Shown here piece by piece: positions 1-64,000 of a DNA stretch of 64,000 nt. Every line of letters starts with the position of its first letter. Positions within the stretch are counted from its first letter, which is position 1. The DNA comes from Thermococcus gorgonarius (GTDB lineage: Archaea > Methanobacteriota_B > Thermococci > Thermococcales > Thermococcaceae): assembly GCF_002214385.1 (NCBI RefSeq), contig NZ_CP014855.1:310001-374000 (forward strand). Direction: 5' to 3'. The translations under genes were made by a program, and so were the position numbers. Below the pieces are notes generated by a model. The model worked only from the letters and a program-made list of their open reading frames with translations, had not been told where the DNA came from and made no database searches.

Positions 1-1
1 C

Positions 2-274
2 TCGGGCCCGGTATTCGGGTTTGCAATGAGAAGGGCGAAAGGACTTCCCGGGAGACTCGAAGGGGAGATCCTTGAGGCTGAAGGCATTTCACTCGAGGAC
101 TTTAAGAGGCTCCCGAAGCCAATGAGGGAACCAGGGGGAAGAAGAGAGCTTTTGATAAGACCCCTCGGGCTGACCTATGGCTACGTCCCGGAGGAGGGCA
201 TGTGCTTCCGCTTTTTCCTCCCCAAGGGTGTTTACGCCACCAGCGTACTAAGAGAGATTATGAAGGATCACTAA
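2..274 (+). CDS. truD: tRNA pseudouridine(13) synthase TruD, C-terminal fragment
   Basis: Only the last 90 codons are inside the window; the reading frame is open to the left edge. The tail contains a stretch reading [20 protein letters not shown], preceded by an ISLEDF segment, which is the usual C-terminal end of archaeal TruD. The enzyme isomerises U13 of tRNA. The ATG at 26 is internal, because the upstream codons (SGPVFGFA) continue the family sequence. A TATA box for the next operon follows the stop. The family call is secure; nothing can be said about the missing N-terminal catalytic part. Confidence 0.85.
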
Positions 275-279
275 AAAGG

Positions 280-293
280 AAAGGTTTAAAAAC
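280..293 (+). promoter_or_regulatory. BRE/TATA promoter of the L7Ae gene
   Basis: AAAGGTTTAAAAAC is a BRE-like purine run followed by a TATA element. Transcription would start near 317-320, leaving a leader of roughly 35 nt with a GGAGGGATGAAGG ribosome binding site before the ATG at 353. Confidence 0.65.
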
Positions 294-352
294 GGAATCC
301 GCTTTCCTAACTTGACAACCGGATGAACGATGAGGTTTCGGAGGGATGAAGG

Positions 353-724
353 ATGGCGAAGCCGAGCTACGTGAAGTTTGAGGTTCCCCAGGAGCTTGCT
401 GAGAAGGCCCTTGAGGCCGTTGAGATAGCCAGGGACACCGGTAGGATAAGGAAGGGCACGAACGAGACCACCAAGGCCGTCGAGAGGGGCCAGGCCAAGC
501 TCGTTGTAATCGCTGAGGACGTTGACCCCGAGGAGATAGTTGCCCACCTCCCGCCGCTGTGCGAGGAGAAGGAGATCCCTTACATCTACGTCCCGAGCAA
601 GAAGGAACTCGGCGCTGCTGCCGGGCTTGAGGTTGCAGCTGCCAGCGTTGCCATAATCGAGCCGGGTAAGGCCCGCGAGCTCGTTGAGGACATTGCCATG
701 AAGGTCAAGGAGCTCATGAAGTGA
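353..724 (+). CDS. rpl7ae: 50S ribosomal protein L7Ae
   Basis: A 123-residue protein of the L7Ae/L30e/S12e family. It binds kink-turn RNA in 23S rRNA and is also the core protein of C/D and H/ACA sRNPs and of archaeal RNase P. The RNA-binding signature [17 protein letters not shown] is at about residues 32-48, and the AEDVDPEEI and [10 protein letters not shown] segments are in place. Length is normal. The ATG at 353 follows a GGAGGGATGAAGG binding site. It heads the cluster L7Ae-S28e-L24e. The same protein would assemble the C/D sRNAs predicted at 11884 and 60284. Confidence 0.97.
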
Positions 725-750
725 GCTCCTTTTCCTTCCTTATGCTCACG

Positions 751-764
751 GAAAGGTTTAAGTT
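751..764 (+). promoter_or_regulatory. TATA element before S28e
   Basis: GAAAGGTTTAAGTT resembles the BRE/TATA of L7Ae and lies about 40 nt before the S28e start. S28e-L24e may therefore have their own start of transcription besides read-through from L7Ae. Confidence 0.5.
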
Positions 765-804
765 CATCTCTGCGTGGAGAGTTTTGAATTTAGGGGTGTG
801 AGAT

Positions 805-1017
805 ATGAGCGACGAAGGCTTCCCCGCTGAGGTAATAGAGATCGTTGGAAGAACTGGCGTCACCGGTGGCGTTACTCAGGTCAAGGTTAGGGTCCTTGAG
901 GGGCGCGACAAGGGCAGGGTCATAAGGAGGAACGTTAAAGGCCCGGTCCGCGTTGGCGACATAGTCATCCTCAGAGAAACCGAGCGTGAGGCCAGAGAAA
1001 TCAAGAGGAGGAGGTAA
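805..1017 (+). CDS. rps28e: 30S ribosomal protein S28e
   Basis: A 70-residue archaeal/eukaryotic small-subunit protein with an OB-like fold. The family features are [20 protein letters not shown] at about residues 9-28, then [12 protein letters not shown] and the terminal [11 protein letters not shown]. Length is normal. A GGGGTGTGAGAT binding site precedes the ATG. L24e starts 2 nt after the stop, so the two are co-translated. Confidence 0.97.
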
Positions 1018-1019
1018 AG

Positions 1020-1223
1020 ATGGCCCGCTGGAACGTCTGCTCCTACTGCGGAAAGGAGTTCGAGCCAGGAACAGGAAAAATGTTCGTCAGGAACGACGGC
1101 AGAGTCCTGTTCTTCTGCTCCGGCAAGTGCGAGAAGCTCTACTTCATGGGCAGGAACCCGAGAAAGCTCAAGTGGACCAAGGCCTTCCAGGAAGCTAGAC
1201 TGCAGAGGGCTAGGAGAGATTGA
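1020..1223 (+). CDS. rpl24e: 50S ribosomal protein L24e
   Basis: A 67-residue zinc-ribbon protein of the large subunit. It shows CSYCG near the N terminus and CSGKCEKLY at about residues 33-41, giving the four-cysteine zinc site expected of the family, followed by a basic tail. The ATG at 1020 is 2 nt after S28e and its binding site (AGGAGG) sits in the S28e tail. In relatives I know, Ndk and IF2 usually follow directly; here a 383-codon gene intervenes. Confidence 0.96.
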
Positions 1224-1348
1224 TTTCTTTTTTCTTTAGTAATTTTGGTTCAATGTACACTTCTTTGAATCCTTAGTTTTGAGAGAACGAAACACTTAAA
1301 TACTAAAAACCAGTTAGTTCCAATTGACAATCCTGTTGGGGAGGTCGG

Positions 1349-2500
1349 ATGCGACAGAAAGTGGTATGGTTCATACTTGGAGTTTTGGTTGGGAGTCTTT
1401 TTGTTGTTTCAGCGTATCCAATGAACGGGAGCGTCCAGTATAGTGCCCCGACAATACAGAGAATACCTGGAGAGAACTACACCACCTACCTTCTCTATCC
1501 CAAGAATGGTCTGCCCATAAGCGCTCAGTTCCTGAAGGAAACAATTCCAAAGCTCCTTGAGAAGAGTGCTCCAAACGCCAAGTTGCATGCATATGCAATT
1601 CCAGAGCTTCCTGAAGGCGCGGTTATATCAGGATATGGAATTAAAGTAACGAAAGATGGAAGGGTGAATATTCTAGTCACTGCAACAAGAAATGGAGCTC
1701 CAATACTGCCCGACAAAATCAGGAGTGAGCTTTTAGAGTGGGGTAAAAAGGCACCTGAGTTCAAGCCCGACGTAATCCCCAAGGAGAAAGTTGGTGTTCC
1801 GAAAGGATGGGAGGTTAAAATAGTTGACAGCAACGGTAACGTAAAAGTTTACAGCGGTGAAAGTTCACCATACTGGCACAACTTCGGCAGAGTTGAGATG
1901 TCTCTTGATTATAAACCCTACGGGAGACTTTATGGAATGTTTTATGTTTGGGGGCTCTGGAATGACAATGATCCCAAAGAAGAACGGTTCATGATAACTC
2001 CCTACGGTGGTAGCTCCAACAGTGTCGGCGTATATCGTGTGACACCGGGAACAGCCATCGATAGCTACGGCCGTTATTTTACAAACGACTTTAAGATAAT
2101 CCACAACTGGGGAATAGATCCAGAACTCAATGGTAGACTTGGACCTATGTATCCCGCAGGTATTATTGGGGGTCATGATACACTCACCTTAAACTTTGGC
2201 CCCTCCCCAGGCGTTTCTTACACCATCGACGTTGATGGATACAAGGTTTATGGTGATGCCCTTAACCCCAAGGCCGTGTGGGATTTTGATATACCCTATA
2301 ACGAAGATGCATCCCATCACACGATTGCGTTCAATGGATATTCCGAGGGAGCTGTGGATGAGGGGGCACTCCACGATGGTGAATGGCATACAATATTTCA
2401 GGTTGAATTGTGGGCCAGGTTCCGTGATAGATCGATATTGGGTCTATTATATCACTATGACGGTTCAGTTTCAGTTAATTGGCTTTTGAAAATAGGATAA
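1349..2500 (+). CDS. Secreted or membrane-anchored protein of unknown function
   Basis: A 383-residue protein I do not recognise. The N terminus (MRQKVVWFILGVLVGSLFVV, then SAYP) is a signal peptide or signal anchor, so the product is exported. Residues about 30-160 are mixed alpha/beta with a KDGRVNILVTATRNG segment. Residues about 165-383 are rich in Tyr, Trp, Gly and Asp with many short alternating segments, suggesting an extracellular beta-rich domain. The start follows GGGGAGGTCGG, and CTTAAATAC at about 1290-1299 is a likely TATA box, so it is probably its own transcription unit. Base composition is more AT-rich than the flanking ribosomal genes, consistent with later insertion into the operon. 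Confidence 0.8.
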   Translation: MRQKVVWFILGVLVGSLFVVSAYPMNGSVQYSAPTIQRIPGENYTTYLLYPKNGLPISAQFLKETIPKLLEKSAPNAKLHAYAIPELPEGAVISGYGIKVTKDGRVNILVTATRNGAPILPDKIRSELLEWGKKAPEFKPDVIPKEKVGVPKGWEVKIVDSNGNVKVYSGESSPYWHNFGRVEMSLDYKPYGRLYGMFYVWGLWNDNDPKEERFMITPYGGSSNSVGVYRVTPGTAIDSYGRYFTNDFKIIHNWGIDPELNGRLGPMYPAGIIGGHDTLTLNFGPSPGVSYTIDVDGYKVYGDALNPKAVWDFDIPYNEDASHHTIAFNGYSEGAVDEGALHDGEWHTIFQVELWARFRDRSILGLLYHYDGSVSVNWLLKIG

Positions 2501-2673
2501 ATAAGGCATAGTGAATAGAGGCCCACTTTTCATTCTTCCTTCTTTAAATCTTCTTATGCAACTCCGGAAATATTAATAGCGATAAAAGCAACCTATAAGT
2601 TAAACTAAACCCCTATGAGACACCCTACCTAAACCTTTTTTAAATTCCGCTCAGACTAACTCAGGTGTTGCCG

Positions 2674-3198
2674 ATGGCTGATAAGCAGATTGAAAGAACC
2701 CTCGTTATTCTGAAGCCCGACGCCGTTGTTCGCGGACTGATTGGGGAAATAATCTCCCGGTTTGAGAAGCGCGGGCTTAAGATTGTCGGAATGAAAATGA
2801 TATGGATTGACAGAGAGCTTGCCGAGAAGCACTACGAGGAGCACAGGGGCAAGCCCTTCTTCGAGCCTCTCATCGACTACATAACCAAGGCCCCGAGCGT
2901 CGTCATGGTCGTCGAGGGCAGATACGCGATAAGCGTCGTCAGGAAAATGGCGGGAGCAACTGACCCAAAGGACGCCGAACCGGGAAGCATACGCGGCGAC
3001 TACGGCCTCGACGTTGGCGATGCAATCTACAACGTCATCCACGCCTCGGACAGCCCTGAGAGTGCAGAGAGGGAGATAAACCTCTACTTCAAGCCGGAAG
3101 AGCTTTTCGAGTACTGTAAGGCCGCTGACTGGTTCTACCACACCCACGCAAGGGCAAAGAAGGAATACATGGACAGCACGAACTGTCTGGAGCGCTAG
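2674..3198 (+). CDS. ndk: Nucleoside diphosphate kinase
   Basis: Transfers the gamma phosphate from ATP to nucleoside diphosphates through a phosphohistidine. The start [18 protein letters not shown] is the family N terminus. The active-site His is in NVIHASDS at about residue 127, and RGDYG lies before it. The ATG at 2674 is preferred because AGGTG lies 6 nt before it; the GTG at 2665 is part of that binding site. Length (174 residues) is slightly longer than bacterial Ndk, as in other archaea. It lies just upstream of IF2. Confidence 0.96.
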
Positions 3199-3300
3199 AC
3201 GTTTTCTTCCTATCTTTTTATGTCGATTTTTCTTCTGAGTCACTTGGCATGCCGAACCCTTTAAAAGCCCCCGCCGGAGTTAGGGTCAGAGGTGAGGAAA

Positions 3301-6300
3301 ATGACTAAGAGAATTAGACAGCCAATCATCGCTGTCCTCGGACATGTTGACCACGGCAAGTGCCTCCTTCCAGAGGAGAAGGTAGTGCTCCCAAGCACTG
3401 GAATTGTAACACTTAAAGACCTCTTTGAGAGGGGTAAAGGCGTCGTTGAAAAGGACGAGGAGAAGGAGGTAAGGTTCTTCGGGGAGAGGATAATAGGCGC
3501 CGTTAGCGACGGAAGGCTGGCCCTTCTCAAAAGCCCGTACGTCTGGAGGGTGAGGCACAGGGGCAAAATCGTGAGGGTTAGGCTTAAAAACTGGCACAGC
3601 GTCGGCGTAACCCCCGAACATCCCTTCCTCACAACGAGGGGGTGGGTGAGAGCTGACCAGCTCAGGCCCGGAGACTACGTTGCCGTCCCAAGGTTCATCC
3701 ATGGGAACGAGGATAGAAATGTCTTTCTTTCCTACGTGTTCTCAAAGGTTTCAAACGAATTGCTCATAGCAAAGCTCGACGAAGAGGGCCTGAAGAAGGC
3801 TAAAGAACTGTTCAAGGGAGAAAAAGCGTACAAAGTGAAGAAAAACGTCTTCCGCGCTGAAGATATTGAAAGGATTGGCTGGAAACACGTTGAGAGAGTG
3901 GCCTTTACCCCCAGGCTCCACCGCTCGGGAAAGCCGCTACACTACGTGAAGCTCCCCAAGACTGATGAGGAATGGAAGGCCCTCTTCTACTTTGCAGGGG
4001 TTATGTTCGGTGACGGAAGCCAGGAGAAGATAGCGAACAACGACGCTGAAGTCTTTGAGAGGCTTAGGAAGCTTGAAGCCCTCGGAGTCGAGCTTAGGCG
4101 CGTCAGAAGGAAAACCTCGTGGGAGATAGAGATAAGGAAGGGCAAAAACGCCCTTCTGCGCCTTCTCAGGCACCTCTTCGAGTTTCCAGAGGAGAAGAAG
4201 GCCCACAGGATAAAGGTTCCCAACATCCTCTTCATGGCACCGAAGGAATACACCGCCGAGTTCCTGAGGGGCTACTTTGACGCCGATGGCTACGTGAGCC
4301 TGAAGGATGCAAGAATCGAAGTGACCAGTGCCTCCAGGGAGTTCATCGAGGACCTCTCGCTCGTTCTCCTTCGCTACGGCATCGTTTCCAAGATATACCG
4401 CTCGGAGTACACCACACTGGTAATCTCCGGCAGGAGGAACCTTATAACCTTTGAAGAGCACATCGGCTTCACGGTAAGGGAGAAGGCTGAGAGGCTTAAG
4501 CGCGTCATAGAGAAGAGCAAAAAGAGCGAGCCGTATCCAGTCTTTGAGGAACTCAGGAGGCTTAGACTGCTCTTCGGGTTTACAAGGACAGAGCTCAACA
4601 CCTTCGTTCCATTCTACAGCAAATATGAGGGAAGCCAGGCTCCCAGCTACGAGACGCTGATGAAAATACTCGATGCTATAGAGAAAGGCTCACCAACACT
4701 ACTCCATAAGCTGGCGGTCCTTGAGGGGCGCTCAGGGGATTACAACTACCTAAAGGCCCTTGAAAAGGACGGCCTGATCAAGGATGGAAAATTGACGGAG
4801 CTCGGCAGGGAGCTTCTTGAGGTCTGGCGCAACAGGGAGTTCGACTCCAGCGATGTGGAATACCTCCGCAACATAGCCGAGAACTTCGTTTTCATCCCGG
4901 TCGAGGCGATTGAGGAAGAGGAATACGACGGCTACGTCTACGATTTAACAACCGAGACCCACAATTTCGTGGCCAACGGAATACTCGTTCACAACACGAC
5001 ACTTCTCGACCGCATAAGGCACACGAACGTCGCCGGAAAGGAAGCGGGCGGAATCACCCAGCACATAGGTGCGACCGAGGTTCCAATAGATGTCGTTAAA
5101 CAGCTTGCTGGGCCGCTCATCAAGCTCTGGAAGGGCGAGATAAAGCTCCCCGGTTTGCTCTTCATAGACACACCGGGCCACGAGGCATTTACCAGCTTGC
5201 GCGCAAGGGGAGGAAGTTTAGCGGATCTAGCTGTCCTCGTCGTTGATATCAACGAGGGCTTCCAGCCGCAGACCATAGAGAGCATCGAAATCCTGAGGAG
5301 GTACAGAACGCCCTTCATAGTTGCGGCCAACAAGATAGACAGGATAAAGGGCTGGGTCGTTGAGGAGGACGAGCCGTTCTTGGTGAACATCAAGAAGCAG
5401 GATCAGAGGGCTGTGCAGGAGTTAGAAACAAAGCTCTGGGAGCTTATAGGGAAGTTCTACGAGATGGGCTTCCAGGCAAACCGCTTTGACCGCGTCCAGA
5501 ACTTCACGCGTGAGCTTGCCATAGTCCCAATCTCGGCCAAGTATGGAATAGGCGTTCCGGAACTGCTCGTCCTCATAGCTGGCCTTTCCCAGAAGTACCT
5601 TGAGGAGAAGCTCAAGATAGAGGTCGAGGGGCCGGCGAGGGGAACGATACTTGAAGTTAGGGAGGAGCTTGGCCTCGGCACAACCATAGACGTCATAATC
5701 TACGATGGAACACTCAGAAAGGACGACACGATAGTGGTTGGCGGAAAGGACAAGGCGATAGTTACCAAAATCCGTGCCCTTCTCAAGCCCAAGCCCCTCG
5801 ACGAGATCAGGGACCCGCGCTTCCGCTTTGATCAGGTTGACGAGGTTACGGCCGCGGCTGGTGTTAAGATAGCCGCTCCCGGCCTTGAGGAAGCTTTAGC
5901 AGGTTCGCCGGTGATAGCAGCACGCTCGGAAGAGGAAATAGAGAGGGCCAAGCAGGAAATCCTGAGCCAGATACAGAGCGTCGTCATAAACACCGGGAAG
6001 CTCGGCGTCATAGTCAAGGCTGACACCCTCGGAAGCCTTGAGGCCCTAAGCAAGGAGCTCCAGGAGAAGGGAATCCCGATAAGGAAGGCCGATGTTGGAA
6101 ACGTCAGCAAAACAGACGTAATGGAGGCCTTAAGCGTTAAGGAGGAGGAGCCGAAGTACGGCGTTGTCCTCGGCTTCAACGTGAAGGTGAATGAGGACGC
6201 CGAGGAAGTGGCAAAGGCCAAGGGCGTTCCAATCTTCGTTGGCAACATCATCTACAAGCTCATCGAGGACTACGAGGCGTGGGTCAAGGCCGAGGAAGAA

Positions 6301-6732
6301 AAGCGGAAGCGCGAGCTTTTGAAGAACGTTACCTTCCCGGGCGTTATTCGCCTCTACCCGGACGAGCGCTACGTCTTCAGGAGGAGCAAGCCGGCCATAG
6401 TCGGCGTCGAAGTCCTTGAGGGCAGGATAAGGCCGGGAGTCACGCTCATCAAAGAAACCGGCGAGAAAGTCGGCGTGATTAAGTCCATCAAGAACAAGAA
6501 CGACTTCGTGCAGGAGGCGAAGAAAGGCGACGCTGTTGCCATAGCAATCGAAGGAGCGATAGTCGGCAGGCACATCCACCCCGGTGAGACCCTCTACGTT
6601 GACCTCAGCAAGAACGACGTCATCATCCTTGCCAAACAGCTCAGAGACGAGCTGGAGGAGACCGACATAAAGGCCCTCAAGATGACGGCGAAGGTGAAGG
6701 CGAAGCAGGATCCGTTCTGGAAGGCGGTTTGA
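3301..6732 (+). CDS. infB: Translation initiation factor IF-2 (aIF5B), intein-containing precursor
   Basis: A GTPase that promotes subunit joining at translation initiation. The precursor is 1143 codons; removing the intein (3361-4995) leaves 598 residues, the normal aIF5B length. The P-loop GHVDHGK/TT is split by the intein immediately after Lys. G3 (DTPGHEAF) and G4 (NKID) follow in the second extein part, then the beta-barrel and C-terminal domains. The ATG at 3301 is chosen because AGGTGAGG sits just before it; the GTG at 3292 is inside that site. A TATA box (CCCTTTAAAAG) lies at about 3258-3268. Function requires protein splicing to rebuild the P-loop. Confidence 0.97.
3361..4995 (+). 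mobile_element. Intein with LAGLIDADG homing endonuclease in the IF2 P-loop
   Basis: A 545-residue in-frame insertion. It begins with Cys (CLLPEEKV) and ends with VANGILVHN, with Thr as the first residue of the C-extein: all needed splice residues are present. A block-B-like [15 protein letters not shown] segment occurs at about intein residues 75-90. Two LAGLIDADG-type helices are visible, [10 protein letters not shown] (about intein residue 216) and [10 protein letters not shown] (about residue 302), so the endonuclease looks intact. IF2 inteins at this P-loop position are known in other Thermococcales. No stop or frameshift interrupts it. Confidence 0.95.
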
Positions 6733-6734
6733 GG

Positions 6735-7466
6735 TTAGCCCATGCCTCCCTTAAGGCCCTCTAAAAGCCTCTCCGCCTCCTCAAACTTTCCCTTTTCCAT
6801 GAGGGCCATGACTGCGAAGTACAATCCAAGGAGTTTGAGGTTTTCCTCCGGCCTCTCAAGGAGGGCCTCAGCCTTTTTCTCAAGCTCCTTCCTCGCCTCC
6901 TCAACGGCCTCCTTGGAATAGCGCGCATACTTTAAGCCCCTCAGCACGCCGAGGAGCTCGCGGGCCTCGGCACTCAACGGCGAGGTGGTTTCACCTTCGC
7001 GGGGTTTTGGCTTTGCTTTCTTCCCGCTGATCTCCGCCAAGAACTGCCTGAACTCCTCAAGTTCCGGCTCAATGTCGATGCCATTTCTTTTGAGGATGTA
7101 CAGGGGGTCTTCCGTTTCTTCAGCCAATGCCTGATACAGTGCGTCAAGTCGCTCTTCGGAGGTGTCTGCCACCATTTTGTCAACTATTTTTGCCGCTTTC
7201 TTAAACGCAGTCACTAGCTTGTCTTTATCCTCCTCCTTTACAGGGATTCCCCTGTCCTTCGCGGATTGAATAATCAACTCTGCGAGCATTTCTGGGTTAC
7301 TCCTTAGTTTTTCAAACTCATGGCCCTCAACAATAAGCATATCTAGTGCGTCTCCAACCGCATGTCCCACGTGTTTTGACGTGCTCTTTGCTAGGTGTGA
7401 CAACGTGAGCGCCAGGAAGGGGTGGACGACGTGGATTTTTATTGCGTCTGGATGTGTCGCGCCCAC
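6735..7466 (-). CDS. Hypothetical protein, possibly the 3' part of a frameshifted gene
   Basis: A 243-residue alpha-helical, charged protein with no family I recognise. The only early start is a GTG at 7466 that overlaps its own purine-rich AAGGAG site, which is poor spacing. The frame stays open upstream and reads KSIAKHDHHKKG before the GTG, looking like coding sequence. The neighbouring 89-codon frame ends exactly at a TATATATA run; removing one TA joins the two frames. It is therefore either a separate coupled gene or the larger half of a single gene of about 340 codons. Ends 2 nt from the convergent infB stop. Confidence 0.65.
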   Translation of the reverse strand: MGATHPDAIKIHVVHPFLALTLSHLAKSTSKHVGHAVGDALDMLIVEGHEFEKLRSNPEMLAELIIQSAKDRGIPVKEEDKDKLVTAFKKAAKIVDKMVADTSEERLDALYQALAEETEDPLYILKRNGIDIEPELEEFRQFLAEISGKKAKPKPREGETTSPLSAEARELLGVLRGLKYARYSKEAVEEARKELEKKAEALLERPEENLKLLGLYFAVMALMEKGKFEEAERLLEGLKGGMG

Positions 7467-7501
7467 TCCTTTCTTGTGGTGATCATGCTTTGCTATGCTC
7501 T

Positions 7502-7771
7502 TTATATATACTTTCTGCCTTCCTCGTCCGGTAGACGTTCTATATCCAGGATCTTGTACATCCTTCGAACGTCCTTTTTTGGGTCCGCGTTTGCGACAAG
7601 TTCTGGCAGGTTTTTGGTCATCTCTACAATGAGCCGCCCTATTTTTTCCACCTGTTCCACCGTCAGCCCGTACTTCCTGGCCAGCCGCCGGTATATTTCC
7701 CTGAAGTCCTCTTCTTTTTTCCTCCCGAAGATGAGCATCCCGGCCAATGGCAAGAGCGACAACGCCACCAC
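7502..7771 (-). CDS. Small membrane-anchored hypothetical protein, possibly the 5' part of a frameshifted gene
   Basis: An 89-residue frame beginning GTG GTG GCG, with a hydrophobic N-terminal anchor (MVALSLLPLAGMLIFG) followed by a charged helical region containing YRRLARKYGLTVEQVEKIGR. AAAGGTGAAG, inside the end of the upstream ATPase gene, is its binding site, so it is co-transcribed with that gene (3 nt apart). It stops in a TATATATA run; a two-base slip there would continue into the 243-codon frame downstream. Family unknown. Confidence 0.6.
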   Translation of the reverse strand: MVALSLLPLAGMLIFGRKKEEDFREIYRRLARKYGLTVEQVEKIGRLIVEMTKNLPELVANADPKKDVRRMYKILDIERLPDEEGRKYI

Positions 7772-7774
7772 CCG

Positions 7775-9187
7775 CTAAACTTCACCTTTGGAGGAGATAA
7801 GCCTTTCGAAGTCAGCCAAATCCCAGACCAAAAACCCCTCCTCCCTCAGCCCTTCCTTTCCCTCAACCTTCTTGGCAACCAGCCCATAACTTTTCTTCCA
7901 GTCCTCGAGTCCAACAAGCCCAGCCTTTCTCTCCGAGTCCCTTAAAACCCCTCTTGCCTCCCTTTCGCTGGGCTCTTTCCACTTGGCCTCAACGAAGAGA
8001 GCCTTCTTCTCCCTCTCGTTCAAAGCCACCAAATCAATCTCTTCGCTCTTGTGCCACCAGCGGCCGAGCTTGGTGAAGCGGAAGCCGGTGAGCCTTAAGA
8101 AGACCTCCTGGTTCCCAATGAGCTTCTCGAAGACGGAACCCATGTAAGTGTTAAAGTCGCCCTTCGAGCGTTCCCAGACCTCCTCGGCGAGGCCCGCCTC
8201 TAGATAGCCCTTGTTCGGCAGTACATACCGGAACCAGAAGGCAAAGTAGTTATCACTTATCGAGTACAGCCCCCTCTTTCTCGCTTCTTTGATGGTTGCG
8301 GTAACTGGGACTTCCCTTTCCACTATTCTGAGCCTCTGGAGAACTGACAGGTACTTCGACACGAGACTCTTGTCAAGTCCCGTGGAGCTCACAATCTCCC
8401 CGAACCTGCTCCTTCCGCTTGCTATGGCCTGGAGTATGGCGAAGTAGTTGGCAGGTTCGCGGAGTTCTTCCCTAAGCAGGAACTCCGCCTCCTCGTAGAG
8501 GAAGGCGCCCTTTGAGAGAACGTTTTCAACCACGTTCTCGTCGAAGGTCTTTTTCGGATCGAACTGGAGCAGATACGCCGGGATTCCGCCAACAATCCCC
8601 CAGGTCTTTATGAGGTCGTCGATGGTGTAGTCCGGCAGGAACTCCCCGATGTGGAAGAACGGGATTTCGGTCAACTGCCACTGCCCTGTTCTCCTTCCGT
8701 AAAGTGGACTTCTGTAGGCTAGAACCTCGCTCTCCATTGCCGAGACGCTTGAACCGCAGAGGACGAGCATTATTTTCGTCCGGGACAGCTTCAAATCCCA
8801 CGCCTTCTGGAGGAGTGAAAGGACTGGACGGTGATGTTCAACCAGCAGGGGAAACTCGTCGATTATCAGGACTACCCTCTTGTCCCCAATCCTTTCGGCA
8901 AACGCCATGAGGAGTTCGTCTATGTCCTCGAAGGTCACCTTCCCGAAGAGCTCATCCTCCAGGAATTCCGCCAAAAGTCTTTGAAGCTCCCTCAGGTTGT
9001 CGCGGTAGGGCCTCTCCGTTGCCAGGAAGTAGACGTGAGGCTTATCCCTGGCGAAGTGCAGCAGCAGTTCGGTCTTGCCTATTCTCCTCCTGCCGTAGAT
9101 CACGAGGAACTCCGCTCTCTCGCTCTTGTATGCCCTCTCAAGGAACTCCATTTCGCGTTTCCTGTCAATGAACTTTTGTCTACTCAT
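7775..9187 (-). CDS. Archaeal AAA/STAND-like ATPase with C-terminal DUF234
   Basis: A 470-residue member of the archaeal ATPase family common in Thermococcales. Walker A is GRRRIGKT at about residues 32-39 and Walker B is VVLIIDEFP at about 105-113. A winged-helix segment lies at about 250-300 (SRFGEIVSSTGLDKSLVSKY). The C-terminal DUF234 region contains EEIDLVALN followed by ALFVEAKWK, a D...ExK arrangement like PD-(D/E)XK nucleases. The biological role of the family is unsettled. The ATG at 9187 lies about 25-30 nt after a TATA box. A decayed relative occurs at 22810-22990. Confidence 0.9.
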   Translation of the reverse strand: MSRQKFIDRKREMEFLERAYKSERAEFLVIYGRRRIGKTELLLHFARDKPHVYFLATERPYRDNLRELQRLLAEFLEDELFGKVTFEDIDELLMAFAERIGDKRVVLIIDEFPLLVEHHRPVLSLLQKAWDLKLSRTKIMLVLCGSSVSAMESEVLAYRSPLYGRRTGQWQLTEIPFFHIGEFLPDYTIDDLIKTWGIVGGIPAYLLQFDPKKTFDENVVENVLSKGAFLYEEAEFLLREELREPANYFAILQAIASGRSRFGEIVSSTGLDKSLVSKYLSVLQRLRIVEREVPVTATIKEARKRGLYSISDNYFAFWFRYVLPNKGYLEAGLAEEVWERSKGDFNTYMGSVFEKLIGNQEVFLRLTGFRFTKLGRWWHKSEEIDLVALNEREKKALFVEAKWKEPSEREARGVLRDSERKAGLVGLEDWKKSYGLVAKKVEGKEGLREEGFLVWDLADFERLISSKGEV

Positions 9188-9210
9188 GAGTATAATACTT
9201 GCGTTTCAAC

Positions 9211-9220
9211 TATTTAAAAG
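9211..9220 (-). promoter_or_regulatory. TATA box of the DUF234 ATPase operon
   Basis: On the minus strand this reads CTTTTAAATA. Its distance to the ATG at 9187 implies an almost leaderless transcript that also covers the 89- and 243-codon frames. Confidence 0.55.
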
Positions 9221-9246
9221 TTGCGGAGGCGATACCTACTGGGCCC

Positions 9247-10512
9247 TTAGTCTTTCCTCACGAGCTCAACCACAGCCTCCACGTGCGGCGTGTGCGGAAA
9301 CATATCGATAAGAACGGCGTTTTCAACGCGGTATGCATTCTCCAAATGCTTCTCGTAGTCGAGTTTAAACGCTTTGGGATTGCAGGAGACGTAAACGACA
9401 TTCTCAACGCCGCCTTTCACGAGAATCTCGGCCGCATCCTTCAGCCCCTTCCTCGGCGGGTCGACGATTACGGTATCGTAGTCCCCAATGGGCGTCTCCT
9501 CAGCATTTCCAACCTTAAAGGTGGCATCAACACCGTTGAGCTCGGCGTTTCTGTTTGCCATCTCCACTGCGAAGGGATTCAGCTCGACACCTTCAACTTT
9601 GAACCCCTTCTTCGCGAGCCAGACGCCGAAGGTGCCGACGCCGGAGTAGAGGTCTAGAACCCTCTCGCCTTCGGTGAATCCTTCAACGGCCTTAAGGAGG
9701 AGCGGCAAGGCATAGCTGTTCGTCTGGAAGAAGGAATTAGGATGTATCAGGTAGACGACTTCCTCAATACGCTCGCGTATGAAGGGTTCTCCCGCTATAA
9801 GTCCCGCTTCACCGCGTGGGTCGTCCCTTGTATCGCTCTTCAGGCTCCAGTAAAGCGAATTTGCGAAGGAGAAGTGGCCCTTGAAAGCCTCCAGAACCAC
9901 TTCCGAAGGCTTCAGGTGGGCTACAAGATTAACCATAACCTCGCCCGTGAACTTGCCCTCCTTCACCTGGAGGTAGTGAACTTCACCGGTTTTCTCCTTC
10001 AGATCCCAGGGCTTGAGATGGGTTTCATTAAGGAATTCGCGGAGAGAGTGGAGGTATTCCGGTGTTCTCTTTGAGAAGACGGGACATTCTCTCAGGTCGG
10101 CGATGCCCACAGGGTTCCCATACTCCTTGAGACCTATTCCTTCGCTGGTCACGATGAAGTTGCTGACGTTTCTGAAGCCCCAGATCTTAGGCGAGCCTTT
10201 GATCGGCGCGCTTATCCTGGTAATCCTCTCAAAAAGCTCCCTCTTGAGTTGGAGCTGCTCCTTGTACTTCAGTCCCTGCCAGAGACAGCCGCCGCAGGTT
10301 CCGAAGTGGGAACACCGAGGGGTCTGCCTCAGATGGGACAACTCAACAAGCTCAAAATCGAGCGCGATTTTCCTGCCAAAACGACGCTTTGCCTTCCTGA
10401 TTCTCACAACATCGCCTGGATAGGCAAACGGGACGTAGAACCTTTTCCCGTTAACTTTAATCACGCCGAGGCCGTCGTCGCCTATGCCTGCAATCCTACC
10501 TTTCAGGCTCAT
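9247..10512 (-). CDS. RNA m5U methyltransferase, RumA/TrmA family
   Basis: A SAM-dependent uracil-C5 methyltransferase acting on tRNA or 23S rRNA. It shows an N-terminal TRAM domain (MSLKGRIAGIGDDGLGVI), a [4Fe-4S]-type cysteine cluster (CSHFGTCGGC plus an upstream Cys), the FFQTNSYALP segment, the SAM motif LDLYSGVGTFG and the catalytic SCNPKAF. Archaeal members include both tRNA U54 and 23S rRNA enzymes; the sequence alone does not decide which. The ATG at 10512 is chosen because the longer frame starts with TTG at 10554, only a few bases past the likely TATA box (ACTATAAAAG, minus strand, about 10560) and thus upstream of transcription. Confidence 0.9.
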   Translation of the reverse strand: MSLKGRIAGIGDDGLGVIKVNGKRFYVPFAYPGDVVRIRKAKRRFGRKIALDFELVELSHLRQTPRCSHFGTCGGCLWQGLKYKEQLQLKRELFERITRISAPIKGSPKIWGFRNVSNFIVTSEGIGLKEYGNPVGIADLRECPVFSKRTPEYLHSLREFLNETHLKPWDLKEKTGEVHYLQVKEGKFTGEVMVNLVAHLKPSEVVLEAFKGHFSFANSLYWSLKSDTRDDPRGEAGLIAGEPFIRERIEEVVYLIHPNSFFQTNSYALPLLLKAVEGFTEGERVLDLYSGVGTFGVWLAKKGFKVEGVELNPFAVEMANRNAELNGVDATFKVGNAEETPIGDYDTVIVDPPRKGLKDAAEILVKGGVENVVYVSCNPKAFKLDYEKHLENAYRVENAVLIDMFPHTPHVEAVVELVRKD

Positions 10513-10596
10513 GTATCCAGCTTGGGTGAGGTTTTTAAGAAACTTTCCCGGCAAAAAGCTTTTATAGTTTGAATCCTACTAAACATGGTGGTAACT

Positions 10597-10773
10597 ATGG
10601 AGAAGCGTCAGCTGGTGTGTCCCCTCTGCGGAAGCACTGAGTTTCAGGTCGAGGAGGGCAAGCTCGACAGCAAGTGGGGCTTTACGGCCCACAAAGTCAA
10701 GATAGTCATCTGCAAGAACTGCGGCTACGTCATGCTCTTCTACGAGGGAAGAACGATATGGGACTTCGACTGA
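10597..10773 (+). CDS. Small zinc-ribbon protein
   Basis: A 58-residue protein with CPLCG near the N terminus and CKNCG about 30 residues later, a classical two-knuckle zinc ribbon, ending in a short beta segment with FYEGRTIWDFD. Probably nucleic-acid binding; no specific role is known to me. The ATG at 10597 is preferred because GGTGGT precedes it; an ATG at 10585 in the same frame lacks a binding site, though a near-leaderless start from the TATA at about 10557-10566 is possible. It is divergent from the methyltransferase. Confidence 0.8.
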   Translation: MEKRQLVCPLCGSTEFQVEEGKLDSKWGFTAHKVKIVICKNCGYVMLFYEGRTIWDFD

Positions 10774-10819
10774 GTGATAACCCTTAAATTTTCGTTTCTA
10801 CTTTTCTCCGGTGAGTGAG

Positions 10820-11824
10820 ATGAGACCGAAAGTTTTCATAACACGCAGGATTCCAGAAAACGGTATAAAACTCCTCAGGGAACACTTCGAGGTCGAGGTC
10901 TGGGAGGAGGAGCATGAAATACCGAAGGAGCTCTTCCTCGAAAAGGTCCGGGACGCTGAAGCTCTGGTTACAATGCTCAGTGAGAGGGTTAATAAAGAAG
11001 TCTTTGACAGCGCGCCAAGGCTTAGAATCGTTGCTAACTACGCCGTCGGCTACGACAACATAGACGTTGAAGAGGCAACAAAGCGCGGAATCTACGTCAC
11101 CAACACACCGGACGTACTCACGAACGCCACGGCCGACTTCGCTTGGACGCTTCTCCTAGCTACTGCTAGAAGACTTATCGAAGCGGACAAATTCGTCCGC
11201 TCCGGAGAGTGGAAGAGGCGCGGTGTTGCATGGCATCCGTTAATGTTCCTTGGCTACGATGTCTACGGTAAAACTATCGGAATAGTCGGCTTTGGGAGGA
11301 TAGGACAGGCCATAGCGAGGAGGGCAAAGGGCTTCGGCATGAGAATACTCTACAACTCCCGCACAAGAAAGCCCGAAGTTGAGAAGGAGCTTGGCGCGGA
11401 GTTCAGGTCGCTGGAGGAGTTGCTTAGGGAGAGTGACTTCGTGGTCTTAGCGGTTCCACTCACGAATGAGACCTACCACATGATAAACGAGGAGAGGCTT
11501 AAGCTCATGAAACCGACCGCGATTCTGGTGAACATAGCGCGTGGAAAGGTAGTGGATACCGAGGCACTAGTAAAAGCCCTGAAGGGTAACTGTCTCGCCG
11601 GTGCTGGCTTAGATGTCTTCGAGGAGGAGCCCTACTACAACGAGGAGCTCTTCAAGCTGAAGAATGTGGTTTTAGCGCCTCACATAGGAAGCGCGACCTA
11701 CGGGGCCAAGGAAGGAATGGCTGAGCTTGTCGCTAAAAACCTCATAGCATTCAAGAACGGCGAGGTTCCGCCGACGCTCGTGAACAGAGAAGTGGTGAAG
11801 GTAAGAAAACCCGGCTTTGACTGA
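10820..11824 (+). CDS. gyaR: Glyoxylate/hydroxypyruvate reductase (GyaR type)
   Basis: An NAD(P)H-dependent D-2-hydroxyacid dehydrogenase that reduces glyoxylate. The N-terminal half has the substrate segment [14 protein letters not shown]. The Rossmann motif [13 protein letters not shown] is at about residues 155-167. Catalytic residues sit in NIARGKVVD (Arg), [10 protein letters not shown] (Glu) and APHIGSAT (His). The length of 334 residues matches characterised Pyrococcus and Thermococcus GyaR. GGTGAG 9-10 nt upstream selects the ATG at 10820 over the GTG at 10811. TATA-like CCCTTAAATT lies at about 10788. Confidence 0.94.
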
Positions 11825-11883
11825 GTTCCGTTTAATCTCTCCCAGATAGCGGCGGGTCACGTTTATAACTTTCCCCTCCAACC

Positions 11884-11944
11884 GCGATGATGATTTCGAG
11901 GTCTCCCCGGCTGAAAGTTGATGAACTGGACCCGTGCCTGAGCG
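11884..11944 (+). ncRNA. Predicted C/D-box sRNA (2'-O-methylation guide)
   Basis: Box C ATGATGA (11887-11893), box D' CTGA (11911-11914), box C' TGATGA (11919-11924) and box D CTGA (11938-11941) occur in the right order, with guides of about 17 and 13 nt. This is the layout of archaeal C/D sRNAs of about 60 nt. A TATA element, GTTTATAAC, lies at about 11858-11866, placing the start of transcription at the 5' end of the RNA. By the N+5 rule, both predicted modified target residues pair with a C in the guide. The RNA overlaps the leader of the PfkB gene, whose start is 10 nt further on. Confidence 0.72.
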
Positions 11945-11953
11945 GTGGTGAAT

Positions 11954-12775
11954 ATGAAGTGCCTGGTTGCAGGTCACGTCGTCAGAGACGTTATTAGAAA
12001 AGGAGGAAAGACCCTTGAACGGCTTGGTGGTGGTGCCTACTACTCCGCCCTTGCCCTCTCCAGGTTCTGTGACGTTGAGATACTGACTTCCTTTGCCGAT
12101 CTGCCGGAGGAATGGGTGAACCAGCTGGAATCAATAGGGAAGCTTAGAGTCGTTCCTTCGGATTCTACAACAACTTACGAGCTTACATACTTGGACGGGA
12201 ACACCAGAAGGCTTAAACTCCTCGACAGGGCTTCCTCACTGGAAACATTGCCCTCAAAGCATTACGATGCCGTGCTGCTGAACCCGGTTGCCTCCGAGAT
12301 TTCCCCCGATGTAGTTGCCCTTGCAAAGGAGCGCTTTTCTCTTGTGGCTGCCGATTTGCAGGGATTCATACGCTTGCCGAATCCCGGACCGGTCAGTTAT
12401 ACGCCCGTTGATGGTTCGGTCTTTAAAGGACTCTCAATACTGCACTCAGACGCTATGGAGTTCAATTACCTCAAGAACTTCTCCCCCGCGGATGTGGAGG
12501 TTCTCCTGATTTCCAATGGTCCCGGGGTGGGACGGGCTTTCTTGCGGGGCAGAGAACATTCCTTCCGCCCGCTCCCCAGAAAAGTGGACGAATCGACTGG
12601 AGCGGGAGACGTTTTCCTGGGTTCTTTTACTGGGTTCTATCTTAGCTGTCCTTTTATCCAGTCACTGAAGAGAGCAGTTGCCTTTACGGCGCTCTTCCTG
12701 GAGAGGAGAAGCGTGGATTTTGCCCTGGGTGAAGTCAATGAACTTGCCATGGAGGTTGAGGTGAAAAGGGTATAA
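11954..12775 (+). CDS. PfkB/ribokinase-family sugar kinase, possible myo-inositol kinase
   Basis: A 273-residue ribokinase-fold kinase. The anion-hole/catalytic motif [10 protein letters not shown] is at about residue 216 and [11 protein letters not shown] near residue 26 is the N-terminal substrate loop. The ATG at 11954 follows GGTGGTGA. A ribokinase-family myo-inositol kinase encoded not far from the DIP synthesis genes is known in T. kodakarensis. The DIP genes here are about 7 kb away, which together with the size makes orthology plausible but unproved. It probably shares a transcript with the C/D sRNA at 11884. Confidence 0.82.
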
Positions 12776-12859
12776 AGTCCAAAACTTAATTAGTACGCCG
12801 ATGAGGAGACGTCAGCACGCTGAACGGTGATGAGAAGGGACTTCCCCGAGGTGATTGAT

Positions 12860-13363
12860 ATGGAAAGGCACCTCCTGGTTGTCAAGGCACCGGATGGTGC
12901 CGAGATAGGGTCCTTCGCTGAGGAGGTTAAACGGCTTGCTGAAGAACACGGCCTCAAAGCAGAGCTTCACCGCTGTGTTGGTCTTACCGTTGATGCCGTC
13001 ATAATCTACAACAATGGCATCGTTCTCATTAGGCGGAAGAACGAGCCCTTCAAGGATCACTATGCCCTCCCTGGAGGCTTCGTGGAGTACGGGGAAACCG
13101 TGGAGCAGGCGGTTGTACGGGAGGCCAGAGAGGAGACAGGTTTGAACGTTAGACCGATTAAGCTGGTTGGGGTTTACTCAAAACCCAACAGGGATCCCAG
13201 GGGGCACACCGTTACTGTAGCCTTCCTGTGCATCGGGGAAGGGGAACTGAAGGCCGGTGACGATGCCAGGGAAGTCTTTGTATTTCCTGTGGATGAAGCT
13301 CTGAAGCTTCCCCTGGCCTTTGATCATGGAAAGATACTCCACGACGCATTGGAATTGAGGTGA
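12860..13363 (+). CDS. Nudix hydrolase
   Basis: A 167-residue protein. The Nudix box spans about residues 73-95: GGFVEYGE, then the REAREETGL core, carrying the metal-binding glutamates. An extra N-terminal domain of about 50 residues precedes it. ADP-ribose or a related nucleoside diphosphate derivative is the likely substrate class, by family only. The ATG at 12860 is chosen because GAGGTGA lies 6 nt before it; longer starts at 12827/12830 lack this spacing. The next gene begins at or just after its stop. Confidence 0.88.
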   Translation: MERHLLVVKAPDGAEIGSFAEEVKRLAEEHGLKAELHRCVGLTVDAVIIYNNGIVLIRRKNEPFKDHYALPGGFVEYGETVEQAVVREAREETGLNVRPIKLVGVYSKPNRDPRGHTVTVAFLCIGEGELKAGDDAREVFVFPVDEALKLPLAFDHGKILHDALELR

Positions 13364-13368
13364 GTCGG

Positions 13369-14040
13369 TTGATACATACTGCCGAGGAGGCAATTCTGTG
13401 GAAAAAACTTGCCACCCTCTTTTTTTGGAGCGGGATAGTCACAACAATCCTTAGTTTTATTGTGAATCCCCTGTTCCTTTTGGGGTCAGTTTTACTTTTT
13501 GGAGCATGGAGGTACGCCGGAAGGATGGCATACCAATGGGGGACAGGTTTCGAAGGAGAATACTACGTAATAGAGGCCCTTTCCCATTCAGAGAGGATAA
13601 AGGGTATATTGCTCTCTGATATAGTCCTACCAGGTCGAAGAGCAAACATTGACCATGTCTTAATATGCGAGCAGGGTATATTTGCCATTGAAACAAAAGC
13701 ATACACTGGAATATATTTTGTATCAGGTGACGCGTGGTATTCAGAAACTCCATCGGGAAGGCACGAAATAAGGAGTATATCAAAGATTGCAAAAAGAAAC
13801 GCTGCAGTGCTCTCTAGGTTTTTATGGAAGAATCTCGGCGAAAATTATTTCGTGAAACCCTTGGTGGTGTTTGCTGGAGCCGGAATAGTTGAGGGAAGAT
13901 CTACAATTCCAGTTCTATACCCCAACGAAATTGAGACTTACGTGTTGTCTTTACCGATAGAACTATCTCACGAAGATATAACCAGATTGGAAAATCTTCT
14001 TGAGGGTTATTCAAGACATGTCATGGTGATCAATTTATGA
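13369..14040 (+). CDS. Membrane-anchored NERD-domain protein
   Basis: About 223 residues. Two hydrophobic segments (about 13-35 and 38-50) anchor the N terminus. The rest is a nuclease-related (NERD) domain with GFEGEYYVIEAL, the conserved NIDHVLICEQGIFAIETKAY segment (D...ExK core), and a C-terminal KPLVVFAGA strand. The NERD fold belongs to the PD-(D/E)XK superfamily, but activity is unproved. The TTG at 13369 is preceded by GAGGTGA; a GTG at 13360 overlapping the Nudix stop is the alternative. The stop overlaps the next start by 4 nt (ATGA). Confidence 0.85.
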   Translation: MIHTAEEAILWKKLATLFFWSGIVTTILSFIVNPLFLLGSVLLFGAWRYAGRMAYQWGTGFEGEYYVIEALSHSERIKGILLSDIVLPGRRANIDHVLICEQGIFAIETKAYTGIYFVSGDAWYSETPSGRHEIRSISKIAKRNAAVLSRFLWKNLGENYFVKPLVVFAGAGIVEGRSTIPVLYPNEIETYVLSLPIELSHEDITRLENLLEGYSRHVMVINL

Positions 14041-14393
14041 AGATTGAATATCCTTCCTTTGGCAGGATAACCGTTGATGGAAATGTCTACGATCACGATA
14101 TTGTGGTTTATCCGAGCGGGAGAGTTGAGAGGCGGAAGAAGTGGATAAGCAAAGAGAAACACGGTACCAGTCATAGACTTGATCCCGAGGAGCTAAGGGA
14201 ATACCTGACCGAGGATTTCGACTTGCTGCTAGTCGGAACAGGCATGTACGGGAAGCTCTCACTCCTTCCGGATAGCAGAAAGCTGGTTGAGGGGAAGGAA
14301 GTCATAGAACTCCCAACTGGCGAAGCGGTGAAGGTTTTCAACGAAGATAGCGGGAAGAAAAGAATTTTGGCAATATTCCACGTTACCTGCTGA
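14037..14393 (+). CDS. MTH938/DUF498-family protein
   Basis: A 118-residue member of the MTH938-like (DUF498) fold family. The features are MKIEYPSFGRITVDGNVYDHDIVV at the N terminus (shown here only in part of the family pattern: Y..D...), LDPEELREYL in the middle and LLLVGTGMYGKL after it. The family is widespread, structurally known and without a firm biochemical role. It is translationally coupled to the NERD gene through an ATGA overlap, giving a Nudix-NERD-DUF498 unit. Confidence 0.85.
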   Translation: MKIEYPSFGRITVDGNVYDHDIVVYPSGRVERRKKWISKEKHGTSHRLDPEELREYLTEDFDLLLVGTGMYGKLSLLPDSRKLVEGKEVIELPTGEAVKVFNEDSGKKRILAIFHVTC

Positions 14394-14410
14394 ACCATTT
14401 TTGTCCAGCA

Positions 14411-14420
14411 AGAGTTATAA
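14411..14420 (+). promoter_or_regulatory. TATA box of queD
   Basis: AGAGTTATAA lies about 35-40 nt before the ATG at 14452, with GGTGGG as the binding site between them. This separates queD from the preceding operon. Confidence 0.55.
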
Positions 14421-14451
14421 TGGCCTGGCCCAAGTCCCCCTGGTGGGAAAG

Positions 14452-14913
14452 ATGGCCTTCAAAGTAAGCGAGAGGAAGATAGGCTGGCACAAGGACTTCG
14501 ACAGCTCTCACTTTCTTGCCCTGCCCTACGAGAGCAAGTGCCTCAGGATCCACGGCCACACTTACAACGTTGACGTGGAGATATGGGGTGAGCTGAACGA
14601 GAACGGTATGATCTTTGACTTCAACCACCTAAGTAACCTCGTGAAGCTCCTCGACCACAGGATCCTTGTGAGTGAGAACTGGGTGGCAGAGAGAGGAAAC
14701 GGAAAGCTCGTCATCGAGAAGAACGGGAAGAGGATAGAGCTCCCTGAGAACGAAGCGGTCGTTCTCAACAAGCCGAACGTTACAGCTGAATACATAGCCG
14801 AGTGGTTCGCGGAAAAAATAGCCGAGAAAGCCGGAAACAACGTGAGAAAGATAAGGGTTAAGGTATGGGAAGATCCGAGGAGCTATGCTGAAGTAGCCCT
14901 GGAGAGGTCTTAA
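14452..14913 (+). CDS. queD: 6-carboxy-tetrahydropterin synthase QueD
   Basis: A 153-residue PTPS-fold enzyme. Zinc ligands are His in DSSHFL and the HGH of CLRIHGHTY. The catalytic Cys lies in the CxxxHGH spacing typical of QueD rather than of folate-type PTPS-III, so the likely role is making carboxy-tetrahydropterin for preQ0 and archaeosine. The C-terminal KVWEDPRSYAEV carries the pterin-binding Glu region. The ATG at 14452 follows GGTGGG; upstream codons are not family-like. The stop overlaps the opposing gene by 4 nt. Confidence 0.9.
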   Translation: MAFKVSERKIGWHKDFDSSHFLALPYESKCLRIHGHTYNVDVEIWGELNENGMIFDFNHLSNLVKLLDHRILVSENWVAERGNGKLVIEKNGKRIELPENEAVVLNKPNVTAEYIAEWFAEKIAEKAGNNVRKIRVKVWEDPRSYAEVALERS

Positions 14914-15482
14914 CAGCCCTGAGCGTCCTTTTTGAACTTATGGCCTATTTTTCCACAACTTTCGCGGAGGGAGTCCAGTTTCTCCTCGACTGTCTCTAAA
15001 AGCCTTCTGAAGTACTCTTCGGTGAAGTTTTCACTGGCCTCTTTGGTCAGTCTGTAAACAACGGTCAGATACGACAACGCGGTTTCACAGTCCTCCCTTT
15101 CCTCGATCTTTGTCGCCATGTCCACAAGGTAACCTACGAAGTTGTGGAGAAGGAGTCTCCACTCATTCTCGAAACCCTTTTCGTTGAGCCATCCCTTTAG
15201 GGTTAGGAACACTTTGATTGCTGGTTTGACGACGGAATACTCCCCATAGCGGCGGTAGCGGATTAGAAGGTACTGGAAGAGTGAGATTAAGAAGTTGCCA
15301 GCGGTTGACTCGTCGAGTCCCTTCTCCCTAATGAACTCCTCAAATTCTGCCAGTCCGCTCTTTCCGCTCTCTCCGAAGGCCTTTACAAGGGCCAAGTGCT
15401 GGCTGGAATACTTTGAGAAATCAACCTCTTTCAGTTCCTCGAGCTCTGGAAGAACTTTCATGATCGCTGTTTTTGTGTCCAC
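14910..15482 (-). CDS. Hypothetical alpha-helical protein
   Basis: A 190-residue, largely helical, acidic protein that I do not recognise. It has several amphipathic helices (KVLPELEELKEVDF, LISLFQYLLIRYRRYG, YLTVVYRLTKEASENF) and a C-terminal pair of cysteines (ESCGK, QGC). GGGTGA 5 nt upstream selects a GTG start at 15482 over the GTG at 15515. Convergent and overlapping by 4 nt with queD. Possibly Thermococcales-specific. Confidence 0.7.
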   Translation of the reverse strand: MDTKTAIMKVLPELEELKEVDFSKYSSQHLALVKAFGESGKSGLAEFEEFIREKGLDESTAGNFLISLFQYLLIRYRRYGEYSVVKPAIKVFLTLKGWLNEKGFENEWRLLLHNFVGYLVDMATKIEEREDCETALSYLTVVYRLTKEASENFTEEYFRRLLETVEEKLDSLRESCGKIGHKFKKDAQGC

Positions 15483-15538
15483 TCTCTTCACCCAAACTGT
15501 TAAATCAAGGCCCACTTATTAGAGTTTAGGTGATCAGC

Positions 15539-15961
15539 ATGAGGTTCTCGAAGGGGAGGAGTTTTATGTTCAGGGTCCCCGAAGGGGAAGAGCTTTTGTC
15601 CTATATAAACCGCTTCGCAGAGAGGCAGAACGTCCTTATCGGGACGGTCAGCGGTATAGGGAGCCTAAGAAATCCAAAAATCGGTTATTTCGACAAAACC
15701 GCTGGAGAATACAAGGTCATTGAGCTGAGCGGCCTCTACGAGCTCGTCTCCCTGAGCGGGAACATAAGCCTGAAAGATGGAAAGCCTTTTGCCCACATTC
15801 ACGTCGCCCTCGGGAGTCCGGATGGAAAGCTTTACGGAGGACACCTCATTGAGGGTGAGGTCTTCGTTGCAGAGGTCTTTATTCAGGAACTTCTTGGGGA
15901 ACCGCTGGAGCGGAAAAAACAGGAAAACGGGCTGGTGCTGTGGGACGCTGAGGAAATCTGA
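15539..15961 (+). CDS. PPC/DUF296 domain protein
   Basis: A 140-residue single-domain PPC (plants and prokaryotes conserved, DUF296) protein. In plants the fold accompanies AT-hook DNA-binding proteins; in prokaryotes it stands alone, forms trimers and has no settled function. Family marks are FRVPEGEELLSYI, SGIGSLRNPKIGYF, and PFAHIHVALGSPDGKLYGGH with its metal-like HxH and GGH. The ATG at 15539 follows AGGTGA; the GTG at 15530 is part of that site. Divergent from the helical protein. Confidence 0.88.
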   Translation: MRFSKGRSFMFRVPEGEELLSYINRFAERQNVLIGTVSGIGSLRNPKIGYFDKTAGEYKVIELSGLYELVSLSGNISLKDGKPFAHIHVALGSPDGKLYGGHLIEGEVFVAEVFIQELLGEPLERKKQENGLVLWDAEEI

Positions 15962-15963
15962 GG

Positions 15964-16527
15964 CTATTGATCAGGCTTGACCTTTAGGAGTATGGCGTAG
16001 TGCCAGACCGTTATCGCAATGGCACCGATGAACTCGGGGATGGCGACCCCTTTGAAGGTCCTCATCGCCCAGATGGCGAGAATCCAAGCCAGGACGAAGA
16101 GGGCCACCGTGAAGTAGAGGATTTTTCTGTCCCCTGCAATGCCCATGCCAACCCCGGCTATGAGCAGCCCAAAGCCGGCCGTGAGGAAGAAGCCCCAGCT
16201 GACGTAGTAGTGCGGTGAAGTCCCTTCAGGGAAGATTCCTATCAGGGCGAGAAACACGAAGCCCGCTACCAGGACCCATATCCCGACTTTTTCTACTTTG
16301 TTTCTGGCCTTTTCAAGCAGTCCCGCCGCGTAGTAAATGGCCAGGACGGCCGTAAGGACCAGTGGGACGTTGAGGAGCCAGTTGTGCTGGAGGCCGACCT
16401 TTCCGAGGTCGCTTATCGCGTTGTCGGTAAGCCTCCACCAGGAGCGGTTGACGTATATCGCGGTTAGTATTCCCGAGTAGGCAATTAAAGGTGCAATTAA
16501 CCCCGCCCAGAACTGGGATCGCCTCAT
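15964..16527 (-). CDS. DUF998 integral membrane protein
   Basis: A 187-residue protein with about six hydrophobic helices and short loops. The N-terminal GLIAPLIAYSGILTAI, the conserved DNAISDLGKVG loop after helix 1 and the IGIFPEGTSPHYYVSW loop in the middle are typical of the DUF998 family of unknown function. The ATG at 16527 follows GGTGAGGTCC. It ends 2 nt from the convergent PPC gene. Confidence 0.85.
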   Translation of the reverse strand: MRRSQFWAGLIAPLIAYSGILTAIYVNRSWWRLTDNAISDLGKVGLQHNWLLNVPLVLTAVLAIYYAAGLLEKARNKVEKVGIWVLVAGFVFLALIGIFPEGTSPHYYVSWGFFLTAGFGLLIAGVGMGIAGDRKILYFTVALFVLAWILAIWAMRTFKGVAIPEFIGAIAITVWHYAILLKVKPDQ

Positions 16528-16569
16528 GGACCTCACCGACTAAAAGTTGGAAGGGGAGTATTAAAGCCT

Positions 16570-16878
16570 TCACTTCTCGTAGAAGATCTCGTAGTGCTGG
16601 ACGTACTTCTCCTTTTCGAGGAGGAAGTCGTCATCTTCGGGGTAGTATTTGGCCAGCTCGGGGTTCTCACCAGCGAACTTCTTGATTGACTCCCACGAGT
16701 CCCAGATGGTCACCAGAAGGAAGTGGGTCTCGTTTTCCTCGTCCCGCCTCGTGAAGTAGAGCTTTAGAAGATCATCGACTGAGCTGTAGTCGGGAACGGC
16801 CCTCTCTATCAGAAAGCGCTCGTAGGCGTCGCCCTTCTCCCTCGGTAGCCTTCCGTGCCAGAGCCTCATAATCGGCAT
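16570..16878 (-). CDS. Antibiotic biosynthesis monooxygenase-like (ABM fold) small protein
   Basis: A 102-residue ferredoxin-like protein. MRLWHGRLPREKGDAYERFL at the N terminus, HFLLVTIWDSWESIKKFAG in the middle and a tail with HYEIFY match the dimeric alpha/beta-barrel ABM-type fold. Many such proteins are of unknown function. The ATG at 16878 is preceded by GGTGATACC. Lies 42 nt after the DUF998 start in the same direction, so it may share its transcript. Confidence 0.75.
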   Translation of the reverse strand: MPIMRLWHGRLPREKGDAYERFLIERAVPDYSSVDDLLKLYFTRRDEENETHFLLVTIWDSWESIKKFAGENPELAKYYPEDDDFLLEKEKYVQHYEIFYEK

Positions 16879-16950
16879 GGTATCACCTTAGAAGGTTTCG
16901 TCTTGGAGGGATATTAAGGGTTCCGAAAATCGAAGAAAAGGCGAAAAACT

Positions 16951-17742
16951 TTAGAACACCGAGTTGAGCCTGCCCCCATCGACGGGGATCATTGCTCCGT
17001 TTATGTAGCTCCCGAGGTCGCTCGCGAGAAATGCAACGAGGTAGCCTATCTCCTCCGGCTCCCCAAGGCGGCCGAGGGGTATCGGCTTTGCGTACTCGGC
17101 AAGGGCTTCCTCAACTGTCTTCCCTTCCCTCTCAGCTCTATCCTTAGCCAGCTGTATCATCCTGTCAGTTCTTATTATGCCCGGCATTATGCCGTTCACG
17201 GTTATGCCCTTTGGTCCGAGCTCCTTCGCCAGAGTCCTCACGAGGCCGGCCATCGAAATTCTGACCACGTTGCTTAGGGCTATGTTCGGAATAGGCTCCT
17301 TTATGGCAACACTCGTGGAGTAAACTATCCTGCCGAACCCCTTCCGCTCCATGGCTGGAACGAGGGCCTTCGTCAGATAGACCGCTGGATACAGGAGGAG
17401 CTTTACGGCATTTTCCCAGTCGGCCATGTCCATCTCCATGAAGTAGCCGGGCTTTGGCCCGCCGGTGGAGAAGAAAAAGATGTCCGGCTCGCCAATGCTC
17501 TCAAGCTCTTTCACCGTTCTCTCTAGGTCTTCGCGCTTCGTCAGGTCGGCGACGATGTAGTTAACTTCCACGTCGCTCTCGGCCCTTATCTTCTCCCTCG
17601 CCTTCCTCAGGTTCTCCTCACTCCTAGAGAGGAGGATAACGTCGGCTCCGGCCTTGGCTAAAACCCGTGCGACGCCGAAGCCTATGCCCCTGCTCGAGGC
17701 GGTTGTAAAGGCAAGCTTGCCAGAGAGATCGATTTCCAGCAT
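16951..17742 (-). CDS. Short-chain dehydrogenase/reductase family protein with altered catalytic motif
   Basis: A 263-residue SDR-fold protein. The cofactor loop is TTASSRGIGFGVA, the VADL segment follows, and the terminal NGAMIPVDGGR is classical. Ser of the triad is present in VYSTSVAIKE, but the YxxxK site is replaced: the helix reads SNVVRISMAGLVRTLAKE, giving Ser for Tyr and Arg for Lys. The NAxG-like position reads STGGPKPG. It may be a non-standard reductase or a binding protein. The ATG at 17742 follows CCGGTGATTCCC; upstream codons are leader. Confidence 0.88.
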   Translation of the reverse strand: MLEIDLSGKLAFTTASSRGIGFGVARVLAKAGADVILLSRSEENLRKAREKIRAESDVEVNYIVADLTKREDLERTVKELESIGEPDIFFFSTGGPKPGYFMEMDMADWENAVKLLLYPAVYLTKALVPAMERKGFGRIVYSTSVAIKEPIPNIALSNVVRISMAGLVRTLAKELGPKGITVNGIMPGIIRTDRMIQLAKDRAEREGKTVEEALAEYAKPIPLGRLGEPEEIGYLVAFLASDLGSYINGAMIPVDGGRLNSVF

Positions 17743-17829
17743 GGGAATCACCGGGATTAAATGGAGTTTTGTTCTAAAATAGTTTGTGGGCATACCCGTT
17801 CAAAAGGGAAAACGAGAATCAAGGCGTGT

Positions 17830-18504
17830 TTACTTTGGTTCCAGATGTGCCCTCTTAATATCCAGAACGCCCGAGTAACTGCATCCGTCCCACTTCTTCT
17901 CCACTTCGTCGAAGACTATCCTAGCCTTGAAGAACGGCGCGTCCCTCACGAAGGTCTCGAATTCCCCGCCTTCCCCGGCCACATGAATCCCATACTTCTC
18001 GTTGAGCTTGACCAGCTCCCCCAAAGCCCTCTCGTCTATCTTCCTACCGAGCCAGCTCTCGTCGAGGCCGTAGGCTGCCGTTCCCACCATCACGATGTCG
18101 AAGATTCCAACAATCTCGCGCATGTACTCGATAGGGTCGCGGTGCCAGGCCGGGGCGAAGCTTTTCAAGCCAAGCTCCTCAGCCACTCTGTCAACTCTCC
18201 TCTTCTGATACTCGCTCGCCAAAGCGCCGGCGACGACGCCGTCTATCTTAAGCCCCTCAAGGACAGCCTTCATGTCCTCAACCTCTTTCTCCTTCTCACC
18301 GCTTGTAAAGCCCTTGACGAGGGGGATTCCTATGGCTTTGGCCTGAAGCTCGGTGAGGTGGATGTTTGGGACGTGATACATGTAGCTCTCGTCGCTCTCG
18401 CTCACCATGCTGACAAGGTACCTGACTTCAAACCCCTGCTTCAGCGCCCAGTAGAGGGCGTAGTTCGAGTCCTTTCCACCTGAGTAGAGTACCGCAACCC
18501 TCAT
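17830..18504 (-). CDS. Diphthine-ammonia ligase (Dph6 type)
   Basis: A 224-residue ATP-dependent ligase of the adenine nucleotide alpha-hydrolase fold, performing the last step of diphthamide synthesis on elongation factor 2. The PP-loop [11 protein letters not shown] is near the N terminus. [24 protein letters not shown] and the [10 protein letters not shown] motif are strongly conserved in the family. GGGTGGAAAAA selects the ATG at 18504 rather than the GTG at 18513. Divergent from the IPCT/DIPPS gene, across an AT-rich region of about 96 nt. Confidence 0.92.
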
Positions 18505-18600
18505 TTTTTCCACCCGAAAAATTTTTAAAAACTTTAGGTTATTTTAAATCCGGACGCTTCTAGGCTTCTTGATTAATAAGGGATTAAAAAGGTGATGCCG

Positions 18601-19881
18601 ATGCCAGAGACGGCAGTAATACTAGCAGCTGGCCTCGGGACCAGGATGGGCGGGAAGCCCAAGGGACTTGTCAAAGTTGCAGGAAGGGAGATTCTGTACC
18701 GCACCATGGCCATTCTCCAGAGAAACGGCGTTGAGCGCTTCGTTTTCGTCACCAACGACCGCTACGCACCGCTTTACAGGGAGTTCCTTGAGAAACACGG
18801 TTTTCCGGCAGAGGTTATCATCAATCCCGAGCCTGAAAAGGGTAACGGGCACTCCCTTCACTTGGCAAAGGGAAGGGTTTCGGGGAAGTTTGTCCTTGTG
18901 ATGAGCGACCACGTCTACAGCGAGGCTTTTCTTGAGAAAGCAATCAACGGAAACGGCCTCATAGCGGACAGAAGGCCTGGATGGGTTGACGTTGGCGAGG
19001 CAACGAAGGTTAAAGTGAGAAACGGCCGCGTCGAGAGGATAGGAAAGGGCATCAAAGAGTGGGACGCAGTGGATACGGGCTTCTTCGTCCTTGATGAGGA
19101 CATCTTTGAGGTAACCGAAGAGCTGGAGCGCGAGAGGAACGGCGATTATTCGCTCAGCGAGGTCGTTGAAAGGGCAAAGCTTCCGGTAACTTTCGTTGAC
19201 GGCCTCGGCTGGACGGACGTTGACACGCCGGAAGACATCAAACGGGCCAGAAAAATGCTTGTGAAGACCGCGGTGAAGGGAACAGGAGATGGATTCGTTA
19301 GCAGGTACCTTAACAGAAAAATCTCAACCGAGATAAGTGCCCTGCTCGTTGATAAAGTCACGCCGAATCAAATGACTGCTTTTACATTTGCCCTCGGAAT
19401 CTTCTCTGCCCTGTTAACCCTGGTGAGCCTTCCGCTGGCGGGAATACTCTACCAGCTCAGCTCTATCTTAGATGGTGTTGACGGCGAACTGGCGAGGGCC
19501 CAGCTGAGGACAAGCAGACTGGGCGGTTATATAGACTCAATCCTAGACCGCTACGTTGACGGAACTTTCCTGGCACTTCTGGCTTACTCAACGCTTAGCG
19601 AGCCCTTGTGGTACCTCATAGCTCTCTTCGCCCTCCTCGGCTCGGTGATGGTCAGCTACTCAACCGAGCGCTTTAAGGGGGCCTTCTGCAGGGATGCCTA
19701 CGTCGAAGTGCCTTCCCTCAGAAAACTGCTCGGTAAGAGGGACGAGAGGGCATTCATCACGATGCTCTTCCTGCTCTATCCCCTGGATATGTCAATCAAA
19801 ATGCTGTTCCTCACCCTCGCTCTCCTCTCCAACCTCCGCGTTGGGCTGACCCTTTATTTTGTCTCCAGAGAAGTTTCGTGA
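18601..19881 (+). CDS. Bifunctional IPCT/DIPPS: inositol-1-phosphate cytidylyltransferase and DIP-phosphate synthase
   Basis: A 426-residue fusion making the heat-stress solute di-myo-inositol phosphate. The N-terminal nucleotidyltransferase has [20 protein letters not shown] at residues about 9-28. The C-terminal membrane domain carries the CDP-alcohol phosphotransferase signature DG...AR...G...D...D (within DGELARAQ and GGYIDSILD) and four or more hydrophobic segments. It activates inositol-1-phosphate with CTP, then joins it to a second inositol-1-phosphate. GGTGATGCCG selects the ATG at 18601. The inositol-1-phosphate synthase gene follows 58 nt later. Confidence 0.93.
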
Positions 19882-19939
19882 GCGAAAACTATTTAACTGG
19901 TGTAAAATATCCTACAACAACACAAGGAGGTGATAGGAG

Positions 19940-21088
19940 ATGGTTAGGGTAGTCATACTCGGACAGGGCTACGTGGCAAGTATATTCGCGAGCGGACTTG
20001 AGAAGATAAAGGCTGGAAAGATGGAGCCCTACGGCGTTCCGCTTGCCGACGAGCTACCGATTAAGATCAAGGACATAGAGATAGTCGGTTCCTACGACGT
20101 TGATAAAGCAAAGGTCGGGAGGGACATCTACGAGGTGGTTAAGGGCTACGACCCAGAAGCCCCGGAGAGCCTCAGGGGAATAACCATTAGGAAGGGCGTC
20201 CACCTCGGAAGCCTGAGGAACCTCCCGCTCGAAGCCACTGGCCTCGACGACGAGATGAGCCTCAAGGAGGCCGTTGACCACCTCGTTAGCGAGTGGAAGG
20301 AGCTCAAGCCCGACGTCTTCGTCAACGTCTGCACCACCGAAGCCTTTGTCCCCTTCGAGAGCAGGGAGGAGCTTGAGAAGGCAATCGAGGAGGACAGGAA
20401 GGACAGGCTCACCGCTACCCAGGTCTACGTCTACGCGGCGGCAAAATACGCCAAGGAAGTTGGAGGAGCGGCCTTCGTAAACGCCATCCCGACCCTCATA
20501 GCCAACGACCCGGCCTTCGTTGAGCTCGCCAAGGAGAGCAACCTCGTTATCTTCGGTGACGACGGAGCTACTGGTGCTACTCCGCTGACAGCTGATATAC
20601 TCAGCCACCTCGCCCAGAGGAACCGCTACGTCCTCGACATAGCCCAGTTTAACATTGGCGGAAACCAGGACTTCTTAGCACTGACCGACAAGGAGAGGAA
20701 CAAGAGCAAGGAGTTCACGAAGTCAAGCGTTGTCGAGGATCTGCTCGGCTACAACGCCCCGCACTACATAAAGCCGACGGGCTTCCTTGAGCCCCTCGGC
20801 GACAAGAAGTTCATAGCGATGCACATCGAGTACATCTCCTTCAACGGCGCCCACGACGAGCTCGTCATAACCGGAAGGATAAACGACAGCCCGGCCCTGG
20901 CTGGCCTCCTCGTTGACCTCGTCAGGCTCGGAAAGATTGCCGTTGACAGGAAGGAGTTCGGAACCGTCTACGAGGTCAACGCCTTCTACATGAAGAACCC
21001 CGGACCGAAGGAGGCCAAGAACATACCGCGCATCATCGCCCACGAGAAGATGCGCACCTGGGCTGGCCTCAAGCCAAGGTGGCTTTGA
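19940..21088 (+). CDS. myo-Inositol-1-phosphate synthase
   Basis: A 382-residue NAD-dependent isomerase converting glucose-6-phosphate to L-myo-inositol-1-phosphate, the first step of DIP synthesis. VVILGQGYVASIFASGLEKI is the Rossmann start; KPDVFVNVCTTEAF, the GDDGATGATPLTADIL loop and the NIGGNQDF segment are family hallmarks. A strong AAGGAGGTGATAGGAG binding site precedes the ATG. ACTATTTAACTGG at about 19889-19901 could be a separate TATA box, so it may also be expressed independently of the IPCT/DIPPS gene. Confidence 0.95.
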   Translation: MVRVVILGQGYVASIFASGLEKIKAGKMEPYGVPLADELPIKIKDIEIVGSYDVDKAKVGRDIYEVVKGYDPEAPESLRGITIRKGVHLGSLRNLPLEATGLDDEMSLKEAVDHLVSEWKELKPDVFVNVCTTEAFVPFESREELEKAIEEDRKDRLTATQVYVYAAAKYAKEVGGAAFVNAIPTLIANDPAFVELAKESNLVIFGDDGATGATPLTADILSHLAQRNRYVLDIAQFNIGGNQDFLALTDKERNKSKEFTKSSVVEDLLGYNAPHYIKPTGFLEPLGDKKFIAMHIEYISFNGAHDELVITGRINDSPALAGLLVDLVRLGKIAVDRKEFGTVYEVNAFYMKNPGPKEAKNIPRIIAHEKMRTWAGLKPRWL

Positions 21089-21254
21089 AGTACCTTTACA
21101 ATTTTCTCCTTTTCTTGCTGGAGATCAACGGTTGCTGACTTGTGCTAGGCTTAGTTCAAGTAATCTTCCAGATTACTGCCTTTTTCCGTATTCTCTGTTG
21201 TTCATATGGCCTTAAACATTGAAAAGCTTTTAATGATCGTGCTTAAATTCTTTC

Positions 21255-22802
21255 ATGTCGTCTGACAAGAGAATCCTCCTCGTCACCGGCAGGCTGGCAG
21301 AGCCGCTCGTCAGGAAATACGGTAAAGGATGCGATGTCTTCGTTACACCTGTTAGCGTCGCGGCCTTCCTCACGCCCGAGCTTATCGCCCGCTACCTGAA
21401 AAAAGCCGGAATCAAGAGCGAGGACTACGACCTGATACTCATTCCGGGTCTCGTCCGCGGCTCCGCCCAAATCATTGAAGACGAGCTTGGAATCTCAGCC
21501 TTCAAGGGGCCGAGAAACGCGATGGACCTGCCCCAGGTTCTCAATGCCCTGAGTGAAGGTTTTAGGCTGAGTAAAGAAAAGCCCGCTGATGATCTCTTTT
21601 CCATTGATGCCCTAAAGAGGGTTGAGGACATAAGGAACAGAACGCGGAACAGGCGCTACATCGAGGATGCCCTGAAGAAGCCGTGGAACGTCCTCATTGG
21701 AAACCTTCCGGCGGGGAGGGACTTCCCTGCGAGGATTTTGGGTGAGGTTGTGGATGCTCCAAGACTGGGCGTTGAAAAGACGATCGAGAAGGCCCTCTAC
21801 TACCTCCGCGAGGGTGCCGATATAGTGGACATCGGCATGGTGGCTGGAGAGAGCAACCTCGACTTCATCGAGGAAATCCCTGAAATCCGGGAACAACTCA
21901 AGGAGAACGGTTTCGACGTTCCAATAAGCTTTGACTCGCTCAACACTGCTGAGATTGAGAAAGCCTTAGAGTATGCAGACCTCTTTCTCAGCGTCGATGC
22001 TGGAAACCTTGAGGAGCTGGTAACCGAGAAACCCGTCGTCTTAATCCCCACGAACCAGAAGAAGGGCTTCTTTCCGGCAAAACCGAGTGAACGCGTTGAG
22101 TTCCTTGAACGGCTGAAGGAGAGGGCCCTAAATCTGGGCTACAGAACGGTCATCCTCGATACCATCCTCGAGCACGTGCCCCACCTCGCCCGCTCCATAA
22201 CTGCTTTCCAGCTCTATCGCGAGAGGAATCCAGATGACGTCCTGCTCGCGGGCGTTGGCAACGTTGTTGAACTCTACGACGCGGACAGCGTTGGAATGAA
22301 CGCTCTCCTCGCTGGAATTGCGAAGGAGCTCTCCATAAACCTACTCCTCACGACCGAGGTCAGCGCGAAGGCAAGGGGCTCGGTTCGGGAACTGAGGAGA
22401 GCCATTGACATGAACCTCTTCGATATGCCAAAAGACCTCGGCTTTGACCTCCTAATTCTCAAGGAGAAGCGCGCGAGCGAGTGGAGGTTCAAGCCGGCCG
22501 AGAAAATCATCGAGGCCGAGGAAAAGCAAGTCGAGCTTGAGCCGGTTTACTTCCGCATCTGGATCAATGACGGGAGAATCTGGGTCAATGCACATCGCGG
22601 GACTGAGGCAATCCTCACGATAACCGGGGAGGATCCAAACGCGATAATCGACACGATTTTAGAGCACTTCGAGATAAGCCCGAGGCATGCTTTCTACCTC
22701 GGGAGGGAGCTTGAGAGGGCAAAGACTGCCCTGAAGTTAAGGCGGAGCTACGTCCAGGAGGTTGAGCTGTTCAAGGAGTTTTACCTCTCCAAACGGGACT
22801 GA
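21255..22802 (+). CDS. Dihydropteroate synthase-related protein
   Basis: A 515-residue protein with an N-terminal domain (LLVTGRLAEPLVRKYG) and a central TIM-barrel like dihydropteroate synthase, containing LIGNLPAG, the GADIVDIGMVAGES motif and PISFDSLNTAEIEKAL, followed by an extra C-terminal domain of about 120 residues. Archaeal members are linked to pterin or modified folate synthesis; exact chemistry is unproved. The ATG at 21255 lies about 30 nt after a TATA-like AAGCTTTTAATG (21223-21234). Confidence 0.85.
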   Translation: MSSDKRILLVTGRLAEPLVRKYGKGCDVFVTPVSVAAFLTPELIARYLKKAGIKSEDYDLILIPGLVRGSAQIIEDELGISAFKGPRNAMDLPQVLNALSEGFRLSKEKPADDLFSIDALKRVEDIRNRTRNRRYIEDALKKPWNVLIGNLPAGRDFPARILGEVVDAPRLGVEKTIEKALYYLREGADIVDIGMVAGESNLDFIEEIPEIREQLKENGFDVPISFDSLNTAEIEKALEYADLFLSVDAGNLEELVTEKPVVLIPTNQKKGFFPAKPSERVEFLERLKERALNLGYRTVILDTILEHVPHLARSITAFQLYRERNPDDVLLAGVGNVVELYDADSVGMNALLAGIAKELSINLLLTTEVSAKARGSVRELRRAIDMNLFDMPKDLGFDLLILKEKRASEWRFKPAEKIIEAEEKQVELEPVYFRIWINDGRIWVNAHRGTEAILTITGEDPNAIIDTILEHFEISPRHAFYLGRELERAKTALKLRRSYVQEVELFKEFYLSKRD

Positions 22803-22809
22803 GGTATAA

Positions 22810-22990
22810 AATCTCTCAGCTCCAAGACCAAAAAGCCCTCCTCCCCCAGCTCTTCTTCCTCTCGACCTTCTTAGCAACCAGTCTGTGGAACTTCTCTCAC
22901 CTTTCCGCACCCGTAGGGGATTAGAACCTCCTTCTTGCCCGAGGAGTAGGGCGACTCAAGGAAGGTCAGCTCGTCCTTTCAGACGACAAG
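22810..22990 (-). pseudogene. Decayed remnant of a DUF234-type archaeal ATPase
   Basis: On the minus strand, 22905-22985 can be read as KDELTFLESPYSSGKKEVLI followed by PYGCGK, a recognisable N terminus up to the Walker A region with the motif damaged. Directly after it, 22815-22895 reads HRLVAKKVERKK and, after a frame change, EELGEEGFLVLELRDF, which matches the C terminus of the intact ATPase at 7775-9187 (LVAKKVEGKEGLREEGFLVW). The central 1.2 kb is missing and frames are broken. A dead, internally deleted copy. Confidence 0.75.
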
Positions 22991-23048
22991 AGTGGAACTG
23001 CGAAGGTATAGAAAACGCCCCTGAGAAGCTGGTGCTCTCTGAGCGGTT

Positions 23049-23351
23049 TTACTCTCCCTCTAGGTATGGAATCCTTGGCTTTCTGAACTGCTCGTCGAGT
23101 TCAGACCTTCTCGCTTTCACTTTCTCGTAGAGTTCCTCTACCCTTGTGTCCTCAGGGTATTTTCTCCTCATGACCATCAGGATGCCCTCAAGAAAGCCCA
23201 GTATAGAGACCTCTATGAACTCTTTCCCTTTCTTGCTTTCCAAGCCTTCGTTCAGCCTCACAAACGAGTCGAGCCTTGCGATGAGGGCCTTCTCGTCGAG
23301 CTCTTCAAGCAGTTTCTTGACTTCTTCAACTTCCGGAACGTCAACAGCCAT
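23049..23351 (-). CDS. Hypothetical small helical protein
   Basis: A 100-residue acidic, all-helical protein (VEEVKKLLEELDEKALIARL, FIEVSILGFLEGILMVM, RVEELYEKVKARRSELDEQF) with no family I recognise. AAGGAGGTG upstream supports either the ATG at 23351 or the GTG at 23363. It lies 20 nt after the start-side neighbour tatD in the same direction and is probably co-transcribed. Confidence 0.7.
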   Translation of the reverse strand: MAVDVPEVEEVKKLLEELDEKALIARLDSFVRLNEGLESKKGKEFIEVSILGFLEGILMVMRRKYPEDTRVEELYEKVKARRSELDEQFRKPRIPYLEGE

Positions 23352-23371
23352 TTTGTCACGCACCTCCTTCG

Positions 23372-24130
23372 TTATAGTTTGAGTCCAAAAAACCTGGCCG
23401 CGTTTCTTTCGGTGACCTTCTCAACTTCCTCAAACTGCAGCCCTTTAAGCTCTGCTATCCTCCTAACCGCGTACTCAACGTTCCAGGGGTAGTTCTTTTC
23501 GCCCTTGTAGGGACTCATGTACGGAGAATCAGTTTCCACAACGATGTTCTCAAGTGGAAGAACCTCAGCCGCCTCCCTAACTTCTGGAATGAAGTCTATC
23601 CCCGTGTTTATGCCGATTATGTGTCCGTTCTCGGCTATTTCAAGCGCGAGCTCCTTTGGCCCGCTGTAGGAGTGGAAGTAGGCCCTAACGCCGGCCCTTT
23701 GAATGGCTTCAAAGACCTCCCGCTCCGCTTCCCTCGCGTGGAGGACTACCGGGAGGTCGAGCTCGACCGCAAGGCCTAGAAAGTGGTGGAAAATCTCTCT
23801 TTGGTTCCTTCTTTCTTCCTCGGTCTTCGCGTAGTAGAAGTCAAGCCCAATCTCGCCGAGGGCGACTATCTCACCGGCGTGCTCACGGATGAAGGCTTCA
23901 ACCCTCCCGACCTTCTCCCAGTTGCCCCTCCTTGCTTCGTTCGGCGCGTAGCCGAGGGTTGGGTGGATGAAGCCGAAGTAGGGCCTCAGAAGCTCCCAGC
24001 TCTTCCAGACGTGGAACTTCCGGTATTCCGTGATGGAATCGACAACCGCTTTAAGGCGCTTCCTGCTCTCCTCTACGATTTCCGGTGCTTTTCCCTTGAA
24101 CATCTCAACGTGGGCGTGGGCGTCTATCAT
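23372..24130 (-). CDS. TatD-family metal-dependent hydrolase
   Basis: A 252-residue TIM-barrel hydrolase. Metal ligands are visible: HAHVE at the N terminus, ALGEIGLDFYY (Glu), VLHAREAE (His), YFHSYSG (His) and VETDSPYMSP (Asp). Family members are reported as DNases or deaminase-like hydrolases. The ATG at 24130 lacks a clear GGTGA site. The product is complete and of normal length. Divergent from the ferritin-like/DUF835 gene. Confidence 0.9.
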   Translation of the reverse strand: MIDAHAHVEMFKGKAPEIVEESRKRLKAVVDSITEYRKFHVWKSWELLRPYFGFIHPTLGYAPNEARRGNWEKVGRVEAFIREHAGEIVALGEIGLDFYYAKTEEERRNQREIFHHFLGLAVELDLPVVLHAREAEREVFEAIQRAGVRAYFHSYSGPKELALEIAENGHIIGINTGIDFIPEVREAAEVLPLENIVVETDSPYMSPYKGEKNYPWNVEYAVRRIAELKGLQFEEVEKVTERNAARFFGLKL

Positions 24131-24200
24131 GGTGGCGAGTTTGGCAGATGGTAGAAAAGCTTTTCTGGTGAGGCGGTGTATTCAAAGTTGGGAGGTTGTT

Positions 24201-25163
24201 ATGTCGAACTTATCACCGGAACTTAGGGAGTACATGGAGAAAGTTATTGAGGCCCTCAAGAATAGGCCCGTCAAGGAGGTACTGAGCTACGCTATCTTCA
24301 ATGAGAAAGATGAGGTTGAATACTACCGCAAGCTCGCCGAACACGCGGGCAGGGAGAGCATAAAGGTGCTCTTCATCCAGATGGCCGAGGAGAGCCAGGA
24401 GCACTACGACAGGCTCTACTCGCTCTTCAAGAAGCTTTACCCGGACGAGGAGCCGGTGAAAGTTGATGCACCTCCGGTGGAGGTTGCTCCCTTATACCCA
24501 AAGTTCGAGACGGTGGATGACTACCTCGAGGCCCTGGAGTACTGCATGCAGAGTGAGTTATTCGCCAAAGAGACGTATGAGGTACTCGCTCTAAAGGCTG
24601 AAAATGAAGAATCAAGAGTTTTGTTCGCCCAGCTTGCTGAAATGGAAAAGGACCATTACCTCAGGCTTAAGAAGCTTTACGACCTTCTAACGTCCTTCAA
24701 ACGGCAGAAGCTTTTACCGGAGGAACTTGAGCCCGGCGGGTACCTTTTCAAGGATCGCACTAAGGCCAGGTACCTTCTCTTGGATCTGCTCCCCAAGTCG
24801 AAGGAAGCCCATGTGTTTACCAGAGAGAACCCCGAGAAGACTAGAGAGTGGTTCAAGCGTGACGATATTAACATAGTCTGGGTCACAAATCTGCCCGGGA
24901 AGGGAAGAATATCCCCCAAGATGCTCGCTGAGTCAGATGGCTTTTTATGCGGTGTTCTTGAGCAGAGGAATGTAGTAGTATTGATCGAGAACTTTGAGAT
25001 CCTCACACTAATTACCGATTTCAGGAAGTTGTTCGAGTGCGTCTCCAGACTCAGGGACATCGCCGTTAACTCTGGCTCATACCTGCTGGTACATGCGAAG
25101 AGGGAAGCTTTGGGGGAGAAGGAGTGGGCTCTCTTGGAGTCCGAGCTTGAGGTAGTGGACTGA
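24201..25163 (+). CDS. Ferritin-like (rubrerythrin-type) domain fused to DUF835
   Basis: A 320-residue two-domain protein. Residues about 1-160 form a rubrerythrin-like four-helix bundle with two similar halves. The second half has the iron-binding AEMEKDHYLRL (ExxH), while the first reads AEESQEHYDRL, with Ser where Glu is expected, so one ligand may be lost. Residues about 180-320 are DUF835 (RYLLLDLLPKSKEAHVFTR, NIVWVTNLPGKGRISPKML, then LIENFEILTL), a domain found in Thermococcales signalling proteins. GGAGGT before the ATG at 24201 settles the start; the frame is open upstream over tatD but not as a gene. Possibly a redox or iron sensor. Confidence 0.88.
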   Translation: MSNLSPELREYMEKVIEALKNRPVKEVLSYAIFNEKDEVEYYRKLAEHAGRESIKVLFIQMAEESQEHYDRLYSLFKKLYPDEEPVKVDAPPVEVAPLYPKFETVDDYLEALEYCMQSELFAKETYEVLALKAENEESRVLFAQLAEMEKDHYLRLKKLYDLLTSFKRQKLLPEELEPGGYLFKDRTKARYLLLDLLPKSKEAHVFTRENPEKTREWFKRDDINIVWVTNLPGKGRISPKMLAESDGFLCGVLEQRNVVVLIENFEILTLITDFRKLFECVSRLRDIAVNSGSYLLVHAKREALGEKEWALLESELEVVD

Positions 25164-25165
25164 GA

Positions 25166-25411
25166 TTAGAGCTTCCTGGTCTCCCAGATTACCCTTCCGT
25201 CCTTTCTTACAACTTTCAGAATTCTGTGATATGGGATCTGTGCCTCTCCAACGAAAAAGTACCCGTGTCCGAGCTCTATCATCTCAACGGGAATTTTCTT
25301 GACGTCTCCGTAAGTTCCCCTGTGCTCTATGACGACATAGTAGTCGCCCTCATTCTCCCGTGGGTCATACTTGATCTTTGCCAGGACTTCCTTGACGGAG
25401 CCCTTCCTCAT
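25166..25411 (-). CDS. DUF504 (UPF0248) family protein
   Basis: An 81-residue protein with the DUF504 pattern: VLAKIKYDPRENEGDYYVVI, IPVEMIELG and the ending IPYHRILKVVRKDGRVIWE. Function unknown; often near RNA-related genes. The ATG at 25411 has GGGTGG in front and overlaps the stop of the MBL gene by one base (TGATG), so it is translationally coupled. Confidence 0.88.
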   Translation of the reverse strand: MRKGSVKEVLAKIKYDPRENEGDYYVVIEHRGTYGDVKKIPVEMIELGHGYFFVGEAQIPYHRILKVVRKDGRVIWETRKL

Positions 25412-26130
25412 CAGAGCCACCCCAATATCTCCCTGAGGTTCTCCTTCCAGTCGTCTATGTACCTTCCGTGGCCGGGGAGGCCAAAGTCCACCTCGAACTC
25501 GGAAAGCCTCTCAAGGCTCTCCCTCAGCTCCCAGCCGTCCCCTGTGGGGAGGTCAGTTCTCCCAACGGTGCCTTTGAAAACTGTATCTCCGGTGAACATA
25601 ATACTCGTTTCCCCATCGTTGAGGTAGAGACAAGAGCTTCCGGCGGTGTGACCTGGGGTATGGACCAGCTCAAACTCCAGAGAGCCGATTCTGAGCCTGT
25701 CTCCATCTTTGAGCTTTAAATCCACATCCTGCGGCTCAAACTTTCGCCCGTAGGAGTAGGCGAGGATAACGTAGTCATTGCCTTCCTCCAGCGTTTTTGC
25801 GGTTATCTCGTGGGCGGCGAAGAGGACTCCGATGCTTCTGCTTTCAAGCCATTGTTTCAGCGCTTTGTTTCCGCCAACATGGTCAAAATGCTCGTGAGTG
25901 TTGAAGATTATTGCCCTTTTTATTCCGTTAAGGTAACCCTCCCTCTTCCAGATTCCGGTGTAAACGTGCCAGTTCACTCCGGTACCCGTATCAACTATCA
26001 AGGCCTCCCTTTCATCCCGCACAAGGTAGACGTTTGAGTCCCAGGCGAGGCCGTGGAGCATTACCGTATGAGGAGGAATCTCGATTGGAACTAGGTCCCT
26101 TGGAAACTCCTCTATGGGGCTTATCTTCAA
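25411..26130 (-). CDS. MBL-fold metallohydrolase
   Basis: A 239-residue metallo-beta-lactamase fold hydrolase. Metal ligands are in NTHEHFDHVGG (HxHxDH), HTPGHTAGS, FTGDTVF and GLPGHGRYI. Substrate unknown; glyoxalase II-like and lactonase enzymes share this pattern. It starts at TTG (26130), supported by a perfect GGAGGTGAGAAC in front. It is the last ordinary core gene before the defence island. Confidence 0.9.
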   Translation of the reverse strand: MKISPIEEFPRDLVPIEIPPHTVMLHGLAWDSNVYLVRDEREALIVDTGTGVNWHVYTGIWKREGYLNGIKRAIIFNTHEHFDHVGGNKALKQWLESRSIGVLFAAHEITAKTLEEGNDYVILAYSYGRKFEPQDVDLKLKDGDRLRIGSLEFELVHTPGHTAGSSCLYLNDGETSIMFTGDTVFKGTVGRTDLPTGDGWELRESLERLSEFEVDFGLPGHGRYIDDWKENLREILGWL

Positions 26131-26220
26131 GTTCTCACCTCCGAGAAGGGCTCGAGGGGGGACCGCCTCTTCATCTCGGGGGAGCAGTCCCGTCAGGAGG
26201 GATGAATCTCTTCATCGCCC

Positions 26221-26257
26221 CGGGAATCTAAAAGCCCGGAACGGGCTTTATTTCCCG
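26221..26257. repeat. Long imperfect palindrome (RNA hairpin)
   Basis: An inner perfect stem AAAGCCCG/CGGGCTTT with a GAA loop (26231-26249) is enclosed by an outer CGGGAA/TTCCCG pair. It lies in the gap between the divergent MBL and 120-residue genes, where a hairpin is not needed to end a gene, so it may be a structured RNA, an insertion remnant or an island boundary. Confidence 0.6.
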
Positions 26258-26270
26258 AATACGGCCTTTT

Positions 26271-26396
26271 GATGGGAGTGAGACTCATCGCCTCACCCAT
26301 CAATTCATCGCCTCAATTCCGATTAACTCTCTCAAACATGCCTTAAAAAGGTTTTATCCCCTAAAATTTTCAAACAGGTTAAAATTCATCGCCTCA
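26271..26396. repeat. Short direct repeats CATCGCCTCA with an inverted pair
   Basis: CATCGCCTCA occurs at 26286-26295, 26306-26315 and 26387-26396, and TTCATCGCCC at 26211 is a related partial copy. The first repeat also lies in a stem-loop, GATGGGAGTGAG (26271-26282) against CTCACCCATC (26292-26301). The rest of the 376-nt gap 26131-26506 holds no gene that I can see. Spacing is irregular, so it is not a CRISPR. Confidence 0.6.
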
Positions 26397-26506
26397 CATA
26401 ACTCAGTGAATCATAAGAAAAACTCAAGTCATTACCAAAACCATCCCCAAAATCCTAAACTAATTTTTTATTCCAAACACTAATATTACTCGTGAAGTGA
26501 GGTTCA

Positions 26507-26869
26507 ATGTCGCGTAGAATAATAGTCTGGTATGAGTATGCGGAGGGCACAGTAAAACTTGCACTCCAAGAACATGCACTAACCTTGAACAAAAAAGAGC
26601 ATAAAATGGTAATTCCCGTAAACTCAACGACAATACTCGAAGGACTGAATGATAACATTGAGAAAAAGCTCGAAGAATTCTACCTCGAGGGACACGGCGA
26701 GATAGTACTAATTGTATCCCCCCAAGGAGACATGATAGGCTACATGTTCTTAGAGGAAGAACTCCAGCAATTAACCCAGAGAGTATCAGCGTCACATAGT
26801 TTCAAAAAGCCTCTTCAAGATGTTCTATCAGTCACAGAGGATGTGGAGAATCCTCTCCCAGCTTTGTGA
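26507..26869 (+). CDS. Hypothetical protein at the island edge
   Basis: A 120-residue protein that I do not recognise. It begins MSRRIIVWYEYAEGTVKLAL and contains a beta/alpha region with EIVLIVSPQGDMIGYMF. Adenine-rich codon use differs from the upstream core genes. AAGTGAGG is a weak binding site 5-6 nt before the ATG. It is flanked on both sides by AT-rich non-coding DNA, so it stands alone. Confidence 0.6.
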   Translation: MSRRIIVWYEYAEGTVKLALQEHALTLNKKEHKMVIPVNSTTILEGLNDNIEKKLEEFYLEGHGEIVLIVSPQGDMIGYMFLEEELQQLTQRVSASHSFKKPLQDVLSVTEDVENPLPAL

Positions 26870-27001
26870 GCCCCTCTTTTTTTCTTTTTACCATTTACCA
26901 AAGGAATCACAGGTGGAAAAATACTAAAGAGAGACTTGTTGAAGATTTGCTGCCGAAAGACAGTCTGAAAATCATCGGTATCCATTAAACTGTGCAAATA
27001 C

Positions 27002-27028
27002 AGATTTTGTTACACCGTGACAAAATCT
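27002..27028. promoter_or_regulatory. Palindromic operator-like element A with downstream TATA-like sequence
   Basis: AGATTTTGT and ACAAAATCT are perfect 9-nt inverted arms around TACACCGTG. ATTTTTAAAC follows 2-11 nt later and resembles a TATA box. A related element (C) at 27132-27150 reads TTTGTTACATTACGGGATC and is also followed by a TATA-like TTTAAAAAATTTAAAA. The whole 515-nt gap 26870-27384 is AT-rich and has no other gene I can support; it may produce an untranslated RNA. Confidence 0.5.
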
Positions 27029-27384
27029 CTATTTTTAAACTCTCAGGACAAACATGTGATTAAAAGTTATGAAAAGCATGATTTTAGTGACATAAATTGT
27101 AAAAAATGGAGATAATAATAACAAGTTTAACTTTGTTACATTACGGGATCTTTTTAGTTTAAAAAATTTAAAAGCAAGTGGGAATCTTACCCAAGAATCT
27201 CTCTCATAAAAAGTGGGTGCATTCTACGTAAGATAGCAGGTTCCTTTGGGACTAGGCAATGTAGATGACTTGGTTTAAGTCAAAAACTTTAACTGAGGCT
27301 TTCATCAACTGAACAATACCGGTATTGATCTCTCTGAGGCCTCGGGGATATTTGAGTCCTTAACCAAGCTTTTGAACGAGCTAA

Positions 27385-27783
27385 TTGGTAAAGATAGAGG
27401 TGTTTAATTTAGTTAGGTACTTGTGCGTTTCCTTGCAACTGGGGTGCAAGGAAAATTTGGGATGTAGATCCCAATGCCCCCCCGAGTATGTAGAGGCCAA
27501 GAATGCGTACGTCGGACCACTCTCAAAGAAAACCATTGAATACTGTCAGGAGTTCTATCCTGACAGCCACGTTATTCTTTCAGCCAAATACGACTTTTTA
27601 CTGCCCCATGAGAAGATCACAAACTACAACTCTGCCTGCAACCGGAATCCTATGATAATTCCACCTGAGTTAAAGAAGCAAACCAGAACAAAGACCTTGA
27701 ATGGCATCCCTTTGATAGAATACGAGAAGGTAGTGGTCATTAAAACAAAACTTGTTCCGGAGTTTATGAAGAAATTCTCGTGA
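27385..27783 (+). CDS. DUF6884-like protein, probably divergent or truncated
   Basis: A 132-residue frame. Its middle (VGPLSKKTIEYCQEFYPDSH, then VILSAKYDFLLPHEKI) resembles DUF6884, small proteins of defence-rich regions in which the pattern is SxLFxKAxxYAK...ILSAKYGLL.P. The usual N-terminal SCTK motif reads CVSLQLGCKE and the C-terminal third of the family is not evident; the remaining sequence to the mcrC end contains no continuation. The start is uncertain (TTG at 27385, no clear binding site). A decaying gene is possible. Confidence 0.5.
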   Translation: MVKIEVFNLVRYLCVSLQLGCKENLGCRSQCPPEYVEAKNAYVGPLSKKTIEYCQEFYPDSHVILSAKYDFLLPHEKITNYNSACNRNPMIIPPELKKQTRTKTLNGIPLIEYEKVVVIKTKLVPEFMKKFS

Positions 27784-27903
27784 CTTTTTGGCAGGAAGAA
27801 GGCAAGCTAGAGCTGGATACCCCTGCGGGAATGTGCACGAGTCACATTCCCCCTCCAGGTGAAGCTGATGCCGACCCTTTTGTTCGCGTTAACACCGAAG
27901 AGC

Positions 27904-29283
27904 TCACACATTCACCAACACCTCCTGTTCTCCATACTCCAATTGCTGTCTCCCCTTACCGAGTATCTCATCCATAAATACCCTAAATTTTCTTAGGAAC
28001 TTCTCCCACTCTTTCTCATCAAGAAAGTTTGATCCCAAGTCCAAACTCTTAATAAGGAGTGGAACCCTCTTTTCTACTCGCCCAGCTTTGATGTCAAAGT
28101 GCCACTTCCTATCAATCACGCTGGAAATAGCCGGATAGAGCAGGACAACAGCATCCGCATTCCAGTGAGATGCATAAGCGTACATCTGGTACAAGTCAGA
28201 CTGAGAAACCCCCAGCTTTTGGTCTTCTTTATCGAGAAGCTTGTACTTGGTGTCGATTATTATTTTCATCCCATCCGTCGTCTGTATTGTGATGTCGGGG
28301 ATCAGCCAGAATTTACCCTCGGCAAGTAGGTTCCCAATGTGGTGCTGTGTTTTGATAACACTTCCCTCGAACTCCTTGGGCAATACTTCATACTCGCTGT
28401 TGGTTAGCAGTCCGGCTACAAAACTCTCGAACACCTTCTCCATCGGCACTAAGAACGTGAAAGTTTCCACCTTTCCGGTCTGGAGACGAATGGCAGTTCC
28501 GGCGATGAATACCCTCGCAAGTTCAACCAAGGGCTTGAAGATGGCGTTGAGCCTGTTAAAGTGAATCCGGTACGTTTCATGAACGCTTACCGGAACCACC
28601 GGAACACCATCGAGGATTTCCATGGCACTCCTTAATCTCAGGTAATTCTCGTGGGACTGCGTGAGGCGGGCCATTAAGTAGGCTCCGTACTTTAAGGTTC
28701 TGTTCAGAAGGTTATCCATTGTCCTGTCGTTGTACCTAACAGGGATAACGTGCCTCCTGTGCCACCTTGATGCATAGGCCCCAAAGTCTATCTGCCCCTT
28801 AACATGATTTAACTTCTCCTCAACACGTCTGTAAGTATAATGTCTGTGGTAGCGCAGTGTTTCAAGGAGCTTCTGGGAATAAATTGAGATAAGGATCTCG
28901 AGGAACGGGGCTTTCCCCGAAAGAATTCCTGCTACTTCAGAGGGCTTTACTGGGATCTCCCCTCCTACAGCAAGCATTTTCAGCAGGTTTCCCATTATGA
29001 GTGTCTTGTGGGACTCAAGGTCATCATAGGAGCTCGTTCTCAGCAATTTCGGGAAAATCTGGAGAGTTAGATTACCGATCTGAACCACTCCAACGAAGTT
29101 CTTGGGCTTGATAGTCTTTCGGCCGATTTCGAGGAACTTGATTTCCTCGTTAAGCTTTTCGAGCTTGCCGAACTGGTTTTCAGAAAGGACCAGAGTTTTT
29201 GAGTCCTCATCGAACTCTGCCTTTTTCCCGGTAGTGTAGTTGATTGGGGTAAACTCAAAGAGGTCAACTACCGTCACTTTCAC
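27904..29283 (-). CDS. mcrC: McrC-family nuclease subunit of a McrBC-type system
   Basis: A 459-residue protein. The N-terminal part carries the McrC pattern (GVVQIGNLTLQIFPKLL, then a helical region with GNLLKML), followed by HVKGQIDFGAY and MDNLLNRTLKYGAYLM. The C-terminal PD-(D/E)XK nuclease has LIPDITIQT followed by IIIDTKYK and QSDLYQMYAYA. It would cut DNA when driven by McrB. It starts with a GTG overlapping the mcrB stop by 4 nt (GTGA), so the two are coupled. Last gene of a four-gene minus-strand operon. Confidence 0.93.
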   Translation of the reverse strand: MKVTVVDLFEFTPINYTTGKKAEFDEDSKTLVLSENQFGKLEKLNEEIKFLEIGRKTIKPKNFVGVVQIGNLTLQIFPKLLRTSSYDDLESHKTLIMGNLLKMLAVGGEIPVKPSEVAGILSGKAPFLEILISIYSQKLLETLRYHRHYTYRRVEEKLNHVKGQIDFGAYASRWHRRHVIPVRYNDRTMDNLLNRTLKYGAYLMARLTQSHENYLRLRSAMEILDGVPVVPVSVHETYRIHFNRLNAIFKPLVELARVFIAGTAIRLQTGKVETFTFLVPMEKVFESFVAGLLTNSEYEVLPKEFEGSVIKTQHHIGNLLAEGKFWLIPDITIQTTDGMKIIIDTKYKLLDKEDQKLGVSQSDLYQMYAYASHWNADAVVLLYPAISSVIDRKWHFDIKAGRVEKRVPLLIKSLDLGSNFLDEKEWEKFLRKFRVFMDEILGKGRQQLEYGEQEVLVNV

Positions 29284-32042
29284 TCACGCTCGGCCTCGAT
29301 GAGTGCCTTTAGCGCCTCGAGGAAGCTATCGTCTGTGAATTCGTCCTCGCTCTTCAGCTCAATTCCATCCTCAGAGCTCCTGATGAAAGAATTCTCGGAA
29401 TTCTTTGACTTTAGTACTCTCTCGAGTTTTTCAGGAGAATCATAGAAGTACTCTTGGAGCAGCGGTAGTATCTCGTGGAACCAGATTATCTTCAGCTCTT
29501 TCAGGAACTCTTCTCTGCTGTTGAGGTGATCATTGAGCCGGAAGTAGTAACTGTGCCCGATCTGGTGGTCTCTATCGTATTCCCTTTTGATCCTTTTGTT
29601 CAGGGCTTTCAGGGCACTCACCGCAATACCTGCCAGAGGTTTCACCTCTTCGCTAGCGTTGTCTATTATGTGTTCCTTGAGGACAGTGTAGTCCGGCATC
29701 ATTTCAATGAAACCGAACCTTCTCCTGAGGGCAACGTCCATCAGGGCAATGCTCCGGTCAGAGGTGTTCATGGTCCCTATGATGTGGAGGTTGGGTGGGA
29801 CTCCAAAGCGCTTCTTTGAATACGGTAGGGTTGTCACCGTTTCGTTGTCCATGAACAACCGCTTGTCGGTCTCGAGAAGGGTTATCAGTTCACCGAATAT
29901 CTTTGGGATATCGCCGCGGTTTATCTCGTCGATTATCAAGTAGAACTTCGGCATGCCCTCGGCTTCATTCTTTATCTTCCTCTTTATCCGCTCTATTTCG
30001 TCCTTGCTTAAACTTGGAAGTCCAGTGTTTTCCGTCCATTCTTTCTCGACTCCAGCCCAGGCTAAAAGGGCATTGTAGGCGTTTCTGGAAATCCTCTTGA
30101 ACACTCCCTCCTCAACCTTGAACAGGAGTTCCTTCTTGCCAGTTTCGGGATCCTCGTACGTTTCAGGTTTTATTCCCTCCACAAAGTCCTCGTACGAGAA
30201 GGCTGGATGGAAGGTGACGAATTCAAAGGCTTTGAACTCCCTTTTTGTGCCTTCATCCAAGACACCGAGAGGTTTGAGGGCATCAAATCCGATCTTTGAG
30301 GCTATCCACTGTGCCTCTTCATGGGACAACGGGAATAATGTGCCCCTGAGCATCGTCCTTACGGCGAGCGAATCGCTTATTGGTTCCTCTCTTTTCATTT
30401 CATCATACGTCGGGCCGTTCACAAGTTTGATGATTTTGAATTTGGCTCCTTCCTCTGTCTTCCCGGTGCATCTCGCGATGGCGGTGACTCTCTTGTAAGG
30501 ATGCGTTAGATAAACAAAAGCTATGTCTCCTTCTTCAATTTCCTCAAAGGCATGGAGGAGTTTACCGGAAAATACCTCCTCAAGACCTTCCTTAATCTGG
30601 CTGGGGTCGTACTTTGCAGTGCTCATCACGAGGAGGTAGTATTTGATGTCCTCCCTTAGAGAGGAGTCCTTTCCAAGGCTGTGAATCCCATTAGGCACTT
30701 TGTGCCTGATGTACTTGCTCGCCAACCATGTTTTTCCGGTTCCCGGCGGACCGTAGAGGATGAGTTGACCCTTCCGAGCGAGCAGGTTATCAATTTTGCT
30801 TGGCATTTTGGGAGGGATAATGACTTCGGATTCTGAGAACTTTCCAACATCAAGTGCTTTAATGATCTCGGAAGGTGCTCTGATAAAGTATGATTGAGGT
30901 GCCTTAAATCCAATCTCACTTGCCGATATTGGTGGCTCAAAAGGTTCAAAATCCTCCAATTCCAAAAGATAGAATTCATTGTACCTTGAAAACCATGTGT
31001 CTGTGAATTCGGAGTAATGCTCATCCCAGCTTGAAACGATACTTTGAAGACGTTCTTTAATCTCCTCCTTTTTAACAACTTTAGGGAATCCCTTAACCTT
31101 TGATTTGCCAACGAACTTTTTTTGATATTCTGAAGGCCCTTTTGAGGTGATGTAATGGTAGACTACATCCCCTTCTTTTACCTCTTCAATGATTTTCCAC
31201 CTCTTCCCTTTTGGAGCCCAGATTAACTTTCCAACGTAGTCCATTGTTGGAGGGGAGGCTATTTCGACCCAATAGCTAGGTTCATGCTTTTTGATTTTGT
31301 CCAAGGCATCCTTTAACGCTGGCAGAAACGTCTTGTAGAATTCCAGCATCGAAGTAACTAACCACTCTATTATTTCTTCCTCAGTATCGGCCGGAGATTC
31401 ATACATCTTACTTGCTGTAAACCAGGTAAATACTATTTTATCCTCCCGTACTACAGGGGCACCAACTCTTTTCCCAAGTTTATCTAAATCCACATATTCT
31501 AAGAGCAGGTCTGCAAGTTTTCTGTTTAACTTCCTCTGCTCCCTCGGAAATTCTAAATGAAGCCCTACCATAAACTGAGCGCTTTCCTCCTCAGGCCGCG
31601 CCAGCCATTCAAAATGAACGAGCTTTGAGCTTATGTTGAGTTCTGGAGGAAGCTTAAGTTTGTAGTAAATAGTGTGGCCCTTTTTGGAGAAATATCCTAG
31701 CTGGTTCATTGAAACGTTAAACCCTTCTTCAGAAGCCCGTTTGATAAACCCCTCACCGGCCTTGCTGAGAATTCTAATCCCAAGCTTCCATTCTTCCCTG
31801 ACTATGTTAAATCCGAGTCGTTTGAGGTAGTTCTTGGCCTCCAAAGTCGTGAACTCCTTTATTGAAAGGTCAACACCGGCCACTTTGGCAGCCTTAAGCA
31901 CTACATATTTGACTGGATATTTCTTTCCCTCCACTACAAGGAATGTGTTTTGTGCTTGGTGTTTTGGAGGTACCCCTTCGCGATTTATTTCATCAATCGC
32001 TTTCAGCACGTGCTCTCTTGTTATCCCATCAGGAATCGGCAT
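29280..32042 (-). CDS. mcrB: McrB-family AAA+ GTPase with two EVE-like domains, one inside the motor
   Basis: A 920-residue multidomain protein. Residues about 5-75 resemble the ScoMcrA-type N-terminal head (ITREHVLKAIDEI, KKYPVKYVVLKAA). Residues about 85-245 are unrecognised. Residues about 252-385 are an EVE/PUA-like domain (YWVEIASPPTMDYVGK, VVYHYITSKGP). The AAA+ part has Walker A GPPGTGKT at about 431, Walker B FYLIIDEINRGD at about 706 and the McrB signature MNTSDRS at about 759. Between Walker A and FHPAFSYEDFVEG (about 610), an extra 130-140 residues (YLLVMSTAKYD, EGDIAFVYL, KRVTAIARC) look like a second EVE domain. The ATG at 32042 follows GAGGTGTAAGCT, which overlaps the upstream stop. 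Confidence 0.92.
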   Translation of the reverse strand: MPIPDGITREHVLKAIDEINREGVPPKHQAQNTFLVVEGKKYPVKYVVLKAAKVAGVDLSIKEFTTLEAKNYLKRLGFNIVREEWKLGIRILSKAGEGFIKRASEEGFNVSMNQLGYFSKKGHTIYYKLKLPPELNISSKLVHFEWLARPEEESAQFMVGLHLEFPREQRKLNRKLADLLLEYVDLDKLGKRVGAPVVREDKIVFTWFTASKMYESPADTEEEIIEWLVTSMLEFYKTFLPALKDALDKIKKHEPSYWVEIASPPTMDYVGKLIWAPKGKRWKIIEEVKEGDVVYHYITSKGPSEYQKKFVGKSKVKGFPKVVKKEEIKERLQSIVSSWDEHYSEFTDTWFSRYNEFYLLELEDFEPFEPPISASEIGFKAPQSYFIRAPSEIIKALDVGKFSESEVIIPPKMPSKIDNLLARKGQLILYGPPGTGKTWLASKYIRHKVPNGIHSLGKDSSLREDIKYYLLVMSTAKYDPSQIKEGLEEVFSGKLLHAFEEIEEGDIAFVYLTHPYKRVTAIARCTGKTEEGAKFKIIKLVNGPTYDEMKREEPISDSLAVRTMLRGTLFPLSHEEAQWIASKIGFDALKPLGVLDEGTKREFKAFEFVTFHPAFSYEDFVEGIKPETYEDPETGKKELLFKVEEGVFKRISRNAYNALLAWAGVEKEWTENTGLPSLSKDEIERIKRKIKNEAEGMPKFYLIIDEINRGDIPKIFGELITLLETDKRLFMDNETVTTLPYSKKRFGVPPNLHIIGTMNTSDRSIALMDVALRRRFGFIEMMPDYTVLKEHIIDNASEEVKPLAGIAVSALKALNKRIKREYDRDHQIGHSYYFRLNDHLNSREEFLKELKIIWFHEILPLLQEYFYDSPEKLERVLKSKNSENSFIRSSEDGIELKSEDEFTDDSFLEALKALIEAERE

Positions 32043-32045
32043 AGC

Positions 32046-33599
32046 TTACACCTCAAAACTTTCTCCATCCTTCAGGAGAACGACTTTTTCACTCCATCTC
32101 TCTTCAAACCAATCTGGGCTTTCCGTGTGCACCGGGATTAAAACGTCCGGGTCAATATCATTGATGACCTCTTCCAGCTCTTCCTTGGAGATGTGGCCAG
32201 ACGCATGGAGCCCCTTCTCGAAGGTGGGCTTTCCGTCGGCATCAACGCTGAACCCGTGAACCTCGAAACGGAAGTACTGGAGCCAGTTCCAGAGCCTCAG
32301 AAAGCTGAAGGTCTGCTCCTCCGTAAAAGCCTCGCTCGAGGAGTAGATGTAAACCCCTCCATCGGGCATCACATCCAGGAGGTGCGGCATGTCGTAGAAC
32401 GAGAAGCAGAGGATGTAGTTTTCCTGTTCCCTACGAAGCTCTTCGGGTGTTATCCCGATCTCGGGGTAGTTTATGAAAACCCATTCCTCCCACTTCTCAA
32501 CCTTTGCCTTGGAGTTCCTGTAAACTCTCAGACCTTTTAGGTGGTTCTGCCCGTCTATCAGGCCCAGAGCGTGGAGAAAGTATGCGTCCTTCGTGGTCAC
32601 TACCAGCTGTCTGCCAGTTTCTTCGGCAATTTTCTTGAAGCTCTCTAGCCGCTCGAAGTTTCTAGCCGAGAAATCGGCCACTACAAGCCCTTTGGCATCA
32701 TCCACGATGGCTTTTGCATTCTGATAAACTTCTTCTTCCGAAACGTTCACGTCCTCTCCTCTTCCGGCCCTCGTGCCCTCGGTTATCAGAACCTGAGCGC
32801 TTTCCGCGGCCCTGATGAACTCCTTTGTTTTGTCCGCGTTCTTTCCGTGAAGACGGAAGTCTCCGGTGTACGCGACGCTGACGTCTCCTTCAACGATGTA
32901 GGCGACGGCGCCGAAGATTGAATGATCCACAGGATAAGCGCGGATTTCAAAACCGAGATCTTGGTCCTCAACTAGGGAAACGTTACTCCCCCGTATGTAG
33001 TTCACCTTGTTGGGGTTTTCTGCCAGTTCAACATTGGCCCTCCATGTAAGGAATAACATCCCCTCCTCCGGGAGCTTTTCGGTTAGAAAAATGTCTCTGC
33101 TGGCATAGTACTTTAGCTTCCTGTTGGCTTCGAGAACATAGGGGTTCGAGTCGCTGGGCTTCCTTAGGGCATAGTAAGGCAACTCCATCCCCATGTGACT
33201 CCCCCGGCTTGTCTCCCTCAAAGCCTTGAGGATTATCATTGTGGTTGGAGAGCCAACGATCGGGACTTTCTCATCAAGGAGTGCGATGTTTCCAACGTGA
33301 TCAAGGTGGGCATGACTTATCAGAACTGCGTTGACAGGCACCTTTGGGGATTGCCGGACCTCTTCCAAGATATCAGCCGGAATAAGGTCTCTCCGGTAAA
33401 CGTTGAGCCTTGGTATCAGGCCGAGTCTCCAGAGGTCATGTATTCCGCGGGAGGGCCTCTCGCTTATGAACTCTTCATAATAACGGGCATATTTTGCGAA
33501 GTTCATGCCAAAGTCCAAAAAGATGCCATTGTTGTCTTCTTCCAAGTGGATTTTTGAACCTCCAATGGTGGTGGCCCCATCATAGACGGTTATTTTCAT
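32046..33599 (-). CDS. RNase J-like beta-CASP metallo-beta-lactamase nuclease
   Basis: A 517-residue beta-CASP nuclease. It has the metal-binding SHAHLDHVGN, the YTGDFRLHG Asp, a DHSIFG segment, the beta-CASP region with ADFSARNFERLESF, the signature LHASGHISKEEL and the terminal LIPVHTES. All catalytic motifs are present, so an active RNA or DNA exo/endonuclease is expected. The ATG at 33599 is supported by GCGAGGGAACCGCC; earlier codons are leader. It lies between the EVE gene (44 nt upstream) and mcrB (3 nt downstream), so it is a built-in member of the McrBC operon. Confidence 0.92.
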   Translation of the reverse strand: MKITVYDGATTIGGSKIHLEEDNNGIFLDFGMNFAKYARYYEEFISERPSRGIHDLWRLGLIPRLNVYRRDLIPADILEEVRQSPKVPVNAVLISHAHLDHVGNIALLDEKVPIVGSPTTMIILKALRETSRGSHMGMELPYYALRKPSDSNPYVLEANRKLKYYASRDIFLTEKLPEEGMLFLTWRANVELAENPNKVNYIRGSNVSLVEDQDLGFEIRAYPVDHSIFGAVAYIVEGDVSVAYTGDFRLHGKNADKTKEFIRAAESAQVLITEGTRAGRGEDVNVSEEEVYQNAKAIVDDAKGLVVADFSARNFERLESFKKIAEETGRQLVVTTKDAYFLHALGLIDGQNHLKGLRVYRNSKAKVEKWEEWVFINYPEIGITPEELRREQENYILCFSFYDMPHLLDVMPDGGVYIYSSSEAFTEEQTFSFLRLWNWLQYFRFEVHGFSVDADGKPTFEKGLHASGHISKEELEEVINDIDPDVLIPVHTESPDWFEERWSEKVVLLKDGESFEV

Positions 33600-33643
33600 G
33601 GCGGTTCCCTCGCCTGCGAGAAATAATCTAAAAAACAAAAGGG

Positions 33644-34111
33644 TCAAATCCCCTTTTCTAACATCGTTACAAGCTTCATCGGGGCGGATCTAAGATACAT
33701 TGGAGTGGGTCTGAAGACTCCTTTTAGGATCTTCAGTGGGATTGGTGGGCTGAATCTCTGGAAATTCTCCAGTTCGACTATGTAAAATGTCTCATAGTCA
33801 CCCCACCGGTTCTTCGCGAATTCTTCCCACCGGCTGTCCCAGTTCTCGCCTATTATTGACTGTACATAATCTAGCATTCCATCAAGGTCGTATTGTACCG
33901 CAGGTTCTTTGACCGTGGATTTCCCTATGAAGCTTCTTCTCGCAGGCTCGGGGCCCTTTGAGGTTATGTAGTGGTAAACGATGTCTCCTTTGGAAACCTT
34001 CTCCATGTTCTTCCAGTATCCCTTATCCGCGGGGGATACGAGAATCTTCCCGATGTAATCAATTGTGGGAGGTCCAGAAGTTTCGATCCAGTATTTGGCT
34101 AGGTTTTCCAT
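33644..34111 (-). CDS. Stand-alone EVE-domain protein of the McrBC operon
   Basis: A 155-residue EVE (PUA-superfamily) protein. It aligns over its full length with residues about 250-385 of the neighbouring McrB: YWIETSGPPTIDYIGK, IVYHYITSKGP, FIGKSTVK, and a shared end with FYIVELENFQRFSPPIP. EVE/YTH-type domains read modified bases in DNA or RNA. First gene of the operon; the ATG at 34111 follows GGGTGTTACCCA and a TATA box at 34143-34153. It probably arose by duplication of the McrB domain, or the reverse. Confidence 0.9.
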   Translation of the reverse strand: MENLAKYWIETSGPPTIDYIGKILVSPADKGYWKNMEKVSKGDIVYHYITSKGPEPARRSFIGKSTVKEPAVQYDLDGMLDYVQSIIGENWDSRWEEFAKNRWGDYETFYIVELENFQRFSPPIPLKILKGVFRPTPMYLRSAPMKLVTMLEKGI

Positions 34112-34142
34112 TGGGTAACACCCTTGGTAATAACAACTGGAA

Positions 34143-34153
34143 GGTATTTAAAC
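34143..34153 (-). promoter_or_regulatory. TATA box of the EVE-RNaseJ-McrBC operon
   Basis: GTTTAAATACC on the minus strand, about 32-42 nt before the EVE start codon; transcription is predicted near 34120. No other promoter is needed for the four genes. Confidence 0.6.
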
Positions 34154-34270
34154 TTTGTTAGCTCTAGAGGAAATCTGCATAACATTGATTTCGAATTTCA
34201 TGGCATACTATGAGGACAATGAGAAAGGTTAATAGTATTGTGCGGGATTTTTATCTGCGAGATAAGAACA

Positions 34271-34440
34271 TTACAAGGATGTAACGTAGATATTCTTTAA
34301 ATTTTGGGTTTTTAACAGAAAACCTGTCTAGGAATCTTTGGGTGCAATATCGTCGTGCATATCCATCCAGTGGAAGCAATTGATAAGTTAGGTGATCTAA
34401 GGTTAAATCAAAAAGCAAAAGATTTTGTTATGATGTAACA
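34271..34440. promoter_or_regulatory. Two TGTTA/TAACA palindromes in the divergent core of the island
   Basis: TTACA-AGGA-TGTAA (34271-34284) is followed by TTCTTTAAATTTT, and TGTTA-TGATG-TAACA (34426-34440) is followed by GGATCTTCTTAATAT. They resemble the elements at 27002 and 27132 on the other side of the McrBC operon, including the shared GATTTTGTTA and GGATCTT flanks. The gap 34112-34631 holds no gene that I can see, only promoters for both arms and these elements. They could be operators or small-RNA promoters. Confidence 0.45.
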
Positions 34441-34565
34441 GGATCTTCTTAATATCATTTTCAAATATTGGAGTAGATAAAAAGTCATAAGACACCTGAA
34501 GGGGGCAATACGCGCTGTTTTGTCAGTTATTAAGATAGAATCAAGAGAGTTTTTCTTGTCTCTTT

Positions 34566-34580
34566 CTTAAAACTTAAAAG
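34566..34580 (+). promoter_or_regulatory. Candidate TATA region of the methyltransferase operon
   Basis: CTTAAAACTTAAAAG lies about 50-65 nt before the ATG at 34632; a second candidate, GTTAAAAAC, lies at about 34589. The exact element is uncertain. Confidence 0.45.
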
Positions 34581-34631
34581 CTCTGAACGTTAAAAACTTC
34601 AGGGAGTTAAAACTAAATGGGAGTGGTTGTC

Positions 34632-37600
34632 ATGATGTCCATTGAGAGTAAAGATGTTGCTGAAAAAGCTGGACTTATTGAGTCTCTTCTCACGAACCTC
34701 GAAGCTGAAACCACAACTGATGACGCTATGGACATTTTCAGAGAGATTTTCGAGCATTGGGGCTTTGATCGCGAGGATTATGAAATCGAAAGAGATGACC
34801 TCGATGAATTTGTTGATGAAAACACAGGGGAGCTCAGAATAATCTCAATTGCTCATTCTACCCTGAACTTCTACGTTATTTATGCTGAAACTTGGAAGGA
34901 CACTCTTAAATATCGCCAGAAGCTCGTGAAGAACTTGCTGAAGTTCACTTCCTATTCATCCGACATCTCCTTTGCCAACTTCATCCTGGTTCTCGATGTA
35001 AAAGAAAATCCCAAAAGCCAGAAACACAAATACTGGAAGCTTATCATCCCAATCTACCAGAGAAAACTTGAGAGCGCAAAGCTCAACGTCTACGTAATCG
35101 ACCCAGAGGAGAAAAAGTTCAGAACGCTGGCAGCGAACATGGCCAAAGTCGCCCTTGAGCTCAGTAAGCATGATACACTCTCCGCCAGCTTAATCAAGGA
35201 CGCACTGAACAGATACATGCTCATTAGACCCTTAACCGAGGAGTTCTTTAGAGAATACAAGAAAAACTACTACGAACTTAAGAACTGGATTAAAGAGAGG
35301 TATGGCCACAAACTTAGGGCTCTTTGTCCTGAAGATTACCTTCTAACCGGTGAATCCACCGAGATTCCTAAGGCCAAGAGAGAGGAAATTTTCGTTGAGA
35401 GGGCCGCCAAGACATTCGCCCATACTCTCTTCAACAGGCTGATGTTTGTCTACTTCCTCCAGAAGAAGGGCTGGATAGTCGATCTCAGCACCCTTAGAAA
35501 GGACCTCAAGGATGAAGTGGATGTTAAGAACTTCGTCAGGTGGCTCCACGACCAGTATGAAGAATACGGTGGAAACTTTTACCGCGATTATCTTAGAACC
35601 CTCTTCCTCTACGCCATGAACCGACCGAGGAAGGGATACAGCCGCAGAAACATCGAGGAAATCAAGGCTATTCCCTCCCCCGTTGTTAGAGACGTCTTCA
35701 TCTACGGGGTTCCCTATTTCAACGGTGGACTCTTCAGTCCGGTTGAGATGGCAGGGGTGAACCTCGACGAAGTTATCACGGAAATTGATGATAAACTTAT
35801 GACTGAAATCGTTATGGGGTTCTTTGAGGCCTACAACTTCACTGTCACGGAGGAGACCCCCTACGAGGTCGAGGTCGCCGTCGATCCAGCCATGCTCGGC
35901 AAGATCTACGAGTCTCTAATTGCCGAGGAGGAGCAGGTCGAGAGCGAGGAAGAGAGAAGGGCCTCGGGGATATTCTACACCCCAAGGAGCGAAGTTGACT
36001 TCATGTGCAGGATGGCGGTCTACGAGTACCTCGAGAGGAACACTAAGCTTGATAAAGACGTCCTCATGAAGTTCGTGTTTACTCCTTCCTACGAATGGAA
36101 TCCAAAGGATCTTTCATGGGAGCAGATAGATGCCCTTGAGAAAGCGCTCAACGATGTTAAAGTGGTAGACCCAGCCGCTGGAAGCGGTGCCTTTCTCGTT
36201 GGAATGTACCACCTCCTCATAGAGCTCCACGAGAAGCTCACCGAGGACAGCGTGGTAACCTACAAGAAGAAGCTCGAAATCATAAGGGACAACATCTACG
36301 GCGTCGACATAAAGGACTGGGCGATAAGGGTGGCAAAGCTCAGGCTCTGGCTGGCGCTCATCGAAGGTGAAGGCAAGCTTCCTAACGAGCCAATCCTACC
36401 CAACCTCGAGACAAAGCTCGCCGTTGGGGATTCTCTCGCTCCGCCACACTTTGTTCTGAAAATAGGGGGCAAGAAGAAGGTAGTGGAGATTCCCCTTGCG
36501 AAGTTCAGGGAGAGCCTCAAGCTTCTCTGGGCCAAGAAGGGTGCCAGTGAGGCGATAGTGGCCTACAAAGAGCTCGTGAAGAAGTACTACCTCGGGGAGA
36601 GGATAGACGGGAAGTCCGTGACCCTCAAGGACATCGAGAGGGCCAAGTGGGGTGCCCTTCAGGAGTTCCTTGAGAGGGCCCTTGAGGAGGAGTTAAAGGC
36701 CAAGGAGAAGAAGGAGGTTAAATTACTCCTTGAGGCAGTGAAGAACGAAGACTTCTCGGCCCTTGAGAAGCCCCCATTCATATGGGAGCTCGACTTCCCT
36801 GATGTGATGCTCGAGAAGAGGGGCTTCGACATCGTGATAGCTAATCCACCATACGTGAGGCAGGAGAAGATCTATCCCGAGTACTACGATTTGGCCGAGT
36901 TCCAGATGCTACCAAAGAAGGAGCAGGAGAAACTCAAAAAGGACTACAAGAACAAGATAAAAGCCCACATGGAGACCATACTGAAGGAGAAGTTCCTTTA
37001 TCCTGGGGATCCCTCATTGCCTGGCAGGAGCGACCTCTACGCGTACTTCTTCATCCAATCGGTCAACCTGCTGAACCCTAACGGCTCGCTGGTCTTCATC
37101 ACCTCGAACTCGTGGCTCGATGTTGACTTCGGAAAAGCTTTGCAGGAGTTCTTCATCAGGGCTACTTATCTGAAGGCCGTTATTGACTACACGAAGAGGA
37201 GCTTCGAACAGGCCGATGTCAACACCGTGATAACCGTCCTGACGAGAAAGCCCTCCAAGCTCTTCAACCTCATTGACGAGAAGTCCTTCACCAACTTCGT
37301 CCTGCTCAAAGTCGGCTTTGAGGGAGTGGACCGGAGGCTGGTAAGCAAAATCCTCGAGCCGCACTTTGACCAGAAGGGGATTGAAGTCTTTGGTGGCATT
37401 GTCCACAGTTACGAGGACGATGACGTCAGGGTGAGGAGCGTTAAAACGGTGGAACTGGCAAAGATGGGTGGCTTTAAGATTCAGCCCTTCCTTGTTGGAA
37501 CCTACACCCTTCAGGGCGAATACAAAGGCATGAAGTGGGGCGGGATTCTAATTAGAGCCCCAAGGATATTCTATGTGATCCTTGATAAAGGCAGGGGGAA

Positions 37601-38642
37601 GCTGGTAAAGCTTGGGGAGATTGCTGAGATTAAATATGGGATCAAAACAGGAATTAATGATTTCTTCTATGTCGAGCCCATAAAGGATCCTGTAAAGTTC
37701 CCTAAATGCTCTATTTGTGGGAAGACTCATGAAGATGACCCACTGTTAGTGCCAGTCAAAAATCCGAGAGGGTGGGAAGGATACATAGAGAAGGAATTTC
37801 TCGTACCTGTGCTAAAGAGTCCCCGTGAAATCAAAAAACTAGCCGTGGAACCATCCACGTTGTCAACTAGATTGTTCCTGTGTCCCAAATCAAAAGAAGA
37901 ATTGAAGTTAGAAGGAAAGGTTCATGCTCTTTCATACATAGAATGGGGAGAAAAACAAACAAGTAAGGGGCATCAAGGAAAGCAGGCTAAAGGAGTTCCA
38001 TTTCCACAGATTTCCTCAGTACAAGGCAGAAGATATTGGTATGATGCAAGCAACTCAATTAAATACTTTGACTTTGTATGCAATAGATTTTTTAATGATA
38101 GATTTTTCTTTGCATATTTTACGGAGAGAATTCCAATTGATCAGACATTCTATGGGGCGGTGGTTAAAGGGAGGGAAAAAAATCCTGATGATTTTCTATT
38201 CCAGATTGCACTATTGAATTCCACAGTAGAAGTTCTCATAGCTAGTTTCTTTGGTAGGACAGGGCTGGGAGAGGGAGTTCTGCAATATGCCCTTTATGAA
38301 ATGGAGGATCTGATTTCCCTCAACGCAACTGAAATGAAATTATCCCCTTCTCAGAAACACATAGTTATCCAAGCCTTCGAACAAATGGCTAACCGTCCAA
38401 TCAAGTCCATCTTCGAGGAGCTCGGCCTTCCGAAGCCCAACCGCGACTTGAGCAACATCAACCCCGAGGACGTCTCCCTCGACAAGGTTCTCCCTGACAG
38501 GCGCGAGCTTGACAGGGTCATCTTCGAGGCATTGGGATTAACGGAGGAGGAGCAGCTTGAGGTCTACAAAGCCGTTGTGGAGCTCGTGAAGGCGAGGCTG
38601 GTGAAGGCGAAGACGTTTTCGAAGAAGAAGGGGAAGAGGTGA
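34632..38642 (+). CDS. Large N6-adenine DNA methyltransferase (Eco57I/type IIG-like)
   Basis: A 1336-residue protein. The SAM motif I VVDPAAGSGAFLVG lies at about residues 511-524 and the catalytic motif IVIANPPYV at about 736, the NPPY form typical of N6-adenine methylation. Before them, EERRASGIFYTPRSEVDFM is the usual Eco57I-class lead-in. A C-terminal region of about 450 residues probably recognises the target (KYGIKTGINDFFYV, GAVVKGREKNPDDF). An N-terminal region of about 450 residues has no clear nuclease motif that I can pick out. GGAGTGG selects the ATG at 34632. kwaA starts 4 nt after its stop. Likely protects the host for a system that also uses the helicase at 43791. Confidence 0.9.
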   Translation: MMSIESKDVAEKAGLIESLLTNLEAETTTDDAMDIFREIFEHWGFDREDYEIERDDLDEFVDENTGELRIISIAHSTLNFYVIYAETWKDTLKYRQKLVKNLLKFTSYSSDISFANFILVLDVKENPKSQKHKYWKLIIPIYQRKLESAKLNVYVIDPEEKKFRTLAANMAKVALELSKHDTLSASLIKDALNRYMLIRPLTEEFFREYKKNYYELKNWIKERYGHKLRALCPEDYLLTGESTEIPKAKREEIFVERAAKTFAHTLFNRLMFVYFLQKKGWIVDLSTLRKDLKDEVDVKNFVRWLHDQYEEYGGNFYRDYLRTLFLYAMNRPRKGYSRRNIEEIKAIPSPVVRDVFIYGVPYFNGGLFSPVEMAGVNLDEVITEIDDKLMTEIVMGFFEAYNFTVTEETPYEVEVAVDPAMLGKIYESLIAEEEQVESEEERRASGIFYTPRSEVDFMCRMAVYEYLERNTKLDKDVLMKFVFTPSYEWNPKDLSWEQIDALEKALNDVKVVDPAAGSGAFLVGMYHLLIELHEKLTEDSVVTYKKKLEIIRDNIYGVDIKDWAIRVAKLRLWLALIEGEGKLPNEPILPNLETKLAVGDSLAPPHFVLKIGGKKKVVEIPLAKFRESLKLLWAKKGASEAIVAYKELVKKYYLGERIDGKSVTLKDIERAKWGALQEFLERALEEELKAKEKKEVKLLLEAVKNEDFSALEKPPFIWELDFPDVMLEKRGFDIVIANPPYVRQEKIYPEYYDLAEFQMLPKKEQEKLKKDYKNKIKAHMETILKEKFLYPGDPSLPGRSDLYAYFFIQSVNLLNPNGSLVFITSNSWLDVDFGKALQEFFIRATYLKAVIDYTKRSFEQADVNTVITVLTRKPSKLFNLIDEKSFTNFVLLKVGFEGVDRRLVSKILEPHFDQKGIEVFGGIVHSYEDDDVRVRSVKTVELAKMGGFKIQPFLVGTYTLQGEYKGMKWGGILIRAPRIFYVILDKGRGKLVKLGEIAEIKYGIKTGINDFFYVEPIKDPVKFPKCSICGKTHEDDPLLVPVKNPRGWEGYIEKEFLVPVLKSPREIKKLAVEPSTLSTRLFLCPKSKEELKLEGKVHALSYIEWGEKQTSKGHQGKQAKGVPFPQISSVQGRRYWYDASNSIKYFDFVCNRFFNDRFFFAYFTERIPIDQTFYGAVVKGREKNPDDFLFQIALLNSTVEVLIASFFGRTGLGEGVLQYALYEMEDLISLNATEMKLSPSQKHIVIQAFEQMANRPIKSIFEELGLPKPNRDLSNINPEDVSLDKVLPDRRELDRVIFEALGLTEEEQLEVYKAVVELVKARLVKAKTFSKKKGKR

Positions 38643-38646
38643 ACCC

Positions 38647-39195
38647 ATGCTCAAAAGGTGGGCAAAACTCATCCTAAGTTTGCTAGCGTATTCTCCACTT
38701 TTTGTAATACTCTCAATAAAGAACCTTCCCCTAAAATGGGGACTTATTGTTGGAACAGGGGTGTTTGTTATTATCTTCCTAATAGCGTGGGCCGTGATAA
38801 GGTCCGTGATGAAGATAAACGGACGGCCGATAGTAGTCAAGATAGACAGGGATATTAATGAGCAATATGTTGGTTTTATTGTCACGTACATAGTTCCTTT
38901 TATTGGGACCATTAAGACTGTAAATGACATAATCTCCACTGGAATTTTAATCGCTGTCATCTTTGCCCTGTATTTAACCACCTCACTTTTTGCTGTCAAC
39001 CCGCTCCTAAAGTTACTCTTTGGGTACAATCTCTATTTATGCACGATTAATAATAAAGATGGAATACTCTTATCCAGGGAAAAACTTAATAGGAATGAGG
39101 AGTTATTTTTGCAGGCATACCCACTCGATAAAGGTTCCAACATCTTTATTCATCACAAAGGAGGCGTGAGTAAGTATGAACCAAACAAGAATTAA
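38647..39195 (+). CDS. kwaA: KwaA-like membrane protein of a Kiwa-type defence pair
   Basis: A 182-residue protein with four hydrophobic segments (about 8-27, 31-52, 74-92, 97-118). After them come the conserved-looking VNPLLKLLFGYNLYLC and a soluble tail of about 55 residues. Size, four-helix layout, the IVTYIVPFIG segment and the NPLL..GY motif fit KwaA, and the following gene resembles KwaB. Kiwa is a membrane-bound anti-phage system sensing infection at the envelope. It begins 4 nt after the methyltransferase stop and overlaps the next gene by 20 nt. AT-rich codon use marks it as recently acquired. The assignment rests on pattern memory, not a search. Confidence 0.65.
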   Translation: MLKRWAKLILSLLAYSPLFVILSIKNLPLKWGLIVGTGVFVIIFLIAWAVIRSVMKINGRPIVVKIDRDINEQYVGFIVTYIVPFIGTIKTVNDIISTGILIAVIFALYLTTSLFAVNPLLKLLFGYNLYLCTINNKDGILLSREKLNRNEELFLQAYPLDKGSNIFIHHKGGVSKYEPNKN

Positions 39196-40291
39196 TCCCG
39201 AAGGAGACAATCTGGTGAGAATTGATGTCTCAGAAATTATGTCTAAATTTCCCACAATAAAGGACGAAGAAATTTTGGTCCCAGGGATGTTCATTATCAA
39301 GAGATATCCAAAGCAAGATGGGGAAAACAGACAATACAAATATCTCTTTTACCATGCGGAGATTACAGATGTAGTTGCAGAAATCTTACAGGAAATCTTG
39401 TTTGCATACATCACCTCTCTTTCAAGGTTAGAAACAGAGAGCATTCCGGTTTATCATCCTGATTTAGAAGAGACACCTTGTTATGTTGAATTGTCTTCCA
39501 AAGACTTTCCATATTGGATATATTTTGTTGAAGCTCTTAGAACTGATTACGAGGAGGAGAGAGTGCCTAAGAACATCGAGAGTAACTTGTGGGGATACTT
39601 ATTTTTCCTCCGTGGTTCACAGTATGCCATTGGATATGCTAAAAGGCTTTCAAAATCTAAAGTTGTCAAAAAACGTTTCCTAAGAGGTGGTCTTGCCCAC
39701 AGGGGAGATGTGCTTAACTCCGTTGAAGAAACCGAAAAGGATAAATTGATACTAGCCTTTAATGCCATAGAAACCGTTGAGGGAATTGAGTTCGATAATT
39801 CTGCAGACTTCGTGTTCGTTGTGAATTTTGATGATGTGGACCCCAATAAAGCAGAGTCGTCTTGGGGGGTGATCTGGAACAAGAGCGGCTTTGAGTCTTT
39901 GTTAGATGTCTATGAACATCAAAAACGAAAAGCTCTTGAAATCCTAGAGCAATGTAATACTCTTCAATCTGTTCTCACAGACGAAGATTTCCAAAACTTC
40001 AAGCAGATCATAGAATCCAACAGACAGCTTCATAAAATGCTACTCCATCCCGTAACGAGGCAATACATGAACGAGACGACCATAGAAGATTTCAAATGGG
40101 TAAAAGAAAAGTTTGGTGATGAAGTTTCTTTTGATATCGATGAAGATTCAAATAGAGTCATGCTTCCTCCTACTGACTCTGAAGAATACAAAAAGGCTGT
40201 TAGGGAGGTTTTAGGAGTTATTGGGGCCAGGTTCACAAAAACTCTAAATGATCAACACATTTCAAAGGGAAAACCTGAAGAGTTGAGGTGA
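39176..40291 (+). CDS. kwaB: KwaB-like DUF4868 protein
   Basis: A 371-residue soluble protein. The middle follows the DUF4868 plan: a beta-rich region with YAIGYAKRLSKSKVVKKRFL, then FDNSADFVFVVNFDDVDP, and WGVIWNKSGFESLLDVYEHQ (the VFILN..FE..F-type segment), with a helical C-terminal half. In Kiwa, KwaB is the DNA-associated effector acting after KwaA. It overlaps kwaA by 20 nt and has GGAGGCGTGAG before its ATG. It is somewhat longer than the KwaB proteins I recall (about 315 residues), owing to an N-terminal extension. Confidence 0.65.
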   Translation: MNQTRINPEGDNLVRIDVSEIMSKFPTIKDEEILVPGMFIIKRYPKQDGENRQYKYLFYHAEITDVVAEILQEILFAYITSLSRLETESIPVYHPDLEETPCYVELSSKDFPYWIYFVEALRTDYEEERVPKNIESNLWGYLFFLRGSQYAIGYAKRLSKSKVVKKRFLRGGLAHRGDVLNSVEETEKDKLILAFNAIETVEGIEFDNSADFVFVVNFDDVDPNKAESSWGVIWNKSGFESLLDVYEHQKRKALEILEQCNTLQSVLTDEDFQNFKQIIESNRQLHKMLLHPVTRQYMNETTIEDFKWVKEKFGDEVSFDIDEDSNRVMLPPTDSEEYKKAVREVLGVIGARFTKTLNDQHISKGKPEELR

Positions 40292-40295
40292 AAAT

Positions 40296-41243
40296 ATGAG
40301 GGGTATTACATCTCTCGATGAGATATCAGCATCATTAGACGAAATTCTAAAGGATGTGATTTTAAGAAATCCCTCATTAAGTGAGCCTCAGATTGTTGCG
40401 ATGTATATCAATAGAATCCAACAGTATAATAACAAGTACCCAATATGGATCCCGTGGTCTGGGTATTATCGCCTCCAGATTAGATCTAAGGTCGTCTCCC
40501 AAAAGCCTTATGCGCTTTTTGCTAAGGTTATCCACCAAAAGCCTTATGCGCTTTTTAACACTGGACCATGCAATAAAACTGGACCATGCAATAAAAATCG
40601 AGTAGAACTCGGGGACATCTTGTTTGTAGTTAAATATTACAAATATAATAATAAGAACAAGAGTAGGATGATTGATCAGATGCGCGTGTCTTTCTTGCAA
40701 GCTAAATTAAACAAAAATACCAACAGTTGGAAAATAAGCGCTCATCAGCAAGAATTTTTGTTTACCCCTAGTAAGTATTCATTCCACTTTGGACAAAGTT
40801 GGGGGGATTCTAAGGAGAGAACACGAAGAATAACTTCTAAATCTAAATGGTTGTTCACATATTTACTGATGTCTACATCCAAGGATATTCCCAATTTAGC
40901 TGCGAGTCCTGAGCTAGTTGAGTGTTGGAGGGATCCAATACAACCATGCAAAGATTATACAATCCCGGTAAGTTCATTTGTTTCAGTCTTTTGTTCAAAA
41001 ACACCTATATTTATGTGCGGAGGCTATGCACTCTGGCTTTATAAGTTCCTCAGAAAAAATGGAATTGGTGGATATATCATCAACAAAGGTCAAACTTCGA
41101 ATTCGGAATTGGAGGACTTAGTTAACACAATTTACAGATTTACAGGCCTTCTGCCAGACCCCCCAGATGAATTTGAAGGATACTCTGGGGAAGGAACATT
41201 CGGAATCGTTGAGTTCACATTTACACCATTAGAAGAGGGATAA
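40296..41243 (+). CDS. Unrecognised protein of the Kiwa segment, with internal micro-duplications
   Basis: A 315-residue protein with no family that I can name. Residues about 105-145 read GDILFVVKYY followed by VSFLQAKLNK, a D...QxK spacing that resembles Mrr-like PD-(D/E)XK nucleases, but this is only suggestive. Two in-frame DNA duplications occur near residue 70: a 36-nt unit (QKPYALF twice) and an exact 18-nt tandem unit (TGPCNK twice). A cysteine-rich FCSKTPIFMCGGYALWLY segment lies near residue 240. GAGGTGAAAAT precedes the ATG, 4 nt after kwaB, so it is co-translated with it and may be an accessory of that system. Confidence 0.6.
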   Translation: MRGITSLDEISASLDEILKDVILRNPSLSEPQIVAMYINRIQQYNNKYPIWIPWSGYYRLQIRSKVVSQKPYALFAKVIHQKPYALFNTGPCNKTGPCNKNRVELGDILFVVKYYKYNNKNKSRMIDQMRVSFLQAKLNKNTNSWKISAHQQEFLFTPSKYSFHFGQSWGDSKERTRRITSKSKWLFTYLLMSTSKDIPNLAASPELVECWRDPIQPCKDYTIPVSSFVSVFCSKTPIFMCGGYALWLYKFLRKNGIGGYIINKGQTSNSELEDLVNTIYRFTGLLPDPPDEFEGYSGEGTFGIVEFTFTPLEEG

Positions 41244-41333
41244 CTTAGGAGACTTGAGTGAAGTTCCCTCTCAAAATCGAAGCCATCTCAATAATAACTA
41301 ATATGTTAGATGATATGTTAGACGGGGATTTCG

Positions 41334-42071
41334 ATGCACGAGCTCGACAAGGCAATATTTGAAGTCTTTACGGGCTCGGGAGGGACTATTGCGGCGAATC
41401 TAAGGCCATACTTCAGTCTGGTTCTTGAGGTCTATGGAGCATTCGAAATTATTCACAGGTTTATCCAATGGCGGAAGAGAGAAGAAAGGAAAAGGAACCT
41501 CAAAAGATCCCTCGCACTCACGTTTCAGAAAAAGCTCGATAAAGCTCGTAGTGATCTTGAAAAACTGGCGGATGATGTCGCATACGCGTTTGGGGCACTC
41601 TTCATGTACTCCGTGGCGATACCTCCCTTTGAACCTAAAAAGAAGGCCAGAGACATAATCAAACAGCTTGAAAACGACTACATCGAGATGACAAAGAGCA
41701 TGCAAGAATTAATGAGACTAGTCAAGAAACATAAAAAGATGATAGTTTCAGCCCTTGAGCTGGATGAAACCCAAGTTATGCTGTTGGAAGGTTTAAGTGA
41801 GGCTTTTGAAAAAGAAAAACCTGATATCGAAGCGCTCACTGATTATCTCCCCCTGATTGCTCAGGAGATGCAGAAGACCGAGAAAGAGAGAAAGGATTTC
41901 AGCCGTGAGCTTGCTAAAGGAATAGGAAAGTTCAACTCGGCTTCCGGGCTCATTGTAATAAACCATGCCCTCGGAATCAACAGCCGTTACAAGCGGTGCT
42001 TCAAAAAAGCAGCCAGATACGGGCTTAAAGAGTTCTCTCAAAGGTTCAATGAATGCCGTTTTGGAAATTGA
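41334..42071 (+). CDS. Unrecognised helical coiled-coil protein
   Basis: A 245-residue protein, nearly all helical and lysine/glutamate rich, with probable coiled coils (RSDLEKLADDVAYAFGAL, IKQLENDYIEMTKSMQELM, QEMQKTEKERKDFSREL). One moderately hydrophobic segment, RPYFSLVLEVYGAFEIIHRF, lies near residue 25. No family recognised. It is separated by 90 nt from the preceding gene, where GATATGTTAGA-like near-repeats occur, and may have its own promoter. It lies between the Kiwa-like and AbiE modules. Confidence 0.6.
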   Translation: MHELDKAIFEVFTGSGGTIAANLRPYFSLVLEVYGAFEIIHRFIQWRKREERKRNLKRSLALTFQKKLDKARSDLEKLADDVAYAFGALFMYSVAIPPFEPKKKARDIIKQLENDYIEMTKSMQELMRLVKKHKKMIVSALELDETQVMLLEGLSEAFEKEKPDIEALTDYLPLIAQEMQKTEKERKDFSRELAKGIGKFNSASGLIVINHALGINSRYKRCFKKAARYGLKEFSQRFNECRFGN

Positions 42072-42121
42072 TGGATTTCGCGTATTCTACTAGATACCCC
42101 CGTTAGCTAGAGTTCATTTTA

Positions 42122-42155
42122 ACTAACAACCACTAACTTTTTATGGGTTGTTAGT
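42122..42155. promoter_or_regulatory. Inverted-repeat operator around the TATA box of abiE
   Basis: ACTAACAACC (42122-42131) and GGTTGTTAGT (42146-42155) are a perfect 10-nt inverted repeat. A third half-site, ACTAAC, is at 42132-42137. The spacer contains ACTTTTTATG, the likely TATA element, so binding would block the promoter. AbiEi antitoxins are known to bind inverted repeats and repress their own operon. The predicted transcript starts at or next to the ATG at 42169 (leaderless). Confidence 0.7.
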
Positions 42156-42168
42156 CAAATTGAAAACT

Positions 42169-42792
42169 ATGAAGCCTATCATTCAGTTCCTGCTTGCAGA
42201 GTTTGGGGGGAAGGCGATAACCCGCGAGGAACTGGAGAGACTGGCCTCCAGCTTCAATGAGGACCTTGACTATCTGGTTAACTATCTGATTCAGTACGGT
42301 TACGTCATTCGCATATTACGGGGCCTCTACTACGTGAAAACACCTGTTGAGTTTTCAACAGGAGGTTCTCCTTCGATCTACCGACTTTTGGCTCTGGGAA
42401 TGGATAGACTAACGAGGAATTGGTACTTCGGCCTCTTCACGGCCCTGATTCTGAATGGCCTCACCCACGAAACCTACACGACGGTCTTCGTGATAAATGA
42501 CAGAATAGCGAGGCCAAAGCCAATCACCGTGAATGGAATCTCTGTTAGAATAATCCGGAGCAGGAAGAACATTTTTGACTTTGGAATCGTTGTCAGAGAC
42601 TCCCTCAGGTTTTCAGACCTTGAGAAGACCCTCCTGGACTTTCTCTACTTCGCCAACTATGGCACAATACCAAAGTCACTTGCTTTGAGGATATGGGAAG
42701 AGTATCAGGACAGGGCCAGCAAAGATAAACTTCAGAAGTATCTGAGGAGATATCCCCGGTCGATAAGGAAGGTGGTTGAGAATGCCCGATGA
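42169..42792 (+). CDS. abiEi: AbiEi-type antitoxin/transcriptional repressor
   Basis: A 207-residue protein. An N-terminal winged-helix region (ITREELERLASSFNEDLDYL, then VIRILRGLYYVKTP) is followed by the AbiEi-like domain with RNWYFGLFTALILNGL and SDLEKTLLDFLYFANYG. In type IV AbiE pairs this protein neutralises AbiEii and represses the operon; the palindrome at 42122 fits that. The ATG at 42169 lacks a binding site, consistent with a leaderless transcript. The end overlaps abiEii by 11 nt. Confidence 0.82.
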   Translation: MKPIIQFLLAEFGGKAITREELERLASSFNEDLDYLVNYLIQYGYVIRILRGLYYVKTPVEFSTGGSPSIYRLLALGMDRLTRNWYFGLFTALILNGLTHETYTTVFVINDRIARPKPITVNGISVRIIRSRKNIFDFGIVVRDSLRFSDLEKTLLDFLYFANYGTIPKSLALRIWEEYQDRASKDKLQKYLRRYPRSIRKVVENAR

Positions 42793-43798
42793 GTCCCTTC
42801 TCATGGAGATTCGGAAGAACGAAAGAAGGGGTTTCGCCAGGTTTGTATCGCGAAAAACGAAGATAAAATCCGTAGACCTCGTGGAGTGGGACTACATAAT
42901 CCACACAATCCTCAAGGAGCTTGAGAGGGATCCTCTCTTCAAGGAGAACTACGTCTTCAAGGGAGGAACATGCCTTGTTAAATGCCACCTCGGTTATTAT
43001 CGCTTCAGCAGGGATCTCGACTTCGCGTACCGGCAGGGCGATGAGCTTAGAGAGATGAGCCGAAGCAGGCTGAAAAAATTCCTGAACGAAGAAACGGGCA
43101 GAATTGCGGAGATCCTGAAGTGCGTGGCCAGGGATCTGGGCCTTGAATTCCAATACAATAGTCACAGCGACTTCAACAACCACAGATATTTTAGCTTTCT
43201 CCTTGGCCCCGGCTGGTTTAGGGAAATAATACTCTACTCTCCCTTGAGGGAGAAGATAAAAATAGAGGTAAATTACGCTGAAAGACTAGCATTCAGGCCA
43301 AAGACTCTAAAGGCCCACACCCTCCTGTCATGGAAGCGTGTTGAACTCACACCAAAGGAGTACGAGAGGTACGTTGAGTTTCTCGGCAACTATTATCCCG
43401 TTTCCCTAGTGGCTTATTCTGATAGGGAAATTTTAGTTGAAAAAGTTAGGGCCCTTCTAACAAGAAAAGAGTTCAAGCTCAGGGATCTCTACGACCTTTA
43501 CAAGCTTCACCAGAGGGGTCTCAAGGTAAGCCATTACAGGAATGAGATAGCGGACAAGGTCAGGACTTATCTCGCATTAAGTTCCACGGCATCTCAGAAC
43601 TTGGGAAGCTCGATAGAGGCTCTACAAAAGGGGAAGTTCCTTGTGGATATCGAACCAGAGATAGATCGGGATATTGGTCTCATCGTTGAACCCTTCTCAA
43701 AGGAAGAGTTTTTGAACTTCGTTGAGGAGTTACGTTTTGAACTTGGCAATCTCATTGACGAATTGAAGGACTTGATTGAGGTGGAAACCAATGGCTGA
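42782..43798 (+). CDS. abiEii: AbiEii nucleotidyltransferase toxin
   Basis: A 338-residue nucleotidyltransferase of the AbiEii/MNT class. The active site is VFKGGTCLVKCHLGYYRFSR followed by DLDFAY: GG, then K..., R.S.DLDF. A C-terminal conserved region reads EILVEKVRALLTRKEFKLRD with DLYDLYKL after it. AbiEii toxins inactivate tRNAs or related targets to stop growth during infection. GGTGGTTGAGA selects the ATG at 42782. It overlaps the helicase start by 8 nt, which ties toxin and helicase production together. Confidence 0.9.
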   Translation: MPDESLLMEIRKNERRGFARFVSRKTKIKSVDLVEWDYIIHTILKELERDPLFKENYVFKGGTCLVKCHLGYYRFSRDLDFAYRQGDELREMSRSRLKKFLNEETGRIAEILKCVARDLGLEFQYNSHSDFNNHRYFSFLLGPGWFREIILYSPLREKIKIEVNYAERLAFRPKTLKAHTLLSWKRVELTPKEYERYVEFLGNYYPVSLVAYSDREILVEKVRALLTRKEFKLRDLYDLYKLHQRGLKVSHYRNEIADKVRTYLALSSTASQNLGSSIEALQKGKFLVDIEPEIDRDIGLIVEPFSKEEFLNFVEELRFELGNLIDELKDLIEVETNG

Positions 43799-46700
43799 AT
43801 CGGCCATACATCTTCTCGATAAGTATGGTCTCGTTGACAACAACCGTGTGAGACTAATAGACGTCCTCAGAGAAGTTTTGACCTCTGGAGACTACAACAG
43901 AATAGACGTCGCTGTGGGCTTTCTCTTCATAAGTGGCATGAGGGAGATTCAAAACGAACTCGAGGAGTTTTTCTCGAATGGAGGTAAGATGAGGATAGTA
44001 ATAGGCAATCAAACGAACAGGGAAACTTTTGAGCAGCTCAGCATGGTTTATCACTCCCTTGAGGCGCTCCAGAAAATAAAGCGCCGCGAGAAGAGCGTTG
44101 AGACAAATCTTGACCGGCAGAGCGAGGACATCGAGAAAAACACTAATTTCATGGAGCAGACCGAGGAGAACGAGCTCTTCTTAAGAAGGCTTATGGAATG
44201 GATCCTAAACAATAAACTTGAGATTAGAATCTACGTCAAGGAGTTCATGCACGCCAAAGCTTATCTCTTCTATCCATCAAGGCCGTCAGTCACTAGAATA
44301 GGGCTCGTGGGCTCGAGCAACTTTACGCTGGCGGGGTTCTCAGGCAACACCGAATTAAATGCCATCGTACAGTCAACTCACTTTGAAAGTCTTAAAGAGT
44401 GGTACGATAAGATCTGGGAGGAGGCCCTGCCATTTAACTCAAAGCTCCTTGAGATAATCGAAAGCAGCTGGGCAGGTCAGGTTCCTGGTAATTTGCCGTT
44501 GCCATGGGAGGTCCTTATTAGGGGTCTGTATGAGCTCTACAAAGAGATACTGGAGCGAGATACAGGGTTTCTCTTGAGGAAGCTGGAAAACGTGCTCTAT
44601 CCATTCCAGAAGGATGCAGTTATGAGAGCGATATCCATCGTTAACAAGTATGGAGGGGTTCTGATAAGTGACGTTGTGGGTCTAGGTAAAAGCTACATAG
44701 GACTGGCGCTTTTGGAGCACTTTTCCCTACTTGATCTCCTCCACGGCCGTTCGAGGGAAGTCGCAGTAATAGCACCCCCTGGTCTTGTCCGCTATTGGGA
44801 AGGATTATTATGGGAATACAACATTCCTGGGAGAGTGTTTTCATCCGGTCTGTTGCCCCGTAGGGAGCTATCACCTGATAAATACCGAGAAATGGAGGAA
44901 TACATCAAACGCGTCGGAACTGTCTTAGTTGACGAAGCCCACCACTATTCAAATCCAAGCACGAAATCCTACAAAAACCTCCAGGAACTTGTCGCTGGCA
45001 AAAGACTTATTCTCTTGACGGCGACACCATACAGGAAGAGATACAAGGACATAATAAGCCAGATTCGCCTTTTCCTCCCAGAGAGACGCCATCCCTTCCC
45101 GATAACACCCCAGACATGGGATGATCTAACAAAGGCCATAGAAAAGGGTGAAATAGATCCTTCCTACGTGTTCAGGGAGATACTGATACGAAGAACTCGG
45201 TACGACATTCTCAAGCTCTACGGAGGAGAAGGCAACTGTATTCGCGTAAAGAAAAACAAAAAGCTCTGTTTCCCTAAGAGAAAGCTGTCAGTGCTCACGT
45301 ACACAATATCAGAGATTTACTCGGAAGATATCTACGAGTTGCTTTTGGAAGGTATCTCTTCCATGAACTATGCCAGGTTTGACCTTTACAGCTATGTCCT
45401 CCCCCAGTTTCAGGACGCCGAACCATATCGGAGTCTCTCCTCGGCCGGTAAAGGACTCAGGGGCATCATGAGGATCCTTTATCTAAAACGCTTAGAGAGC
45501 TCTTGGTATGCAATGTATCAAACCTTGAAGAGAGATCTAATAAAGACCAAGAACTTCATTAATTTTGTCAAAAACGGTTTCATACCTGCGGGAGACGAGT
45601 TTGACGACGTTCTCCTCGGAAAGATCAATGGAAACCGAGAACGGGTTCTCAGCGAGGAAGAAGTGAGGGACTTCATCAGAAACTACAGGCTAAAGAATGA
45701 AGTCACATACAAGGCAGGCGCCTTTAGGGTTAGTAAACTCCTTGAGGATTTGAAGCATGATGTGGGAATCTTAGAGTTAATGGAGAAGAGACTCAGGCCT
45801 CTCAAGGAGAACCTTGAGAACAACTCTGAGAAAGACCCAAAGCTAAGGAAACTCGCGGAAGAGATAATAAGACTGAGGCAGGAAGGCAAGAAAGTCCTCG
45901 TCTTCAGTGAGTTCGAGGAGACCGTTCAGTGGATTTATCGGGGCCTCAAGAAGATGCTCCCTGAAGATATCGCTCAAAAGATGGAATACGTGAGCTCAAA
46001 CACCAAGGGGATAGCTGACAAAATAAGACGCTTTGCTCCGAAGGCTAATGGTTACAAAGATATCGAGGAGTCTCAGGAACTCCACATCTTAATAGCGACC
46101 GATGTTCTCAGCGAAGGTCTCAACCTTCAAGATGCTAACGTCGTCATAAACTACGACCTTCACTGGACCCCAATTAAGCTCATTCAGAGGATAGGGAGGG
46201 TCGATAGGATAGGGACAGAGCACGATGAAATTTTGGTTTACAACTTCTTCCCCGAGAGGAAGCTTGAGGAGAACCTTGGGCTCCTCCAAAAGGTCGAGAG
46301 AAGAATTCAGGAGTTCAGCAGGGCCCTTGGCACGGATGGAAAAATCCTCCAGGAGGAAGAGGAGTGGAATCCGTCGGCAATGAGGGCAATCTACGGAACT
46401 GATGAGATAGAGAAGATAGAAGATGAATTCAGCGGTTCACTATTATCTGTTACAACGTTTGCAGAGAAGCTTTTGAGGGATTACAAAGAGGCAAATGAAA
46501 AACGGTTCAATGAACTCATCCAGAGGTACTCAATGAGAAGTATTGCAAGGGTTCCCAAGATAAGTGCCCCAATGGCGTTCTTTGTCTGCAGTAATGGTGT
46601 GATCTCCCAATACTTTGTTTACTACCTTGCAGACGGTAAGTGGAAACCTCAAAACGTGCCAATAGAACAACTGTTAAGAGATACTGGCTTAGATGAAAAT

Positions 46701-47165
46701 ACACCTCCCTACAACAGCAGTGAAGCTATGGAAACATACCGCATTGTTGCTAAGAAGGCATTATCTGACTTTAAGAAATTGCTAAAGATTGCGGAGAGCG
46801 AGCTGGAATACACCCATAAAAGACCATCAAAGATACCGTCAAAGATACAGCTTATCCTAAGAAAAATCGAGGAAAAAATAGAAAAAACAAGGAACCCCGG
46901 AGAGAAGGAGTACCTTAGCCAGCTTCGCGATTTGGTGTACTGGGGTTATCTGAATCATGAACCCTTCAAAAATGCATTATTCAAGGCTAAGATAACTAAA
47001 AGAACTTCTAGGGACGAGGTGATAAACCTCTGCCAGGAGCTAGTTGAGCGGTTTGGCATAGCGGCACGTCGCAGTGCCATCAAGGAGGAAGTCAAAAAGC
47101 GTAGGACTGAGGGTGTTAAACCGCACATAGTTGCAGGCATTCTCTTTGTCCCTGCGGAGATGTGA
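43791..47165 (+). CDS. PLD-family nuclease fused to an SNF2-type helicase
   Basis: A 1124-residue protein. Residues about 1-230 are a phospholipase D-like domain with FMHAKAYLFYPS and GSSNFTLAGFSGNTEL (HxK...N/E arrangement). A superfamily 2 helicase follows: a modified Walker A VVGLGKSYIGLALL at about residue 300, DEAHH, LLTATPY, and in the second lobe VLVFSEFEETVQWIYRGL, VLSEGLNLQDANVVINYDLH and QRIGRVDRIG. The C-terminal 250 residues are helical. Such helicase-nuclease proteins accompany adenine methyltransferases in defence loci. GAGGTGG before the ATG at 43791 sets the start. It probably works with the methyltransferase at 34632, from which it is separated by Kiwa- and AbiE-like genes. 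Confidence 0.92.
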   Translation: MAESAIHLLDKYGLVDNNRVRLIDVLREVLTSGDYNRIDVAVGFLFISGMREIQNELEEFFSNGGKMRIVIGNQTNRETFEQLSMVYHSLEALQKIKRREKSVETNLDRQSEDIEKNTNFMEQTEENELFLRRLMEWILNNKLEIRIYVKEFMHAKAYLFYPSRPSVTRIGLVGSSNFTLAGFSGNTELNAIVQSTHFESLKEWYDKIWEEALPFNSKLLEIIESSWAGQVPGNLPLPWEVLIRGLYELYKEILERDTGFLLRKLENVLYPFQKDAVMRAISIVNKYGGVLISDVVGLGKSYIGLALLEHFSLLDLLHGRSREVAVIAPPGLVRYWEGLLWEYNIPGRVFSSGLLPRRELSPDKYREMEEYIKRVGTVLVDEAHHYSNPSTKSYKNLQELVAGKRLILLTATPYRKRYKDIISQIRLFLPERRHPFPITPQTWDDLTKAIEKGEIDPSYVFREILIRRTRYDILKLYGGEGNCIRVKKNKKLCFPKRKLSVLTYTISEIYSEDIYELLLEGISSMNYARFDLYSYVLPQFQDAEPYRSLSSAGKGLRGIMRILYLKRLESSWYAMYQTLKRDLIKTKNFINFVKNGFIPAGDEFDDVLLGKINGNRERVLSEEEVRDFIRNYRLKNEVTYKAGAFRVSKLLEDLKHDVGILELMEKRLRPLKENLENNSEKDPKLRKLAEEIIRLRQEGKKVLVFSEFEETVQWIYRGLKKMLPEDIAQKMEYVSSNTKGIADKIRRFAPKANGYKDIEESQELHILIATDVLSEGLNLQDANVVINYDLHWTPIKLIQRIGRVDRIGTEHDEILVYNFFPERKLEENLGLLQKVERRIQEFSRALGTDGKILQEEEEWNPSAMRAIYGTDEIEKIEDEFSGSLLSVTTFAEKLLRDYKEANEKRFNELIQRYSMRSIARVPKISAPMAFFVCSNGVISQYFVYYLADGKWKPQNVPIEQLLRDTGLDENTPPYNSSEAMETYRIVAKKALSDFKKLLKIAESELEYTHKRPSKIPSKIQLILRKIEEKIEKTRNPGEKEYLSQLRDLVYWGYLNHEPFKNALFKAKITKRTSRDEVINLCQELVERFGIAARRSAIKEEVKKRRTEGVKPHIVAGILFVPAEM

Positions 47166-47225
47166 GTTAAGCTTTAGTTTTCAAAGACTTTAATCTTTAA
47201 CTGCAATAATGGGAGGGTGAAAAAG

Positions 47226-47672
47226 ATGGAGGAAAATATCGTCGGCGTTACGTTCCCCGTCCCAAAGTGGTTTCTTGATAGGATACTTGATGAGGGCAAA
47301 ACCGTCTTCGTGAAGCCGTCTACGCTGAAAGTCCAGCCTGGCATGAAAATAATCTTTTACGCCTCAAGGGAAGACCAGGGCTGGCACGGCGATGCGGAGG
47401 TCGAGAGCGTCGAGTTCTTCACGAACATCGAGGAGATAATCAGGAATTACAAAGACGAGCTCTTCCTCACTCCCGAGGAGCTGAGGGAATACGAGCGCGA
47501 GAGAGCTAAGTGGCACTCGCGGGGAAGAAGGCCGAGACCGTGGATGGTGCTCAGACTGAGGAATATCAGAAAGTACCCGAAGCCCGTCAAACCACCGAGG
47601 TTCATTGCCGTTTCGGGAAGATATGTAAAGGAGAAGGAGTACAGGGAAATTCTAAGGAAGGCCGGGATTTGA
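47226..47672 (+). CDS. DUF365 PUA-like protein
   Basis: A 148-residue archaeal DUF365 protein. Family marks are IVGVTFPVPKWFLDRILDEG, KTVFVKPSTL, GMKIIFYASREDQGWHGDAE and RFIAVSGRYVKEKEYREIL. The fold is PUA/ASCH-like and probably binds nucleic acid. GAGGGTGAAAAAG selects the ATG at 47226. It lies 60 nt after the helicase with a possible TATA (GACTTTAATC) in between. Confidence 0.85.
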   Translation: MEENIVGVTFPVPKWFLDRILDEGKTVFVKPSTLKVQPGMKIIFYASREDQGWHGDAEVESVEFFTNIEEIIRNYKDELFLTPEELREYERERAKWHSRGRRPRPWMVLRLRNIRKYPKPVKPPRFIAVSGRYVKEKEYREILRKAGI

Positions 47673-47725
47673 TTGGAACTGGGGGCTTACTGGCCTGGAT
47701 CGCGGTAATAATCGGGGGATTTGCT

Positions 47726-48739
47726 ATGGAGCTGGCCGAAATCGTTGAACGGGTCAAAAAGATTAAGGCTAAAATTCCCAACGAAGAATCAACAAAACTG
47801 CACGTAATCCTCCCAACTCTTAAGGCCCTCGGATGGGACATCTTTAATCCGGATGAGCTCATGCCCGAGACACGAACTGAAGAAGGCCGGCCAGACTATG
47901 CTCTCAAGATAAACGGTAGAACCGTTGCATTTCTCGAAGCAAAAAGCGTTAGGGAAAGAATATTCACCGACGGGAGAGTTAACTCAAAGCATGCAAGACA
48001 GCTCGCCAGATACTGCTTTGACAGGGGAGTAGACCTCGGCATCCTGACCAACGGGCTCCAGTGGGCATTGATAAAGGCTTATGAGCCGGGTAAGAGTGTT
48101 GAGGAGAGAGTCATTCTCGCCGTGGATCTAATGAACCAGAGCATGGAGGAGGTTATCGAGAGGCTCCGCTGGCTTTCAAAGGATTTCCTCCTCAAATACG
48201 TTAACATACCGCGAGAATATGCGAAAATTCCAACTCCCACCCCGACAGGTGGAGAAGATTATCCCAAACAAGAAGCATCCAAGGAAGGGTATCAATTCAA
48301 AACCCTCTACGTTTCAGCACAGGAAGTCGAGGAACCTCCCTCGGCGGTTCTTGTGAGAGAACTCTTTGGAAAAGACTTGAAGGATTGTTTTCCTCGGGCC
48401 GTGTTTGTGAATGTTAACGGCAGATGGTACAGGGTTCAGATAAGTTATGGGGAGCAGTGGCGTGGGCTTAAACTTGCGTGGAGCAGTGTTACTTCCGTTG
48501 TTGTGCGCTTCCTGATGGACAAAGGCATACGCGACTTTCCAGAGGTTGGTAAATACCTTTCAAGAGTCCCGCGTGTTTCTGATAGGCATTGGAACGCCGT
48601 TGCCAGGATTGGAGACCTGTACTTGTATCTCCCAGAAAACGGAAAGAAAGCCGTGGAAGTTCTGCGCAAAATTGAAGAGAGCACGGGAACAGAAATTGCC
48701 CTCGAAATACTGGGGCCAAAGTGCAATGCTGTCTCATGA
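47726..48739 (+). CDS. HsdR-N-like PD-(D/E)XK nuclease protein without a helicase
   Basis: A 337-residue protein whose N-terminal 160 residues look like the nuclease domain of type I restriction R subunits: [15 protein letters not shown] then [11 protein letters not shown] (D...ExK), and [20 protein letters not shown] with GLQWALI after it. The motor domain is absent. The C-terminal region with [20 protein letters not shown] is unrecognised and may be a DNA-binding module. The ATG at 47726 follows GGGGGAT; the longer frame upstream overlaps the DUF365 gene in another frame and is not used. Confidence 0.85.
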
Positions 48740-49168
48740 AATAAGGGCCTCAATGAGCTTGTAGTCTTCCTCTGGGATTTCCCTCATGGCTTTGCCCATT
48801 AAATGCCCGCTCCACTTCTTTTTGTTAGTGATGAACTTCAGCTTCGGAATCAGCGGCTTGAACTCGAGCTCGCCGAGCTTTATTGGCTTAACCTTCACCC
48901 TGAGCGGGTAAGTCTCGTTGAGGTGAGGCGGGCTTTTGAAGATCCTCGTTGAATCCTCATAAGGCTCGCTAACGACCTCAAAGATGCCAACAATCTTGGG
49001 CTCGAGAATTTCCTTATCCTTCCGCTCCTGCTTGAGGTAAATAACCAATCTATCACCAGGTTTGACCTTGGCTATTGTGTTCTTGTGCCTCCTTGGCACG
49101 CCCCAAATGTTCTTTTCCTTAATAACTTTCCAATTTGCACGATTGGTAATGCAGAGCCAGTATGTCAT
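48734..49168 (-). CDS. EVE-domain protein (UPF0310 type)
   Basis: A 144-residue single EVE domain. It has [43 protein letters not shown] and the C-terminal [19 protein letters not shown] with MREIPEEDY, the classical EVE core. This branch differs from the EVE domains of the McrBC operon, so it is a separate acquisition. The ATG at 49168 follows AGGTGATGTCA. It converges on and overlaps the HsdR-N-like gene by 6 nt and closes the island. Confidence 0.9.
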
Positions 49169-49380
49169 TGACATCACCTGGTTCTTATTTTGGCTGGAGA
49201 CTAATAACTATTTCCCAAAATGGGCTGGCAGCCCAGATTCTCTGAAATTTCTGTCCGGGTCTCTAATCTCCCTTCGCTAGAAGAATGCCATCTTTCAGCC
49301 TTTTAACCTTGTGCAGATCTATGGACTCTTAAAGCCTTCTGATGGAGAAGAACGTTAAAATTTAATAATCGAGAGGGTCC

Positions 49381-50879
<1,499 letters not shown>

Positions 50880-50881
50880 GC

Positions 50882-51730
50882 TCATACTTCTTTCAAATTT
50901 TCGAGCAGTCTTGCCTTCTCTTGGGCCTTTCTTAAGTGCTCCACGGTAACTTTTGTGTAAATCTGGGTCGTTGAGAGATTTGAGTGCCCCAACAGTTCCT
51001 GAATGGCCCTTATATCCACCCCCCGTTCGAGCATGTGGGTGGCGAAGCTGTGCCTGAGCATGTGAGGGGTTACCTTTATCCCTGCCTTCCCCCCATACTT
51101 TCTTAGAAGGTGCCAGACAGTTTTGGGGGACAGCTTGTCCTTTTTCTTCCTCCTTACTTCGACGAGAAGGTATTCGCTCTCGTCTTCCCTTTCTAGGAGG
51201 TATTTTCTTATTTCCTCCGCCAGTTCGTCCGGAATTGGTACAACTCGGTCCTTTGCCCCCTTTCCTCCCCTGACCACTATAATCTTTCTTTCCAGATCAA
51301 CATCTTTCTTTTTCAGATTGCACAGCTCGCTTACTCGAAGGCCGGCCCCGTAAAGGAGGAGAAAAATCAACCTGTCCCTTCTTTTTAGGGGCGGAACACT
51401 CGATATCAGCTTTCTGATTTCGTCGACCGTTAAGGCTTTCGGAAGGCTTCTTGGAACCTTTGGGGGCTTCAACTTCTCCGCCTCATCGTCCTGGCCTTCA
51501 AAGCGAAAGTACGCTCGTAAGGCCTGAACTACCAGATTCAGACTTCTATTGGAATAACCCTTCCTCCTCAGGGACGCTAAAAACCTGAGGGCGGAGCGGG
51601 CCTTTAGCTCCCCGCCCCATTCGAGATATTTCCTTACGTAGTAGGAGTACATTCTCACGGTGTTTGGACTTTTCCCCTCAAGGTCAAGATACGTTGCAAA
51701 CTCCTCGACTGTCTCTTCTATGCCGCTCAA
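50882..51730 (-). CDS. xerA: Tyrosine recombinase XerA
   Basis: A 282-residue integrase-family recombinase that resolves chromosome dimers at dif. An N-terminal SAM-like core-binding domain is followed by the catalytic domain with all key residues: GAGLRVSEL (Arg), GKGAKDR (Lys), [12 protein letters not shown] (His-x-x-Arg), LGHSNL (His) and QIYTKV (Tyr). It starts at TTG 51730, supported by GGTGAGACT. It is encoded 14 nt after the Toprim gene. No dif-like site was noticed in the window. It is a core gene, not the integrase of the nearby island. Confidence 0.95.
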
Positions 51731-51743
51731 AGTCTCACCGTCA

Positions 51744-52628
51744 CTAGTTCTCTTCTTTGCCTGCGCTCAGGAGTATCTCTCTTATTTCGTTTTCTTCCTT
51801 GGAGGTTTCCTGGACATTCTCTTCCTGGGGTTTGGTTTCTGGTGTGGTCGTTTCCCGGGTTATCTCTTTGGATATGACCAATCCGAGGTAGACCGTCTTC
51901 AGAAGCTCTTCAATGGCTTCTTCTTCCTCGGCGTAGATGTATCCCTGACCCACGACTATTTTGCCGTTCAGCCCAAGTTTTTCGACTGCCAGGGCAAGGT
52001 ACTCCTCGGGGGGAACCCCCTCGGCCGGGAACAATGCCTTCCATGCATCCTCTATTTTTACCGGTTTGGTTTTCTTTTCCAGGAGGGTTTGAAGTGTCTC
52101 GTTTTCCTGCTTGACGTTTAGGTATTCGTTCCTGAGCTCCTCGTATTTTGCCTTGAGCTCCTCGTACTCCTTTCTCAGTTTTTCATATTCTCTGGAGAGC
52201 TCGTCGTAGTTCCCCTTCAGGTCCAGGTACTGGTTCCTCAGGTTCATGTACTCTGGAAGGACGTTCAGGCTTTTGAGTCCCGCCCTGACCAGTGCATTTT
52301 TAAGCTCTTTCCTCACGAGCTCAACGTCTATGTTTTCGAGATCATGACCGAGGGGAAGCTTCATCCTCTCTATGTGGCCGACCATTTCGCTCAGCTCGTT
52401 AAAAAGCCTCTCGGCCAGCTCTCTTCCTACTCTGTCTGCATCTGTGGCTATTATGAGAAGGTCTGCGCCTGCTGCCGCGCTCTTGGCTATCTCGATGTTC
52501 GTTGTCGGAATTATTGAGGAGATCGTTATGTTGTATTCGCTTCCCAGGGCAAGCCCCTGAAGGGCCTTGCTGACGACCTCAACGTCGCTTGCGCCTTCCA
52601 CGAGAACCCTAACGTCAACTATTGCCAT
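51744..52628 (-). CDS. Toprim-domain protein with long coiled coil
   Basis: A 294-residue protein. The N-terminal Toprim-like domain has [20 protein letters not shown] and [16 protein letters not shown] (acidic E and DxD of the Toprim fold). A coiled coil at about residues 135-190 (heptad-like [19 protein letters not shown]) is followed by a globular part and an acidic, disordered tail. GAAGGTGAAGACG selects the ATG at 52628. It is co-transcribed with xerA, suggesting a chromosome-related role; exact function is unknown. Confidence 0.8.
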
Positions 52629-52721
52629 CGTCTTCACCTTCATTGATTTTGGCATCTTCTCTTAAAAACCTTAGTTGCTAGTTAGATTTTTAAACGCTCG
52701 TCCCTACTAATTCCGGGCTCA

Positions 52722-52799
52722 GGGCCGGTGGCCTAGCCAGGACGGGGCGTCGGCCTCCGGAGCCGAAGGTCGCGGGTTCAAATCCCGCCCGGCCCGCCA
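52722..52799 (+). tRNA. tRNA-Arg (anticodon CCG)
   Basis: A full cloverleaf: acceptor GGGCCGG/CCGGCCC, D arm starting GCC, anticodon stem TCGGC/GCCGA with loop CTCCGGA (CCG at its centre), T arm GCGGG-TTCAAAT-CCCGC and an encoded CCA. The discriminator base is G. No intron. ATTTTTAAAC at about 52685-52694 is a good TATA box. Confidence 0.96.
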
Positions 52800-52847
52800 G
52801 AATTTTCGGGCGTGTCCTGTTTTGGTGGTTATTAAAGAGTCCGACGG

Positions 52848-53189
52848 TTAAGTCCTTCCCAGTATCTGCCCCTCAACCTCAGGATCTGAGAGAAGTATCA
52901 GGGTGAGAGCGGAGAGGGCAAAGAGCGTTGCCCCCTGAGCCAGGACGCCCAGCATCATCCACAGTATCGAAAACATGAGGTCGAGAAAAATCAGGTATTT
53001 CCCCGCTGATACGGACCACTCCATCCCCTTCCACAGCCCGATCAGTATCACCAGATGGAGGGCTGTAATAAACGTACCGCCCGCGAGTTGCAGTCTATCG
53101 TTTATTGAGAGCGCCGTTATTCCACCAAAGTACGTTGAGATCATAAGAAGTGAGATGAAAACCGCATGTTTGGCTTCTATGGATTTCAT
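52848..53189 (-). CDS. Small integral membrane protein, unknown function
   Basis: A 113-residue protein with four hydrophobic helices (about 8-28, 36-52, 62-80, 82-100) and almost no soluble part. No family recognised. GGGTGATCCCCC precedes the ATG at 53189. Next in line after the GDT1-like gene, 13 nt away, so it is probably part of the same transcript. Confidence 0.75.
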   Translation of the reverse strand: MKSIEAKHAVFISLLMISTYFGGITALSINDRLQLAGGTFITALHLVILIGLWKGMEWSVSAGKYLIFLDLMFSILWMMLGVLAQGATLFALSALTLILLSDPEVEGQILGRT

Positions 53190-53202
53190 GGGGGATCACC
53201 CT

Positions 53203-53469
53203 TTATATTTTCCCGCTTATAAGAAGTATCCCAAAGGCTATGAAAATAGCCCCTGCCGCCTTCTGAAGAAGCCCTTGGGGGATCATGTTTCCGATTTTCT
53301 CACCGATCAATGCCCCAATAAGGTTAACCAGAACGAGAGCGAGTGCGGATCCGATAAAAGCTTTTTCCCATCCATACTTTGTTGCAAAAAGCATGGTTGT
53401 TATCTGTGTCTTGTCCCCCAGTTCCGCAAGAAAGATGGTAACAAAAATCAAAAGGACTGCACTTTCCAA
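53203..53469 (-). CDS. GDT1/TMEM165 (UPF0016) family cation transporter, half-size
   Basis: An 88-residue membrane protein with the signature AELGDKTQITTMLFATKYG near residue 16, i.e. the E-x-G-D-[KR]-T motif of UPF0016 calcium/manganese transporters, and three hydrophobic helices. Bacterial and eukaryotic members have two such repeats; single-repeat archaeal proteins presumably dimerise. A TTG at 53469 preceded by GAGGTGG is the preferred start; a GTG at 53484 overlapping the aminotransferase stop is the alternative. Confidence 0.88.
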   Translation of the reverse strand: MESAVLLIFVTIFLAELGDKTQITTMLFATKYGWEKAFIGSALALVLVNLIGALIGEKIGNMIPQGLLQKAAGAIFIAFGILLISGKI

Positions 53470-53480
53470 TCCCGGCCACC

Positions 53481-54632
53481 TCACAGCTTTTCCATTGCCC
53501 TCTTTATTCGTTCAAAGGCCTCGGCTAGAAGTTCCTTTTTCGTGGCGTAGCTTATCCTTACCCAGCCTTCTCCCTGCTTTCCAAAGGCCGTTCCGGGTAT
53601 CACTACTACTCCCGCCTCCTCCAGAAGCCAGTTGGCGAAGTCCTCACTCGTCATGTCTAGCTCTGGGTCGATCTTTACCCATATGTAGAACGCTCCTTTT
53701 GGTCTAAACGCTTTCAGGTGAGGTATCTCGGATAGGTACCTTAGGGCTAACTTTCTCCTTTCGGCGTAGGTTTTCCTCATCTTTTCAACGGCTTCCCAGC
53801 TTCTCTTATCGCGAAGGGCTGTTATGCCCGCTATCTGGATAAAAGATGTCACGTTTCCAACTATGTACGCGTGGAGCTTTATCATGTCCTTTATGACCTG
53901 TTCTGGTGCTATGGCAAAGCCAAGTCTCCATCCCGTCATCGCGAAGGTCTTGGAGAAACTGTTCGCGAGGACTGTGTTGTCTGGGGCGTATTTTATCATT
54001 GGGTGATGCTTTGCACCCTCGTAGAGGAAGTGTTCGTAGGGTTCATCGCTCAGGATGTATAGGTTATAATCCTCCGCTATCTGCCCAATCGCTTTGGCCG
54101 TTTCCTTGTCAAGGGTGGCACCAGTTGGATTGTTTGGATAGTTCATGACTATCATTCTGGTCCTTTTGGTTATCATCTCGACGAGCTCATCGGGATCTAT
54201 CCTGAAGTTGTTTTCCTCCCTCAGCGGAATGCGGAGGATTCCGGCCTCTGAAATCTTTGCGTCCTCAACGTAACAGACGAAAGCCGGGTCCGGGATTATG
54301 ACGTCATCACCCTGCTCCAGAAGGGATTCAAAGGCCAGATACGTGGCCTCGTAAGCACCGGCCGTGACTATTATGTTGTCTGGATCGACATCAACCTTAT
54401 AGAATTCCTTGTAGTATTCCGCGATTGCCTCCCGGAATTCAGGTATTCCCGCGTTTGGAGTGTAGTGAGTGTAGCCTTCGTCAAGAGCCCTTTTAGCGGC
54501 CTCTTTTATTACCTGGGGGGTGTCAAAATCGGGCTCTCCGATTCCGAGGGAGATCACGTTTTCCATTTTTCTTGCCTTTTCAAAGAGTTCACGTATCTTG
54601 GAGCGCTGAATCAAGTTTATCCTACCGGCCAT
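53481..54632 (-). CDS. PLP-dependent class I/II aminotransferase
   Basis: A 383-residue aspartate/aromatic aminotransferase-fold enzyme. It has ISLGIGEPDFDTP, YTPNAGIPEFREAIA, the MNYPNNPTGATLD asparagine region, SDEPYEHF (Asp, Tyr), and the PLP lysine in ANSFSKTFAMTGWRLGF, with RISYATKKE (substrate Arg) near the end. Substrate specificity is undecided. A TATA box (AATATAAAAAG, 54645-54655) lies about 20 nt before the ATG at 54632, so the mRNA is probably leaderless and the longer frame is excluded. Confidence 0.92.
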   Translation of the reverse strand: MAGRINLIQRSKIRELFEKARKMENVISLGIGEPDFDTPQVIKEAAKRALDEGYTHYTPNAGIPEFREAIAEYYKEFYKVDVDPDNIIVTAGAYEATYLAFESLLEQGDDVIIPDPAFVCYVEDAKISEAGILRIPLREENNFRIDPDELVEMITKRTRMIVMNYPNNPTGATLDKETAKAIGQIAEDYNLYILSDEPYEHFLYEGAKHHPMIKYAPDNTVLANSFSKTFAMTGWRLGFAIAPEQVIKDMIKLHAYIVGNVTSFIQIAGITALRDKRSWEAVEKMRKTYAERRKLALRYLSEIPHLKAFRPKGAFYIWVKIDPELDMTSEDFANWLLEEAGVVVIPGTAFGKQGEGWVRISYATKKELLAEAFERIKRAMEKL

Positions 54633-54644
54633 GAAGTATTTTCG

Positions 54645-54655
54645 CTTTTTATATT
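54645..54655 (-). promoter_or_regulatory. TATA box of the aminotransferase gene
   Basis: AATATAAAAAG on the minus strand. Its position only about 20-25 nt before the ATG at 54632 points to a leaderless transcript and fixes the start. Confidence 0.6.
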
Positions 54656-54743
54656 TCACGAATACCACCCCGGCATAATGTAGCTCCCGGGGGCACTTTT
54701 ATAAACTTAACCCGGTTAATTGTCAGTTTATCCCCGATTTGAA

Positions 54744-55151
54744 CTAAAGGGCTTCAACCAGGGCAGAGATTTCGAAGTGTTTTTTCGCCCTTTCGGGGTC
54801 ACAGTTCTGCATGGGCACTTCTTTTAATCCCAGCTTTTCCAGAATCTCCTTTAGTTCTTTCTTTGATCCAAAGAAAACAAGGTAGTTAACGCCTTTTCTG
54901 AGCCCTACTTTTTTTATCGCTTCCCTTATCTGAAGTGATCCAGCGAGTCGTAGCAGGAGTTCTCCTCCAAGAGTTTTTGCACGGTTCGTTCCCCTTTCGA
55001 AGGATCTCTTCGCCAATATCGCTGAGTGTGCAACTGCCTCAAAGCAGGGTCCGTTCACTGCCTGAAGTTCGGATCCAAGATGCGGCATTAGTTTCTCAAC
55101 TTCATCAACATAGACCGCAGTTACGACTACCCCTGGCACTACTTCCTCCAT
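54744..55151 (-). CDS. cgi121: KEOPS complex subunit Cgi121
   Basis: A 135-residue protein. The conserved NRAKTLGGELLLRLAGSLQI with REAIKKVGLRKG after it, plus AVAHSAILAKRSF in the first half, identifies Cgi121. It is part of the KEOPS complex that makes the t6A modification of tRNA and helps bind the tRNA 3' CCA end. GGGTGATCCA lies before the ATG. A stand-alone gene, divergent from the RHH-ftsZ operon across about 200 nt of AT-rich DNA. Confidence 0.9.
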   Translation of the reverse strand: MEEVVPGVVVTAVYVDEVEKLMPHLGSELQAVNGPCFEAVAHSAILAKRSFERGTNRAKTLGGELLLRLAGSLQIREAIKKVGLRKGVNYLVFFGSKKELKEILEKLGLKEVPMQNCDPERAKKHFEISALVEAL

Positions 55152-55260
55152 TGGATCACCCTATTTTCTGTTTCTGTGCGTGGCTGTGTTATAATCCTTG
55201 CCCCTTTAGTTTTAAATAATTTTTGAGTTATCCGGAATATTTTAAAAAATTTTTGAGAAA

Positions 55261-55277
55261 AATATTGCGACAATATT
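55261..55277. promoter_or_regulatory. Palindrome upstream of the RHH-ftsZ promoter
   Basis: AATATTG-CGA-CAATATT is a perfect 7-nt inverted repeat about 17 nt before the TATA-like GTATTTAACTAC (55294-55305). It is well placed for an operator of the RHH protein encoded next, but could equally control the divergent cgi121. Confidence 0.5.
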
Positions 55278-55354
55278 ATTATGCAACCGCAAAGTATTTA
55301 ACTACTTAAAGCTCTAACTAAAGTAGTGACATGCTCCACAAGGTGATACATCGC

Positions 55355-55543
55355 ATGCCAAAAATGCGCATAATAAGTGTTCAGCTTCCACAGAGCTACA
55401 TAAATGCTATGGATCAGCTCGTAAGAAGGGGGCTTTACCCCAATAGAAGCGAGGTAATTCGCACTGCCATCCGTGAATTCCTCAAGAGAGAGCTCTACTC
55501 AGAGATCCCAGAGGACGAGGGCCCTGAATATATCATAAAGTAA
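55355..55543 (+). CDS. Ribbon-helix-helix (CopG-type) regulator
   Basis: A 62-residue RHH DNA-binding protein: [19 protein letters not shown], then [20 protein letters not shown], with the N-x-S-E turn between the helices. AAGGTGATACATCGC selects the ATG at 55355. It lies 37 nt before ftsZ in the same direction. A matching palindrome at 55261 suggests autoregulation and control of ftsZ. Short acidic tail. Confidence 0.88.
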
Positions 55544-55580
55544 CAAACTTCCGTCTTTAGGTTTGGAGGGGGTAGAGAGG

Positions 55581-56834
55581 ATGGTGTTTAAACTCCTGGA
55601 ACAGGCCGGAATTAAACTTGATCTGGACGAGGAAAACAAAGTAGAGAAGAAGCAGGATTTTCTTAGTGAGGAGTTTGATGAGGACTTCATAAAGATTGCA
55701 ATTGTGGGTGTCGGTGGCTCTGGAAACAACACCATAACGAGACTTTACGAGTTGGGCGTTGAGGGGGCAGAGTTAATAGCGATGAACACCGACGCACAGG
55801 CCCTTAGGCACGCCAAAGCCCACAAGAAGCTTCTCCTTGGGAGGGAAATAACCCAGGGTAAGGGATCCGGCGGTGATCCAGAGGTCGGATACCGGGCTGC
55901 TGAAGCAAGTGCCCATGAGATAGCCGAAACTATTGGGGATGTGGATCTTGTTTTCATCACCGCTGGAATGGGCAACGGTACTGGAACCGGAGCCGCTCCC
56001 GTCGTCGCAAAGGTGATAAAGGAACGTGCTAGACACAACGGCCGTTTCAGGGAGCCTCTGGTTGTCAGTGTTGTCACGTTCCCCTTCAAGACAGAGGGCA
56101 CTATCAGAGTGGAAAAAGCAAAGGCCGGTATAAAGGCTCTCCTCCACTATTCAGACACAGTTATCATAATCGAAAACGACAAACTTCTCAAACTCGTTCC
56201 CAACCTGCCTATAAACGCCGCCTTCCGCTTTGCCGATGAGATAATAGCCAGAATGGTCAAGGGCATAACCGAGACCATAAAGCTCCCTTCCATGGTGAAC
56301 ATTGACTTCGCCGACGTCTACAGCGTCATGAAGGACGGCGGTGCTGCCCTCATAGGAATCGGTGAGAGCGACTCCAAGAACAGGGCCGTTGAGGCCGTCA
56401 AGGCCGCCCTTGAGAACAAGATGCTCGACGTCAAGTTCGGAAGCGGCAACAAGGCCCTAGTTCACTTCACCGTTGGTCCGGACGTTAACCTCGGGGAGAT
56501 CAATGAGGCGATGGAGATAGTCTACAACAACCTCGGCGCCAAGTCTGAGATAAAGTGGGGTGCCAGGGTCGACGAGGACATGGGTAAGGTCGTTAGGGCC
56601 ATGGTCATAATGACCGGTGTTGAGAGCCCGCACATACTCGGCGGGGAGAATGCACTGCAGACGGACTCCAACATAATCGTTCCGAGATCTTCAGGGCCCC
56701 TTCCATTTGAAAAGAAAGCAACCTCTGATGATATATACAGGATCATCTCAGGGCGGGAAGATCCAGCCAGCTCTAAGCTTGAGGTTGAAGTCAGAAGGAG
56801 AATAAATAAGCTCTTTGAGCCCTACGAGTTCTGA
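55581..56834 (+). CDS. ftsZ: Cell division protein FtsZ
   Basis: A 417-residue tubulin-like GTPase forming the division ring. GTP-binding: [14 protein letters not shown], the tubulin signature [19 protein letters not shown] and the [12 protein letters not shown] loop. The T7 catalytic loop is [13 protein letters not shown]. An N-terminal acidic tail of about 40 residues precedes the core, and a short C-terminal tail ends [24 protein letters not shown] selects the ATG at 55581. Thermococcales carry two FtsZ paralogues; which one this is cannot be settled here. Confidence 0.96.
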
Positions 56835-56911
56835 TTATTTTCAGCCTTTTGTTGTCTTTCCATTTGTGGCACTAACCTCAAAAAGATCAGTCCTGGTAGG
56901 TCGGTGATACG

Positions 56912-57685
56912 ATGGCAGCTGTGATCAGTATAGCCAATCAGAAGGGCGGTGTTGGAAAAACAACTCTAACCTTAAATCTCGGTTACGGGCTTGCAAGGAT
57001 GGGCAGAAAAGTCCTTCTGATCGATGTGGATCCCCAGTTCAATTTGACTTTTGGACTTATCGGAATGGACGTCCTAAACTACGAGACTACCAACGTTGGA
57101 ACGCTGATGACAAGAGAAAGCAGTGTGGAAGAAACGATAGTTGAGATCACCGAAAACCTCCATCTCATTCCCAGTCATCTCAATTTGTCCGCCAAGGAGA
57201 TAGAGATAATCAACGCTTACAACCGCGAGAGAAGACTTGAAAAGGCGATAAGCCCGGTTCTCCCCGACTATGACTACGTCCTCATAGACAATCCTCCAAG
57301 CATGGGGATATTCCTCGTTAACTCGCTAACGGCCTCTGACTATGTCCTAATCCCCCTGGAGCTCAGCTATTTCGGCGTTATAGGCATGCAGCTCATGTTT
57401 AATCTGATGGCAATGATCCGGGAAGAAACCAACGAAAGCCTGACCCTTATGGGTCTCGTCCCCAACAAGTTCACCCGCCAGACCAAGGTTCCCCAGACCA
57501 GGCTTAAGGAACTCAGGGAAACGTATCCAGATGCCCCTATACTCACGACGATCCCGAAGGCCATAGCCCTGGAGAAAGCGCAGGGCGAGGGGGTTAGTAT
57601 ATTTGATTACGAACCCGAAGGAAGGGCTGCCCGTGCGTTTGAGAAGCTTACTCGTGAGGTGATCTCCATTGTCGAAGGAGAGTAA
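56912..57685 (+). CDS. ParA/Soj-family ATPase
   Basis: A 257-residue deviant Walker ATPase of chromosome or plasmid partition systems. The Walker A is KGGVGKTTLTLNLGYGLA near residue 11, with the signature Lys. The Asp of LLIDVDPQFNLTFGL and the YDYVLIDNPPSMG Walker B follow. No N-terminal HTH, so it is the small ParA type. GGTCGGTGATACG precedes the ATG. It overlaps the RHH-like partner by 17 nt. Confidence 0.92.
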   Translation: MAAVISIANQKGGVGKTTLTLNLGYGLARMGRKVLLIDVDPQFNLTFGLIGMDVLNYETTNVGTLMTRESSVEETIVEITENLHLIPSHLNLSAKEIEIINAYNRERRLEKAISPVLPDYDYVLIDNPPSMGIFLVNSLTASDYVLIPLELSYFGVIGMQLMFNLMAMIREETNESLTLMGLVPNKFTRQTKVPQTRLKELRETYPDAPILTTIPKAIALEKAQGEGVSIFDYEPEGRAARAFEKLTREVISIVEGE

Positions 57686-58007
57686 AGGCAAGATTCCCAA
57701 GCTTTTTGCCGGATCGGTTAACGATCTGACCCGGCCATCTAAGCCCAAGAAGGAGAAAGAAAAAGGCGATCTCAAGCATCAAAAGAAGCAGAAAACCCTC
57801 TATATAAGCCTCGATATTAACAGAAAGCTGATTGAGCTGTACGGGGAGGAAGGGAGGAGGCAGAGCATAATAGTGGAGGACGCCGTTAACCTTTACTACT
57901 ACCTCAAGCAGGCCTTGGGCGAAAAGAAATTTGAGGAGCTCATGAGCGCTGTTAGGAGGGAAGACCCCGAGTTCCTCCGGGATTACATGGGGCGTTTCCG
58001 CATCTGA
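57669..58007 (+). CDS. RHH-like partner of the ParA protein
   Basis: A 112-residue protein. A basic N-terminal tail rich in Lys (about 1-43) is followed by a ribbon-helix-helix-like domain (TLYISLDINRKLIELYG, RRQSIIVEDAVNLYYYLKQA) and a C-terminal helix. RHH proteins commonly replace ParB as the centromere-binding partner of small ParA proteins. It starts at TTG 57669, supported by GAGGTGATCTCCA, inside the parA end, so translation is coupled. A two-gene partition cassette next to ftsZ. Confidence 0.78.
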   Translation: MSKESKGKIPKLFAGSVNDLTRPSKPKKEKEKGDLKHQKKQKTLYISLDINRKLIELYGEEGRRQSIIVEDAVNLYYYLKQALGEKKFEELMSAVRREDPEFLRDYMGRFRI

Positions 58008-58014
58008 TTTTTGA

Positions 58015-58476
58015 TTATTCGCAGAACTCTTCTATTATTCTCTCAATTATCTTGCTTGTCTTTGCCCTATCGCTCTTGTAAAGGTAGGGTATTCTTATTA
58101 CCTCTGCCTTGATTCCGTTTTTTCTGAGTTCCTCCTTCAGTCTCTCACAGTTGAAATTCTGATCTGGGCCGATTGCTATAACGTCGGGGTTTATCCTCTT
58201 GACGAGGTTCATGTCTATCGTGCCGGGAGTTCCTATGTAGACCTCATCCACGTATTTAATCGCCCTGAGAAGTTCTGCCCTGTCCTCGGCGGGGTTTATA
58301 GGATCGCGTCTCTTCTGCATTCTGACGGTCTCGTCGTGGGCGACTATAACAACGAGTTCGTCCCCGAGTTCCTTTGCCTGTTTCAGGAAATGAATATGGC
58401 CAACGTGAAGGATATCAAATACCCCGCCCACAAGGACCCGTATCTTTTTTCTCTCTTTCTCTCTCATTTCGTCCAT
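58015..58476 (-). CDS. ribL: FAD synthase RibL
   Basis: A 153-residue cytidylyltransferase-fold enzyme that adenylates FMN to FAD in archaea. Marks: [20 protein letters not shown] (HxGH motif), [18 protein letters not shown], the IGPDQNFN segment and the [16 protein letters not shown] ending (xxxSTS-like site). Related glycerol-3-phosphate cytidylyltransferases share the fold, but the motif set favours RibL. GGTGGGATGAA precedes the ATG at 58476. Confidence 0.9.
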
Positions 58477-58477
58477 T

Positions 58478-58996
58478 TCATCCCACCGTGAGCTCCCAGA
58501 TCTTGTCCTTGGCGTGGTGGATGTTCTTGACGGCCTTTCCCTTGGGCTTTTCTTTCATTGCCTTTCCGCTCATCAGCGCTATTCCAATGGCAAGCGGCCT
58601 TCCGTAGTTCTCTTCGACCACGAATACAAAGTCCCCCTCCTTTATGTTCTCGTCCGCGTCTGTTATTCCCGCAGCCATAACGTCGGCTCCTTTGAGGATA
58701 TACGGAACGGCACCCTCGTCAACCACAACACGCCTCGGCCACTTTCTTAGATCCTCATGGTTGGAGAGCTCGTAGAGCGCTATCACCAGGGGGAACACCA
58801 GGTCTTTTCGTCTTATGAAGAACGGTTTCCCGTTTACCAGGAGTATCTCGGTTGTTTTATCGAACTCAGCGACCTCTACCTTATCCTTTTTGTTTAACAT
58901 CTTTCCCGCTATCTCCTCACCGAATATCTCGCTCATCTCTCTGAGGATGGCCTTTACCTCCTTCTTGCTGAGGGGGTGTTTGACCTTGAGCTCCAT
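58478..58996 (-). CDS. PUA-domain RNA-binding protein (MCT-1/Tma20-like)
   Basis: A 172-residue protein with an N-terminal pre-PUA domain ([20 protein letters not shown]) and a C-terminal PUA domain ([40 protein letters not shown]). Eukaryotic relatives (MCT-1/Tma20) act in translation initiation and recycling. The start overlaps the pyrF stop (TAATG) and ribL begins after 1 nt, giving an operon pyrF-PUA-ribL. Confidence 0.88.
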
Positions 58997-59631
58997 TATA
59001 TCGCCCCCATTAACTCCTCATGGAATTTTCTGGCTTTTTCACGCGGATTCTTGCTCTCGTATATTGAACGACCGACTATTACGTAATCGGCTCCAGCTTC
59101 AAGGGCCTTTTTTGCGCTTCCTCCCTGCGCTCCAACACCGGGAGTCAGGATTTTTATTCCGTCCCTAAGCTTTGAGCGGATGTATGATATTCTTTCGGGC
59201 CGTGTGGCCGGAGCTATTACACCGAACGGTCTGACATCGTTGGCCAGCTTGATGAGCCCGTCTGCAACTGGCTGAATGAATTCCTCGGCACCGGGATGGC
59301 TCATCTCCACCACAATTATAACTTCTCCGAGTTCTTTCACGGCATTTACGCTGTCCCTTCCCGTAAAACCGTGAACTATCACATAGTCGGCTCCGGCCTC
59401 AAAGACTTTGCCCGCTATCAGCCTGTTGGTGTTGGGAATATCCGCCAGCTTGAGGTCAGCTATTAGGGGTACGTTGGCCGTCTCTTTCAGCTCTTTGATG
59501 ACGTCCAGTCCCGCTCCCAGAATGAGGGGCCAGTTCACCTTTATTGCCCAAAGGTAGTCTGAGGTTTCCCTGGCTATTTCAAGCGCTCTCTCCCTCTCGT
59601 ACACATCGAGGGCCAAAACAAGTCGCTTCAT
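58996..59631 (-). CDS. pyrF: Orotidine 5'-phosphate decarboxylase
   Basis: A 211-residue TIM-barrel enzyme making UMP from OMP. The catalytic motif is LIADLKLADIPNTNRL (DxKxxDIxxT) at about residues 58-73. The substrate phosphate loop is LTPGVGAQGG, followed by ADYVIVGRSIYES. Length is typical of archaeal PyrF. GGTGAACAC precedes the ATG. Four nt follow the HTH gene stop, so it belongs to the same transcript as that gene. Confidence 0.95.
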   Translation of the reverse strand: MKRLVLALDVYERERALEIARETSDYLWAIKVNWPLILGAGLDVIKELKETANVPLIADLKLADIPNTNRLIAGKVFEAGADYVIVHGFTGRDSVNAVKELGEVIIVVEMSHPGAEEFIQPVADGLIKLANDVRPFGVIAPATRPERISYIRSKLRDGIKILTPGVGAQGGSAKKALEAGADYVIVGRSIYESKNPREKARKFHEELMGAI

Positions 59632-59635
59632 GTGT

Positions 59636-60238
59636 TCACCTCACCAGCGATTTGACCTCTTCCGGGATCTCCTCTCCCTTGAGAACAATTGCGACGTGAT
59701 AGGCACTTTTAATGGCATCTGCAGGGTTTTCTGCCCAAGTTACAATTACGGTATCACCGTCTGAAAAATCCAGAACGTCTTCGATCCTTTCTGCGAGCTC
59801 CTCCATGGTTTCTTTCAAAGGTCTGTTGTCCTCGGGGAATACTATTTCCCCTCCTTTCACTCTGAGTATCATGGCCCCCCTTGCAAAGAATCTGATAGCC
59901 TCATCCCTTAGGTCTATGCTCTTGAATTCGGGGGCGTTCTTCACGACCAGGGCATATGCCGGCATGTTCTCAACTTTGCCCACAAAGTGGGCCTCTGAAA
60001 AGAGTTCCTTCAGTTTTTTCACAAGTTCAATTCCCTTTCTGTTCAGAAAATGTCCCCTCTGGGCGGATTCTATGATGCCTATACCGTCGAGCTTCTTAAG
60101 AAGCGTTCTTACACTGCCCTCTCCGAGATCCAAGGCCTCTGCCATCGTCTTCCTGCCGACCGGTTCCCTCAGCATGAATATAGATGCTATAAGGTCTTCG
60201 AGCGTGAATTCGGGATACGCTCCTCTCTTCCAACTCAT
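59636..60238 (-). CDS. Winged-helix regulator (DUF4443-like)
   Basis: A 200-residue protein. The N-terminal winged helix (FTLEDLIASIFMLREPVGRK, DLGEGSVRTLLKKLDGIGII) is followed by a sensing domain of about 110 residues (RDEAIRFFARGAMILRVKGG, DGDTVIVTWAENPADAIKSA). It leads the operon with pyrF, the PUA gene and ribL, so it may regulate them; the ligand is unknown. TATA-like CTTTTTAACG lies on the minus strand at about 60268-60277. Confidence 0.78.
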   Translation of the reverse strand: MSWKRGAYPEFTLEDLIASIFMLREPVGRKTMAEALDLGEGSVRTLLKKLDGIGIIESAQRGHFLNRKGIELVKKLKELFSEAHFVGKVENMPAYALVVKNAPEFKSIDLRDEAIRFFARGAMILRVKGGEIVFPEDNRPLKETMEELAERIEDVLDFSDGDTVIVTWAENPADAIKSAYHVAIVLKGEEIPEEVKSLVR

Positions 60239-60283
60239 CGATTTCCCTCCAGAACTAGTATGCCTATTCGTTAAAAAGATTTT

Positions 60284-60343
60284 AGCCCTCTGCCGGTAGG
60301 TGGCTCATCATCGGTCAGACGGGAGTAGATCTTCATCGGGCCA
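60284..60343 (-). ncRNA. Predicted C/D-box sRNA with degenerate outer boxes
   Basis: On the minus strand a terminal stem GCCC (60338-60342) and GGGC (60285-60288) encloses box C CGATGA (60333-60338), box D' CTGA (60315-60318), box C' GATGATGA (60305-60312) and box D CAGA (60289-60292). Guides are about 14 and 13 nt and the total is 60 nt. Box C and box D each differ from consensus by one base but keep the G-A pairs of the kink-turn. It lies upstream of the winged-helix gene, in the divergent gap 60239-60416. Confidence 0.5.
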
Positions 60344-60416
60344 TCAATTGCTGTTTTGCCAGTTGTTCCCGCCGATAGCGTTTTAGGCCCTACCTCTAAA
60401 AGCTTTTGGTGGTAGC

Positions 60417-61148
60417 ATGATAAGGGTTGGAACGTGTGGCTTCTGCGAGGCTAAGAAACGGTACTTCCTCGATTTCGAGATTGTTGAAGTCCAGCAGACT
60501 TTCTACCGTCTCATTGATGAGAAAACCCTGGAAAAGTGGAAAAGAGAAGCCCCTAAGGACTTCACTTTCTCCATAAAAGCGTTTCAGGGAGTGACACATC
60601 CTCACACCAGCCCAACCTGGAGGAGGAGTAACGTAAGGCCTTCAAGGGATGTTGGTCTTTTGAGGCCGAACTCAACGGTTCTTCATTTCTGGAGACTGAC
60701 GCTGAGGGAAGCGGAAGTTCTTGGGGCCAGGTTTGTTCTGATACAGCTTCCCAGAAGTTTCAAGGAGACCGAAGAGAGCTTCGCCAACGCGGGAAGATTC
60801 TTCAGCATGATCGACAGGGGAGATTTCGAGATAGGGGTTGAACTCAGAGGGTGGAGTGAGAGGGGAATAAAACGCTTTGTTAGGGAGTTTGACGTGATAG
60901 ACGTTGCCGATCCTCTGGTGAGGATACCCCTTCATAGGGGGAACGTTAACTACTACCGTCTCCACGGGAGGTATGAGAACGGCAGGATCATTTACAATCA
61001 CTCATACACGGATGAGGAGCTTGAAAAGATCCTCGAAAGGGTCCTTGGGTGGAACAGGGAGGAGAGCTTTGTCCTGTTCAACAACTCAAGTATGTGCAAC
61101 GATGCGAAGCGGTTCAAAGGCCTGCTAAAGCAGCGCTTGGCGGGTTGA
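60417..61148 (+). CDS. DUF72 family protein
   Basis: A 243-residue TIM-barrel-like DUF72 protein. It begins MIRVGTCGFCEAKKRYFLDF, then VEVQQTFYRLIDEKTLEKWK, PKDFTFSIKAFQGVTHP, GARFVLIQLPRSF and the terminal NYYRLHGRYEN with FNNSSMCNDAKRFKGLL. The family is very widespread and without a proven function. GGTGGTAGC lies before the ATG. It ends 1 nt from the convergent aIF2B-like gene. Confidence 0.9.
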   Translation: MIRVGTCGFCEAKKRYFLDFEIVEVQQTFYRLIDEKTLEKWKREAPKDFTFSIKAFQGVTHPHTSPTWRRSNVRPSRDVGLLRPNSTVLHFWRLTLREAEVLGARFVLIQLPRSFKETEESFANAGRFFSMIDRGDFEIGVELRGWSERGIKRFVREFDVIDVADPLVRIPLHRGNVNYYRLHGRYENGRIIYNHSYTDEELEKILERVLGWNREESFVLFNNSSMCNDAKRFKGLLKQRLAG

Positions 61149-61149
61149 G

Positions 61150-61977
61150 TTATATCTCTTTTGGGGGAATCAGAACTCCGAATTCCGTTATTATTCCCCT
61201 GATGTACTTCCAGGGGGTTATATCGAAGAGGTAGTTCCTAACCCGGAAGCCCTGCCGGGTGTAAGGCCTTTCAATAATTTCGACCTCTTCGCTTTTCAGT
61301 TCCGGGTGGATTTTGAAGCTTTCAGCGGCTCCGTAAAACGGTACCGAGTTGTCGTGACATGCCAGCGCCAGAAGGTACGTCCCGGCTTTGTTTATCAGCG
61401 CTCCATCCTGGGTGATGTTGTCCGCTCCCACTAGAGCTAGGGTTGCCTTCTTTGAAAACAGCCCAATCTGGGCATCGGTTATAACCTCAAAAGGAACATC
61501 GAGCTTTTCCAGTTCTCTTGCCAGTGCTATTCCTTCGTAGTCAGGGTTGCTCTCCGTTAGGATAACCCGGAACCTCTTTCCTTTTCTCCTGGCCGATTTC
61601 AGTATCTCCAGAACAGCAGATGAAAACGAGTGGGTTATTATCACTTCGTTCTCGTCGATGAGCTCGCTTCCTATGTTCCCAATCTCCCGCTTCGCTTCTT
61701 CGGAGAGCTTTATGAATTCTTCGGCCTTGGATTTCACGAGGGTGGGATTGCCCGTTATCGGGATAAACCGGGTTAGATTGTAGAGGGAGGCCATCGTCAT
61801 GTTGACGTTGATTATCTCCTCTCTAATTTCCTCCAATGCCTTCTCAAGTTCTTCCCCTTCCATCATTTCTGCCAGAAGGCGATAAGCTTCAGCACCTTTC
61901 TTGGCGAGCCAGCTGGCACCTCGTATTCTCTCGGCCTTCATTTCCTCTATGATCATTTTGACTTCGGTGGGCAGCAT
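61150..61977 (-). CDS. eIF2B alpha/beta/delta-like protein (aIF2B)
   Basis: A 275-residue member of the eIF2B-alpha fold family. Marks: ITHSFSSAVLEILKSA, VILTESNPDYEGIALA, ITDAQIGLFSKKATLALVGA and DNITQDGALINKAGT. It lacks the Cys of the ribose-1,5-bisphosphate isomerase (HSFSS where the isomerase has HCHSK), so a translation-factor-like or other sugar-phosphate role is possible. GAGGTGTCCGGAC selects the ATG at 61977. Divergent from GAPDH. Confidence 0.88.
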   Translation of the reverse strand: MLPTEVKMIIEEMKAERIRGASWLAKKGAEAYRLLAEMMEGEELEKALEEIREEIINVNMTMASLYNLTRFIPITGNPTLVKSKAEEFIKLSEEAKREIGNIGSELIDENEVIITHSFSSAVLEILKSARRKGKRFRVILTESNPDYEGIALARELEKLDVPFEVITDAQIGLFSKKATLALVGADNITQDGALINKAGTYLLALACHDNSVPFYGAAESFKIHPELKSEEVEIIERPYTRQGFRVRNYLFDITPWKYIRGIITEFGVLIPPKEI

Positions 61978-62041
61978 GTCCGGACACCTCAATAAGTTGG
62001 ACGGCTGCTTTATCACTTTTTCCTTAGTGAACGGGGATTTA

Positions 62042-62058
62042 TTTCACCGCCGGTGAAA
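62042..62058. promoter_or_regulatory. TGM-like glycolytic/gluconeogenic regulator site upstream of GAPDH
   Basis: TTTCAC-CGCCG-GTGAAA keeps the TCAC-N5-GTGA core of the Thermococcales glycolytic motif (TATCAC-N5-GTGATA), bound by the Tgr/TrmBL1 regulator. It lies just upstream of the TATA-like TTAAGTATTTT (62066-62076), the position from which the regulator activates gluconeogenic genes. Confidence 0.75.
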
Positions 62059-62072
62059 ACAAGGCTTAAGTA

Positions 62073-62088
62073 TTTTACAACTGTAAAA
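62073..62088. promoter_or_regulatory. Perfect palindrome between the TATA box and start of GAPDH
   Basis: TTTTACA-AC-TGTAAAA is a 7-nt perfect inverted repeat that overlaps the 3' edge of the TATA region and precedes the probable transcription start at about 62095-62100. This is a typical repressor position and is distinct from the TGM site. Confidence 0.6.
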
Positions 62089-62103
62089 CTTTCGGTGACT
62101 GCA

Positions 62104-63111
62104 ATGACAAAGGTCAAGGTGGGAATCAACGGCTATGGAACTATTGGAAAGCGCGTCGCCTACGCCGTAAGTAGACAGGACGATATGGAACTCACCGGTG
62201 TTACCAAGACGAAGCCGGATTTCGAGGCTTACCTGGCAAAGGAGAGAGGAATCCCCGTTTACGCCGCGAGCGAGGAGTTCCTACCGCGCTTTGAGAAGGC
62301 CGGCTTTGAGGTTGCTGGAACTCTCAACGACCTCCTCGAAGAGGTTGATGTCGTCGTCGATGCAACGCCCGGAGGAATGGGTGCCAAAAACAAGGCCCTC
62401 TACGAGAAGGCCGGAGTTAAGGCCATCTTCCAGGGTGGAGAAAAGGCGAGCGTTGCCGAGGTTTCCTTCGTGGCCCAGGCCAACTATGAGAAGGCCCTTG
62501 GGAAGGACTACGTCAGGGTTGTCTCCTGCAATACGACGGGCTTGACCAGAACGCTCTCTGCCCTGCAGGAGTACATAGACTACGTTTACGCTGTGATGAT
62601 ACGCCGTGCAGCAGACCCGAACGACTCCAAGCGTGGGCCGATAAACGCAATAAAGCCGACCGTTGAAGTCCCCTCCCATCACGGGCCCGACGTGCAGACG
62701 GTCATTCCGATAAACATCGAGACGATGGCATTTGTGGTTCCAACGACGCTCATGCACGTGCACAGCGTAATGATTGAGCTCAAGAAGCCCATAACCGAAA
62801 AGGACGTCATAGACATCTTCGAGAACACCACCAGGGTTCTGCTCTTCGAGAAGGAGAAGGGCTTCGACAGCACGGCACAGCTCATAGAGTTCGCCCGCGA
62901 CCTGCACCGCGAGTGGAACAACCTCTACGAGATTGCCGTTTGGAAGGAGAGCATAAGCGTAAAGGGCAAGAGGCTCTTCTACATCCAGGCCGTCCACCAG
63001 GAGAGCGACGTAGTTCCCGAGAACGTCGATGCGATAAGGGCGATGTTCGAGCTGGCCGACAAGTGGGAGAGCATAAAGAAGACGAACAAGAGTTTGGGAA
63101 TTTTGAAGTGA
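62104..63111 (+). CDS. gap: Glyceraldehyde-3-phosphate dehydrogenase, archaeal class II
   Basis: A 335-residue phosphorylating [23 protein letters not shown] is the NAD(P)-binding start, and the catalytic Cys is in [14 protein letters not shown] at about residue 140. [13 protein letters not shown] is an archaeal class II mark. In Thermococcales glycolysis uses GAPOR/GAPN instead, and this enzyme serves gluconeogenesis, matching the TGM site upstream. GGTGACTGCA selects the ATG at 62104. It ends next to the convergent vapC. Confidence 0.96.
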
Positions 63112-63749
<638 letters not shown>

Positions 63750-63795
63750 TTACTAGTAGGTTCGTGCCACTCCTATATTAAAGTTGCGAACAACG

Positions 63796-64000
63796 TTAAA
63801 ATCCCAACTTTTTCTTTACTTCTTCAGCGCTCAGCCCCTTCACGAGCAAGTCCTTTTCCCTGCTCGTTTCGCCCTTCACTATCTCGACCTCCGCGCCGAA
63901 GAGCTTCGAGAAGAACTTCACGACCTCTTTGTTCGCCTTCCCCTCGACGGGTGGAGCCTTGATTTTGACCTTCAGCCTTCCGCGCCATTCGTCAATTCCC
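63796..64000 (-). CDS. DUF167 (UPF0235) protein, 5' end outside the window
   Basis: An open frame of 67 codons running in from the right edge and stopping at 63796. It reads GIDEWRGRLKVKIKAPPVEG, then KANKEVVKFFSKLFGAEVEI and GETSREKDLLVKG, which is the core of the small DUF167/YggU family (usually 70-100 residues, unknown function). Only the first residues are missing. The gap to vapB is about 58 nt. Confidence 0.85.
   Translation of the reverse strand, partial: GIDEWRGRLKVKIKAPPVEGKANKEVVKFFSKLFGAEVEIVKGETSREKDLLVKGLSAEEVKKKLGF

Follow-up and report, generated by a model that had tools for sequence, protein, structure and literature searches.

The window, the whole 64-kb stretch of DNA that was analysed, sits in a complete 1.67-Mb Thermococcales genome. 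Across positions 34617-47165, it carries a run of plus-strand genes that begins with an Eco57I/PglX-like adenine methyltransferase and ends with a PLD(HKD)-SNF2 helicase. An archaeal Kiwa-like gene pair, two open reading frames without a significant family match and an AbiE antitoxin-toxin pair lie between them (Table 1). The KwaA-like and KwaB-like proteins were recognized by PADLOC profiles only and had no Pfam match. The helicase translation shows HAK..GSSN, GLGKS and DEAH motifs, with an HKD/PLD N-terminus and an SNF2 core.

Table 1. Genes of the defence-gene slot and sequence features around the predicted abiE operator (window positions)
Feature	Position	Strand	Evidence
Adenine methyltransferase (Eco57I/PglX-like), first gene of the frame	34617-38642	+	Pfam Eco57I 3.3e-30
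KwaA-like and KwaB-like genes (archaeal Kiwa), slot cargo	38647-40291	+	PADLOC KwaA 3.4e-17, KwaB 7.3e-7
Two cargo ORFs	40296-41243, 41334-42071	+	no significant family match
Extended imperfect palindrome (predicted operator)	42108-42169	.	arms 42108-42136 and 42141-42169; repeat search
Left perfect half-site ACTAACAACC	42122-42131	+	arms co-vary over 26 distinct homologous sequences
BRE/TATA element of abiEi CCACTAACTTTTTATG, between arms	42130-42145	+	promoter model, 13.5 bits; 11.4 bits retrained
Right perfect half-site GGTTGTTAGT	42146-42155	+	arms co-vary over 26 distinct homologous sequences
abiEi, antitoxin and probable repressor, 207 aa, probably leaderless	42169-42792	+	PADLOC AbiEi 7.6e-109; conserved ATG
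abiEii, nucleotidyltransferase toxin, 338 aa	42782-43798	+	Pfam AbiEii 3.4e-24
Highest-scoring promoter-like match within abiEii; not taken to be a promoter	43701-43716	+	7.6 bits first model; 8.7 bits retrained
SD-like GAGGTGG before the helicase ATG, inside abiEii	43778-43784	+	sequence; GAGGTGA/G kept in most relatives
PLD(HKD)-SNF2 helicase, 1124 aa	43791-47165	+	Pfam PLDc_2, Helicase_C, SNF2; PADLOC HKD+Snf2 5.7e-60

The first-pass annotation had described a perfect 10-nt inverted repeat flanking the TATA element of abiEi, and this description proved exact: the coordinates of the half-sites ACTAACAACC and GGTTGTTAGT agree with a promoter match in the 14-nt spacer between them, ACTAACTTTTTATG. 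Perfect 10-nt inverted repeats with spacers of 4-30 nt occur three times in the window, compared to 1.2 expected from shuffled sequence, and the chance expectation of finding one in the 97-nt gap before abiEi is approximately 0.002. A repeat search identified this repeat as the core of an imperfect palindrome that is centred on the BRE/TATA box of abiEi, with 29-nt arms that are 79% complementary and 4 nt apart. Promoters were scored with a BRE/TATA model trained on other upstream regions; the first version included some AbiEi promoters, and we retrained the model without any AbiEi upstream region. The sole strong promoter of the 97-nt gap was the match in the repeat spacer (13.5 bits with the first model), which retained 11.4 bits after retraining, a score that 0.014% of coding positions reach. 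One arm covers the edge of the BRE, and the other covers the DNA from the TATA box to the start. The TATA position predicts a transcription start at approximately 42166-42169, so abiEi is probably leaderless. The ATG at 42169, which is kept in relatives, is the most likely translation start; an alternative TTG at 42148 falls within the repeat. Since the predicted transcription start is downstream of the left arm, we rejected an RNA hairpin or attenuator as the role of the repeat. This layout has a precedent in Pyrococcus furiosus, where the TrmB palindrome lies at the BRE/TATA of malE (PMC4158304).

Next, we characterized the two AbiE proteins. A PDB sequence search with the AbiEi profile yielded no AbiEi match, and we therefore compared folds. 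The predicted fold of AbiEi (pLDDT 93) matched 6y8q (Streptococcus agalactiae AbiEi) best, followed by 1zel (Rv2827c), with no other PDB entries at E ≤ 0.001. PADLOC and the predicted fold thus agree on an AbiEi antitoxin with a winged helix and the AbiEi C-terminal domain; the Pfam AbiEi_4 match fell below its cut-off. The second gene encodes a DUF1814 nucleotidyltransferase in which the FKGGT, SRDLDF, EKVRAL and RDLYDL motifs are intact, and the pair has the inverted repeats over its own promoter that are typical of AbiE.

To assess conservation of the repeat, we gathered abiEi promoters from 115 genomes of the class. The palindrome precedes approximately 30 Thermococcales abiEi genes, and every usable promoter among them has it at about −52 to −37 and −23 to −9 from the ATG, with a T-rich TATA box between the arms. 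The arm sequences vary by clade (ACTAACAACC, ATAACAACC, GTAGAACAACC, TTGTTAAACAATC and AGTTAGTTAAAAATCG are examples), and they do so in concert: of the 15 symmetric pairs, 10 show changes in both arms across 26 distinct sequences. Compensatory cells in the same set numbered 61, compared to 24.9 ± 4.7 in shuffled and 5-16 in slid versions; since the sequences are related, the shuffle numbers are not probabilities and the slid control is the safer one. Pairing cells reached 85.9%, compared to 24-45% in slid versions, a count that takes in approximately 16 G-T cells, which are meaningless for DNA symmetry (approximately 82% are Watson-Crick).

A GTDB-wide scan extended the AbiEi family to Archaeoglobales, Bathyarchaeota, Thermofilum, Methanomethylicota, Hadesarchaea, Diapherotrites and others. 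Many of these archaeal lineages have a palindrome of the type TGTAACAA..TTGTTACA, centred 29-31 nt before the start. Among 67 upstream regions, 32 had a palindrome at p ≤ 0.05 against Markov shuffles, and 23 of those 32 were centred no more than 8 nt from the best TATA box. In the same scan, most Lokiarchaeota AbiEi upstream regions had no clear palindrome. Separately, a second operator type, TTATATCATAA..TTGTGATATAA, centred at about −21, was found before more distant archaeal AbiEi genes (L162-L182). Co-variation of the arms and the spread of the site over archaeal phyla both support the earlier reading of the repeat as an AbiEi-type operator around the TATA box, and on these sequence comparisons the palindrome is very probably a real operator of this kind. 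The window's genome has one AbiE system and no further operator copies; as there is only one copy, an AbiEi regulon beyond its own operon was rejected for this genome.

The AbiE pair occupies one end of a larger arrangement. In 16 Thermococcales loci (L072-L087), a slot of 2.0-8.8 kb lies between the methyltransferase and helicase genes; these are the loci where the contig reaches, one of them with an interrupted helicase, and the two genes were linked in every locus that could be seen. Besides Kiwa, slot cargo includes TIR, an AAA ATPase with a RAMA protein, a metallo-beta-lactamase with an OLD/Gabija-like ATPase, PIN, HEPN-MNT, AbiE of two families and genes without a known family. An intact AbiE is always the last item of the slot. 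These patterns suggest that a restriction-modification-like gene pair forms a frame within which defence genes are exchanged, and it is fair to read the helicase as a putative restriction enzyme from its PLD and SNF2 parts and the linked methyltransferase. The methyltransferase, which lies outside the AbiE operon, has a separate promoter-like site at 34565 (10.9 bits, retrained model) and no operator. The 245-aa protein encoded at 41334-42071 recurs in most related slots, sometimes with broken frames. On the minus strand, positions 29280-34111 encode a McrB-like protein with AAA_5 and EVE parts, a metallo-beta-lactamase protein and a third protein of 155 aa, which shares 40% identity with the EVE part of the AAA_5 gene; this may be another defence block.

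At the AbiE end of the slot, abiEi, abiEii and the helicase gene overlap in a chain. The reported overlaps of 11 nt (42782-42792) and 8 nt (43791-43798) matched the start and stop coordinates exactly: the AbiEi stop ends at 42792 and the AbiEii ATG is at 42782, and the AbiEii stop ends at 43798 and the helicase ATG is at 43791. A separate strong promoter for the helicase within abiEii would have spoken against joint control. We searched for one and found no promoter above coding background within abiEi-abiEii; the best match, 8.7 bits at 43701, is equalled by 0.085% of coding positions. We do not use the contrast in promoter score between AbiE-positive and AbiE-negative helicase starts as main evidence because it was weak once the model was retrained.

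We then examined how often AbiE and the helicase are joined. Nine loci have an intact clade-A AbiE pair beside the helicase (G000, G110, G050, G077, G038, G071, G089, G097 and G102, with G077 counted although its contig ends inside abiEi). The helicase gene overlaps the toxin gene by 8 nt in seven of the nine and follows a 2-nt gap in the other two. In G038, the upstream neighbour of abiEi runs on the opposite strand, so no promoter is closer to the three genes than that of abiE. Other clade-A copies, including those in G107 and on a contig of G103, have no helicase, and G033 has a broken toxin gene, with the helicase located elsewhere in the genome. Clade-B AbiE pairs also lack the helicase, and stand-alone pairs carry the same operator. 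None of the 44 pairs from the wider scan had a comparable third gene after AbiE; one pair carries an overlapping frame that is probably spurious, and in another an FtsJ-like gene follows at a distance of 17 nt. Coupling to the helicase is thus specific to one AbiE clade.

On the helicase tree, AbiE-positive loci do not form one clade, and at least four changes (gain, loss or replacement of AbiE) are needed, with the helicase retained; since the helicase survives where AbiE was lost or replaced, it does not need AbiE. Relics explain some of these changes: G039 keeps the 3' end of AbiEii in front of the helicase, G067 keeps an AbiEi start together with its operator, and both G102 and G097 contain AbiEi-like pieces. 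The place of clade-A AbiE is taken by an unrelated AbiE family in G094. The AbiE-free loci of G055 and G052, together with the G094 locus, have plausible helicase promoters of their own according to the promoter model. Trees of the two helicase halves, which bear on whether AbiE follows the PLD half, gave no clear difference. An inverted orphan clade-A operator lies between the unrelated AbiEii and the helicase of G094 (L077, approximately 9694-9735), in a genome with no clade-A AbiEi. Two further operator relics have no AbiE, and each adjoins the 3' end of a gene with an EVE domain (L113, G039:C1:398970; L118, G072:C28:1953).

We infer AbiEi binding, repression, co-transcription, joint derepression and a nuclease function of the helicase as parts of one mechanism. 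Two AbiEi subunits would bind the palindrome, one on each side of the TATA box, and block access of TBP, TFB and RNA polymerase to AbiEi's own promoter. A single mRNA would span abiEi, abiEii and the helicase gene and be translated as an overlapping chain, so that AbiEi would set the level of both the toxin and the PLD-SNF2 helicase. The helicase and the methyltransferase, which lies at the opposite end of the slot, would act together in the manner of a restriction-modification pair, and AbiE would be a removable regulator or guard module directly before the effector gene. We consider it likely that the helicase is co-transcribed from the operator promoter and co-repressed; the full model of one promoter and one mRNA with control of toxin and helicase is reasonably probable. 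The earlier proposal that the AbiEi promoter sets the helicase level therefore stands in part: tight packing in nine loci and the lack of a convincing internal promoter favour it, and the repeated changes of AbiE with the helicase kept, the helicase's own promoters in some loci and possible read-through oppose strict dependence.

AbiE might instead be only an addiction or abortive-infection cassette, with the helicase expressed mainly by read-through from the methyltransferase and Kiwa genes or from a weak promoter in abiEii, and with AbiEi control minor. In its favour, the same-strand genes of 34617-47165 are separated by small gaps, but G038 has no same-strand gene before abiEi. The match at 43701 could serve as the weak promoter; it is at coding background, however, and reflects conserved codons. 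That the helicase persists where AbiE is lost or replaced, and that stand-alone AbiE pairs have the same operator, would fit a mere cassette, yet nine loci preserve the tight junction, which other AbiE pairs lack. Overall, we find this explanation unlikely.

The palindrome itself could have another role. It might mark a recombination or insertion boundary of the AbiE module, instead of or besides being an operator, as might be expected from the relic copies at island edges in G039 and G072 and from the inverted copy in G094, which matches the G103 operator at 38 of 42 positions. All intact copies, however, keep a constant spacing to abiEi and have the TATA box at their centre, and plain decay also yields relics, as in G067, where the AbiEi start follows; a boundary role is very improbable. 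Binding by a regulator other than AbiEi seems more improbable still: other Thermococcales repressors, such as TrmB, do use BRE/TATA palindromes (PMC4158304), but here the genome has a single copy, intact copies are located at abiEi genes and the site follows the AbiEi family across phyla.

If AbiEi acts as the operator model predicts, joint release of toxin and nuclease upon damage to AbiEi, as the first-pass annotation had proposed, is plausible. Derepression would also raise toxin and helicase relative to the protecting methylase, because the methyltransferase gene has a separate promoter-like site and lacks the operator. Whether this amounts to a tripwire, in which a type IV antitoxin is the dedicated controller of a restriction-type effector and functions in infection, is more doubtful, though possible. 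A virus that removed, sequestered or outlasted AbiEi would then free the toxin and a DNA-degrading helicase from one promoter, with the methyltransferase under separate control, and abortive infection and restriction would be joined in one operon.

Archaeal AbiE itself is already known (PMC12988326), including in the PYG1 island of P. yayanosii (PMC5126054). In the open-access literature searched, we found no description of AbiEi with archaeal TATA promoters or of AbiE arranged with restriction-modification, and no equivalent of the concrete, widely conserved operator for archaeal AbiE that we propose here. The operator layout can be tested directly against TBP/TFB access. The physical joining of a toxin-antitoxin regulator to a restriction-type effector makes co-regulation of defence systems within one island testable, in a genetically tractable genus.

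Finally, we compared this locus to known systems. Among named systems, the closest to it are the DUF499-centred BREX-related (BR type 2)/Hma systems, which share an N6-methyltransferase and an HKD-SNF2 helicase effector (PMC12839542). Though both of these are present here, we rejected BR/Hma membership because the DUF499 ATPase (PF04465) is absent from the window's genome and from relatives such as G038, G050, G052 and G055. DISARM was also rejected, as none of ten neighbouring proteins matched DrmB or DrmC and the DrmA/DrmD matches of the helicase cover the helicase core only. Like BrxR of BREX and other defence islands, AbiEi is predicted to repress from inverted repeats that lie close to a promoter within a mosaic defence island (PMC9122601). 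Unlike BrxR, a WYL protein at the head of its island, AbiEi sits before the last effector only, and Pfam found no WYL domain in it.

The arrangement also resembles C-protein-controlled restriction-modification, in which an autoregulating HTH protein (here predicted) shares its promoter with a downstream nuclease gene and the methyltransferase is separate (PMC12707154). Here, however, the regulator is a type IV antitoxin, with a toxin gene between the regulator and nuclease genes; no small C.PvuII-type C protein precedes the nuclease gene, the regulator being AbiEi by profile and fold. C proteins also activate, whereas AbiEi would be expected only to repress. The bacterial AbiE type IV operons of S. 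agalactiae AbiEi and Mycobacterium tuberculosis Rv2827c share the order of antitoxin gene first and DUF1814 toxin gene second, as well as the antitoxin fold. In S. agalactiae, two AbiEi monomers bind two 23-bp inverted repeats, 3 bp apart, over their own promoter and repress it (PMC7319586). The geometry of the palindrome is close to that of this operator, with two inverted repeats a few base pairs apart that overlap the promoter. Unlike in bacterial AbiE, an archaeal BRE/TATA promoter lies between the repeats here, and a third gene, encoding the PLD-SNF2 helicase, overlaps the toxin gene.
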